Shown piece after piece: positions 1-42,595 of a DNA stretch of 42,595 bases. Position numbers and translations under genes: made by a program. Each line of letters starts with the position of its first letter. The first letter of the stretch is position 1. The notes under the pieces were generated by a model. That model was not told the origin of the DNA. It did not search any database and saw nothing but the letters and a program-made list of their open reading frames with translations. The stretch comes from Deltaproteobacteria bacterium. Lineage in GTDB: Bacteria > Desulfobacterota > Desulfuromonadia > Geobacterales > Pseudopelobacteraceae. The stretch spans positions 1 to 42,595 of the forward strand of contig JAJYBH010000012.1 in assembly GCA_021779135.1 (NCBI GenBank), given 5' to 3'.

Positions 1-2071
1 AGAAGCGGATGCCGGTTACGTATCCGCTGGAATCAGAGCGGAACTTGACCCCCAACTCAACAGAACCGTCCGGACCGCCGTCAACCAGGCCAGGTACTGT
101 GGTTCCCGGCCAGATGGTAAAGTTGGTCTGCTGCGGAGTGACTGTTACCGTCATGCCGGCCGAAGGCGTCTCGATATTGCCACTGTCATCCACCGACCGG
201 CTGCGGATGGTGATTTGGCCGGATATTGCCGGAGTCCAGGTATAGCTCCAGGATTCGCGGCCGCTAGCGGGATGCCAGCTGGAACCATTATCGGTGGAAA
301 CTTCAACGGCTCCAACCACACCTCCACCGCTGTCGGATGCGGTGCCGGTTATTGTGATCGTTGAACCTGCAGGCAAAGAAAAACCTGGCGGTGGCGAGGT
401 AATCGTCGAAACAGGAGCGGTCAGGTCGTTTGATGGGGTCGCCGCTACAAGTCCGGTCTGCAACGAACCAGGTTGGACGCCCATGTCGGCAAGGATGTTG
501 ACGGTGGCCTGCTTCAAGCTCGTGTCGGTGACGGAAGGGCCGTTGTCATGAGCTGCATCCAGGCCCCAGGACCAATGTACTGTCCCGGCCGAAAAGACCA
601 AGGCCTTGCTCGGTGCGCGATAGAGGGTCATGACGTGAGTTGCTGTCCCCGGCAGGTAGATGTCGGCAGCAATGTTTATGTTGTCTCCCAAGAGCATTGC
701 TATCGTCGGAGTAGTGGTTGACGATAACTGCACGAGGCCGGCCGGCCGAAAACCGTTATCTATATCCTCATCAAACTCATAACCAACCACCCTGTCGCCA
801 AGTACCGCCTTCTGGCCCGCGGCGAGCGAGGCCGCGGCAGTGTTGCGCCAGAACCTCATCCTGCCGTTTGCCTGGGGTACTTCCAGTGAGATTCCGAGAT
901 CGTTGGGGCCGTCTGAAACCGTAAAGAGTGTACCGCTCAGGGCATTTTCGGGGCGGCCGCCATCGGCGGGCGGGCTGAATGTCGGGTTGCGCCAGGTTCC
1001 GGTCCAGATGGCAGGATCAAGGGGGTCGACAGGTGACGGGGCGTTGCTTTCATTGTAACAGACCAAGGTTCGGTAGGGGGTGCCTGAGCCGTCAATGCTG
1101 TTTTCCCAGCGCACCTTGCGGTAGATCTCATTGCCGCTGAAAAAGGCCAGGTTGACCCCCGCTGATCGTGCGGCCTCAACATTGGCCCGCTCTTGTCCGG
1201 ACCAGTATTCATCATGACCTACGGACAGGAAGGCCTTGTGTTCGAGGATCTCGGCGCCTCGTCTGTCGGTGTCGACCGAGGTGAAGTAACTGACGTTGTA
1301 CCCGTTGGCTTCCAGCCAGCGGACCATGGGATATTCGGCCTGGAAGAACCAGTTGTAGGCCCCCATGCCGCTATTCACGTCGCGAGTCAGAAATGGTCTG
1401 TTGTAGCTGGATTTTTTGGCCTTCTGATTCGGCCAGCCGTAGTCGGGGTATTCGATATAGCCGAGGCCATAGGTATTGTATGCCTGCCAGGTAGTGTCGG
1501 AGGTCTTGAAGAGAATATCGGAATTACCGGTATCGTCTCTGACGATGAAGATGATGTGGCTTGCTCCCCCGGTGTCCGTACGTACGAGTCTGGCAATGTA
1601 GACCCCGGAAACAGCGTTGGCGGGTACCACCCAGGAAGCAGATTCGGACCAGTTCCCGCAATCAGTGAGTTTGGTTGCGCTATCGCTGATACAGGCGGGC
1701 TGTGTCTGGGGGAGCGATACGGAAGGGTTGACCGTGGCCATCTTTCGTGCACCCAAACCGCCATAATAGCCGATACGGTAGATATCCACCCTGTAGCCGC
1801 TTGCCTTGGTGTCGACCTTGAAGTGGACAGTCTCGCCCTTGTTGACGCTGATATCGGTGGCGAAGCCCTGGATGCTCTGGTCACCCGCACCGATGATATC
1901 CCACTCGCTGGAAGGATTGCCCGCCTTGCAGTTCTCGGCCTCGATCGCATTTGCAGGCACACTGCACGAACTGATCGCATGTAACGGGGAAATAATTTGA
2001 ATCGTTACTATGCCCGTTACAATTGCACATGCCCGTAGTAATTTCTTATACAATTGGTTTTTCAAAATCAT
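1..2071 (-). CDS. Secreted dimethylformamidase-beta-like protein with Ig-like and DUF4082 regions (partial, 3' end outside window)
   Basis: The minus strand is open from the ATG at 2071 to the window edge (about 690 codons), so only the N-terminal part is present. The product begins with a Sec-type signal peptide (basic start, hydrophobic stretch to about residue 30). Residues of about 45 to 530 resemble the C-terminal domain of N,N-dimethylformamidase beta subunits, including a VGHDEYWSG motif near residue 287 followed by FFSGNEIYRK. An Ig-like domain follows at about 555-645. The last visible residues (ELGVKFRSDSSGYVTGIRF) look like the start of a DUF4082 domain. The visible half has no DMF-specific context, so amidase activity is not claimed; an extracellular or cell-surface role beside the polysaccharide genes is inferred. 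GGAGGG lies unusually close to the ATG at 2071; an in-frame ATG at 2080 is an alternative start. Confidence 0.82.
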   Translation of the reverse strand, partial: MILKNQLYKKLLRACAIVTGIVTIQIISPLHAISSCSVPANAIEAENCKAGNPSSEWDIIGAGDQSIQGFATDISVNKGETVHFKVDTKASGYRVDIYRIGYYGGLGARKMATVNPSVSLPQTQPACISDSATKLTDCGNWSESASWVVPANAVSGVYIARLVRTDTGGASHIIFIVRDDTGNSDILFKTSDTTWQAYNTYGLGYIEYPDYGWPNQKAKKSSYNRPFLTRDVNSGMGAYNWFFQAEYPMVRWLEANGYNVSYFTSVDTDRRGAEILEHKAFLSVGHDEYWSGQERANVEAARSAGVNLAFFSGNEIYRKVRWENSIDGSGTPYRTLVCYNESNAPSPVDPLDPAIWTGTWRNPTFSPPADGGRPENALSGTLFTVSDGPNDLGISLEVPQANGRMRFWRNTAAASLAAGQKAVLGDRVVGYEFDEDIDNGFRPAGLVQLSSTTTPTIAMLLGDNINIAADIYLPGTATHVMTLYRAPSKALVFSAGTVHWSWGLDAAHDNGPSVTDTSLKQATVNILADMGVQPGSLQTGLVAATPSNDLTAPVSTITSPPPGFSLPAGSTITITGTASDSGGGVVGAVEVSTDNGSSWHPASGRESWSYTWTPAISGQITIRSRSVDDSGNIETPSAGMTVTVTPQQTNFTIWPGTTVPGLVDGGPDGSVELGVKFRSDSSGYVTGIRF

Positions 2072-2214
2072 GCCCTCCATTATCGCTATTACTCAAATTG
2101 GCGTAGTAATTAAACCTCTACATACTTATACAAGCAATACGCATGCCTTTGAGTAACATACTGATAATGCAGTACTTTACGTTGTGGGATTACAAAGTTT
2201 ATAGATGTGTAAAG

Positions 2215-2889
2215 TTATCCGACATCAGTGGTTTGGAGGGAATATTTTCTTATCGTTTTTGCGGGGCTCCCCGCGGCGACAACATCAGCCTCGATATTGG
2301 TAATTACATTCGAGCCCAGCCCAACCAGAGTCCGATCACCTATGGAAACGTTCTCACGCATCTTTGTTCCTGAGCCGACATAACAGCTGGAACCAATCCG
2401 AACTGACCCTGAAATTGATATATTTGATCCAAAACAGGAGTAGTCACCAACGATGCTGTCGTGAGAAATAACGGTATTAGGCAGAATAATGCAGTGATTT
2501 CCTATTGTTACCCCACAGCTTATGACTGCATTTGGCATTATGACCGTGTTGTAGCCGATTTTCGCATCCGGTGATACAACCACTGATGGATGTATGATTG
2601 TAGCAAATCGTGATTCATCCAGATTCAGACTCCCGATAACCTTGTTACGTTTGGGATAGCTTGTCGGACTGCCAGGTACCGCGAGGACGAACGCATCTGG
2701 GGTTTCATTCAGGATCTCCCGCCCCCCCAGCACCTTGATTCCGCAACATTCATTACCATGCCGGGATTGATCGTCATCGATGAACCCCAGTACTTCCCAT
2801 TCGGTGTTTCTCCCATTCATCGCAAAAACGGACAACAGCGCTTCCCGCGCATTGCCACCGAATGGGAATAACAATAGTTTCTTAGGCAT
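2215..2889 (-). CDS. NeuD/PglD-like sugar O/N-acyltransferase
   Basis: This 224-residue protein has the two-part layout of the NeuD/PglD family. A small Rossmann-like N-terminal region (GGNAREAL at 11-18) is followed by a left-handed beta-helix of hexapeptide repeats from about residue 95 to 215. His143 in ISHDSIVGD sits where the family places its catalytic base. The expected reaction is acetyl-CoA-dependent acylation of an amino group on a nucleotide-linked sugar. The gene overlaps the stop of the upstream aminotransferase gene by 8 bases, and the pair probably makes and then acylates an amino sugar. The ATG at 2889 is chosen because AAGGAG lies about 8 bases upstream; the TTG at 2895 is too close to it. 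Substrate unknown. Confidence 0.85.
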   Translation of the reverse strand: MPKKLLLFPFGGNAREALLSVFAMNGRNTEWEVLGFIDDDQSRHGNECCGIKVLGGREILNETPDAFVLAVPGSPTSYPKRNKVIGSLNLDESRFATIIHPSVVVSPDAKIGYNTVIMPNAVISCGVTIGNHCIILPNTVISHDSIVGDYSCFGSNISISGSVRIGSSCYVGSGTKMRENVSIGDRTLVGLGSNVITNIEADVVAAGSPAKTIRKYSLQTTDVG

Positions 2890-4129
2890 TAACAACTCCT
2901 TTCACTACCTCGTCGACCTCTTCCTCTTTCATGCCATTGAAGAGAGGCAGGAGAATCACTGAATCTCTCGCTTGCTCAGAATGAGGCAACCAAAACTCCG
3001 CGGCGTATGCCGGTTCCTGGTGGGTATTCATGATCCCCCGGCGAGACGAAATGCCCATATCGAGCAGGTGCTGCATAAGTACATCACGACTAACCGGCGA
3101 AGTATCTCGTACCTTCACCGGGTAACTCTGCCAATTTGTTCGACACCAGGTTGTGTTTCGGGGCAACACCAACCAGGCAACATCCTTCAGCCTCTTATTG
3201 TACAGATCTGCAAGTTTTTCCCGCTCCTCCAGAAAACCCGGCAATTTTTTAAGTTGTTCAATGCCTATGGCGGCCTGGACATCGGTCATTCTGTAATTGA
3301 ATCCAGTGGTCACGTACTCTTCAAAAATCACCCGATTTGCACTGTGTCGTACCGTGTCCGGGATTGACATGCCGTGTTGCCGGAGAAGACGAAACTGCTG
3401 GTCGTACCCGGAGTTGCTTGTCGTTATCATTCCGCCGTCACCAGTGGCGACAATCTTGCGCGGATGGAATGAAAAACAGGCGATGTCGCCGTGAGGTCCG
3501 CCGATTTTTTCCCACCTGTCAGCGATATGTATTTCGCTGCCGATCGCGCAGGCGGCATCTTCTATTACGGGGAGGCCAAACTCCGCGGCAAGAGAAAGTA
3601 ATGCCTCCAGGTCGCAGGGCATGCCCATTTGATGGACCGGCATGATTGCAGCCACACGTCCTATTGATCGCGCAGTAGAAGCGGCTCCGCCTTCCACAAT
3701 GTTTCGTAATGGGGATTCCCCAACAGCAAGCCGTGCAACATCCCGATAATAGAGCCCCCCCTCGCGCTTCTCGCATTGCTCGTACAGACAATGCCTGAGG
3801 CTTTCCTGAGACATGTTGTAGGAACGAGGATCGATATCGACAAAGAGCGGTTCAGCGAAACAGTACCGTACTGCATTTGCCGTCGCGATAAACGAGTGAC
3901 TCATCGTAATTACGACATCTCCGGGTTTCACACCTACCGCCAGGAGGGCAAGGTGCAGGGCTGTCGTGCAGCTTGAAACCGCGCAGGCGTGTTTTGAGCC
4001 GACATAGGATGCAAAGTCATCTTCAAATTGCTTGACCTTGGGCCCCTGCGTAAGCCAGCCGGAAAGAATCACCTCTTGTGCTGCCGCGGCTTCCTCTTTT
4101 CCAAGGCACGGCTTAGCAATTGGAATCAT
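2882..4129 (-). CDS. DegT/DnrJ/EryC1/StrS-family sugar aminotransferase with an unusual insertion
   Basis: This is a PLP-dependent sugar aminotransferase of 415 residues. Recognisable family blocks are GWLTQGPKVKQFE near residue 24, SCTTALHLAL near 53, VIEDAACAIGSE at 188-199 (Asp191 would contact the PLP nitrogen) and CFSFHPRKIVATGDGG with Lys225 as the likely Schiff-base lysine. The family normally runs from the FVDID strand to the VHQMG strand with a short link. Here about 40 extra residues (roughly 113-157) lie between them, which explains the length above the usual 370-390. The ATG at 4129 has GGAGGAG 8 bases upstream; a longer reading from 4186 lacks such support. The gene overlaps galU by 17 bases and feeds the NeuD-like acyltransferase. 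Sugar substrate unknown. Confidence 0.9.
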   Translation of the reverse strand: MIPIAKPCLGKEEAAAAQEVILSGWLTQGPKVKQFEDDFASYVGSKHACAVSSCTTALHLALLAVGVKPGDVVITMSHSFIATANAVRYCFAEPLFVDIDPRSYNMSQESLRHCLYEQCEKREGGLYYRDVARLAVGESPLRNIVEGGAASTARSIGRVAAIMPVHQMGMPCDLEALLSLAAEFGLPVIEDAACAIGSEIHIADRWEKIGGPHGDIACFSFHPRKIVATGDGGMITTSNSGYDQQFRLLRQHGMSIPDTVRHSANRVIFEEYVTTGFNYRMTDVQAAIGIEQLKKLPGFLEEREKLADLYNKRLKDVAWLVLPRNTTWCRTNWQSYPVKVRDTSPVSRDVLMQHLLDMGISSRRGIMNTHQEPAYAAEFWLPHSEQARDSVILLPLFNGMKEEEVDEVVKGVVNA

Positions 4130-5000
4130 TGTCACACTCCTCCAGGCGTTGTCTGAGAAATGACCGAAATCTGCCGTTAAACTCATTCCGTTTCAAGGCC
4201 ATGTCCACCGTTGCTTTCAAAAAGCCGAACTTGTCGCCACAGTCGTGACGGATACCTTCGAACTGGCAGCCGTACACGGCTTTTTCCGATAACAGCGTGA
4301 GGATGGCGTCGGTCAGCTGTATTTCCCCCCCCTTGCCCGGTTCCAGGCTTTCCAGGATCGGGAAGATGTCCGGGGTCAGAACGTACCTGCCGATGATCGC
4401 CAGGTCCGAAGGGGCCTCTTCCCGCTTCGGTTTTTCCACCATATCGATCACTTCGAAAATTTGATCGGATATCCGGTTGGCCTTGACACATCCATAGGCA
4501 GAGATGTTCTCCATTGGGACCTGTTCCAGGGCCAGCACGGTCCCCTGGTATTTGTAGTGGACGTCGAGAAGCTGGGCCAGGCATGGCCGCTTGGCATCGA
4601 TGATGTCGTCACCGAGGAGGACTGCAAACGGCTCCTCACCGACGAACTCCCGGGCGCAGAGGATGGCGTGGCCGAGACCCAGCGCCTGCTGCTGGCGGAC
4701 GTAAAATATCTTGACCATTTCCGCGATCTCCCGCACCTGGGAAAGTTCGGCGTCCTTACCTTTGTCGTAGAGCAGCGCCTCCAATTCGAAGGCGATGTCG
4801 AAATAATCCTCGATAGACCGTTTGCCTCGACCGGTAACGAAGAGGATCTGCTCGATCCCCGCGGCAACCGCCTCTTCCACGACATAGTGTACGAGAGGCT
4901 TGTCGATGAGGGGAAGCATCTCCTTGGGTGAAGCCTTGGTGGCCGGCAGGAATCTGGTGCCGAGTCCGGCAACCGGGAAAACTGCTTTTTTAACCTGCAT
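4113..5000 (-). CDS. galU: UTP-glucose-1-phosphate uridylyltransferase
   Basis: This 295-residue protein has the full GalU pattern. FPVAGLGTRFLPATKASPK starts at residue 8 and binds the nucleotide. Further hallmarks are LIDKPLVHYVVEEA, GLGHAILCA, VLLGDDII, the IIGRYVLTP segment and GGEIQLTDAI. It makes UDP-glucose from UTP and glucose-1-phosphate in the cytoplasm and so supplies activated sugar for the surrounding exopolysaccharide genes. The ATG at 5000 is selected because AAGGAG lies 8 bases before it; the in-frame GTG at 5024 has no comparable site. It overlaps the following aminotransferase gene by 17 bases, which suggests one transcript. Nothing looks truncated. It is close to the typical family length of about 290-300 residues. 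Confidence 0.96.
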   Translation of the reverse strand: MQVKKAVFPVAGLGTRFLPATKASPKEMLPLIDKPLVHYVVEEAVAAGIEQILFVTGRGKRSIEDYFDIAFELEALLYDKGKDAELSQVREIAEMVKIFYVRQQQALGLGHAILCAREFVGEEPFAVLLGDDIIDAKRPCLAQLLDVHYKYQGTVLALEQVPMENISAYGCVKANRISDQIFEVIDMVEKPKREEAPSDLAIIGRYVLTPDIFPILESLEPGKGGEIQLTDAILTLLSEKAVYGCQFEGIRHDCGDKFGFLKATVDMALKRNEFNGRFRSFLRQRLEECDNDSNC

Positions 5001-5057
5001 CAGTTTTTCTCCTTGATAATTCACAGAATCAGGTCAACTCGTGCGAATTCTCCGCCT

Positions 5058-6035
5058 TCAGGCAACGGGACCATTGCCGGCAATGATTCCCTTCCGCCAG
5101 GCGATAAGACGTCTCAAACCCTCTTCCACACTTACCTTTGCCTCGAAACCCAGCAAGTTCCTGGCTTTTGTCGTGCTTGCCAGCCTCCGGGGGACCGGAT
5201 TCACGGTGCGTTCCGGTAAAAACTCCGGTTCCAGTTTAGATCCCGTAACCTTGAGCACCGCCCTGAGCAGTCCCAGCAGGCTCGTCTCGCTGCCGCTGGC
5301 GACGTTGAACACCTCATCAGTTACATCGGACTCCATGGCCAGGATGTTTGCATCAGTAATGTCATCAATATTTATGAGATCCATGGTCTGCGAGCCGTCG
5401 CCGAAAATCAGCGGCGTCTGTCCGCTATCGATCCGGTCAAGCCAGCGCACGAGGACTTCGGTGTACTTACCATCGATATCCATGCGAGGTCCGTACACAT
5501 TGAAGTAGCGCAGGGCAACATAGCGAAGGCCGTACATTTCCGCAAATGACCGTACCATGCCTTCGCCCGCAACCTTTGCGGCCCCATAATAGGTGCGATT
5601 GTTGTACGGGTGATGGCTTTCATCGGTAGGGAATGAATCGGCAAGTCCATAAACTGACGCTGAAGAGGCATATAATAGTTTCCCCACCTTCTTCTCAACC
5701 GCCGCCTGGAGCACGTTATGAGTACCCGTCAGCATCACTTCCATGGCATCGCGGGGGTTGTCTGCACAAGCCGTGATTCTGATGGCCGCCATATGGAATA
5801 TCCCATCCACGCCGCTGGCAAGATTCATGAGCAGTTCCAGGTCGCGTATATCCCCCTTTACGAGACGTACCCTCGAATCCTTCAGGATTCCATCGATATT
5901 GTGCATGCTTCCGCGTACAAAATTATCGAGCAGTATTATCTCGTCAGCTCCGCCCGCCAGCAGCCGGTCGGCTATGTGTGAACCCATCAAACCGGCGCCA
6001 CCGGTCACCAGAAATCTGTTCCCCTCAATCTTCAT
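5058..6035 (-). CDS. NAD-dependent sugar-nucleotide epimerase/dehydratase (extended SDR)
   Basis: This is an extended short-chain dehydrogenase/reductase of 325 residues. The NAD-binding glycine motif TGGAGLMGSH is at 11-20, where the canonical form is TGGAGFIGSH. A catalytic Ser lies in YASSASVYG near 125, and the YxxxK pair is Tyr150/Lys154 in TYYGAAK. RYFNVYGPRM near 190 is typical of UDP-sugar 4-epimerases and related dehydratases. Both the expected fold and the placement between galU and the fused acetyl/aminotransferase indicate a UDP-sugar substrate, either UDP-glucose/galactose or an acetamido derivative; the sequence alone does not decide. The start at 6035 has GGAG 7 bases upstream. 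A gap of 39 bases separates it from the upstream gene. Confidence 0.88.
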   Translation of the reverse strand: MKIEGNRFLVTGGAGLMGSHIADRLLAGGADEIILLDNFVRGSMHNIDGILKDSRVRLVKGDIRDLELLMNLASGVDGIFHMAAIRITACADNPRDAMEVMLTGTHNVLQAAVEKKVGKLLYASSASVYGLADSFPTDESHHPYNNRTYYGAAKVAGEGMVRSFAEMYGLRYVALRYFNVYGPRMDIDGKYTEVLVRWLDRIDSGQTPLIFGDGSQTMDLINIDDITDANILAMESDVTDEVFNVASGSETSLLGLLRAVLKVTGSKLEPEFLPERTVNPVPRRLASTTKARNLLGFEAKVSVEEGLRRLIAWRKGIIAGNGPVA

Positions 6036-6074
6036 TCATCTCTCCTCTTGTATCCTCATGTCAAATAGTACTTG

Positions 6075-7685
6075 TCAAAGAGCCCTATAAACCTCACGCA
6101 CGGCCAGACAAACCCTGTCCTGCTGGGCTGAAGTCAGCTCAGCAAACATTGGCAGGGAAAGCACTTCGTTTGAAGCCGCTTCGGTGTGCGGGAAATCACC
6201 CTCCTTGTAACCAAGGTCTGCATATGCCGGCTGGAGATGCACGGGAATCGGGTAATGTATGCCGGTGTTAACACCTTTCGCTGTGAGAGCTTTCTGGAAT
6301 GCATCGCGCTGGGCCACACGGATTGCGTAAATATGGTAAACATGACGGTTGGCTTGCATCTCGGACGGAGTCTTTACTCCGCTATCCGCTAAAAGCACAT
6401 CGTATCGGGAGGCATGACTCCGTCGGGCATTGGTCCATTTTTCCAAGTGCCGCAACTTGACGCGCAATATTGCTCCCTGCATGCCTTCCATGCGGTAGTT
6501 ATACCCCTTTAACGTATGGATGTATTTACTCTCCGCTCCCCAATCCCTCAGCATGCGTATGGTGTGGGCATGTTTCTGGCTGTTGGTGACCACCATTCCA
6601 CCCTCGCCATAGGCACCCAGGTTCTTGCCCGGGTAGAAACTGAAGCAGCCCAGGTCCGCGATGCTGCCAACCCGACGACCCTTGTATTCAGCGCCATGTG
6701 CCTGGCAGGCGTCTTCGATAACGGTGAGATTATGACGGCGGGCAATTTCCATGATTGTATCCATGTCTGCTGATTGACCATGGATGTGCACGGGTAAGAT
6801 GACCTTTGTCCGGGGTGTGATGGCTGCCTCGATCGCACTGGTGTCCATGGTCAGGGAGTTTGGTTCAATATCAACGAAGACCGGCTTGGCCCCGGAATAT
6901 ACAATTGCTGCTACCGTAGCTACAAAGGTATAGGAAACGGTGATGACCTCATCACCCGGACCAACTCCGGCTGCCAATAACGCCAGATGGAGGGCGCTGG
7001 TCCCGGTATTGACGGCTATGCCGTTGCCGGCATTCTGATAGGCGGCGAACTCACGCTCGAAGGCAGCAACCTCTTCACCCAGAACAAACGAACAGCTTTC
7101 CAGAATCTTGTTGACTGCCGGTTGGATCTCGACCTTGATCGAATGATACTGTGCCTTCAGGTCCAGAAACGGAACAGGTTGCAAACTGTCATCCTTATCA
7201 GACTCAACATCCTCCATGGTACGTATGAAGCGTGCCGGAATCCCCGCTACAACGGAATTTGCAGGCACATCCTTCGTGACTACGCTTCCCGATCCAACGA
7301 TGGCGTTTTCGCCTATCGTAACACCACACAGAATCGTGGAACTCGTGCCGATGGAGGCGCCTTTTTTTACCAGGGTAGGGACACAGACCCAATCCGCTTC
7401 AGTCTGTGGGGCTCCGTTTGCGGTAGCGCGCGGGTACTTGTCATTGATAAAAGAGACATTATGCCCGACAAATACGTCATCTTCTATCGTCACGCCTTCA
7501 CAGATAAAAGTGTGGCTGGAGACCTTTACGTTCTTGCCGATCTTGGCATTTTTCTGGATTTCTACAAATGCGCCGACCCGTGAGTTATCGCCAATTTCGC
7601 AGCCGTAGAGGTTAATGAACTCTGAAAGTCTGATGTTCTCGCCCAGCGTTACGTTATTGATGCTCTGCTTGGAGCTGTCGCTCAT
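6075..7685 (-). CDS. Bifunctional sugar N-acetyltransferase-aminotransferase fusion (WbpD-like + WbpE-like)
   Basis: This 536-residue protein joins two enzymes usually encoded separately. Residues 10-155 form a left-handed beta-helix acetyltransferase: hexapeptide repeats, a probable catalytic His75 in FVGHNVSFIND, and a GIPARFIR end typical of WbpD/WlbB. After a charged linker at about 156-170, residues 171-536 form a complete DegT-family aminotransferase with GTSALHLAL, the PLP Asp in VIEDACQAHG (about 325) and the Schiff-base Lys354 in FSFYPGKNLGAYGEGG. In the WbpB-WbpE-WbpD pathway these activities aminate a 3-keto-UDP-GlcNAc uronate and then acetylate it, and the WbpB-like oxidoreductase gene lies immediately upstream with an ATGA overlap. 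The reading frame is continuous, so the fusion is not an artefact of a missing stop in this sequence. The exact substrate is inferred. Confidence 0.9.
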   Translation of the reverse strand: MSDSSKQSINNVTLGENIRLSEFINLYGCEIGDNSRVGAFVEIQKNAKIGKNVKVSSHTFICEGVTIEDDVFVGHNVSFINDKYPRATANGAPQTEADWVCVPTLVKKGASIGTSSTILCGVTIGENAIVGSGSVVTKDVPANSVVAGIPARFIRTMEDVESDKDDSLQPVPFLDLKAQYHSIKVEIQPAVNKILESCSFVLGEEVAAFEREFAAYQNAGNGIAVNTGTSALHLALLAAGVGPGDEVITVSYTFVATVAAIVYSGAKPVFVDIEPNSLTMDTSAIEAAITPRTKVILPVHIHGQSADMDTIMEIARRHNLTVIEDACQAHGAEYKGRRVGSIADLGCFSFYPGKNLGAYGEGGMVVTNSQKHAHTIRMLRDWGAESKYIHTLKGYNYRMEGMQGAILRVKLRHLEKWTNARRSHASRYDVLLADSGVKTPSEMQANRHVYHIYAIRVAQRDAFQKALTAKGVNTGIHYPIPVHLQPAYADLGYKEGDFPHTEAASNEVLSLPMFAELTSAQQDRVCLAVREVYRAL

Positions 7686-8686
7686 AGTCTGATCTCCTTC
7701 CCGCGTTGTTTGATGGATTTTTCCGAGGCTTCCAGTATTTTCACGACATTAAGGCCGCTGATTCCATCGGTGATAGGGCGTCGTCCTGTTTGTACGCACC
7801 CGACAAATTCGCCTACCATGACGCGCAATGCCTCGGTAACGTTCAGCCGGGGTGCCCACATGTCACCAAGACGATAGGAGACAAGAACATCGTGGATCCC
7901 TTCGGTGGTCGAAACGTCTACCCCGCGGTCGTAGATCTTGATTTTTTCACTGACCTCCATGTCATCATAATGGATGGTCTTTTTACTCCCACCGACGAGC
8001 ATGGTGCGGACCTTGACCGGTGAGAGCCAGTTGTTGTGAAAGTGCGCAATCAAACCGCTGTCGAAGTACACCGTGAGATATGCCACGTTCTCATGTCCGT
8101 TACCTACGTGACAGGCGCCGGTTGCGCACACGCTGACCGGTTTTTCCTTGACCAGATGATCCATGATGGCAAGATCGTGCGGCGCAAGGTCCCACAACAC
8201 ATTTACGTCCCGTTGAATCAAACCGAGATTGATGCGTACCGAATCAAAATAATAGAGATCACCCAGATCCCCACGATCTATGATCTCCTTCATTTTACTG
8301 ACTGCTCCCGTATAGATGAAGGTGTGGTCAACCATGAAGGTAAGTTTGCGTTGGTCAGCCAGTTCCACCAGTTTCTCAGCCTCCGCTACCGAGGCGGTAG
8401 CAGGTTTCTCCAGCAATACGTGTTTTCCATGCTCGAATGCCTTGCGCGCTAACTCATAGTGACTAGAAACCGGTGTCGAGATTACAACCGCATCAATTAA
8501 TGGATTGTTCAATATATCTTCGTACCTGGTTGTAGTCTCAATCGATGGAAATTTGGATTTGACCTGTGCGAGACGTTCCGGGTTCATGTCACAACAAGAA
8601 ATTGCACGGGCATCACCCAACTCTTGAATGTTGCGGACAAGATTCGGGCCCCAATAACCGTATCCGACTACAGCGATGTTAATCAT
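7682..8686 (-). CDS. Gfo/Idh/MocA-family sugar-nucleotide oxidoreductase (WbpB-like)
   Basis: This 334-residue protein has an N-terminal Rossmann fold (INIAVVGYGYWGPN from residue 2) and the family signature HVLLEKPAT near residue 92, whose Lys is catalytic. A C-terminal alpha/beta substrate domain follows. In the UDP-acetamido uronate pathway such enzymes oxidise C3 before transamination. The next gene, overlapping by ATGA, encodes both later steps on one chain, which supports that assignment. The ATG at 8686 has a strong GGAGGT about 10 bases upstream; the earlier in-frame start at 8725 is less supported. No WbpA-like UDP-GlcNAc 6-dehydrogenase was found in the window, so the substrate may come from a gene elsewhere. 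General myo-inositol-type dehydrogenase activity cannot be ruled out. Confidence 0.87.
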   Translation of the reverse strand: MINIAVVGYGYWGPNLVRNIQELGDARAISCCDMNPERLAQVKSKFPSIETTTRYEDILNNPLIDAVVISTPVSSHYELARKAFEHGKHVLLEKPATASVAEAEKLVELADQRKLTFMVDHTFIYTGAVSKMKEIIDRGDLGDLYYFDSVRINLGLIQRDVNVLWDLAPHDLAIMDHLVKEKPVSVCATGACHVGNGHENVAYLTVYFDSGLIAHFHNNWLSPVKVRTMLVGGSKKTIHYDDMEVSEKIKIYDRGVDVSTTEGIHDVLVSYRLGDMWAPRLNVTEALRVMVGEFVGCVQTGRRPITDGISGLNVVKILEASEKSIKQRGKEIRL

Positions 8687-8823
8687 GCCTTCAGACCTCC
8701 TTGGGATGTAATTATCAAATTGCATTTAATGCCCGCTAAATTAAAATGCCTTAATAGGCCTTCGGAATGTCAATGCGGATGGGAACCGATTTCACCTGCT
8801 GGCCTCTACAGCCTTGATGGAAT

Positions 8824-9738
8824 TCAGTGCTTCTGCTTGACGCTATCGTGATCAAAAAAATCTTCAAAAAGGCTTCTCATGGTAGAGAATTCAAAATCGG
8901 ACAACAGGTTTCGAAACCGGTTTTCAGTCCTGGAGAGGTTTACATAATGACGAAAACGTGTCTTAAACCCTATGTCTGTCATTCTGGGCTGGCCTGGATC
9001 TATTTCCCAGGGATGCAGATAAAACACAAAGGGGCTGGAGTCTATCCGGTTGATCCGTTGCAGGCCCCATCTTGTAAGGCAATAAGGGAACAGCCGGAAA
9101 TAGCCCCCGCCTGCTATTGGAATATTGGTTCCAGCCAGGTGCAGGGTGGTGATCGGAATTTCCATCATCCGGGAACTTTCGGCAGGTTCGGAAGAGGGGG
9201 CATTTTCAGGTGCCCAACTTCCGTTTGCATCCCTGATGACATTGAATGGGAAGCGTGGCCAGTCCGGAATGCCGTAATAATCGTGGCGTACCGGAAACAC
9301 ACTGGAATCATAGCGGTAACCGGCTTCAAGTAATTCATCAAATGCCCAAAGCGAACCCATCGAGATAGAATAGCTCGGGGCTCGATACCCGAGGACGGCT
9401 TGGCCGATTAGATCTTCAAGCAGCGACTTGCCGCGGCGGATATCATCCCGAAATTCTTGCCGTGACTGTCCGGAAACCCGCCGGTGTGCATAACCGTGGC
9501 AGGCGATTTCATGCCCGGCGATCTGAATATCCTTAATCAAGGCGGGACAGCGTTCCGCAACCCATCCCAGAACAAAGAAGGTTGCAAAGACTCCTGATTG
9601 TTGGAGTATGTCCAGCAACCTTCTGGTGTTGTCCACGACCCTCACAGGATAAGCAGACCAATCTTCACGTTTCACATGCTGTTCGAAAGCGGAGACCTGG
9701 AAGTAATCCTCGACATCGATGGTTAAGGCATTGATCAT
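8824..9738 (-). CDS. XrtA-system polysaccharide deacetylase (DUF3473 type)
   Basis: This is a NodB-fold deacetylase of about 304 residues, matching the subfamily found in exosortase A exopolysaccharide loci. The start ALTIDVEDYFQV carries the metal-site acidic residues. CHGYAHRR near residue 80 gives the His-x3-His metal pair, and GYRAPSYSIS near 118 is the family Arg motif. The C-terminal part with FYLHPWEIDPGQPR is the DUF3473-like end. It probably removes N-acetyl groups from the secreted polymer or its lipid-linked precursor. The start at 9738 (MINALTIDVEDYF) fits the family; a longer reading from a TTG at 9780 has no visible ribosome site, and the site for 9738 is also weak. It lies between the outer-membrane gene and the sugar-nucleotide block. 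Confidence 0.88.
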   Translation of the reverse strand: MINALTIDVEDYFQVSAFEQHVKREDWSAYPVRVVDNTRRLLDILQQSGVFATFFVLGWVAERCPALIKDIQIAGHEIACHGYAHRRVSGQSRQEFRDDIRRGKSLLEDLIGQAVLGYRAPSYSISMGSLWAFDELLEAGYRYDSSVFPVRHDYYGIPDWPRFPFNVIRDANGSWAPENAPSSEPAESSRMMEIPITTLHLAGTNIPIAGGGYFRLFPYCLTRWGLQRINRIDSSPFVFYLHPWEIDPGQPRMTDIGFKTRFRHYVNLSRTENRFRNLLSDFEFSTMRSLFEDFFDHDSVKQKH

Positions 9739-9904
9739 AAAGTCAGTAAACAAGCGTACAGAGCGTACGGAGACAATCAATCGAAAAGCGTCCGGGGCAG
9801 GGGGGTGTACAGATGAGTTGAGCCTGTAATAGATATTTGTTCATCTCCCTTGTCCCCCGCCAGCTTTGCTTGATCACCAGCTTACCTGCCGTGTCAATCT
9901 GCCT

Positions 9905-11215
9905 CTAAAAAACCTTCTTCACTTCCACCATCGCCCGGTTGATCTCCTTGGCGCCGGCGGACATGTTGTCCAGATCGTACACATTTGTGACGTAGATGTA
10001 GGTCAGGCCGAGCGTGATGTCGTGGTTGAAGGCATAATTCAATCCGCCGGTGCCGGTGAAGCGATAGGGATAGTCGGCCGCGGTCTTCTGGCTGAATCGT
10101 TCAGCGGTCGCCTCCAGATTCGCGGTAAGCTTCGGCAGGACCTCGTAGCGCCCGGAGGCGCCAAAGGCCAGCCTGTTCCAGTCTTGCGCGCCGGTTTGCG
10201 TAATGACGTATTCTGTGTAGGAGCTGAACAGGCCGATCGCTCCACGCTTGAGTTCCCTGTCGAGTTTGCCGCTGTAGCTGGTCTCCTTGGTGGAGTTGGA
10301 TAACGGGTCCTCTGCAAACTGGACCCTGGTCTCAAGCGTGAGCACGAAGATGCTCAGGTCATGGGTGATGCCGGCGCTCCAGAACAGATTGCTCACGTTG
10401 TTGCCGCTGGAAAAAATTTGCCAACTGTTGCCAAGGCTGCCGAAGAGAAAGGATTTGTCGGCATAGTTGTATCTGAATCCTCCGGAGAGGTCATGCCTGT
10501 CGAAGTTAACGGATGTTGTTCTGGTCTTACTAAAGGCATAATCCGCCTGCATGCTGAACTTTGAGGTCAGCTCATGATTCAGGTTTGCAAAGGCGACATG
10601 TTCCTGCTTTTCGATACCCTCACCCCAGTAACGGGTATCGATAAAGCGGTATCCGGTCTTGAGTGTGGTCTTCTCTCCAGGATGCCAGAGCAGGTAGGGG
10701 GAGATAGTGGCTATGTTCTGGTCGGTCTGGTTGAGAAACAGGCTTTCCTGGGTCGCATCGCGGGCAATATTTAACGAGACACGTTGGTAGCTGTCCATCA
10801 GGTCAAGGTTCAGGCGCTCGTCCACCAGTTTCAGCAAACCCTTGACATTGCCGGTGTGGGTTATTTCGTCAGAGTGGCTCCCCCGGGCATAATTGCGATA
10901 GTCAAAAACATACCCGAGATCCCAGTCCCAGAGAGGGGCCTTGTAAATGTATGAAAGACCGGGTTGTACCCGGGTAATATACTCGGGTCTTTTGTTCTGG
11001 ACGCTCTCGAATACGTTGTCGGTGTATTCCTCGCTGATCGCCAGGGAAGGTTTCAGGATGTAATCCGAAGCCTGAACCTGAGTAACCCCCAACAACACAC
11101 ACACTGAAGCGAAACAAAGCGGCCAGCGTTTGAGAACGGCAAAAAACGGTGCGAGCGGCCCTTCGTGGGGGACCAGGCAATCTGATCCGCATGTTACTCC
11201 ATGAATGAAGTGCAT
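9905..11215 (-). CDS. Outer-membrane beta-barrel protein of XrtA/PEP-CTERM exopolysaccharide loci
   Basis: This 436-residue protein has a long N-terminal leader ending in a hydrophobic segment (about 30-47) and a likely cleavage after VQAS. The mature part opens with LKPSLAISEEYTDNVF, a pattern typical of the PEP-CTERM-associated outer-membrane family often called TIGR03016. Alternating aromatic beta-strands continue to the end, and the final residue is Phe, as in most BAM-inserted barrels. It probably assists polymer export across the outer membrane or anchors the export apparatus. Its start codon overlaps the stop of the ATPase gene by one base (TAATG), and GGAGG lies about 11 bases upstream. 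The signal region is longer than usual; an internal start is possible but not evident. Confidence 0.83.
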   Translation of the reverse strand: MHFIHGVTCGSDCLVPHEGPLAPFFAVLKRWPLCFASVCVLLGVTQVQASDYILKPSLAISEEYTDNVFESVQNKRPEYITRVQPGLSYIYKAPLWDWDLGYVFDYRNYARGSHSDEITHTGNVKGLLKLVDERLNLDLMDSYQRVSLNIARDATQESLFLNQTDQNIATISPYLLWHPGEKTTLKTGYRFIDTRYWGEGIEKQEHVAFANLNHELTSKFSMQADYAFSKTRTTSVNFDRHDLSGGFRYNYADKSFLFGSLGNSWQIFSSGNNVSNLFWSAGITHDLSIFVLTLETRVQFAEDPLSNSTKETSYSGKLDRELKRGAIGLFSSYTEYVITQTGAQDWNRLAFGASGRYEVLPKLTANLEATAERFSQKTAADYPYRFTGTGGLNYAFNHDITLGLTYIYVTNVYDLDNMSAGAKEINRAMVEVKKVF

Positions 11216-12387
11216 TATTTGAATATCCTCCGTATCAGGTCCTGTTTCGGCAGGTTGCCCTTCTCAGAAAGATCCTGAGTCTCTGGCACACGCTTAGACT
11301 GCCCTTCGATTTTCTTGTTTATCCTGGCTACGTCGGCATTGGTTTTGTTGAGTTGCTCCGTAAATGTATTCTGGAACTGCTCCAGACGCTCATTGAGTTT
11401 CTTGAGTGGCGACTGAACAGCAGACAGGGTCTCTTTTTCATGAGTAGACAGGCGTTGATTCAGTTTATTGAAAAGTTCCTCGATTCTGCTTTCAGTCCAG
11501 TGCGAATGAGCCTGGATGGACTCCGGGGATGAGTTGGTGTTGCTTGCGGCTATATCCGGTTGTTCCTGTACCCAGTAGTGATGTCCATAATCAAGGTCAC
11601 CGATGATTTCGCGGATCATCTCCTCGTCAATGTCCCGCACTTCTTCCGCAAAGGCCGCCAGGAGTATAAAGTCACAGATGATGTTTATTAATCTGGGAAT
11701 GCCGCTACAGAAGCTAAATATTAGGTCGAGGGACGGTGGTTCGAGATGGATGGCATCCCGATTACCGGCGACCTGCAATCGATGGAAAATATATTCCTCC
11801 ATTTCCTGACGGTTGAGCGGTTGCAGATTGCACTGGAAGTTTATCCGCTGGCGCAACTGGCGCAGTTCCGGCCTGGCAAGCAGGGTGCGCAACTCCGGTT
11901 GCCCCACCAGGATGATCTGCAGCAGTTTGGAATCGGATGTTTCCAGGTTTGATAACATGCGGATCTCTTCCAGGGTCTCGGGTGGCAGATTTTGCGCTTC
12001 GTCAATGATCAGCAGCGGCTGGTTTCCCTTGCTGTACTGATCGACAAGAAAGTGATTGAGATCCCGCAGCAGCTCGATCTTGTCCTTACCCTGAACCGGC
12101 AGATCAAAATCGTCATTGATCATGGACAGCAGTTGAACAGAGTTCACGTTGGTATTGAAAACCTTGGCGAGCACGACCCGTTCGAGATTTTTGTTGATCA
12201 ATTCCCTGATGATGGTGGTCTTGCCGGAACCGACCTCTCCTGTCAACAGCACAAAGCCGACCCGTTCACGGATGCCGTAATCCAGATAGGTTATAGCCTT
12301 TTTGTGGGTTTTGCTGAGAAACATGAAGTCCGGATTAGGGATCAAGTCGAACGGTTTGCATGTCAGATTGAAGAACGAACAATACAT
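11215..12387 (-). CDS. XrtA-associated ExeA-like AAA ATPase
   Basis: This cytoplasmic AAA+ ATPase of 390 residues is related to ExeA/GspA. It opens with the family start FFNLTCKPFDLIPNPDF, then Walker A GEVGSGKTT at about 50-58 and Walker B LLIIDEAQNLPPE near 128. A sensor-like VGQPEL segment and the RINF(Q)C block follow. The last 110 residues are polar with coiled-coil character (KKLNERLEQFQNTF). This matches the ATPase of exosortase A polysaccharide loci (TIGR03015-type), whose precise role is not established in the family; coupling to polymer export or assembly is the usual guess. GGAG lies 8 bases before the ATG at 12387. The gene sits 35 bases downstream of the tyrosine autokinase gene. 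Confidence 0.9.
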   Translation of the reverse strand: MYCSFFNLTCKPFDLIPNPDFMFLSKTHKKAITYLDYGIRERVGFVLLTGEVGSGKTTIIRELINKNLERVVLAKVFNTNVNSVQLLSMINDDFDLPVQGKDKIELLRDLNHFLVDQYSKGNQPLLIIDEAQNLPPETLEEIRMLSNLETSDSKLLQIILVGQPELRTLLARPELRQLRQRINFQCNLQPLNRQEMEEYIFHRLQVAGNRDAIHLEPPSLDLIFSFCSGIPRLINIICDFILLAAFAEEVRDIDEEMIREIIGDLDYGHHYWVQEQPDIAASNTNSSPESIQAHSHWTESRIEELFNKLNQRLSTHEKETLSAVQSPLKKLNERLEQFQNTFTEQLNKTNADVARINKKIEGQSKRVPETQDLSEKGNLPKQDLIRRIFK

Positions 12388-12422
12388 GGCTTAGGCTCCG
12401 GCTGAAAATGTCACGTGTCTGT

Positions 12423-13241
12423 TCATCTTGTGTAGTATTTATTGTAATACGAGTTTTCCGTGGTGACCTCGGTTGAATCGTTGAGTACCACGCCCAGAAT
12501 TGGACAGCCCTTTAAAATTTCCTGGGCCTCCGCTACATTTTCCCGCGCAGTAACACCCTCGTGAATTACCAGGACAATACCATCAACCATCTGCGCCAGA
12601 GAGCGTGTCTCGGCAAAAGGCAGAAGCGGCGGAGTATCAATAATCACATACCGGTCCTTATAGCGGTGCTTGATCTCCGCCATCATCTCCTGCATTCTAT
12701 TCGAGGCAAACAGCTCCAGCGGTTTTGCTACCTCACGTCCGGCAGATATCAGCGAGAGTTTGCTGATATCGGTCTTGACGATAGCCTCACCTATGTCGAT
12801 GTTATCCTGCAGACAGTCAGACAAACCTATTCCCTGCTCGAACCCCAGGTAACCGTGTATGCTGGGTCGCCGCAGGTCAGCGTCAATGAGCAGTACTGTC
12901 AGATCGTATTCCTGCGCCATGGATATGGCCAGATTGGCGGCGGTCAGGCTTTTGCCTTCCCCCGCCATCGCGCTGGTTACCATCAGCATGTTACGGAACC
13001 TGTCTTCGTTTGTCAGCCGTACCAGGGAGCTTTTCAGTTTGCGGTACTGTTCGGAAACAGGCGAATGCGGTTCTGTAAGGGCTTTCAGCAAAAGGTTGCC
13101 GGCATCGATGGTAATCGTCCTGGCGTTACTGTTTCCAGACTGCAACCGTGGTATGTTTTGCGGTTTTCTCGCAATGGAGACAGGTTGGACGCTGTTACGT
13201 AATTGTGACGCCTTTTCCAGGGCTTTTTCAATTCTGCTCAT
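12423..13241 (-). CDS. XrtA-associated tyrosine autokinase (CpsD/CapB-like BY-kinase)
   Basis: This 272-residue protein is a bacterial tyrosine kinase of the polysaccharide co-polymerase system. Walker A is TSAMAGEGKS at about 89-98, Walker A' is LLIDADLRRP at about 117-126, and the Walker B-like region is VIIDTPPLL. The C-terminus is a tyrosine cluster (SYYNKYYTR), the usual autophosphorylation tail. It should act on the cytoplasmic face together with the chain-length protein encoded 30 bases upstream, cycling phosphorylation to control polymer length. The separate kinase and co-polymerase layout resembles CpsC/CpsD rather than the fused Wzc. AAGGTG precedes the ATG at 13241 at a usual distance. 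Full length. Confidence 0.92.
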   Translation of the reverse strand: MSRIEKALEKASQLRNSVQPVSIARKPQNIPRLQSGNSNARTITIDAGNLLLKALTEPHSPVSEQYRKLKSSLVRLTNEDRFRNMLMVTSAMAGEGKSLTAANLAISMAQEYDLTVLLIDADLRRPSIHGYLGFEQGIGLSDCLQDNIDIGEAIVKTDISKLSLISAGREVAKPLELFASNRMQEMMAEIKHRYKDRYVIIDTPPLLPFAETRSLAQMVDGIVLVIHEGVTARENVAEAQEILKGCPILGVVLNDSTEVTTENSYYNKYYTR

Positions 13242-13271
13242 GTAGGCACCTTGTGCTGAATGTCGATTTTT

Positions 13272-14729
13272 CTAGTTGGAGAATTTACTGATGACCTTTG
13301 ATAACAAGTTGATTCCGGCAGCCTCTGAGGCAAGCACGGCCAGGATCAGTGAAAAATAAGCGCCGGCGGCAAAGTATAATCTAAGATCACGTTTACCTTG
13401 CAGAGCACTCTGCCGCGGGTCTTCAATCCTGGGGATGACAGCCAGAACCGGCAATCCCAGTTGTTTAGCCATATCCAGATCTTTTATCGAATTATCCATC
13501 TGGTCCTTCAATACAACCAGCAAAAGGCCGCCACCGATCCCGGCCAGTATGCCCATCAGAATGATTTTTACCCTATTCGGGCTGACCGGCTTGAACGGCA
13601 GCACGGCCGGATCCACCACCCTGAAAACAGTCGATTTATCCTGAACCTCCATCTGTTTGGAAACCTCGGACTGGCCTTGACGAGCCAGCATGGCTTCGTA
13701 AAGGGCTTTCTGCGAGTTTTTCTCGCGTTCCAGACTCTCCAGGGTCGCCTTTGCCGCGGGGATACTATGCAGCAGACTGCGATTCCTGGCGATGTTGTTG
13801 CCCAGATTTACCTCGGCCTGGCGAAGTGCCCGCAGCTCCGAGGCAAGCTTGGCATATTCCGGAGAATCGATTGGTCTGGCTGTGCCGCGGCCGCTCTTGA
13901 GCTGTTCATTCAGGGCACGGATATCCTCTTTAATCCGTTGGATCTCCGGATAGCTGTCAGTGTATTGCAGCTGCAACTCCTGCAGTCTTTTCTGCAGCGC
14001 GGGCATATTCGACTGGGCAGAACTGACTTTGCTCAAACCGGCCATGGTCGTTTCCAGTTGGGCTTCTCGTATCTTCAGATCATCCAGTCGTAGCTGCGAA
14101 TCGTTGATATCCTTGAGCAACAGCGAAGGGTCCATGTTGGCGATTGAACCTGAGCCACTTTTAAAGGCATTGGCCGCATCTTCCGATTTGTCCAGTTTTT
14201 CCTTGAAAGTGGCCAATTGTTCGGAGACAAACTGTGTGGCTCCATAAGATTCTTCCCGCTTACTGGAGGTGTTATCATTTATGTAGCGCCGTACCAGAGC
14301 ATTTACGTAGTCGCGGGCAATCTTGGGATCCTTATCCTGAAACGAGATTACGAAAAGCCCCTCCCGGTCCTTGATCCTGATTTGGGTATTGTCCTGAATT
14401 GCTCTAATCTGATTTTCGAGTTCCGCCGCACCGTTACGTTTAATATCCAGCTCATCAAGTACATTGGTTATCAGCGTTCGGCTATTGAGCGCATATGACA
14501 GAACCTTGATCTTGTCTTCAGTGGAAGGGGAGAAGGTCAGTCCCTTCAATAATTCAGAAATAATACTTTTTTCAATGAACACGGTGCTGCTGGCTTCATA
14601 TTTGTTTGGCAGCAGGTAACTTGCTATGGTTATGGCGGTCATGATGGCCAGTGCCGACACGATACACAGCGTTTTATTCTTCCTGGCCAGTTTCAGATAT
14701 TTCTTGTACTCGAATTCCCTGGATGCCAT
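13272..14729 (-). CDS. Wzz-type chain-length determinant / polysaccharide co-polymerase
   Basis: This 485-residue inner-membrane protein has a transmembrane segment near residues 20-40 and a long periplasmic region with extended coiled coils (about 170-360). A proline-containing VLPFKPVSPNRVK motif precedes the second transmembrane helix (about 390-410), as in Wzz/GumC proteins. A third hydrophobic segment lies near the C-terminus (about 445-470). It belongs with the XrtA-type chain-length family (TIGR03007-like). It should set polymer length and pass polymer to the export protein encoded just upstream. The ATG at 14729 is chosen because GTGGAG lies 7 bases before it; the GTG at 14741 is itself part of that site. 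No ATPase domain is fused; the autokinase is the next gene. Confidence 0.9.
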   Translation of the reverse strand: MASREFEYKKYLKLARKNKTLCIVSALAIMTAITIASYLLPNKYEASSTVFIEKSIISELLKGLTFSPSTEDKIKVLSYALNSRTLITNVLDELDIKRNGAAELENQIRAIQDNTQIRIKDREGLFVISFQDKDPKIARDYVNALVRRYINDNTSSKREESYGATQFVSEQLATFKEKLDKSEDAANAFKSGSGSIANMDPSLLLKDINDSQLRLDDLKIREAQLETTMAGLSKVSSAQSNMPALQKRLQELQLQYTDSYPEIQRIKEDIRALNEQLKSGRGTARPIDSPEYAKLASELRALRQAEVNLGNNIARNRSLLHSIPAAKATLESLEREKNSQKALYEAMLARQGQSEVSKQMEVQDKSTVFRVVDPAVLPFKPVSPNRVKIILMGILAGIGGGLLLVVLKDQMDNSIKDLDMAKQLGLPVLAVIPRIEDPRQSALQGKRDLRLYFAAGAYFSLILAVLASEAAGINLLSKVISKFSN

Positions 14730-14772
14730 CTGTTTCTCCACACTGGTTTGGTTCTGGGTATGTTTGAACTAA

Positions 14773-15579
14773 TCAAAAGATGCTTTCCTTGACGATGATG
14801 TAATCACCCGGTTTAAGCTTGACGTTCTGAGCCATGTTTCCATCCTGTATGATTTCTTTGGCCTTGATGGGGATTGATATTTCGTTCCCCGCCTCTTTTC
14901 TGCGGATCTGGGTGTCATTCTGGCTGGCGAATTTTGTAAAGCCGCCTGATTCAAGAATCGCTTCCATGACCGTCATCCCATCGCGGTACTCAATGGCCTT
15001 GGGTATGGTGACGGCCCCCAGGACATAGACGCTTTTATCCGCTAACAGTGGAATGAAAATCGAGTCTCCCGATTCCAGTTGGACATCGCCCCCGGTGTCT
15101 CCATGGATAAACAGCGCCTGGAAATCTTCCTTGATCTTCTTGCCGTGCCTGAGCAGGTAGGCCTTCTTGAGATCGGCCGTTTTAACCTCTCCGAGAGTGC
15201 AGAGCAGTTGCAGAAGCGTTGAGCGCTGGAGCAGTTCGAACACGCCCGCTTTTACCCCGCCGCCGAAGATGTATACCTTGCTGTTGGTGATTCCCGTGAC
15301 CGCCACGGTGACTATCGGGTTTTTTACCAGCTCTTTCAGCCGGGTGGTCATCGAAGTTTGCAGGACAGCGGGCGTTTGTCCGCTGGCCACTACATCGCCC
15401 AGGCCCGGAACGGTGATTTTGCCATCCGGTCGAACTTTGGCTGAAAATGTCAGTTCCTTTACCCCCCAGACGGCAATGTCAAGCGTGTCACCTTCTCCGA
15501 TGACATAATCCCCGGCATGGGCTGTAAACGGCACAATACACAGCATGGTTGCAATCAACAGCATGGTTGCGGTCTTCAT
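14773..15579 (-). CDS. Wza-like polysaccharide export protein
   Basis: This 268-residue exported protein has a signal peptide (MKTATMLLIATMLCIVPF, cleavage after THA). It is followed by a poly_export domain (DYVIGEGDTLDIAVWG at about 24-40, VRPDGKITVPGLGDV) and two SLBB-type beta-grasp segments (VYIFGGGVKAGVFEL and VYVLGAVTIPKAIEY). It should form the periplasmic/outer-membrane export conduit. No lipobox Cys follows the signal, unlike E. coli Wza, so outer-membrane attachment may depend on partners such as the barrel protein. AAGGAG precedes the ATG at 15579; the much longer reading from 15774 covers the intergenic space and part of the upstream transferase gene and is not credible. Confidence 0.92.
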   Translation of the reverse strand: MKTATMLLIATMLCIVPFTAHAGDYVIGEGDTLDIAVWGVKELTFSAKVRPDGKITVPGLGDVVASGQTPAVLQTSMTTRLKELVKNPIVTVAVTGITNSKVYIFGGGVKAGVFELLQRSTLLQLLCTLGEVKTADLKKAYLLRHGKKIKEDFQALFIHGDTGGDVQLESGDSIFIPLLADKSVYVLGAVTIPKAIEYRDGMTVMEAILESGGFTKFASQNDTQIRRKEAGNEISIPIKAKEIIQDGNMAQNVKLKPGDYIIVKESIF

Positions 15580-15614
15580 GGATGTTGCTCCTTGTGCGCA
15601 GAAGCGGTGACGTG

Positions 15615-17009
15615 TTACCGAACACCGCGGCCAAACAATACAACCTTGATGGTCTCGAAGAAGATCAGTGTATCCAGGAATGGCCCGATATTTTTGATAT
15701 AACACAGGTCGTAGCGCAGTTTCTCGACAGCGTCCTCGACCGATGCCCCATATGGATAGCGGACCTGAGCCCAACCGGTCAAACCCGGCCGTATGAAATG
15801 CCGTTTCGAATAATAGGGAATTATCTGCTTGAGTTTCTCGACAAATTCGGGCCGCTCGGGACGTGGTCCGACAAAACTCATGTCGCCTTTCAGTACGTTG
15901 ATGAGTTGGGGTATCTCATCTATGCGCGAATTTCTGAGAAAACGGCCCAGCATGGTTACCCGCGGGTCGTTTTCCTGCGCCCATACAGCTCCGGAGAGTT
16001 GCTCTGCGTCCAGGCGCATTGATCGGAATTTATATAACAGGAACTGATGCTCCTTATTGCCGATTCGCACTTGTCTGAACAACACCGGGCCGCTCGAATC
16101 CAGTTTGATGGCCAGCGCAATCAGCGGAATGAAAGGAAGTGTCAGAAGCAGGCCAGTAATTGACAGTACAATATCGACAGCGCGTTTGAAAAAACTGAAG
16201 ATTGAGGTCCGGCGAAATCCATCGGAAAAGATAAACCAACTGGGAGTGATCGATTCCAGCATCAATTTGTCCTGAACACGTTCGTAGAGTGCGGGTGCAT
16301 CCATAATCTGTATGCTGTTCAGCTTGCACCTCAGGACATCCCTGAGCGGGAATTGCCCGCGTCTTTCAGAAAGCGCGACAACAATAATGTCGGCTCGAAC
16401 CAGCTGTGCGGTTGCCAGCAGGTCGCTCGAATCTCCGACGATCGAGTCTGGCGGAACCGCAATTAAGTTGAATTCACTCTTATTATCAGGTGGTTCGCAG
16501 TTGTGGCAGGCAGCGTACCCGGCCAGGACAAAGTTGCTTCTGTTGGATGAGATTATTTCTCCCATTTGTGCCGCCAGTTCACCGGTTCCCAGGATCAGAA
16601 CCCGCTGGGAGAAGCGGGGATGATTTTTCCCGACGAGATAGAGCGAATGCCAGCAGAACTGCAGCACGGCAAAAAGCAGCAGTGATATTGCCAGGATTCC
16701 ACGTCCCAGGATGACTTCAGGATCAAGATAATAGACAACCGACAGCAGAAAAAATGCGGTGGCCGTGCCAAAGAGAATATTGATCAGCACTTCTCTCTTT
16801 TTGGTGTTACGTGCAAATCCATAGGCCTCCATCAAGTGCGAAGAAAACAAAACAGCCAATATGAAAACAGCGGCCGTAAACAAGGTGTTGAATTCAGTCA
16901 GTTGTTGAGCTACCTCGGAAGTGCCGAGTCTCACAATGGCGGCAAGATAAAGCGCAGTTACAGCCAGCGCGGAATCGCCCAGTATGAGAATAACCCAACG
17001 AAATGACAT
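15615..17009 (-). CDS. Exopolysaccharide polyprenyl-phosphate glycosylphosphotransferase (TIGR03013-like)
   Basis: This is a membrane-bound initiating sugar transferase of 464 residues. About four N-terminal transmembrane helices (5-120) are followed by a Rossmann-like CoA-binding-type domain (VLILGTGELAAQM near 140). Another membrane segment near 275-300 leads into the catalytic bac_transf domain. Diagnostic motifs are PVLFRQVRIG, YKFRSMR, RIDEIPQLINVLKGDMS, FVGPRPERPEF and RPGLTGWAQVRYPYG. It transfers a sugar-1-phosphate to undecaprenyl phosphate, the first step of repeat-unit synthesis. The close fit to the exosortase A locus type and its position directly after prsT support that assignment. 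GAGGACGGGAC precedes the ATG at 17009. It is the only glycosyltransferase-like enzyme in the window. Confidence 0.94.
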   Translation of the reverse strand: MSFRWVILILGDSALAVTALYLAAIVRLGTSEVAQQLTEFNTLFTAAVFILAVLFSSHLMEAYGFARNTKKREVLINILFGTATAFFLLSVVYYLDPEVILGRGILAISLLLFAVLQFCWHSLYLVGKNHPRFSQRVLILGTGELAAQMGEIISSNRSNFVLAGYAACHNCEPPDNKSEFNLIAVPPDSIVGDSSDLLATAQLVRADIIVVALSERRGQFPLRDVLRCKLNSIQIMDAPALYERVQDKLMLESITPSWFIFSDGFRRTSIFSFFKRAVDIVLSITGLLLTLPFIPLIALAIKLDSSGPVLFRQVRIGNKEHQFLLYKFRSMRLDAEQLSGAVWAQENDPRVTMLGRFLRNSRIDEIPQLINVLKGDMSFVGPRPERPEFVEKLKQIIPYYSKRHFIRPGLTGWAQVRYPYGASVEDAVEKLRYDLCYIKNIGPFLDTLIFFETIKVVLFGRGVR

Positions 17010-17019
17010 GTCCCGTCCT

Positions 17020-19665
17020 CTACTTCTTCAGCGTCGCCGCAAGCTGGGTGGCCGCGCCGGAATCGGTAAATTCGCCTAATGAGAGTGCTTTTTGCAATGA
17101 ACGTTGGGCACCGGCCTTGTCACCGGACTGATTACATGCCAGTGCCAGATGATAATGGACCGTCGGATTGCCGGAGAGAGCAACGGCGGCTTTTTCAAGA
17201 ACTTTTCTGGCGTCACCCGGGCGGTTGTTCTTCAGCAGGGCAAAGCCGAGCGTATCCAAAATCGCCGCATTTCCCGGTTCCTGCTTATAGGCTGATATTG
17301 CCAGACGGAGCGCTTCCTCCTTGCTGCCGTAACCGGCCGCCAGGAGGTAGGACAGGTTGTTGAGTGCCGGCACATAATTATCTGCTTTTTCGAGGGCCAC
17401 TCTATACGCGGCGATGGCCTCTTTCTTTTTCCCGGTTACCTCCAGCAGCGCTCCCTGGGCGAACAGCGCCGGCACGAAATCCGGCTTCTTGCGAAGTGCC
17501 TCGGTGTACTGCGACATGGCCTGACCGTATTCCTTGGTGACTTCCAACAGGTTGCCCAGGTATAGCAGCGCCTGGAGGTTGCTGCCGTCTACCTTTAAAC
17601 CATTTCTGGTCTCCCCGATGGCCCGGGCGTAATCCTTCTGACTTTCGTATATCGAGGCAAGGACCATGTATCCGCGCGCCGAACCGGGATATTTTTCGAT
17701 TATCCTGCGGGCCTGCTCGACCGCTTTCGCGGTATCTTTCATGGCGACATAGACTCCAATTTTGCGAGCAACGCCGACTTCCGGGTTAACAAGCTCAATC
17801 TCATCAAAGGTCTTGATAGCGTCCTTGAACTTTTTATCGCCAACCAGAAGGCGGCCTTTCATCTCCAGAATCGTCAGATTGCGAGAATCAACTTTGAGTG
17901 CTTCATCAAGGGTTTTGAGAGCTTTCGCGGTATCATTTCTTTTCTGATAATATCTGGCCAGTGCCATAAAGGCCTCGGGCTGCCTGGTTTCCAGCGCCTT
18001 ATTGTAACGGGCCAGGGCTTCACCGTCCTGACCCTTGATTTCATAGAGAGCAGCCAGGCCCAGCATGGCCCGCAGATTTTTGGGGTCATTGCGCAGCAGA
18101 ATCGAATATTCTTCTATGGCCTTGTCATAATTCCCGGTGGCGGCATAGATGGTAACCAGGTTCTGGTAGGAAGCGGGGAGCAATGGATCGATATTCTTGG
18201 CTTTTTGTATGTTTCTGAGCCCTTCATCCAGCTTGTTTTCCGACAGCAGCACCGCTGCAATTCCGTTGTAGAGGAGAGCGTCACTCTTCCTGCCGTTCAG
18301 CCCAGCCCGGAGAACGGCCAGGGCCTTGGCTTTGTTCCCTTTCCTCTGCTGATATGAAGCCAGGATGAGTCTGCTGTTCACTGCGTCAGGCGCCGCCTGG
18401 ACCGCCGTGACAAGCTCTGATTCGCCCTCGGCATTCTTGCCGCGGCTGAAGTAGAAGTAGCCCTTTTTCAGATAGGCATCCACGGTTTTTGGATCTATTT
18501 TCGTCGCCCGGTTGTACTCGCGCATCCCCTCCTCAAACATCCCTTTGGCCATATAGGCGTTGCCGAGCAGGTTGTGGGCAAGTGCGTCACGGTCATCCTT
18601 CTGGAGTACCTTTTGTATTTCACTGATTGCGTCATCCACCCGTTTCTGGGCCAGAAGAATCGTGCCGGTCATCAGGCGGGCCTGCCGGGAATCCGGCGCA
18701 TTATCGAGTATCTTGCGGAACTGGCTCAGGGCTATCTCCAGTTCGCCGCGGTTATAGTAACAGAGGCCCAGAAAATGATACCCTTCCAGGGTGGGGGCAA
18801 TCTTCAAGGAATTTTGCAGATTGGCTATCGCCTCAGGATAGTTCTTACGGAAAAAATTCACCAAACCCTTCAGGCGTGGACCGTCGCCCCGTTTGGGGAA
18901 CCTTGACAGCAGGTCATCCGCCAGCTTATCGGCCTTATCCAGGTCGCCCTTTTCGATATGGATCAGACCGGATTTGTATGCGGCCAGTGACTCTGCGTTG
19001 TTATTAGCCAGAATCTGGCGATAGATCTCCAGTGCCTTATCACTGTTACCGCTGCCCTTTTCCAGGGCCGCCAGCATATAGAGAGCCTTGACATTTTTCT
19101 GATCGGTGCGAATCAGTTCCTCCAGAAGTGTCTTGGCCTTTTGTTCCTTGCCACACGACGCATACACGGAGGCAAGTTCTAGTCTGGTTGTTGCGCGGGT
19201 GGGATCAGCAGCCAGGGCCTGCAGAAGGTACCTTTCGGCGTCATCATGCTTGCTGCTTACCGCGCAGGAAATGCCCAGAATCTCTAGGCCCTTGACACTG
19301 CCCGGGTGTTTGGCAAGATACTGCTCTCCGAGTTTGAAAGCCTCTTCCGGCTTTTCGGAAGAATTGTAGATGGCCGCCAACTCAGGCAAAACCTCATCTC
19401 GCGACGGATTCAGCCTTCGTACCTTCAGAAACTCCTTTTCCGCCTGCTCCAATTTTCCCAGCTGAGCATAGGCCTTGGCCAGCTGAAATCGGGCATCAAG
19501 GTAATTCTCGTCTTTTTCCAAGGCGTTTTTTAAAAGAACAACGGCGCCGCCCGGGTTTGCAGCGGCAAGCTGCTTTAGTCCTTCTTCGTAAAGTTCTTCC
19601 TTGGTCTTGCTCGAACATGCGGCCAGCGCCAGAAGTAATATCAAGGATATACATGCGGTTTTCAT
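17020..19665 (-). CDS. prsT: PrsT-type TPR-repeat lipoprotein of PEP-CTERM/XrtA systems
   Basis: This 881-residue protein begins with a lipoprotein signal (LALAACSS, lipidated Cys17) and then consists almost wholly of tetratricopeptide repeats to residue 875. Typical TPR positions recur every 34 residues, for example NLLGNAYMAKGMFEEGMREY. Length, lipobox and repeat content match PrsT (TIGR02917), the large TPR lipoprotein that heads exosortase A exopolysaccharide loci. Its biochemical role is not established; a scaffold for the secretion machinery at the outer membrane is the usual idea. It is the first gene of the block, 10 bases before the sugar transferase, with AGGAAG as ribosome site. 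A candidate promoter lies about 150-180 bases upstream. The Asp at +2 that would signal inner-membrane retention is absent (Ser). Confidence 0.93.
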   Translation of the reverse strand: MKTACISLILLLALAACSSKTKEELYEEGLKQLAAANPGGAVVLLKNALEKDENYLDARFQLAKAYAQLGKLEQAEKEFLKVRRLNPSRDEVLPELAAIYNSSEKPEEAFKLGEQYLAKHPGSVKGLEILGISCAVSSKHDDAERYLLQALAADPTRATTRLELASVYASCGKEQKAKTLLEELIRTDQKNVKALYMLAALEKGSGNSDKALEIYRQILANNNAESLAAYKSGLIHIEKGDLDKADKLADDLLSRFPKRGDGPRLKGLVNFFRKNYPEAIANLQNSLKIAPTLEGYHFLGLCYYNRGELEIALSQFRKILDNAPDSRQARLMTGTILLAQKRVDDAISEIQKVLQKDDRDALAHNLLGNAYMAKGMFEEGMREYNRATKIDPKTVDAYLKKGYFYFSRGKNAEGESELVTAVQAAPDAVNSRLILASYQQRKGNKAKALAVLRAGLNGRKSDALLYNGIAAVLLSENKLDEGLRNIQKAKNIDPLLPASYQNLVTIYAATGNYDKAIEEYSILLRNDPKNLRAMLGLAALYEIKGQDGEALARYNKALETRQPEAFMALARYYQKRNDTAKALKTLDEALKVDSRNLTILEMKGRLLVGDKKFKDAIKTFDEIELVNPEVGVARKIGVYVAMKDTAKAVEQARRIIEKYPGSARGYMVLASIYESQKDYARAIGETRNGLKVDGSNLQALLYLGNLLEVTKEYGQAMSQYTEALRKKPDFVPALFAQGALLEVTGKKKEAIAAYRVALEKADNYVPALNNLSYLLAAGYGSKEEALRLAISAYKQEPGNAAILDTLGFALLKNNRPGDARKVLEKAAVALSGNPTVHYHLALACNQSGDKAGAQRSLQKALSLGEFTDSGAATQLAATLKK

Positions 19666-19710
19666 ATTAATTTCTTCCTGTTAATTGAGTTAATGTAATT
19701 AATTAGAGCC

Positions 19711-19741
19711 TGGTCAGTAGCTGTACTGATTGCGAAGACCA
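19711..19741 (-). promoter_or_regulatory. Nested inverted repeats in the prsT leader
   Basis: TCAGTA and TACTGA form a perfect 6-bp stem with a 4-base loop (19714-19729). TGGTC (19711-19715) and GACCA (19737-19741) form an alternative outer pairing that competes with it. Both lie in the predicted 5' leader, 46-76 bases before the prsT start. This could be an RNA switch or a protein-binding site; no known riboswitch consensus was recognised. Confidence 0.3.
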
Positions 19742-19817
19742 ACTCATTATTGCATCTGAAAAGTATCTACGATTTGCGGTAACATTCCGTTAGTCTGTTT
19801 TTGGTTAGAACGTATTA

Positions 19818-19847
19818 TAAATACAACGTTATTTTATAAATAGTCAA
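19818..19847 (-). promoter_or_regulatory. Candidate sigma-70 promoter for the prsT polysaccharide operon
   Basis: On the minus strand TTGACT (19847-19842) is separated by 18 bases from TATTTA (19823-19818), with a perfect TATAAT overlapping at 19819-19814 but 22 bases from the -35. Transcription would start near 19810 and leave a leader of about 145 bases before prsT. Position and AT-richness support it; chance matches are likely in such sequence. Confidence 0.45.
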
Positions 19848-20278
19848 CCTTTTTCCTTAGGATTTTTCTCATTTAAATATTGCTAAAAAAGCTTGAGAAA
19901 TAATTGATATGAAGTATGCACAAACTATAGCAGGCTTTTTGATTTTGCCAATTTTGAAATTACTTAGTAACCATATATAATGTCACTTAAATTAAAATAA
20001 ATTACTGCAGAAAAAGAGGATGTTGTTTGATTGTTTTCGTTAATATATTGATGATTGGAATTATGAGGGAGGGGGGATGTCGCGCTTAACTGAATATAGC
20101 CATCCGATTACAAGCTGATTAACAGTCGGAGCAATAGATGTCGCATGCCGCAAATTCTGATTGAGCAAAATTATATTATTAAAATCGGCATGGTTTGCAT
20201 GATTCAGCAGTCCTGATGACAGGTTAGATAAGTACATTCTTACCGGAATAACTGCCCGGACTGGCACCTGTGGGAAGA

Positions 20279-20860
20279 TCAGCTAAATAGCCTGACGATA
20301 CACCGTTCACCAATCCTCAGCAGCATGAAGAACATTTCGGCGCCGGTGTGCTGGCTTAATGAAACATATGGTTTGCGGATGTAGCAGGGGCGGACGCCGG
20401 CGTTGATGGCGGCCAGACAGCCGGTCAACAGGCGGTCATCGACCATCAGGATCTGGGACAGGGGCACCCCGGCGAGTGCTTCCGTCTTGGTGAGACCATC
20501 GGGGTAGGGCTTTTTGCGGACGCCCGAGATGAAGCGGAATGAGGGAAAATGTACGTCAAACCATGCCCTGCGCCCTTCGGTCGGCTTATTCGAGAGGATG
20601 AAGATGCGTTCCCCGCCGAAGACAGCCTGGCACTGTTTCATCCATTCGACTGCCTCGGGCAGCGGCGCCGGGGCGCCATGGTGGGCCAGGACACCGTCAA
20701 AGTCGAGTGCCAGGGCTGAAATACCGGCAGATTTCAGCGTTTCGGGGGCGAGGGTCAGGATGCAGGTGTTGTCCGGGGTTTCATCCAGGAGAAGTCGCAG
20801 TTGCCGGCGGTGCCGAAGACCGAGTGAAAGGCCGGCCAGGATGTGGGAAAAGGGCGGCAC
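20279..20860 (-). CDS. HAD-superfamily phosphatase (YqeG-like)
   Basis: This 193-residue protein has the HAD catalytic motifs: motif I LDFDGVLA with Asp53 and Asp55, motif II LSNK (Ser90), a Lys in RKKP (116-117) and motif III MVDDRLLTG with Asp141/Asp142. The layout, small size and absence of a large cap resemble YqeG/HAD-IIIA phosphatases, whose physiological substrates are mostly unknown. It starts with GTG at 20860, 3 bases after the stop of the globin-PsiE gene, and is therefore probably the last cistron of the hyp operon. The C-terminal FFMLLRIGERCIVRLF is hydrophobic-basic and might touch the membrane. A role connected to hydrogenase maturation is only suggested by position. Confidence 0.82.
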   Translation of the reverse strand: MPPFSHILAGLSLGLRHRRQLRLLLDETPDNTCILTLAPETLKSAGISALALDFDGVLAHHGAPAPLPEAVEWMKQCQAVFGGERIFILSNKPTEGRRAWFDVHFPSFRFISGVRKKPYPDGLTKTEALAGVPLSQILMVDDRLLTGCLAAINAGVRPCYIRKPYVSLSQHTGAEMFFMLLRIGERCIVRLFS

Positions 20861-20863
20861 CGG

Positions 20864-21763
20864 TCAAGCCTTTGAGGCATCTCTCTGGGCCAGTGATACC
20901 AGATAGTAGACAATCCCCAGGATCAGCAGGGTGCCGGCCAGAAAGGCCTGGGTGGTCAGATCGTCGTGACGCATGGTCGAGATCAGGATTTCACGGATCA
21001 TGGCAACGATGATGACGCCGATAAAAACCAGTATGTTGAACTTGCCACCCTTGAGGTTTTTGATCTCGTTGTCCATCAGCTCGATCATCATCCAGAGAAT
21101 CAGCAGGGATCCGAGTGCCGAGAGAATCCCCTTCTCAATATTCCCACTGAAAATATGAACGATATCCCAGACAAAGAGGGTGACAACCGAAATGGAGACG
21201 CCGGCCAGCGCCAACACCAGCGCCAGGTTCAGGCCATAGGTGAAGCGCTCCGTGGCTCTGATCAGAAGAGATTCGACCTTGTGGGAAACAAATACCTTTT
21301 TCATCTCCTCTTCGCGGTAGGAGGTGCTCATCACATCCAGATTCATGTCGAGAATCTTCTCGACCGCTTCTCGCAGGCAACGACGCTGCTCACGGTCGGT
21401 ATAATTGACATCTATCAGGCCGAGCAGGAAATGACGGATCTGGTTCATGGCCGCATTAACGAAATGGACGCTGAGGCCCACCCTGACATGGGCGTGACCG
21501 ATGCGTGCCAGGTGGTTCATGTAGTGGTTGTCGTAGATTCCGTTGAAGAGCGACATGAACCAGTTGCTGTGCATGTCGCGCAAGTTCTGGCGATTACTGC
21601 TGTTGAGGATCGCCGCAGTCTCCGGGAGGCTGTAGAGATAGTCGTAGAACTCAAGAGTAAAGCGTTCCCGATTCTGTTCCGCCAAGGGCTGCAACGACTG
21701 GAGCAGCTCGGCATCCTGCTCGGTGAAACGGTAATGGTCGCGCAAATCCTGCATCGTAAACAT
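20864..21763 (-). CDS. Protoglobin/globin-coupled-sensor domain fused to a PsiE-like membrane domain
   Basis: Residues 1-165 match the haem-binding sensor globin of globin-coupled sensors: FTLEFYDYLYSLPE near 35, NWFMSLFNGIYD near 67 and RIGHAHVRVGL at 87-97, where His92 is the expected proximal haem ligand. Residues of about 178-290 form four hydrophobic helices; the third is preceded by LMDNEIKNLKGGKFN and ends in VAMIREIL, like PsiE, the phosphate-starvation-inducible membrane family. Total length is 299 residues. Signalling outputs common to globin-coupled sensors (GGDEF, HAMP/MCP) are absent. The ATG at 21763 has GGGAG 8 bases upstream; the ORF continues upstream into hypD, which is not coding in this frame. 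The gene lies 4 bases after hypD. O2, NO or redox sensing in the membrane is inferred. Confidence 0.85.
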   Translation of the reverse strand: MFTMQDLRDHYRFTEQDAELLQSLQPLAEQNRERFTLEFYDYLYSLPETAAILNSSNRQNLRDMHSNWFMSLFNGIYDNHYMNHLARIGHAHVRVGLSVHFVNAAMNQIRHFLLGLIDVNYTDREQRRCLREAVEKILDMNLDVMSTSYREEEMKKVFVSHKVESLLIRATERFTYGLNLALVLALAGVSISVVTLFVWDIVHIFSGNIEKGILSALGSLLILWMMIELMDNEIKNLKGGKFNILVFIGVIIVAMIREILISTMRHDDLTTQAFLAGTLLILGIVYYLVSLAQRDASKA

Positions 21764-21767
21764 GCTT

Positions 21768-22859
21768 TTATCTCCCGTATTTGTATGCCGCGGCGCACGT
21801 GCCTTCACTGGAGACCATGCAGGCCCCCACCGGCGATTCCGGCGTGCAGACACCGCCGAAAAGGGGACAGTCGAAGGGCTCCATCTTTCCTTTGAGGACT
21901 TCTCCACAGCGGCAGGCGCTGTTCTCGACCCCGGCGGCCTCGGGAAGGCCCAGCACCTGCGCGGCATCGAAACCGGAAAGCTGCGGCCGGATGCACAGGC
22001 CGCTGCCCGGCAGTGGCCCCAATCCGCGCCAGACGGCATCGCAGGGGGCAAACACCCGCTCCAGGATGGCCCGTGCCTTGGGATTGCCCTCCCACGTCAC
22101 GGCCCGTCGATACTGGATATCTACCCGGCTTTCTCCCTTCAGGACCTGGGCCAGCAGCATCTCGATGCCCTGCATGACGTCGGCCGGCTCGAAACCGGTC
22201 ACAACGCACGGGATATGGTACTCCTGCGCCAGTGCCTGGTAGGCCATCCCGCCAATGACGGTACTGACGTGGGCCGGACAGAGATAGCCGGCCAGGTTCA
22301 GCTCAGGGTCGGCGGTCAGGATCTCCATCGGGCGCGGCATGGTCTTGTGGGCGGCCAGGACACAATAGTTGGCCAGACCCTGGCGAGCGGCCTCCAGGAT
22401 GCTGGCGGCAACCGCCGGCGCGGTGGTCTCGAAGCCCACTCCCAGAAAGATCACCCTGCGCTGGGGGTTGTCCCTGGCCAGGATTACCGCGTCCAGGGGT
22501 GAATAAACGATACGCACATCCGCCCCGAGGGCCCGCTGCTCCATGAGCGATGAACTGCTGCCCGGGACGCGCAGCATATCCCCGAAGGTGGCCACGATGT
22601 TGCCCGGATCAACGGCGCAGGCCAGTGCGTTATCGATGTAGCCCACCGGTGTCACGCAGACCGGACAGCCCGGCCCGGAAACGAGCCGGACCATGTCCGG
22701 CAGCAGTGAGCGGATGCCGTACTGATAGATGGACATGGTGTGCGTGCCGCACACCTCCATGAAATTTACCGGGCGTTTCAGTTGCCGGGCCATGGCACGG
22801 ATATTGTCGGCCATGATGGCCACCAGTTTCCGGTCACGAAATTCATTTTGGAATTTCAT
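21768..22859 (-). CDS. hypD: Hydrogenase maturation protein HypD
   Basis: This 363-residue protein is a full-length HypD, the iron-sulfur scaffold on which Fe(CN)2CO is assembled with HypC before transfer to [NiFe]-hydrogenase large subunits. All signature regions are visible: MEVCGTHTMSIYQYG near 34, GPGCPVCVTP near 63-72, GFETTAPA near 145, and the Cys-rich C-terminal part with CRCGEVLKGKMEPFDCPLF and further Cys residues for the 4Fe-4S cluster. It starts at 22859 with a 4-base ATGA overlap with hypC, so the two are probably translationally coupled. The next gene is the globin-PsiE protein, where hypE would often be expected. Confidence 0.97.
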   Translation of the reverse strand: MKFQNEFRDRKLVAIMADNIRAMARQLKRPVNFMEVCGTHTMSIYQYGIRSLLPDMVRLVSGPGCPVCVTPVGYIDNALACAVDPGNIVATFGDMLRVPGSSSSLMEQRALGADVRIVYSPLDAVILARDNPQRRVIFLGVGFETTAPAVAASILEAARQGLANYCVLAAHKTMPRPMEILTADPELNLAGYLCPAHVSTVIGGMAYQALAQEYHIPCVVTGFEPADVMQGIEMLLAQVLKGESRVDIQYRRAVTWEGNPKARAILERVFAPCDAVWRGLGPLPGSGLCIRPQLSGFDAAQVLGLPEAAGVENSACRCGEVLKGKMEPFDCPLFGGVCTPESPVGACMVSSEGTCAAAYKYGR

Positions 22860-23086
22860 TGCATATCCCCGGGGGCAAAGACCTCTTTCATCAGGCGAAT
22901 GGTCTCCTCGGCGTAAGCCTCATCCAGTCTCGAAATGGCAAATCCGGCATGCACGATGACATAGTCGCCGACGGCAACCTCTTCACCCAGCAGCATGACG
23001 CTGGCCTCTTTCCGGACTCCGTCCACCTCGGCAACGATGTTGTCGCCATCCCTGCTCAGGATCTTCATCGGGACACCTAGGCACAT
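22856..23086 (-). CDS. hypC: Hydrogenase assembly chaperone HypC
   Basis: This 76-residue protein starts MCLGVPMKIL; the N-terminal Cys2 is essential in HypC/HybG for binding the Fe(CN)2CO moiety and the hydrogenase large-subunit precursor. The remainder (DNIVAEVDG, VGDYVIVHAGFAI) is the family's OB-like barrel, ending in a helix (DEAYAEETIRLMKEVF). It partners HypD, whose gene overlaps by ATGA. A longer open frame to 23221 exists but lies inside hypF; the family start is at 23086, one base after the hypF stop. The usual length is 70-95 residues. Confidence 0.96.
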   Translation of the reverse strand: MCLGVPMKILSRDGDNIVAEVDGVRKEASVMLLGEEVAVGDYVIVHAGFAISRLDEAYAEETIRLMKEVFAPGDMQ

Positions 23087-23087
23087 A

Positions 23088-25490
23088 TCAGTTGTTTCTC
23101 CTTGATTTCCAACCTGCAATTGCCGCCTGTCCAAGGGCGATACAGCCGTCATTGGGTGGCGACAGGCGGTGGGTAAATACCTGCAGCCCCTGCTCAATAA
23201 GGCCAGTATAGACCATTTCACTCAAGAGTCTATTCTGAAAAACTCCGCCGGAGAGGACCACCCGGTCAAGCCCGGCCTCCCTGGCAATGCGGCTGCAGGC
23301 CTCCACGGACGCCCGGGCCACCGTGGCATGGAAACGCCGGGCTATGGCGGCTCGGGCTACGCCCGAGTTCAGGCCGAGCAGGATAGCCGGGATCATGGTT
23401 GAAAAATCAACCTGATATAGGCCCCCTGTGTTGAGGGTCACTTCGTACGGCAGTGTCAGGCAGTCATCCGATTCCTCTGCCAGCGCCTCCAGTTCGATCG
23501 CCGCCTGCCCGTCGTACGACACAATATGTCGCACATTCAGCAGGGCTGACACGGCATCGAACAGACGTCCGCAACTGGAGGTGAACGGAGAATTCAGGCC
23601 TTTTTCAAGCATGGCAAGGAAGACTGCTCTTTCTGCAACCGAGAGATGCCGGGTGACGGGAAGCTCGAGGTCAAACGCGGCTTCACCCATTGCCGTGTAG
23701 AGAAATGCCAGCGCCATGCGCCATGGTTCCCGGACCGCCTTGTCACCACCCGGCAGACGCGTCTGCCGGAAATGGCCGACCCGCCTGAAGCTGTCGTATC
23801 CGCCGACCAGAAGCTCGCCACCCCAGACCGTTCCGTCGCTGGCGTAACCGGTGCCGTCAAGGATCAGGCCGATTACCTCGCCGTTAAGATTGTTCTCGGC
23901 CATACAGGCCGCCAGGTGGGCATGGTGGTGCTGCACCGCGATGAGCGGCAGACCGCTTTCAGCGGCATGGAGTGATGAAAGGTAGTCCGGGTGCAGATCG
24001 CAGGCTATGGTTTCCGCAATGACCTCCAGCAGTCCCGACAGATGCTGTATGGTCTGACGGAATGAAGCGCCGGCCGTTTCGTGCTGAAGGTCGCCGATAT
24101 GCTGGCTGAGGAACGCCTGATTGCCCTTGGTCAGGCAGATGGCGCTCTTTAGCTCCGCCCCCACCGCCAGGACCGGAGGGCTCTCGAAAGGAAGGCGGAT
24201 CGCCCGGGGCGCATAGCCGCGGGCGCGCCGATAGAAGAGCGGCCGCTCCTGGAAGGCGCGAATGACCGAGTCGTCACAGCGGATGTGGATCGGGCGGTCG
24301 TGCAGCAGGAAGTAGTCGGCAATGCCGGAGAGCCGCTGCAGGGCATCGCAATCCTGAAATGCGATCGGTTCATCGGACAGGTTGGCGCTGGTCATGACAA
24401 GCGCGGTAAATCCGCTGTCGCGCAGCAGCAGGTGATGAATCGGTGTGTAGGGAAGCATCAGGCCGAGCAGGGCATTGCCGGGAGCCACCAGCGCAGAAAC
24501 CGGACAACTGTCAGCCCTGCGGACGATGACGATCGGGCTTTCCGGTGAAGCCAGCAGCCGCTCTTCCACCTGGCTGAGCAGCGCCAGGGACCGGGCCATG
24601 GCCAGATCGGGCGCCATGACGGCAAACGGTTTCTCATCCCGTTTCTTGCGTTCCCGCAGACGCCCGACCGCCGCATTATTGCAGGCATCCGCCGCCAGGT
24701 GATAGCCGCCGATCCCCTTGATCGCCAGGATAGCTCCGGCTTTCAGCAGTTCGCCGGCCCTGATGAGCGCCGCATCGCTTTCGGAAATGAACGCGCCGTC
24801 AGAGTCAAGCAGTCTCAAGTGTGGCCCGCAGGCGCCGCAGGCGATCGGTTGCGCATGGAAGCGCCGGTCCGCGGGGTGCTGGTATTCCTGACGGCAGTCA
24901 GGACAGAGCGGAAAGGAGGCCATGGTAGTGTTGGGGCGGTCGTAGGGGGTGCCGGTGATGATGCTGTAGCGTGGGCCGCAGTTGGTGCAGGAGATGAAGG
25001 GGTGGCGAAATCGCCGGTTCGCCGGATCGAATAGTTCCCGCAGGCAGTCACCGCACAGGGCGGCATCCGGGGCGACGTGGGCGACATGTCTGCCGCTCCC
25101 GCCGCTTTCGCGGATGGTAAAACTATTCGCGCCGCTATCGTCGGGCAGGGCATGGTGTTCGAGCGCAACAATTGCTGCCAGGGGGGGCGCCTCGTCCCTG
25201 ATCCGGCGGATGAAATGCGCCAGACACTCGACTGTCCCGCAGGCCTCGATCAGGACGCCATCCGCGCTGTTGCACACCCAGCCGGTCAGCCCCATTTCGG
25301 TGGCCAGTCGATAGACAAAGGGGCGAAATCCGACTCCCTGTACGATTCCGCTTATGCTGATGGATGTTCGTGCTATCGGGCTACCCCCTCTCCAAGCCAG
25401 CGGTACCAGGCTTCCATTCCCTGGCCGGTTCGGGCCGACACCTCGAATATGATCAGAGCCGGGTTCACCCGTCGCGCGTAACCCTTGCAT
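23088..25490 (-). CDS. hypF: Carbamoyltransferase HypF (start uncertain)
   Basis: HypF makes the cyanide ligand precursor for [NiFe]-hydrogenase from carbamoyl phosphate and hands it to HypE. Domains in order: acylphosphatase-like (SGIVQGVGFRPFVYRLA near 47-63); two zinc-finger pairs (CGDC...CTNC and CPDC...CGAC, about 142-215); a YrdC/Sua5-like domain (about 235-420, with KRDEKPFAVM); and the Kae1-like C-terminal domain with HHHAHLAACMAEN. The only canonical in-frame start upstream of the acylphosphatase domain is the ATG at 25490. That start gives 800 residues and a 118-base overlap with hypB. By family length the protein should begin near 25376, where an ATA codon lies. The reported start is therefore the longest canonical choice, not a confident one. 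Confidence 0.9.
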   Translation of the reverse strand: MQGLRATGEPGSDHIRGVGPNRPGNGSLVPLAWRGGSPIARTSISISGIVQGVGFRPFVYRLATEMGLTGWVCNSADGVLIEACGTVECLAHFIRRIRDEAPPLAAIVALEHHALPDDSGANSFTIRESGGSGRHVAHVAPDAALCGDCLRELFDPANRRFRHPFISCTNCGPRYSIITGTPYDRPNTTMASFPLCPDCRQEYQHPADRRFHAQPIACGACGPHLRLLDSDGAFISESDAALIRAGELLKAGAILAIKGIGGYHLAADACNNAAVGRLRERKKRDEKPFAVMAPDLAMARSLALLSQVEERLLASPESPIVIVRRADSCPVSALVAPGNALLGLMLPYTPIHHLLLRDSGFTALVMTSANLSDEPIAFQDCDALQRLSGIADYFLLHDRPIHIRCDDSVIRAFQERPLFYRRARGYAPRAIRLPFESPPVLAVGAELKSAICLTKGNQAFLSQHIGDLQHETAGASFRQTIQHLSGLLEVIAETIACDLHPDYLSSLHAAESGLPLIAVQHHHAHLAACMAENNLNGEVIGLILDGTGYASDGTVWGGELLVGGYDSFRRVGHFRQTRLPGGDKAVREPWRMALAFLYTAMGEAAFDLELPVTRHLSVAERAVFLAMLEKGLNSPFTSSCGRLFDAVSALLNVRHIVSYDGQAAIELEALAEESDDCLTLPYEVTLNTGGLYQVDFSTMIPAILLGLNSGVARAAIARRFHATVARASVEACSRIAREAGLDRVVLSGGVFQNRLLSEMVYTGLIEQGLQVFTHRLSPPNDGCIALGQAAIAGWKSRRNN

Positions 25491-26170
25491 TTTTCCACGT
25501 CAAAATCCAGGTGCGGCAGCAGATCGGTCTTGTTGAGCAGCATGACCGACGAGTTATGGAACATCTGCGGATATTTGAGCGGTTTGTCTTCGCCCTCGGT
25601 GGTCGAGAGGACCACCACCTTGTGCTGTTCCCCCAGGTCAAAGGAGGCCGGGCAGACCAGGTTGCCGACATTTTCAATCATCAGTATGTCGAGTCTGTCC
25701 AGATCAAAACCCTCGGTGCCGTGCATGATCTGGTGGGCATCCAGGTGGCAGCCGGCGCCGGTGTTGACCTGGCGCACCGCAACGCCGGTGGCGGCGATCC
25801 GTTGGGCATCGTTGTCGGTCTGCTGGTCGCCTTCGATGACCGAAAACCTGTATATCCCGGACAGGTCCCGCAGGGTGCGCTCCAGCAGGGTTGTTTTGCC
25901 GGAGCCGGGAGAGCTGACCAGATTGAGAACAAAGATGCCTTTATCCTTGAACAGGGCCCGGTTGAAGGCCGCCAGCCGGTTGTTCTTGGCGAGGATGTCC
26001 TCCTCGATGGCGATGACGGTGCGCTTGCCGCCTTTGTGAAGGCGGTCATGCCCGTGATCATGTGTAAGGTCGTGCGAATGGTCATGTCCATGGTGAGAAT
26101 GTTCGCTGCCATCATGGTCATGGACATGGTCGAGCAGTTCGTCGGGACCGCAGCCGCAGGTTGTGCACAT
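25373..26170 (-). CDS. hypB: Hydrogenase nickel incorporation GTPase HypB
   Basis: This 265-residue protein delivers nickel to [NiFe]-hydrogenase with HypA. The N-terminus MCTTCGCG is the high-affinity CxxCGC nickel site, followed by a His-rich nickel-storage stretch (about 15-45). The P-loop is SSPGSGKTT at 86-94. Further GTPase features are IEGDQQTDNDAQRI, the metal-site GAGCHLDAHQI, DILMIENVGNLVCPA and NKTDLLP. The ATG at 26170 has AGGAG 8 bases upstream; the reading from 26230 would run into the PIN gene. It is the first hyp gene here; hypA is not present next to it. Confidence 0.97.
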   Translation of the reverse strand: MCTTCGCGPDELLDHVHDHDGSEHSHHGHDHSHDLTHDHGHDRLHKGGKRTVIAIEEDILAKNNRLAAFNRALFKDKGIFVLNLVSSPGSGKTTLLERTLRDLSGIYRFSVIEGDQQTDNDAQRIAATGVAVRQVNTGAGCHLDAHQIMHGTEGFDLDRLDILMIENVGNLVCPASFDLGEQHKVVVLSTTEGEDKPLKYPQMFHNSSVMLLNKTDLLPHLDFDVEKCKGYARRVNPALIIFEVSARTGQGMEAWYRWLGEGVAR

Positions 26171-26220
26171 GGGGTTTCTCCTGTCTTTGATATTCAAAGT
26201 AAAACTAGCAGGTTCCTGCA

Positions 26221-26643
26221 TCAGCTGCAAGCGAGTATACTCATGAGGAACTCAGCGACAGTCTGCACGATCATGCCGCCGCACAGATTGGGATTGTTCA
26301 TAAGCGGGCCGAAGTGCTTGATATCTCCGGTCAGCAAATGTGTTGCACGACAGTAAACGGCAGCTGCGAAAATAGGCGCATCCTTGGCAGGCAGGTTTTC
26401 AGGATAATCGGCGGGCGGGTTAGTGACAGGCACGACAGTTATGCTCTTTATGAGGTGCTTGAAACCAGTTAAACTTCCGGGATATTTTGCGCTGATATTC
26501 CGCTCGGCTTCTTCACGGGCATAGGCACTGGTAAAGAGTTTTAACGAGTTAGCAGCAGCAAGTTGCATCAATAAGGCTGCCTTGCCGTGGGGATTGTGGG
26601 CAGCGGTAAAGAGCACATTGGCGTCCAGGAATACACGTTGCAT
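26221..26643 (-). CDS. PIN-domain toxin (putative ribonuclease)
   Basis: This 140-residue protein resembles PIN-domain toxins. Acidic residues in the expected order are Asp7 (VFLDANV), Glu44/45 (AREEAE), Asp88 (PAKDAPIFAAA) and Asp107 (LLTGDIKHF). These would bind metal and cut RNA. The gene starts 5 bases after the stop of an AbrB/MazE-like gene, the normal layout of a type II toxin-antitoxin module, so antitoxin binding is expected. It ends 50 bases before the hypB start on the same strand. Toxicity and target are not shown by the sequence. Confidence 0.82.
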   Translation of the reverse strand: MQRVFLDANVLFTAAHNPHGKAALLMQLAAANSLKLFTSAYAREEAERNISAKYPGSLTGFKHLIKSITVVPVTNPPADYPENLPAKDAPIFAAAVYCRATHLLTGDIKHFGPLMNNPNLCGGMIVQTVAEFLMSILACS

Positions 26644-26648
26644 AGTGA

Positions 26649-26891
26649 TCAGGCCAGACGCTTGAGAATAGCAGATCGCTCGCTGTCATCCAGGCGATCT
26701 TCGGCGTCCCACTGGGCGATCTGGCTATCGGTATACATCTCGATCTCAAGCACCGCAGCCGGTTTGATGACAAGTTCGTTGTTGTGTTCTTCCAGGATGA
26801 CGGCGCCGCCGCACTGCAGGCCAAAGCGTTTGCGAAGAGCAGCCGGGAGCGTAAGTTGACCACGATTTGATACAAGAACCGTTTGTTGCAT
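26649..26891 (-). CDS. AbrB/MazE-family antitoxin
   Basis: This 80-residue protein starts with a SpoVT-AbrB swapped-hairpin DNA-binding domain (VLVSNRGQLTLPAALRKRFGL). It continues with a short acidic C-terminal tail (QWDAEDRLDDSERSAIL) suited to binding the toxin. It should repress its own operon and neutralise the PIN protein encoded 5 bases downstream. A near-ideal ribosome site (AGGAGGT) lies 6-7 bases before the ATG at 26891 and a strong promoter candidate just before that. Confidence 0.87.
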   Translation of the reverse strand: MQQTVLVSNRGQLTLPAALRKRFGLQCGGAVILEEHNNELVIKPAAVLEIEMYTDSQIAQWDAEDRLDDSERSAILKRLA

Positions 26892-27203
26892 GGCGTACCT
26901 CCTGATTGCAGAATATCGGAATTTCAGTAATACGTCAATGCAACATTACAAGGCATGACCTGTCCGGGAGGAAACTGGTGCCTCGCAGAGTTCCTAACCG
27001 CTGATAGGCAAAAGAGGCCGGTTTTTTTTATGCGCCACTCAAGGGCGCTTGGTTCTCGGTTTTATGGGTTGTCTAATCTCTTTTGTAAGAAACTGGCGAA
27101 ACCGGCAGAGAATCGGTTTTTCCTTCACGTTACCAAGCTGGTGCTTGCAGGGCCATTGCGTTACGTAGCGGGAGCAACGTAACGAGAAAAAAGCGCATAT
27201 ACT
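26892..27203. other. 312-base intergenic region between the ABC exporter and the antitoxin gene
   Basis: It holds the antitoxin promoter (26910-26938) and a perfect 7-bp inverted repeat (CGTTACG at 27159-27165, CGTAACG at 27178-27184) near the end of the ABC gene. A plus-strand open frame of 75 codons (26955-27182) has no ribosome site or recognisable content and is not called. There is no further structure that I can interpret. Confidence 0.6.
26910..26938 (-). promoter_or_regulatory. Near-consensus sigma-70 promoter of the antitoxin-toxin (and possibly hyp) genes
   Basis: On the minus strand TTGACG (26938-26933) and TATTCT (26915-26910) are 17 bases apart, with the AGGAGGT ribosome site at 26903-26897. 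The -10 lies so close to the antitoxin start that the leader would be only about 12 bases. No separate good promoter was seen in the 50 bases before hypB, so readthrough into hyp is possible. Confidence 0.6.
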
Positions 27204-29009
27204 TTATGTGAACTGGAGCTGGTGAAGCCGATAGTAGGAACCCTGCAGTTCCATCAGCTCCTCGTGTGTGCCCTCTTCCTCTTTGCGGGCCCGATGGATT
27301 ACCACGATCCGGTCCGCATCCTGGATGGTTGACAGCCGGTGGGCAACAACCAGCGAGGTGCGCCCCTGCATGAGAGCCCTGATCCCCTGCTGGATCATCT
27401 GCTCCGCGGCGGAATCCACGCTGGCGGTAGCCTCGTCCAGAACGAGGATCTCGGGATCAAAGGCCACGGCGCGGGCAAAGGAGATCAGCTGCTTTTCACC
27501 GGTGGAGAAGTTGTTGCCCCGCTCCAGGACCTCTTCATCATAACCGTGTGGCAGGCGGTCGATAAAGGTGTCGGCCCCGACGCTGGCGGCCGCCACGCGG
27601 ACCCGGGCGCGCGCGGCTTCGTCACCCAGGCAGATATTGAATTCCACGCTGCCGGCGAACAGACAGGGATCCTGAAGGACGATGCCGATGCGGCGGCGCA
27701 GGATGGGCAGCGGCAAAGAACGGATATCGGAGCCGTCAACGAGGATGCTGCCGTCATCGACTTCGTACATACGCGTGAGCAGGCGTGTGATGGTGGTCTT
27801 GCCGCCGCCGCTTTCACCCACCAGGGCGATCCGTTCGCCGCGCCGGATGGTCAGGTCAAGGTTTTCCAGGGCGTTTTCGTTGTCACGATAGGCAAAGGAG
27901 ACATTCCGGAACTCGATCAGGGGCGCGGTTGCCCCCCCCCGCATGCCGGCGGATTGGATGCTGTCACCTTGATCCTCGTGTCCGGGTACCAGGGTCCGCG
28001 CCCTGTCCGCCGGTGTGTCCAGCAGCGCGAAAATCCTCTCCAGCGCGGCCATGGCGCCCTGCATGACGGAATATTTGGCCGACAGGTCCCGAATCGGGGT
28101 GAAGAACTTTTCGATGTACTGGATAAACGCCACCAGCACCCCGAAGGTCAGGGCGCCCTTGACGATCTCGCCGCCGCCATACCAGATGATCAGCGCCACG
28201 GCGACCGAAGACAGCGCCTCGACGATGGCATAGAGCGAGGCATCCCAGAAAATTACCGGCATGTTGGCGTCCCGGTAGGAGGCGTTCAGTTCGCTGAAGC
28301 GGCGTTCTTCGTCCTTTTGGCGGTTGAATACCTGAATAATGGACATCCCGCCGATACTCTCGGCCAGAAAGGAATTGAGCCGGGCCAGCCGGGCCCGCAC
28401 CTCGCGGAATGACTGGCGCATCCTGCGGCGGAAGGTGTAGGCCACGTAGCCCAAAAGCGGTAGTACGGAAAAGGTGACCAGGGAAAGTTTCGGATTCATC
28501 CAGAGCATGACCGACACAATCCCGGCCAGGAGCAGGATATCCCCTACGATAGTGATGATGCCCGAAGCGAACATCTCGCCCAATACCTCTACATCGCTGG
28601 TCAGGCGGGTAACCGCGCTGCCGGTCGGTACATGGTCGAACCAGGATACCGGCAGATTCAGGACGTGTTGGAAGAGCTCCTTGCGCATGTCCGCCATGAC
28701 GCGCTGCCCGACAGACTGGAGCAGGAAAACCTCGATAAAGGAGAGCAGTGATTCTATCAGCAGGATTCCCGAAAAGGCCAGGGCAATGGTTCCCAGTCCT
28801 TCCATTCTGCCGGTGGTGATGTGGCCGTCGATGGCCAGTTTGATGATCCAGGGCTGGGCCAGGCGGCAGGCCGCCACCAGGGGCAGGATCACCAGTACAA
28901 TAGTGATCGAAGCTCGGTATGGCGACACATAGCGGGCAAAACGCGCCAGAATGCGCGCGTCATAGGCCTTGCCGGCTATTTCCTCTTCGTAGATCCCGCC
29001 GTGGTGCAT
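27204..29009 (-). CDS. MsbA-like ABC exporter (fused TMD-NBD half transporter)
   Basis: This 601-residue protein has an ABC exporter transmembrane domain with six predicted helices (about 30-320) and a nucleotide-binding domain (about 365-595). NBD motifs: Walker A GESGGGKTT, Q-loop IVLQDPCLF, ABC signature FSTGEKQLISFARA, Walker B ILVLDEATAS with the catalytic Glu present, and the H-loop His in VVAHRLS. The signature departs from LSGGQ. It should work as a homodimer, or with another half transporter, exporting a lipid, glycolipid or hydrophobic compound. No partner gene is adjacent. GAGG precedes the ATG at 29009. The Sec/lipid-A MsbA identity is not proven, so no gene symbol is given. Confidence 0.92.
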   Translation of the reverse strand: MHHGGIYEEEIAGKAYDARILARFARYVSPYRASITIVLVILPLVAACRLAQPWIIKLAIDGHITTGRMEGLGTIALAFSGILLIESLLSFIEVFLLQSVGQRVMADMRKELFQHVLNLPVSWFDHVPTGSAVTRLTSDVEVLGEMFASGIITIVGDILLLAGIVSVMLWMNPKLSLVTFSVLPLLGYVAYTFRRRMRQSFREVRARLARLNSFLAESIGGMSIIQVFNRQKDEERRFSELNASYRDANMPVIFWDASLYAIVEALSSVAVALIIWYGGGEIVKGALTFGVLVAFIQYIEKFFTPIRDLSAKYSVMQGAMAALERIFALLDTPADRARTLVPGHEDQGDSIQSAGMRGGATAPLIEFRNVSFAYRDNENALENLDLTIRRGERIALVGESGGGKTTITRLLTRMYEVDDGSILVDGSDIRSLPLPILRRRIGIVLQDPCLFAGSVEFNICLGDEAARARVRVAAASVGADTFIDRLPHGYDEEVLERGNNFSTGEKQLISFARAVAFDPEILVLDEATASVDSAAEQMIQQGIRALMQGRTSLVVAHRLSTIQDADRIVVIHRARKEEEGTHEELMELQGSYYRLHQLQFT

Positions 29010-29025
29010 GTGGATTCCTCATGTA

Positions 29026-29150
29026 ATTCCAATTCCAAATCAAAGCGCTATCTTCGTTGGCTCGTCTTCGGCTCCTCAACATACTGATTGTATGCCTTCG
29101 TCGCCTCAATCCTCGCCGCCTTGATTTCATCTTCGATTTGAAATTGGAAT
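29026..29150. repeat. 125-base palindromic element with 16-bp terminal inverted repeats
   Basis: The left end (29026-29041, starting ATTCCAATTCC) and right end (29135-29150, starting GATTTGAAATT) are inverted copies matching at 15 of 16 positions. The interior has a small central hairpin, CATAC...GTATG, around 29085. It lies in the gap between priA and the ABC gene. No open frame is present. This resembles a MITE- or REP-like non-autonomous element; copy number cannot be judged from this window. Confidence 0.6.
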
Positions 29151-29238
29151 AAATTGTATCAGACCATACCAGATTCGCGGAAACTTTGAAATAACGACTG
29201 GATTCAGGGTCGCTCGTGGCTGTCAGCGGTGCAGCGGT

Positions 29239-31476
29239 TCACATCATATCGACCGGGTCAATGTCCATGATCTCGCGGACGGTTGCAGAGGTGTCGCCAC
29301 GGGATTGCCAGGCCGAGACCAGCCGCCGCAGGTCGCCGCGGGTGGGGGATTTGAGCAGGATCTGGCGGCGGAAACGGCCGCGCAGGCGGTAGAGCGGAGC
29401 CGGGGCCGGGCCGAGGATTTCGATGCGCAGGGAGAGTCCCTTTTTCAGTTTAGCCAGCAGCCGTGAGGACGATTCGGCGCGATCTTCGACGGCCTTCTCC
29501 GACGTGCCCGAGAACGACAGGGCCGCCAGGAACGAAAAGGGGGGGTAGCCGGCCTCGCGGCGGAATTCCAGCTCCTGGCGATAGAAGCCTTGGCCGTCAT
29601 GTCCAGCGGCGCACTGGATGGCATAGTGTGACGTGTTGAGCGCCTGGATAATCACCCGGCCGGGCAGTTCGCCCCTTCCGGCCCGTCCGATAACCTGCGA
29701 AAGTAGCTGGTAGGTACGTTCGGCGCTGCGAAAGTCGGGCATGTTCAGGCTGGCCTCTCCGTTGATCACCCCCACCAGGGTGACGCCGGGAAAGTCGTGC
29801 CCCTTGGCGATCATCTGTGTGCCGATCAGGATGTCGTCCGACCGGTCGGCCATGCGCTTCAGCAGCCGTTCGTGGCTGTCCTTGCCGGAAGTGGTGTCGC
29901 TGTCCATGCGCACGATTCCCGCTGTCGGCAGCAACTCGCGCAGGTCGCTTTCCACCCGTTCAGTACCGGCGCCCAGCTCCTTCATCTCCATCGAACCGCA
30001 GGCCGGGCAGACTCCGGGGGCCGGGACGGCATAATCGCAATAGTGGCAGACGCTTTGACGGCGTTGGCGGTGGAAGGTAAGCGTCACCGAACAGTTGGGG
30101 CAGGTGAGCGGTTCACCGCAGTCACCACAGACCAGAAACGTGGCGAATCCCCGCCGGTTGAGAAACACCAAGGATTGCTCGCCGGCCGCCAGGGTCTCTT
30201 CCAGTGCCCGGGCCAGCTGCGGGGATATGGTCTCTTTGATGCCCTTCATTTGTACAACGGTCACCGTCGGCATGGGGCGGTTCTCTACCCGCTCCGTCAG
30301 CGGCAGCAGGGTCAGCTTTCCCCGTTCGACGGCATGCAGGCTGGTAATCAGGGGGGTGGCCGAGCCGAGAACAACCACGGCCTTTTCCAACCTGCCCCGT
30401 ACCAGGGCCAGGTCACGGGCGTTGTAGCGCAGCCCCTCGGCCTGCTTGAAGGATGCCTCGTGCTCCTCGTCGACCACGATGATCCCGATCCGCTCCAGCG
30501 GGGCGAAGAGCGCCGAACGAGCGCCGATCACGATACGGGCCAGACCGCGCCGGATACGACGCCACTCGTCGTAGCGCTCGCCGTCTGACAGGGCGCTGTG
30601 CAGGACGGCGATGCCGCTCTCGAAGCGGGCGCGGAAGCGGCGCACCAGTTGCGGGGTCAGAGATATCTCCGGTACCAGCACCAGGGCGTTGGCGCCCTGC
30701 TCAAGTGCGTGGGCGATGGCTTGCAGGTAGACCTCGGTCTTGCCGCTGCCGGTCACGCCATGCAGCAGAAAGGGGGTGAAAATTCCGCTGTCGAGTGCTG
30801 CGGAGACGTGCTGCAGGGCACCTTCCTGCTGGCTGTTGAGCACCCGGGGGGTGTCACGTTCGAAGGGCTCTTCACCGAAAGGGTTCCGGTATACCTCGCG
30901 CTCCTCCATCTGCACCAGGCCGAGCTCTTCCAGCCTCTTCAACTGCGGAGAACACTGGCCGAAGCGCCGCCTCAGGTCGCCGGCCGGCACGTCGCCCGCC
31001 TCGCGGATCACCTCCAGTATTTCGATCGCCTTGCTGCCCGGTTGCCGCCCGGCTTCGACCGCGGCGACCGGGCGGTAGAAGCGCTCCCGCTTGATGCTCC
31101 GGCCGCCGCTGATTGTGCTGTCAGTCCCCGCGTTGCCTTTGTTCGACTGCAGGTTGATTCCGGCCGGCAGTGCCGTCTTGAGCACCTCGCCCAGAGGATA
31201 CAGATAATATGAGGCAATCCAGCGGAAGAATTCCAGCTCGTTGTCTGTCCAGAGCGGGTCCGAGTCCAGCACGTCGATGATATCCTTGAGCTTGCTGTCG
31301 GAGGCCTCGATATACCCGAGAATGTAACCGGTCAGCCTGCGGTGACCGAAAGGGATGAACACCCGGTGTCCGGGCCGGGCGCGATCAACAAGATGGGTTG
31401 GGACGCGGTAGTGGAAGGTCTTGTCCAGATGGACGGCGACGGCGACTTCGACGACTGTTGGCGGGGATGGTGACAT
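29239..31476 (-). CDS. priA: Primosomal replication-restart helicase PriA
   Basis: This 745-residue protein is a complete PriA. The N-terminal 3'-DNA-binding domain (VAVAVHLDKTFHYRVP, GHRVFIPFGHR) is followed by helicase domain 1 with Walker A GVTGSGKTEVY and the DEEH box VVDEEHEASFKQ. Eight zinc-binding cysteines come next (CGDC, CPNC, CHYC and CPAC), then helicase domain 2 with GTQMIAKGHDFPGVTLVG and QVIGRAGRG, and the C-terminal domain. It reloads the replisome at stalled forks. The ATG at 31476 is preferred; a GTG at 31521 would add 15 residues. Neither has a strong ribosome site. No replication genes are adjacent. Confidence 0.96.
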   Translation of the reverse strand: MSPSPPTVVEVAVAVHLDKTFHYRVPTHLVDRARPGHRVFIPFGHRRLTGYILGYIEASDSKLKDIIDVLDSDPLWTDNELEFFRWIASYYLYPLGEVLKTALPAGINLQSNKGNAGTDSTISGGRSIKRERFYRPVAAVEAGRQPGSKAIEILEVIREAGDVPAGDLRRRFGQCSPQLKRLEELGLVQMEEREVYRNPFGEEPFERDTPRVLNSQQEGALQHVSAALDSGIFTPFLLHGVTGSGKTEVYLQAIAHALEQGANALVLVPEISLTPQLVRRFRARFESGIAVLHSALSDGERYDEWRRIRRGLARIVIGARSALFAPLERIGIIVVDEEHEASFKQAEGLRYNARDLALVRGRLEKAVVVLGSATPLITSLHAVERGKLTLLPLTERVENRPMPTVTVVQMKGIKETISPQLARALEETLAAGEQSLVFLNRRGFATFLVCGDCGEPLTCPNCSVTLTFHRQRRQSVCHYCDYAVPAPGVCPACGSMEMKELGAGTERVESDLRELLPTAGIVRMDSDTTSGKDSHERLLKRMADRSDDILIGTQMIAKGHDFPGVTLVGVINGEASLNMPDFRSAERTYQLLSQVIGRAGRGELPGRVIIQALNTSHYAIQCAAGHDGQGFYRQELEFRREAGYPPFSFLAALSFSGTSEKAVEDRAESSSRLLAKLKKGLSLRIEILGPAPAPLYRLRGRFRRQILLKSPTRGDLRRLVSAWQSRGDTSATVREIMDIDPVDMM

Positions 31477-31562
31477 GCAATGGTGATAGCAGAGCGCTGG
31501 CGGGATGTAAAGAGGAAGCACGGCAAACAGGCAAGGGGATGGAGCTAGATCCCCATTACCGA

Positions 31563-31772
31563 TTACCAGTACTTTTTGGGCGGTTCGGTCTTACCCATGT
31601 GTGTGATTTCGCCATCGATGATCTTGAACATATCGCCAGCCTCGGTGGTCCATTCGTCACCCTCTTGCGGTGGATTGGGAAAAGAACGATGCCCCAGAAA
31701 CATTTCTTCATCACCGATGTATCCGAACCAGTCCAGCGAACCGGTCATCCAGATTTTCGTTTTCAGCTCCAT
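31563..31772 (-). CDS. Small protein of unknown function
   Basis: This 69-residue soluble protein starts MELKTKIWMTGSLDWFGYIG and ends in GKTEPPKKYW. I do not recognise a domain. It is rich in acidic and aromatic residues, with no signal peptide, Cys or membrane segment. An AAGGA ribosome site lies 8 bases upstream of the ATG at 31772, which supports real translation. It sits between a repeat element and priA, with an 86-base gap to the latter. Function unknown. Confidence 0.65.
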   Translation of the reverse strand: MELKTKIWMTGSLDWFGYIGDEEMFLGHRSFPNPPQEGDEWTTEAGDMFKIIDGEITHMGKTEPPKKYW

Positions 31773-31784
31773 GTAAATGTCCTT

Positions 31785-31854
31785 GTAGGGGCAATCCTTG
31801 TGATTGCCCGGATGTTATTGTTGCCGGCATGGCGAATACAAGATTCGCCCCTAC
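31785..31854. repeat. 70-base palindromic repeat with GTAGGGGC termini, overlapping the nspC stop
   Basis: GTAGGGGC (31785-31792) and GCCCCTAC (31847-31854) are perfect terminal inverted repeats. Each end also folds alone: GGGCAATC pairs with GATTGCCC, and GGCGAAT with ATTCGCC. Such double-hairpin elements with TAGGGGC ends are recurrent intergenic repeats in many bacterial genomes. The stop codon of the adjacent decarboxylase gene (31851-31853) lies inside the right terminus. Confidence 0.7.
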
Positions 31855-32999
31855 GATAAACGGTTTTTGAAATCCCCGTAGCCGAAGCTGCGAATCACCT
31901 TCAGTTCACCGGTCTCAGGCTCCCAGGTGGCGATGTGCGGGTGCTGGATGCCGTTGAAGGTGGTGGTCTTGACCATGGTGTAGTGGGCCATGTCCTCGAA
32001 GGCCAGCCGGTCGCCAACCTTCAGCGGTTGCTCGAAGGACCAGTCGCCGATGATGTCCCCCGCCAGGCAGGACGGCCCCCCCAGTCGGTAGGTGTAGGCC
32101 TTCTCGCCAGGGTCGAATCCGCCGGTTATTCCGGGGCGGTAGGGCATCTCCAGGATGTCCGGCATGTGGCAGGTGGCCGAGACGTCCAGGATGGCGATCT
32201 CCATGCCGTTGTTGACGATGTCCAGCACCTCGCCGACCAGGATGCCGGTGCCGATGGCTACCGCCTCACCCGGTTCCAGGTAGACAGTCAGGTTGTATTT
32301 TTCACGGAAATACCTGACCAGTTCCACCAGTCCGTCGATGTCGTACCCCTCGCGGGTGATGTGGTGGCCGCCCCCCAGGTTGAGCCACTTCATTCCCGGC
32401 AGAAACTCACCGAACTTCTCCTCAAAGACCCGGGCGGTGCGCTCCAGCGGTTCGAAGAGTTGCTCGCAGAGGGTGTGGAAGTGCAGCCCTTCGACTCCGC
32501 TCAGGGAGCGACCTTCGAATTCGGCGCGCGGGATGCCGAGGCGCGAGCAGGGGGCGCAGGGGTCGTAGATGGCAGTGTGTCCCTCAGTATGTTCCGGATT
32601 GACCCGCAGGCCGATGGAGACGCCGCTCTTCTCCCACAGCGGGCGGAAACGCTCCAGCTGGCCAAAGGAGTTGAACACTAGGTGGTTGGAGATCTGCAGC
32701 AGTTCGACGACATCGTTCTCCTTGAAGGCGGCGGCAAAGGAATGCACCTCGCCGCCGAACTCCTCACGCCCCAGACGCGCCTCCCAGGGAGAGCTGGCGC
32801 AGACCCCCTGCAGCGTTTCCCGGATGATGGGGAAGACGCTCCACATGGAGAAGGCCTTCATGGCCATCAGGATCCTGGCGCCGCTGCGCTTTTGCACGCT
32901 ATCCAGGATAGACAAATTATGTCGCAGCCGCCCCAGGTCCACCACGTAGGCGGGGGAGGGGGCGAGCTCAAGGATTTTCGGGATGTCGATATTGGTCAA
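31851..32999 (-). CDS. nspC: Carboxynorspermidine/carboxyspermidine decarboxylase
   Basis: This 382-residue PLP enzyme of the alanine-racemase-fold decarboxylases removes the carboxyl group from carboxyspermidine or carboxynorspermidine. The Schiff-base Lys48 is in LMAMKAFSMWS. Further family marks are GLRVNPEHTEGHTAIYDPCAPCSRLG, LHFHTLCEQ, LNLGGGHHITREGYD, YLEPGEAVAIG and DVSATCHMPD. It completes the alternative spermidine route whose dehydrogenase is encoded just upstream. It starts with TTG at 32999; no ATG lies near, and AAAGG is found 13 bases upstream. The last codons and the stop run into a repeat element, so the C-terminus may differ slightly from relatives. Confidence 0.94.
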   Translation of the reverse strand: MTNIDIPKILELAPSPAYVVDLGRLRHNLSILDSVQKRSGARILMAMKAFSMWSVFPIIRETLQGVCASSPWEARLGREEFGGEVHSFAAAFKENDVVELLQISNHLVFNSFGQLERFRPLWEKSGVSIGLRVNPEHTEGHTAIYDPCAPCSRLGIPRAEFEGRSLSGVEGLHFHTLCEQLFEPLERTARVFEEKFGEFLPGMKWLNLGGGHHITREGYDIDGLVELVRYFREKYNLTVYLEPGEAVAIGTGILVGEVLDIVNNGMEIAILDVSATCHMPDILEMPYRPGITGGFDPGEKAYTYRLGGPSCLAGDIIGDWSFEQPLKVGDRLAFEDMAHYTMVKTTTFNGIQHPHIATWEPETGELKVIRSFGYGDFKNRLS

Positions 33000-33018
33000 A
33001 GTCTAAAACCTTTTATCT

Positions 33019-33122
33019 GCCACAGAGGGCACAGAGAAAACACAGTGAGAATCAAAAGAAAAAGGCGCAGGATTTTTAACCCTCAGAAGATATGTTTTTC
33101 GTTACTCTGAGACCTCTGTGGC
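33019..33122. repeat. 104-base element bounded by CCACAGAGG inverted repeats
   Basis: GCCACAGAGGGCACAGAG (33019-33036) and its imperfect inverted copy (33105-33122) match at 15 of 18 positions. The unit fills nearly the whole gap between nspC and the dehydrogenase gene. CCACAGAGG-type repeats are familiar intergenic repeats in many genomes. It would be transcribed and could form a large hairpin between the two cistrons. Confidence 0.6.
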
Positions 33123-33137
33123 TAACAGTCTTTGATA

Positions 33138-34334
33138 TTACAGTTCCGGCCACTGGCCGCCGTCAACAACGACGGTTGGCAGCCCCATCGGCCCGAGCAC
33201 GTCCAGGAACAGCTGCGGATCGAACTGCTCCATGTTCCAGACGCCCGCTTTATGCCACTTGCCGGTCAGCATCATGATCGCGCCGACCACGGCCGGTACG
33301 CCGGTGGTGTAGCTGATGGCCTGGGACCGGACCTCCTGGTAGCAGGCCTCGTGGTCGCAGATGTTGTAGATATAGACCTGTTTCGGTTTCCCGTCCTTGA
33401 GGCCGCGGGCGATGACGCCGATGCAGGTCTTCCCCTTGGTGAGCGGACCGAGGGAGCCGGGATCGGGCAGCAGCGCTTTCAGGAACTGGATCGGCACGAT
33501 CTTCTGGCCGTTGAACTCCACCTCGTCGATGCGGGTCATACCCACATTCTGCAGCACCTCCAGGTGCTTGAGATAGTTGTCGGAGAAGGTCATCCAGAAC
33601 TGGGCCTTCTTGATGGTCGGGATATGCTTGACGATGGATTCCATCTCCTCGTGATAGAGGCGGTAGCAGTTCATCGGGCCGATCCCCTCGGGGAAGTCGA
33701 AGACCCGCTTGGTGGAGAGCGGCGGGCTCTCGACGAACTGGCCGTTCTCCCAGTGTCGGCAGACCGCGGTCACCTCGCGGATGTTGATCTCCGGGTTGAA
33801 GTTGGTGGCGAAGGGCTGGCCATGGGAGCCGGCGTTGGCGTCGATGATGTCGAGCTCCTCGACCACGTCCAGGTATTTTTTAGCAGCCAGGGCCGTGTAG
33901 ACGTTGGTCACGCCCGGATCGAAACCGGAACCCAGGAGGGCCATGATGCCGGCCTGCTTGAAGCGGTCCTGATAGGCCCACTGCCAGGAGTATTCGAAAT
34001 GAGCGGAGTCCAGCGGCTCGTAGTTGGCGGTATCCAGGTAGTCCACGCCGGTCTCCAGGCAGGCGTCCATGATATGCAGATCCTGATAGGGGAGCGCCAC
34101 GTTGATCACCAGCTTCGGCTGCAGCTGTTTGATCAGGGCCACCAGTTCCGGTACGTTATCCGCATCCACCTGGGCGGTCTTGATGGAGTTGTCGAGTTGG
34201 GCCGCGATGGCGTCGCACTTGGACATGGTGCGCGATGCCAGGGTAATCTCGCTGAAGATATCGCGCCGCTGGGCGCATTTGTGGGTGACGACCTGGCCGA
34301 CGCCGCCGGCGCCAATTATCAGAACCTTGCTCAT
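33138..34334 (-). CDS. Carboxy(nor)spermidine dehydrogenase (saccharopine dehydrogenase family)
   Basis: This 398-residue protein has the Rossmann start VLIIGAGGVGQVVTHKCAQ and the saccharopine-dehydrogenase-like body (INVALPYQD, YLDTANYEP, GFDPGVTNVY, DANAGSHGQPFATNFNPE). This form belongs to carboxynorspermidine/carboxyspermidine dehydrogenase, which condenses aspartate semialdehyde with putrescine or diaminopropane using NADPH. Its neighbours, arginine decarboxylase upstream and the matching decarboxylase downstream, support this over lysine metabolism. The ATG at 34334 has AGGAAGG upstream. Whether the product is spermidine or norspermidine depends on the diamine; arginine decarboxylase next door favours putrescine and therefore spermidine. 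Confidence 0.92.
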   Translation of the reverse strand: MSKVLIIGAGGVGQVVTHKCAQRRDIFSEITLASRTMSKCDAIAAQLDNSIKTAQVDADNVPELVALIKQLQPKLVINVALPYQDLHIMDACLETGVDYLDTANYEPLDSAHFEYSWQWAYQDRFKQAGIMALLGSGFDPGVTNVYTALAAKKYLDVVEELDIIDANAGSHGQPFATNFNPEINIREVTAVCRHWENGQFVESPPLSTKRVFDFPEGIGPMNCYRLYHEEMESIVKHIPTIKKAQFWMTFSDNYLKHLEVLQNVGMTRIDEVEFNGQKIVPIQFLKALLPDPGSLGPLTKGKTCIGVIARGLKDGKPKQVYIYNICDHEACYQEVRSQAISYTTGVPAVVGAIMMLTGKWHKAGVWNMEQFDPQLFLDVLGPMGLPTVVVDGGQWPEL

Positions 34335-34373
34335 TGCCTATTCCTTCCTGAAAGAATGAAGTTTTAAAATATA

Positions 34374-34408
34374 TTACGGGCATTCGCCGGATAGCGCAAT
34401 GCCCGTAA
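34374..34408 (-). terminator. Perfect 11-bp hairpin between speA and the dehydrogenase gene
   Basis: TTACGGGCATT (34374-34384) and AATGCCCGTAA (34398-34408) are a perfect 11-bp inverted repeat with a 13-base loop. In the minus direction the stem is followed by TATATTTTAAAACT, a weak T-rich tail. It may be a partial terminator or processing site that lowers expression of the downstream genes; a full intrinsic terminator would have a longer uninterrupted U tract. Confidence 0.6.
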
Positions 34409-34432
34409 CACAACTTTTACAAACTACCGGGG

Positions 34433-36340
34433 CTATTCTCCCAGATAGGTATAACCCAGCAGGGTCCGGTCCAGAAGCTCGACAAAGTGGCTGCTCTCCT
34501 CGATGGAGATCTTTTTCGATGCAACGCTCTTTTCCAGGTTGTCGCGGACCCGTTTGAGGATCTCCGGCCCCTTGTACTCGACGTATTTCAGCGTTTCCCA
34601 GGTGGCATCGCCGTTGATGACCGTGTCGATCATGTAGCCGGTCTTCTTGTTGAAGGTGATGTGCACGGCGTTGGTGTCGCCGAACAGGTTGTGCAGGTCG
34701 CCCAGGATCTCCTGGTAGGCGCCGATCAGGAAGAAGCCGATGTAATAGTCCTCGTCCTTTTTGATCTTGTGCAGCGGCAGGGATTTGGCGCGGCCATTTT
34801 CACCCACGAAGCTGGTGATCTCGCCGTCCGAATCGCAGGTGATGTCGGCGATGGAAGCCATCACGTCCGGCTTCTGGTTGAGGCGCTGGATCGGCATGAT
34901 CGGGAAGAGCTGGTCGATGGCCCAGGAGTCGGGTATGGACTGGAACAGAGAGAAGTTGGCAAAATAGGTCTGGCGCAGGTGCAACTGAAAGTTCTGCAAC
35001 TCTTCGGGGATCGGCTTGGTCTTTTCAACAATGCCGTTAATCTTCTTGATGATCTTGGAGTAGAGCCATTCGGCGATGGCACGGTCGTTGAGGGTCAGGT
35101 AGCCCAGGTTAAAGAGGCTGACTGCCTCGTTGATCAGTTGCAGCGTGTCGTGGTAGTCCTCGCGCAGCGAGTAGCGGTCGATGCTTTTGTAGATGTCCTG
35201 CAGCTTTCTGACCGTGGGGGCGACCTTTTCCATCTGGTCAAGCATCTCTTCGAAATCGGGCATCAGGGTCTGGGTGTTGGTGTTGAGGACGTTGGTCACC
35301 AGCACCGAGTAGTGCGCGACCGTGGCGCGGCCCGATTCGGAGATGATGTTGGGACACTCGACACCTGCCTCGTCGCAGATGTTCTTGATCTGGTAGATGA
35401 CGTCGTTGGCGTATTCCTCGATGGTGTAGTTGACGCTGGAGAAGTAGCTGGACTTGGAACCGTCGTAATCCACCCCCAGTCCGCCGCCGATATCGAGAAA
35501 TTCGATGCCGACCCCCAGCTTCCGCATCTCGGCGTAGACGCGGGCAGCTTCGATCAGGGCGGTCTTGATCTTGTCGATCTTGGTGACCTGGCTGCCGATG
35601 TGGGAGTGCAACAATTTGACGCATCCCAGCATGCCCTGCTCATCCAGCATGCGGATGGCGGCGATGATCTCGGACATGCGCAAGCCGAACTTGGCATCCT
35701 CGCCCCCGGAGGTAGCCCATTTGCCGGTCCCCTTGGAGGACAGTTTCACGCGAATCCCCAGTTTGGGCAGGATGCCGGTTTTCTTGGAAAGCTCAATGAC
35801 CTTTTCCAGTTCGAACAGTTTCTCGATGACGATGGTGATGTCGTAACCGATCTTGGTGGCGTAGAGAACGGTTTCGATGTACTCGGCGTCCTTGTAGCCG
35901 TTGCAGATGATCGGCAGGCCGTTGCCGGTGGAGATGGAGATGCCGGCCACCAGTTCAGGTTTTGAGCCGACCTCGAGGCCGATATTGTAGCGCTTGCCGT
36001 AGCTGGCGATGGCCTCGACCACCTGGCGCTGCTGATTGACCTTGATCGGGTAGAAGGTCTGGTATCTGGCCGGATAGTCATTTTCGGTGATGGCGTTCTT
36101 GAAGACGCGATTGATGGAGGCTATGCGACCCTGGAGCACGTCCATGAAGCGCAGCAGAATGGGGGGCTTGATCTTGCGCTTGATCAGGTCGTCCGTCAGG
36201 GCCCTCAGATCGATGGATTGCTTGGAGTTGGAGGAGGGGTGGACGCAGATGTTCCCTTTTTTGTTGATTGAGAACAGGTCGGCGCCCCAGTTGTCCATGT
36301 TGTAGATCTTGGCGGAAGCACTTATATTCCATTTTTCCAT
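34433..36340 (-). CDS. speA: Biosynthetic arginine decarboxylase
   Basis: This 635-residue protein matches SpeA in length and motifs. The PLP Lys100 is in YQTFYPIKVNQQ, followed by GLEVGSKPELVAG, LLHSHIGSQV, DIGGGLGVDYDGSKS, the catalytic-site SESGRATVAH and CDSDGEI. It converts arginine to agmatine, the first step of polyamine synthesis; agmatine must then be converted to putrescine, but no agmatinase or agmatine deiminase is in the window. The ATG at 36340 has GGAG about 9 bases upstream, preferred to the TTG at 36355, which overlaps that site. It heads the polyamine cluster and is separated from the dehydrogenase gene by a hairpin. Confidence 0.96.
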   Translation of the reverse strand: MEKWNISASAKIYNMDNWGADLFSINKKGNICVHPSSNSKQSIDLRALTDDLIKRKIKPPILLRFMDVLQGRIASINRVFKNAITENDYPARYQTFYPIKVNQQRQVVEAIASYGKRYNIGLEVGSKPELVAGISISTGNGLPIICNGYKDAEYIETVLYATKIGYDITIVIEKLFELEKVIELSKKTGILPKLGIRVKLSSKGTGKWATSGGEDAKFGLRMSEIIAAIRMLDEQGMLGCVKLLHSHIGSQVTKIDKIKTALIEAARVYAEMRKLGVGIEFLDIGGGLGVDYDGSKSSYFSSVNYTIEEYANDVIYQIKNICDEAGVECPNIISESGRATVAHYSVLVTNVLNTNTQTLMPDFEEMLDQMEKVAPTVRKLQDIYKSIDRYSLREDYHDTLQLINEAVSLFNLGYLTLNDRAIAEWLYSKIIKKINGIVEKTKPIPEELQNFQLHLRQTYFANFSLFQSIPDSWAIDQLFPIMPIQRLNQKPDVMASIADITCDSDGEITSFVGENGRAKSLPLHKIKKDEDYYIGFFLIGAYQEILGDLHNLFGDTNAVHITFNKKTGYMIDTVINGDATWETLKYVEYKGPEILKRVRDNLEKSVASKKISIEESSHFVELLDRTLLGYTYLGE

Positions 36341-36431
36341 GATAGGATTCTCCAACCGTCTCGGTTTAGGTGCGTAGAACTCATCTTTTTAGAATAACGC
36401 GGCCGGCCGCAATAGTGTGCAGAAAAATTGA

Positions 36432-36462
36432 AACATATCCTTCAAATGGGGTGTAAAGTCAA
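36432..36462 (-). promoter_or_regulatory. Weak candidate promoter for speA
   Basis: TTGACT (36462-36457) and TATGTT (36437-36432) on the minus strand are 19 bases apart, longer than ideal. A start near 36425 would give an 85-base leader before speA. The position is right, but the match is mediocre. Confidence 0.28.
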
Positions 36463-36551
36463 TTCATATTTAGTAAGTCAGAAATTGTTTTCTGTGTTTT
36501 GTTTGCAGAAAATAAGTTTGTTAACGCACGTATCCTGCGCAGCAGGGCTGG

Positions 36552-36598
36552 TTACTTGAGAAGTAATTTTCCGCGCTTATCCGCCAGTGAATTACTTC
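36552..36598. promoter_or_regulatory. Interlocking TTACTT/AAGTAA inverted repeats upstream of hsp20
   Basis: TTACTT-GAG-AAGTAA (36552-36566) is a perfect 6-bp dyad with a 3-base spacer. Its right half is also part of a perfect 9-bp repeat: GAAGTAATT (36560-36568) with AATTACTTC (36590-36598). Three copies of one hexamer in alternate orientation look like an operator or a switchable hairpin. Confidence 0.45.
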
Positions 36599-36659
36599 AT
36601 TGACGTGCGTCTCCGGTCAATCGGGTTGACAGCAGCAGTGCAAGGAAGAGCCGTCAACC

Positions 36660-36688
36660 TTGACAACAGTGTCAGGAATGGTTACATC
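36660..36688 (+). promoter_or_regulatory. Candidate sigma-70 promoter for hsp20-lon
   Basis: TTGACA (36660-36665), a perfect -35, is 17 bases from TACATC (36683-36688), a partial -10. Transcription would begin near 36695 and leave a leader of about 45 bases before the hsp20 ATG at 36739. Confidence 0.4.
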
Positions 36689-36738
36689 TTCACAAGCGGG
36701 ATCTGCTTCCATCCTCGGGATAACAAACAGGTAGCCAT

Positions 36739-37179
36739 ATGTCTCGATTTTCGGTCAAAAAGCCCTTTCATCAGGAGATTGTAAGTCGTCACATCGGTGA
36801 GATTCGCAGCCTGCTGCACGCGCTTGAGCTGCGTGACCTGGATGACGAACATGAAAATCGTCCTCTGATGGATATGTACGAAACCGGCGACGAGATAGTC
36901 CTGGAATTTGATCTGCCCGGATTCCGGATTGAGGATATCAGCCTGACCCTCTGTGGACTGACCCTTGTCCTTAATGCGCAGCGGCCGCGGGAACAGGCCG
37001 AGGTACAAGGCCGGTTTGTATGCCTTGAGCGCAGCCAGGGCAGCTTCCATCACGCGGTACATATCCCCTGCAGCTTCGATCCTGCTTCCGTTTCCGCCGA
37101 GTACCGCCGCGGAGTGCTGCGGGTTGTCTGCACCAAGATCAATGACCTGAAGGTACCCATAAAGGAGATAGTCGATTGA
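36739..37179 (+). CDS. Hsp20/alpha-crystallin family small heat-shock protein
   Basis: This 146-residue protein contains one alpha-crystallin domain (about 42-140): MDMYETGDEIVLEFDLPGF, then the SFHHAVHIP strand and the RRGVLRVVCTK segment corresponding to the GVL motif. The N-terminal arm is charged and the C-terminal tail ([11 protein letters not shown]) supplies a V-x-I-type motif for oligomer contacts. It should hold unfolded proteins without using ATP. The gene overlaps lon by 4 bases (TTGA), which links holdase and protease production. A ribosome site is weak (AGG 9 bases upstream), which leaves room for translational control. Confidence 0.92.
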   Translation: MSRFSVKKPFHQEIVSRHIGEIRSLLHALELRDLDDEHENRPLMDMYETGDEIVLEFDLPGFRIEDISLTLCGLTLVLNAQRPREQAEVQGRFVCLERSQGSFHHAVHIPCSFDPASVSAEYRRGVLRVVCTKINDLKVPIKEIVD

Positions 37180-39623
37180 GCGACATCGAAAAAGATAACG
37201 AAAAACAGGAAACCGAAGAGCTTAAGATCCCCGAATTGATCCCGCTCTTGCCGGTACGGGATGTGGTGGTATATCCCTTCATGATCATCCCGCTCTTTGT
37301 GGGGCGTGAAATGTCGATCAAGGCCGTGGACAGCGCCCTGGCCGGCGACCGGATGATCCTGCTGGCCACCCAGCACGATATCGGTGACGAGGATCCCACG
37401 CCCGACAAGATCTATGAAGTCGGTACCGTGGCCATGATCATGCGTATGCTTAAACTTCCCGATGGGCGGGTCAAGATTCTTGTCCAGGGACTGGCCAAGG
37501 CGCGCATTACCGAATACGTCAGCGACAAGCCGTTTTACCTGGTTCGCACCGAGCGCCAGACCGATCACCTGCTCCTGGACGTCTCCCTGGAGACTGAGGC
37601 ACTGATCCGTACCGTTCGGGAACAGCTGGCCAAGGTGATCGAGTTGGGCAAACAGATTTCACCCGAGGTGATGGTCATCCTGGAAAACATCCAGGATCCC
37701 GGCAGCATGGGTGACCTGATCGCCAGCAACCTCGGGCTGAAGGTTGCAGACGCCCAGTTGCTGCTGGAGATAAACGATCCCATTGTCCGTTTGACCAAGG
37801 TCAACGAGTTTCTCAACCGCGAGGTTGAACTGCTGAGTGTCCAGGCCAAGATCCAGAGCGCCGCACGCGAGGAGATGGGGAAGAACCAGCGCGAGTATTA
37901 CCTGCGGGAACAGATGCGGGCCATTCAGCAGGAATTGGGCGATGGTGGGGAAAAAGAGGAGCTGCTTGATATCCGCAAGGCCATCGAAGCCGCCAAGATG
38001 CCAGAAGGCGTTCATAAAGAAGCCCTCAAGCAGTTGGGGCGCCTGGAGAACATGCATCCGGATGCCGGAGAGGCGGGCATCATCCGTACTTACCTGGACT
38101 GGCTGGTCGAGATCCCCTGGCACAAGGCCTCCCGCGACAGTCTGGACATCGGCCGGGCCGAAAATATCCTCAACGAGGACCACTACTACCTGGACAAGAT
38201 CAAGGAGCGCATCCTGGAGTTTTTGGCGGTGCGCAAACTGAGGAAGAAGATGAAGGGACCGATCCTCTGTTTCGTCGGCCCTCCCGGCGTAGGCAAGACC
38301 TCCCTGGGCAAATCCATCGCCCGTGCCATGGGGCGCAAGTTCGTGCGCATGTCACTGGGCGGCGTGCGGGACGAGGCGGAGATCCGCGGCCACCGCCGCA
38401 CCTATATCGGTGCGCTGCCGGGTCGCATCATCCAGGCGATGAAGCAGGCCGGCACCACCAATCCGGTAATCATGCTGGACGAGATCGACAAGCTCGGCTA
38501 CGACTACAAGGGCGATCCTTCCTCGGCCCTGCTGGAGGTGCTGGACCCTGAGCAGAACCACTCCTTCTCCGACCACTACATCAGCCAGCCCTATAACCTC
38601 TCCAACGTCATGTTCATCGCCACGGCCAACCAGATCGATCCGGTGCCGTCGGCCCTGCGCGACCGTATGGAAGTGATCAACCTGGCCGGCTATACCGAGG
38701 AGGAAAAGCTGGCCATCGCCAAGCGCTACCTGGTACCGCGCCAGATCAAGGAAAACGGCCTCAAGGAAAAGTTGATCAGTTTCGAGGACGATGCCATCCG
38801 TGAGATGATCACCAAATACACCCGGGAAGCCGGTCTGCGCAACCTGGAGCGCAATATCGGCACGGTCTGCCGCAAGGTGGCCCGCAGGGTGGCCGAAGGG
38901 TCGAAACATACCGTCAAGATCACGGCCAAGGGACTGCAAGCCTACCTGGGGGCTCCGAAATACCTGCGCGAAGAGGATCTGGACCACAACGAGATCGGCG
39001 TGGTTAACGGTCTGGCCTGGACCCCCGTGGGTGGAGAGATCCTGCACATCGAGGCCACCCTGATGAGCGGAAAACCGGGTCTGACCCTCACCGGTCAGTT
39101 GGGTGACGTAATGAAAGAGTCGGTCCAGGCGGCCCACTCCTATATCCGTGCCCATGCCGACGATTTCGGCATCAAGCCGGAATTCTTCCAGGAACATGAG
39201 ATCCATGTGCATGTCCCGGCCGGTGCCATACCCAAGGACGGCCCCTCGGCCGGCGTGGCCATGACCACGGCGCTGGTCTCGATCATCACGCGCATACCGG
39301 TACGCAAGGACGTCGCCATGACCGGCGAAGTCACCTTGCGCGGCAAGGTGCTCCCCATCGGCGGCCTGAAGGAAAAGATCCTGGCAGCGGTCCGTTCCGG
39401 GATGAAGACGGTAATCATCCCTTTCCAGAACAAGAAGGATCTGGAGGACATCCCGGCGGAGATCCTCAAAAAGGTGCGGATCGTGCCGGTAGCTGAGGTT
39501 CATGAAGTCCTCAAGCTGGCACTGGAGAAGTTTTCGTTGCCTGCTACTCCGAATGCCGGGACACGCCCCGGAAAAACCAAATCCAAGAAAACACCCCCAA
39601 AGACCTTGAAGAAAAACGTTTGA
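37176..39623 (+). CDS. lon: ATP-dependent protease Lon
   Basis: This 815-residue protein is a full LonA. The N-terminal substrate-binding domain ([19 protein letters not shown]) is followed by a coiled-coil region with [14 protein letters not shown]. The AAA module has Walker [10 protein letters not shown] (Lys374), Walker [10 protein letters not shown] and arginine-finger regions. The C-terminal serine protease domain has the Ser-Lys dyad Ser691 ([11 protein letters not shown]) and Lys732 (PIGGLKEK). It degrades damaged and regulatory proteins in the cytoplasm. It starts with TTG at 37176, 8 bases after GGAG, and overlaps the hsp20 stop. The C-terminus carries a basic, Lys/Pro-rich tail beyond the protease domain. 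A rho-independent terminator follows. Confidence 0.97.
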
Positions 39624-39684
39624 AATGCAGCGATAATTAAGCCCAAGTAATCGAAAATACTATCATATGTGGTTTTGTGACAGA

Positions 39685-39717
39685 CCCCCGATTCCAGGTG
39701 ACAGGAACGGGGGTTTT
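39685..39717 (+). terminator. Rho-independent terminator after lon
   Basis: CCCCCG-A-TTCC (39685-39695) pairs with GGAACGGGGG (39704-39713) with one bulged A and an 8-base loop, followed by TTTT and a further T-rich tract. It lies about 60 bases after the lon stop and before the next promoter. Confidence 0.85.
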
Positions 39718-39757
39718 GTCATGCTTTTCAATCGTTTATTAATCCGCATTTAATCTA

Positions 39758-39786
39758 TTGACGATGCCTGAATGCAATGGTATGTA
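39758..39786 (+). promoter_or_regulatory. Sigma-70 promoter for the HDOD-kinase operon
   Basis: TTGACG (39758-39763) and TATGTA (39781-39786) are separated by exactly 17 bases. The expected start is near 39793, giving a leader of about 77 bases before the kinase ATG at 39870. It follows directly after the lon terminator. Confidence 0.6.
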
Positions 39787-39869
39787 GTTCTCTGCTTCAT
39801 TTTTTTTATGAAAACTTGCCATATAAATCATATATATAGATGCTGATAAGTCGCATAGGACAGGGGGGA

Positions 39870-42095
39870 ATGTTGCGGGTTCCAGAGGCGATTCTTGACT
39901 CAATCGAAGGGATATGTCTGCCATCGATGCCTCAGGTATTGTTACGGTTTCTGCACCTGTCTTCGAATGATACCACCCCCATGGCCGAGCTTGCTGCTCT
40001 TGTCGGGCAGGACCCGGCGCTGAGCGCCCGGATTCTGAGCATTGCCAACTCACCTGCGCTGCTACGTGGAGCCGAATCAAGAAATCTGCATCAATGCCTT
40101 GCCTGTCTGGGCACCCGCCTTGTACGAACAATAGCCGCCAGCCTTGTTGTCCAGAGAGTTTTCTCACCAACCGCGGAGCATCAGCACCATGACCTGACCG
40201 AGTTCTGGGGACATTCCCTGCGCGTGGCCGAGGTCTCTCGCGCTCTCGCGGCCGAGGTCGATTACCCTGACCTGGAAGAGGCCTACCTGACCGGCCTCTT
40301 GCATGATATCGGGCAATTGCTGCTGATTGGCGGTGTTGGCGAGCGTTATGGGGCCATGCTCGCGGTAAGTCGGGATGAATCCGAGCTGCGGGAAATCGAA
40401 GAGCAGAAGCTGGGTACTGATCATGCCGCCGTCGGTTCCTGGCTGCTGGATCAATGCAACCTGTCGTCATTCATGACGGATGCGATTCTTTTCCATCATG
40501 CGCCGGCTGATAAAATTGTCGCTGCCGATACCTTAAGCCGGATCGTGTGGTCCGCGCATGTGATTTGCTGTGCTCTCAACGGCTCTGATATCGTTCAGGA
40601 GGAGCTGATGCCCGACTTTGCGGCGCTCACGCTGTCCGGAACCGATGTGACGAAGTCTCCCGACTTTGCTACTATACGTCAGATGACCGGCATCGATGAG
40701 GCGAAATTCTCCGTCATCTACCGCCTATGTTCAGAGCATGTTGTTATGTCAGCATTCGCGCTGGACATTACCGAAACCGTTGCCGCTAAAAACCAGCCGC
40801 ATATGGCCGCTGCTCCGGTTGTCAGCCAGAACCCGGGCCAGGCCGGCATCGACTGCGCAAATTCGCAGATGGAAGAGGCTGTGCGCAACATGGCCGTTAT
40901 GCAGACGTTGCAGCAGGATCTTGCCTCGCTAGACAGCGAGGCAGACATTCTTCTGGCTGTACGGGAATCGGCCCGGATATTATTTGGACTGAGGCAATTT
41001 GCATTCCTGCTGGTCCATCCAGAAAAACCCTCTCTGATTGGTGCGAATATCGACTGTCAGCCGGAGCTGCTGCAGCGGCTTGAAGTCCCCCTCGATTCCA
41101 CGCATAGTCTGGCCGCCACCGTGGCATTGGAAAACAGGGCGCATTCTACTTTTGAGATCAGACATCCTGCTGTTCTCTCACTGCTTGATATCCAGATTTC
41201 CCGCGTACTCGGGTGTGAAGGTCTGCTGTATGTCCCTTTGCACACCCGCAAACGAAACATAGGTGTCATGGTGTGTGGGGTAAGTGCCGTGCAATCAGCC
41301 CGTCTCCAGCAGCGAATCGGGTGGATGACGAACTTTGCGAGCATGGCCGCGATCAGTATAGAAAACTGGCGCGACTTGTGGGACCGTGAGCTCAGCCTTG
41401 AAGTAACCTTGACCGACCAGTTTGAGCAACATGCCCGCCGGGTAATACACGAAGCGGGAAACCCGCTCAGTATAATCAAAAACTATCTTGCGATTATGCA
41501 TCAGAAACTGCCGGAAGGTAATGCCATGACCCAGGAACTGGAGGTGCTCAGGGAAGAGATCGACCGCGTGACACAGATCATGTGGCGCATGAGCAATCTT
41601 AACGAATCATCACCGGTGGTCAGCGTCCTGGATGTCAATAAAGTCATCGAGGGCTTGCTGGCGCTCTACGGCGAATCCCTTTTTTCCAGCAAAGGTATCG
41701 CCATCGAAAAGATGCTTGATCCCGCGCTGTTGCCCGTCTCCATAGACCGCGACAGTCTGAAGCAGATCCTGTTGAACCTGTGGAATAACGCGGCCGATAC
41801 CATGTCGGAAGGCGACCAGTTGGTAATTTCCACCTATGCCGATGTAAACCAGAATGGTCGGGATTATCTGGAAATAAGGGTGAGCGATAGCGGTCCGGGC
41901 TTGCCCGCGGATGTCATGAGCGCTCTTTTCCAACCGCTTGATCCGAACAGACGACCCGGCCACTCCGGGGTTGGGCTTTCTATCGTTGCCGGCCTGGTGG
42001 AACGACTTGACGGGAGTATTACCTGCCAGAGTAAACCGGGGCTGGGGACGAGTTATTCCCTCCTGTTTCCGAAGACAAGAAAGGACAGAGCATGA
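39870..42095 (+). CDS. HDOD-GAF-histidine kinase
   Basis: This 741-residue cytoplasmic signalling protein has an HDOD domain (about 10-210: CLPSMPQVLLRFLHL, GQDPALSARILSIANSP, LTGLLHDIGQLLLIG), a GAF-like region (about 365-510) and a histidine kinase core. His527 in VIHEAGNPLSII is the phospho-acceptor, followed by N-box LLNLWNNAADTM, G1 DSGPGLP and G2 GHSGVGLSIV. No membrane segment is seen. HDOD domains, known from signalling and cell-cycle contexts, are non-catalytic relatives of HD phosphohydrolases. The ATG at 39870 has AGGA 9 bases upstream; an in-frame ATG at 39840 has no site. Its stop overlaps the response-regulator gene by ATGA, which should be its partner. Signal unknown. Confidence 0.88.
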   Translation: MLRVPEAILDSIEGICLPSMPQVLLRFLHLSSNDTTPMAELAALVGQDPALSARILSIANSPALLRGAESRNLHQCLACLGTRLVRTIAASLVVQRVFSPTAEHQHHDLTEFWGHSLRVAEVSRALAAEVDYPDLEEAYLTGLLHDIGQLLLIGGVGERYGAMLAVSRDESELREIEEQKLGTDHAAVGSWLLDQCNLSSFMTDAILFHHAPADKIVAADTLSRIVWSAHVICCALNGSDIVQEELMPDFAALTLSGTDVTKSPDFATIRQMTGIDEAKFSVIYRLCSEHVVMSAFALDITETVAAKNQPHMAAAPVVSQNPGQAGIDCANSQMEEAVRNMAVMQTLQQDLASLDSEADILLAVRESARILFGLRQFAFLLVHPEKPSLIGANIDCQPELLQRLEVPLDSTHSLAATVALENRAHSTFEIRHPAVLSLLDIQISRVLGCEGLLYVPLHTRKRNIGVMVCGVSAVQSARLQQRIGWMTNFASMAAISIENWRDLWDRELSLEVTLTDQFEQHARRVIHEAGNPLSIIKNYLAIMHQKLPEGNAMTQELEVLREEIDRVTQIMWRMSNLNESSPVVSVLDVNKVIEGLLALYGESLFSSKGIAIEKMLDPALLPVSIDRDSLKQILLNLWNNAADTMSEGDQLVISTYADVNQNGRDYLEIRVSDSGPGLPADVMSALFQPLDPNRRPGHSGVGLSIVAGLVERLDGSITCQSKPGLGTSYSLLFPKTRKDRA

Positions 42096-42595
42096 TCCAG
42101 GCGCTACGGGAAAATATCAGTGCATTTTCAGATTTGTCCGAGCAGGCACAGAAAATCCTGATAGTTGACGACGAGTACCGGATACGCTCAAGCCTGCGGA
42201 TTCTGCTGGATGGCGCCGGCCGGGAGATTCAGGAAAGTGAAACCGGTCTTGATGCCATAAAAAAACTGAAATCCCAGGAAGTTGATCTGGTTCTTCTCGA
42301 CATCAACCTGACAGACATCTCGGGGTTGGAAGTCCTGGAGTGGGTGGCAAACAACAAAATATCGACCAGCGTCATCTTTGTCAGCGCCGATAACAGTATC
42401 GACTCCGCCATTCTTGCCCTGCGTTACGGCGCCATCGAGTTCGTCCGCAAGCCCTTCAAGCTGGAGGAGATTCAGCGCAAGGTTGAAAATGCCCTCTATC
42501 GCCGCCGCATGGAACGCAGCTATGCCAAGATGACCGCGCGTATTCAGCAGTCGGAACAGTTGCACCGTTTCCTGGTGGAAAATTCTCCCGACCTC
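42092..42595 (+). CDS. Response regulator with following PAS-like start (partial, 3' end outside window)
   Basis: The visible 168 residues start with a receiver domain. KILIVDDEYRIR gives the acidic pair at 26-27, Asp70 in LVLLDINLTD is the phospho-acceptor, FVSAD holds the conserved Ser, and VRKPF the conserved Lys. A coiled-coil linker (YRRRMERSYAKMTARI) then leads to EQLHRFLVENSPDL, the usual opening of a PAS domain. The full protein may be a REC-PAS regulator or a hybrid with GGDEF, HD or kinase output, which lies beyond the window. The ATGA overlap with the HDOD kinase gene marks it as that kinase's likely target. Confidence 0.87.
   Translation, partial: MIQALRENISAFSDLSEQAQKILIVDDEYRIRSSLRILLDGAGREIQESETGLDAIKKLKSQEVDLVLLDINLTDISGLEVLEWVANNKISTSVIFVSADNSIDSAILALRYGAIEFVRKPFKLEEIQRKVENALYRRRMERSYAKMTARIQQSEQLHRFLVENSPDL

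Follow-up and report, generated by a model that had tools for sequence, protein, structure and literature searches.

According to the accessible part of the report on N,N-dimethylformamidase (DMFase), the iron of this enzyme is held by Tyr399, Tyr440 and Glu521, the exchanges Y440A, E521A and H519A abolish its activity, and the large subunit by itself is inactive (PMC7686228). Among carbohydrate-active enzymes, Agd3 deacetylates a fungal exopolysaccharide and contains a GATase-like domain that is a carbohydrate-binding module, and its bacterial homologues lie in or near exopolysaccharide (EPS) operons; the same partly accessible source names CE4 for the bacterial EPS de-N-acetylases and CE18 for the fungal ones (PMC7229062). 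The deacetylase of NDST1 is described as homologous to Agd3 in the available text of a further study (PMC10864358), and de-N-acetylation is stated, in an excerpt of another, to render exopolysaccharides such as GAG and Pel cationic (PMC9030451). The de-N-acetylation of exopolysaccharides has also been tied to aggregation and surface attachment. Our literature search, judged by titles and the opening lines of abstracts and with subscription journals mostly outside its reach, returned nothing that ties PF20254 or the DMFase fold to polysaccharide or DUF4082 to dimethylformamidase, and nothing on an N-deacetylase together with exopolysaccharide and Geobacter; DUF4082 itself came up in the accessible text as a mention of a predicted secreted protein.

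The DMFase-like gene examined here lies at one end of the window, that is the whole stretch of 42,595 nucleotides that was analysed, which follows its contig from the first base on; the assembly holds nothing to the left of base 1. The gene forms a frame of 693 codons without a stop, running on the minus strand from ATG 2080 or ATG 2071 to base 2 (Table 1). ATG 2071 is preceded by GGAGGGC and matches the N-termini of relatives better than ATG 2080 does. By eye the N-terminus is Sec-like (KK..R, then a hydrophobic stretch, then ..SPLHA). The residues ISSC at aa 36-39 loosely fit the lipobox pattern, but relatives show FSSC, LSSC or RSSC at this place, and a lipoprotein was rejected. Membership of the PF20254 (DMFA2_C) superfamily follows from a match of 330.7 bits against a Pfam cut-off of 27. 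The DUF4082 match covers model positions 3-34 of 143 at aa 662-693 (E = 0.0012, 19.2 bits against a cut-off of 28.4); we ascribe its low score to the contig end, which cuts the domain, since relatives continue DUF4082 from here to full length. No second DUF4082 stretch was found elsewhere in the window's genome. The open frame and the Pfam matches confirm what the initial annotation had seen here, namely a signal peptide, a DMFase-beta-like region, an Ig domain and the beginning of a DUF4082 on one open frame.

Table 1 Features of the DMFase-like gene and of the neighbouring polysaccharide genes (positions in the window)
Feature	Positions	Strand	Remarks
Secreted DMFase-like protein ORF	2..2080	-	3' end truncated by contig end
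Predicted Sec signal peptide	1976..2071	-	aa 4-35, cleavage after LHA; read from translation by eye
DMFA2_C domain (PF20254)	545..1792	-	aa 97-512, E=2e-98; part of Ig-like domain I and ThuA/GATase-like catalytic domain III
Tyr201, equivalent of iron ligand Tyr399	1478..1480	-	profile alignment; 48/48 rows
Tyr211, likely equivalent of iron ligand Tyr440	1448..1450	-	one-residue alignment shift in Geobacter clade
His289-Asp290-Glu291, equivalents of catalytic His519 and iron ligand Glu521	1208..1216	-	48/48 rows
Asn317, equivalent of active-site Asn547	1130..1132	-	profile alignment; 48/48 rows
Bacterial Ig domain Big_7	206..415	-	aa 556-625, E=1e-7 (Pfam)
DUF4082 beginning, first 32 residues	2..97	-	Pfam match; full length in relatives
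Hexapeptide sugar N-acyltransferase	2215..2895	-	best PDB match VioB; directly upstream of DMFase-like gene
DegT/ArnB/perosamine-type sugar aminotransferase	2882..4186	-	
Nucleotidyltransferase	4113..5024	-	PF00483; listed frame overlaps next gene
NAD-dependent sugar epimerase/dehydratase	5058..6035	-	
Hexapeptide acyltransferase fused to QdtB/WbpE-type aminotransferase	6075..7685	-	
GFO/IDH/MocA dehydrogenase	7682..8725	-	
XrtA-system polysaccharide deacetylase	8824..9780	-	TIGR03006
XrtA-type EPS machinery	11215..19665	-	ATPase TIGR03015, tyrosine kinase TIGR03018, chain length TIGR03007, export TIGR03027, glycosyltransferase TIGR03013, PrsT TIGR02917

An AlphaFold model of aa 37-548 (512 aa) had a mean pLDDT of 89.5. 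Its best match among solved structures was N-acetyl-(R)-beta-phenylalanine acylase (8huy; Z 33.2, rmsd 3.0, 422 residues aligned), DMFase matched at Z 31.6-32.3 (6lvb, 6lvd and 6lve), and the next structure after these two enzymes stood at Z 12.9. The model spans residues 2-756 of 6lvb with only 431 aligned residues and leaves no room for the 264-residue pentraxin domain II. As this insert is absent, we refer to the head as a PF20254 enzyme-like domain and not as a dimethylformamidase.

For the site residues, 48 rows were aligned, comprising the window, one copy from a Geobacter genome (G009, see below) and 46 hand-chosen domains out of 76 homologous loci; 71 of the 512 columns were invariant. 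The equivalents of Tyr399, His519, Glu521 and Asn547 are among them, each being found in every row. Tyr440 aligns with the Tyr of an S-L-Y motif, in a column that holds Tyr in 44 of the 48 rows. In the Geobacter clade (four of the 48 rows) the Tyr comes one residue later (IEY, Tyr211), within a low-confidence stretch of the model, and the alignment makes Tyr211 the likely counterpart of Tyr440. Homologues of the head occur in about 11 phyla. This conservation is a sign of constraint, not of chemistry. Since metal-ligand and catalytic positions are kept, an enzyme is favoured over a mere surface module, and the earlier proposal, which saw in the DMFase fold a probable surface or carbohydrate-linked module, was retained only in its second part: the head would be carbohydrate-linked in the sense of acting on a carbohydrate, because its companions and the proteins that occupy the same slot elsewhere are predicted carbohydrate-acting enzymes.

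The polysaccharide genes run on the minus strand, from 19665 down to 2. Seven XrtA-associated families exceed their cut-offs in the window (those with TIGR numbers in Table 1). The fused acyltransferase resembles WlbB-like and QdtC-type enzymes, with WxcM-like and other acetyltransferases also among its matches. Enzymes of these types are assigned to 3-N and 4-N acylation. Given acyltransferases of the VioB-like and the WlbB-like/QdtC-type, the polymer should bear N-acyl groups. As to co-expression with the polysaccharide genes, the second condition set by the initial annotation, a consensus scan of the minus strand between 2081 and 2214 gave no promoter-like or terminator-like site. The initial annotation had held that the protein is apparently secreted, unlike a metabolic amidase subunit, and tied to a polysaccharide locus, both of which the present analysis supports. 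Its placement at the end of that locus is correct in that the contig ends there, but in G009 further genes follow on the same strand: after the DMFase-like gene come an XrtA-type FemAB gene (TIGR03019) and others that by eye encode a flippase and glycosyltransferases.

A search of 57 genomes, the window's own (G000) included, matched the window protein in 19 of them at E <= 0.001. Besides the protein's own genome, only G009, which has two tandem copies, and G053 gave matches over most of its length; by identical genes these correspond to Geobacter sp. H7geo and to the Deltaproteobacteria MAG SKS3.bin71. The other 16 genomes matched within aa 506-693 only, which is the Ig/DUF4082 part. Near-identical repeats as the cause of the contig break found no support in G009, where repeat copies are 66-77% alike. 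The complete proteins from G009 and G053 measure 983, 2538 and 1838 aa. Those of 2538 and 1838 aa end in DUF4082 (...NYWVDVVFQQ) and gave no NCBIfam match for PEP-CTERM, and the 983-aa protein ends in an Ig-like domain, its C-terminus showing no PEP-CTERM-like end on inspection. In the 76 homologous loci, all from named genomes, the ORF call gave 60 closed C-termini, including a few broken or short frames (L104, L108, L112 and L113). None of the 60 passed a pattern test for PEP-CTERM or LPXTG, and 16 have a DUF4082-type end. Because the contig in question from G053 also holds genes for a PEP-CTERM protein and, at 224.8 bits (cut-off 208), for an exosortase A (TIGR03109), the missing signal of the G053 protein does not stem from an absent exosortase system. 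In the window's assembly neither TIGR02602 nor an exosortase A protein query detected an exosortase, an empty result that carries little weight. The initial annotation had suggested that the protein may be a PEP-CTERM substrate and had made this depend on a C-terminal sorting signal. That signal is absent from the relatives, and the window protein's own C-terminus lies off the contig, unassembled; on the C-termini of the relatives the idea was rejected, and the window protein is, as far as these sequences tell, probably not a PEP-CTERM substrate.

Five gene types of the window (GFO/IDH, fusion, epimerase, DegT and hexapeptide) were treated as a cassette and looked for with blastp, with 40% as the lowest identity accepted. 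Three or more of the five types were present in 21 of the 76 loci. Among the loci of at least 18 kb the count was 18 of 50, versus none of 20 random 20-kb stretches (Fisher p 0.0016 with relatedness ignored; these 20 were the only controls, all from the window's own order and none an EPS locus). A cassette gene lies no more than 3 kb away in 23 of the 76 loci, 16 of these having it within 200 bases, and such loci belong to Cyanobacteria, Acidobacteria, Methylobacter, Burkholderiales, Verrucomicrobia and others. In the tree built from the 48 domains, a cassette label picked by hand for 14 rows (among them L059, L076 and L118, which have less than three types) changes 11 times, at least seven of the changes being forced by well-supported branches, and it clusters no more than shuffled labels do (132 of 500 as low). 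So scattered a label does not reflect one inherited block, although short contigs may hide the cassette in unlabelled rows.

Within the 57 genomes, the full-length fusion gene is present at 78% identity or more in six (G000, G001, G009, G010, G017 and G053; next best 61%), and a strong DUF4082 match (E < 1e-50) in eight, to which the cut domain of G000 is added. All six fusion genomes fall among these nine (p 2e-6, relatedness ignored), and in each of the six the nearest DUF4082 stretch lies no more than 8 kb from the fusion gene. Six further genomes have weaker DUF4082 matches above the cut-off without a fusion gene at 78% or more. Genomic linkage thus holds for part of the family. In the 31 loci, of the 76, that record titles assign to Actinobacteria (11), Bacteroidetes (16) or Chloroflexi (4), the cassette at 40% identity was missing from 30, the one exception having a single gene type; several of these are short contigs. 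A Pfam tally of 86 of the 116 listed neighbours at 14 selected cassette-free loci (12 from these three phyla) returned a mixed set, with no glycosyltransferase family counting more than three members among the 25 of 106 families listed. An N-formyl sugar stays a candidate beside an N-acetyl one: Formyl_trans_N was found in two of the 86 neighbours, and an ORF motif search over the 76 loci came back empty with a pattern that missed at least those two and so carries little weight.

DUF4082 is also joined to other heads. G001 belongs to the same genus as the window; its aminotransferase and hexapeptide genes are 64% and 68% identical to those of the window and are followed by genes for DUF4082 proteins. 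Two of these, of 1927 and 1124 aa, carry in this slot the Agd3-like module described below, and the N-terminal head of a third, about 450 aa long, resembles by eye a glycosidase of clan A, with NEP and TEI motifs; a relative of this head in L115 matches Glyco_hydro_30C below the cut-off. Further DUF4082 proteins showed a sub-threshold match to polysaccharide lyase 14 (PL14) or, by eye, PHP-like and (alpha/alpha)6-like heads, and some consist of Ig, FN3 and DUF4082 domains only. The frequent pairing with predicted carbohydrate-acting heads is the best hint that DUF4082 may target polysaccharide.

In the G053 protein the first DUF4082 is followed by Ig domains and then, ahead of the last Ig/DUF4082, by a stretch of 585 residues without any Pfam or NCBIfam match above cut-off (DUF4350 at 18.1 against 30.4 bits). 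For a stand-alone relative (L036:4892-6904), Pfam and NCBIfam likewise had nothing, and PDB sequence matches did not go below E 0.73. Copies of this module, some partial, occur in 38 of the 76 loci; 29 of these have it within the DMFase-head protein, and the remaining nine solely in a gene next to it. No copy was found in the window's assembly, where the module may belong to the missing part or be absent. A model built from 34 rows (pLDDT 90.8) consists of a GATase-like domain, a NodB-like barrel and a beta-sandwich and, together with its alignment to 6nwz, shows the three-domain architecture of CE18 (Agd3). Agd3 (6nwz) gave the most aligned residues among the rows listed, namely 467 between positions 1 and 583 (next 267), at Z 17.3 and rmsd 10.0, and NDST1 ranked second in Foldseek over 579 columns; single domains of the module match glycosidase and ThuA-like structures equally well or better (Z up to 20.9). 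The HxxxH metal motif (CM2) is absent, His328 being kept and a His at +4 found in none of the 34 rows, and we therefore call the module Agd3-like and not CE18. Its invariant residues are D268, H270, H328, C333, H368, C369, R416 and H468. By order only, D268 (34 of 34) and D269 (32 of 34) are candidates for the Asp pair of Agd3, and R416 and H468 (34 of 34 each) for the CM3 Arg and the CM4 His.

Taken together, we give roughly an even chance to the prediction, made from sequences and models, that the protein is secreted and acts as an Fe-dependent de-N-acylase on the exopolysaccharide of its own cell, to which the Ig/DUF4082 part directs it. The Sec signal peptide would export the protein, and the PF20254 head at the N-terminus, which comprises DMFase domains I and III but lacks the pentraxin insert, would bind mononuclear iron through two Tyr and one Glu and, with the catalytic His, hydrolyse N-acyl amide bonds. 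The neighbouring genes would build sugars with N-acyl groups, and the Ig and DUF4082 tail would anchor the head on the polysaccharide they make. The head would then strip N-acyl groups (N-acetyl or N-formyl) from the exopolysaccharide outside the cell, which may turn locally cationic, as with other secreted de-N-acetylases, with a possible effect on biofilm. N-acyl groups are the most likely target because the neighbouring genes are predicted to make N-acyl sugars and the tail would hold the head there. Against such a de-N-acylase it counts that small molecules are the substrates of the characterised relatives and that the DMFase large subunit has no activity by itself.

Other readings of the protein were weighed against this one. 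Scavenging of foreign N-acyl amino acids, peptides or amides by a secreted amidase serving nutrition, placed in the EPS locus by chance, would agree with the small amides that are the substrates of characterised PF20254 enzymes and with the lack of any cassette gene at 30 of the 31 Actinobacteria, Bacteroidetes and Chloroflexi loci. It is made distinctly unlikely by the repeated linkage to one sugar cassette elsewhere, scattered over the tree as the forced changes show, and by the deacetylase-like and glycosidase-like heads. Alternatively, the head may act on another amide of the exopolysaccharide, for example by deamidating uronamides or cutting off peptide or amino-acid substituents. In its favour, pathways to uronic-acid sugars can include a GFO/IDH dehydrogenase together with an aminotransferase, and FemAB-type genes lie downstream in G009 (TIGR03019) and G053 (77% alike). 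With two N-acyltransferase-type genes in the cluster, one of them directly upstream, N-acyl groups are nearer at hand as a target than other amides, and we consider this variant quite unlikely.

A surface protein in which the DMFase fold has a binding or structural role but no catalytic one, as the initial annotation had in mind, would suit the Ig/DUF4082 tails, Ig domains being frequent in surface proteins. The role of the GATase-like domain in Agd3 as a carbohydrate-binding module offers a precedent, from the part of that source cited above (PMC7229062). Four site residues that stay invariant in all 48 rows, from about 11 phyla, would be needless for a decayed scaffold, and such a module appears unlikely. 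As to a substrate of the PEP-CTERM/exosortase system, the XrtA-type locus and a C-terminus beyond the contig leave room for a signal there, but the complete relatives end in DUF4082 or Ig, no closed C-terminus passed and the search for an exosortase in the assembly, weak as it is, was empty; we hold this to be very improbable.

Beyond the single protein, a wider reading of a secreted iron-dependent de-N-acylase can be put forward tentatively, as possible though short of an even chance: PF20254-DUF4082 proteins may be widespread, unrecognised extracellular iron(III)-dependent polysaccharide de-N-acylases, in about 11 phyla, which act beside, and are often fused to, a deacetylase that resembles Agd3 and NDST1 but has an altered metal motif. 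The two heads, which differ in their chemistry, may divide the N-acyl groups of an amino-sugar polymer between them, and in several phyla one co-located cassette would make this polymer. If true, EPS de-N-acetylation would have a further chemistry unrelated to the known one (iron bound by two Tyr and one Glu), DUF4082, a targeting domain without known function, would gain a role, and natural substrates would be suggested on which the dimethylformamidase fold evolved. Acetate or formate set free from the polysaccharide of the strain itself would offer a direct assay.

Among known systems, the locus resembles XrtA/PEP-CTERM exopolysaccharide loci in its seven XrtA-associated families, and differs from them in that the relatives of the window protein, unlike XrtA/PEP-CTERM substrates, have no PEP-CTERM signal. 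The module of the relatives keeps the order of GATase-like domain, NodB-like barrel and beta-sandwich of Agd3, the founder of CE18/CBM87, and of the NDST1 deacetylase; unlike Agd3 it has no HxxxH, its rmsd over the whole module is 10 Å, and for its single domains other folds reach the same Z or a higher one. N-acetyl-(R)-beta-phenylalanine acylase (8huy, 8i59 and 8i5a), named for de-N-acetylation, is the closest solved structure to the head, at 22% identity, but its chain of about 770 aa contrasts with a head that is part of a larger Ig/DUF4082 protein; among the papers listed for this acylase none dealt with the enzyme. With the large subunit of the Paracoccus N,N-dimethylformamidase (6lvb, 6lvd and 6lve) the head shares domains I and III, which align over 419-431 residues, and the equivalents of the Fe ligands Tyr399, Glu521 and probably Tyr440, as well as of His519 and Asn547. 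Unlike DMFase, to which it is 17-18% identical, the window protein lacks the pentraxin domain II (512 aa modelled against 775) and combines a signal peptide and a fusion to Ig and DUF4082 domains with a place in an EPS locus.

The XrtA-type EPS machinery of the window occurs in a genome in which no exosortase was found when the assembly was searched with TIGR02602 and an exosortase A protein, which may reflect either a gap in the assembly or a system without its sortase. The window also encodes a protein in which a protoglobin domain is combined with a PsiE domain, and it contains hydrogenase maturation genes next to the EPS locus.

Among the relatives, two loci (L041 and L042, in genomes G004 and G034) each encode one DUF4082 protein and were observed to lack the amino-sugar cassette; exosortase-like and UDP-glucose-dehydrogenase-like genes lie in their neighbourhood. 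The DUF4082 protein of L041 gave a sub-threshold polysaccharide-lyase-14 match and that of L042 is 67% alike to it. Other DUF4082 proteins carry different N-terminal heads, one of them clan-A-glycosidase-like. Another, of about 500 aa and without a Pfam match, is common to one DUF4082 protein and single genes, and is possibly an (alpha/alpha)6 barrel.

Features of the window and of loci (L) in the genomes (G) searched
Feature	Position	Remark
XrtA-type EPS machinery	window 8824-19665	
Protoglobin-PsiE protein	window 20864-22051	
hypD, hypC, hypF	window 21768-25490	beside EPS locus
DUF4082 protein, clan-A-glycosidase-like head	L038:12047-16858	
Single-gene relative of this head	L115:7932-9368	Nitrospira, close to DMFase-like gene
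DUF4082 protein, ~500-aa domain	L040:1880-5032	G010
Single genes, ~500-aa domain	L119:3947-5659, L048:3780-5669	Burkholderiales, close to DMFase-like genes
Agd3/NDST1-like module	L089:9962-11716, L089:5093-6826	and 36 other places

The Agd3/NDST1-like module spans 585 aa and showed no Pfam or NCBIfam match above cut-off. The HxxxH metal motif of Agd3 was not found in its alignment rows; D268, H270, H328, C333, H368, C369, R416 and H468 are invariant. We propose this module as a candidate new deacetylase family.
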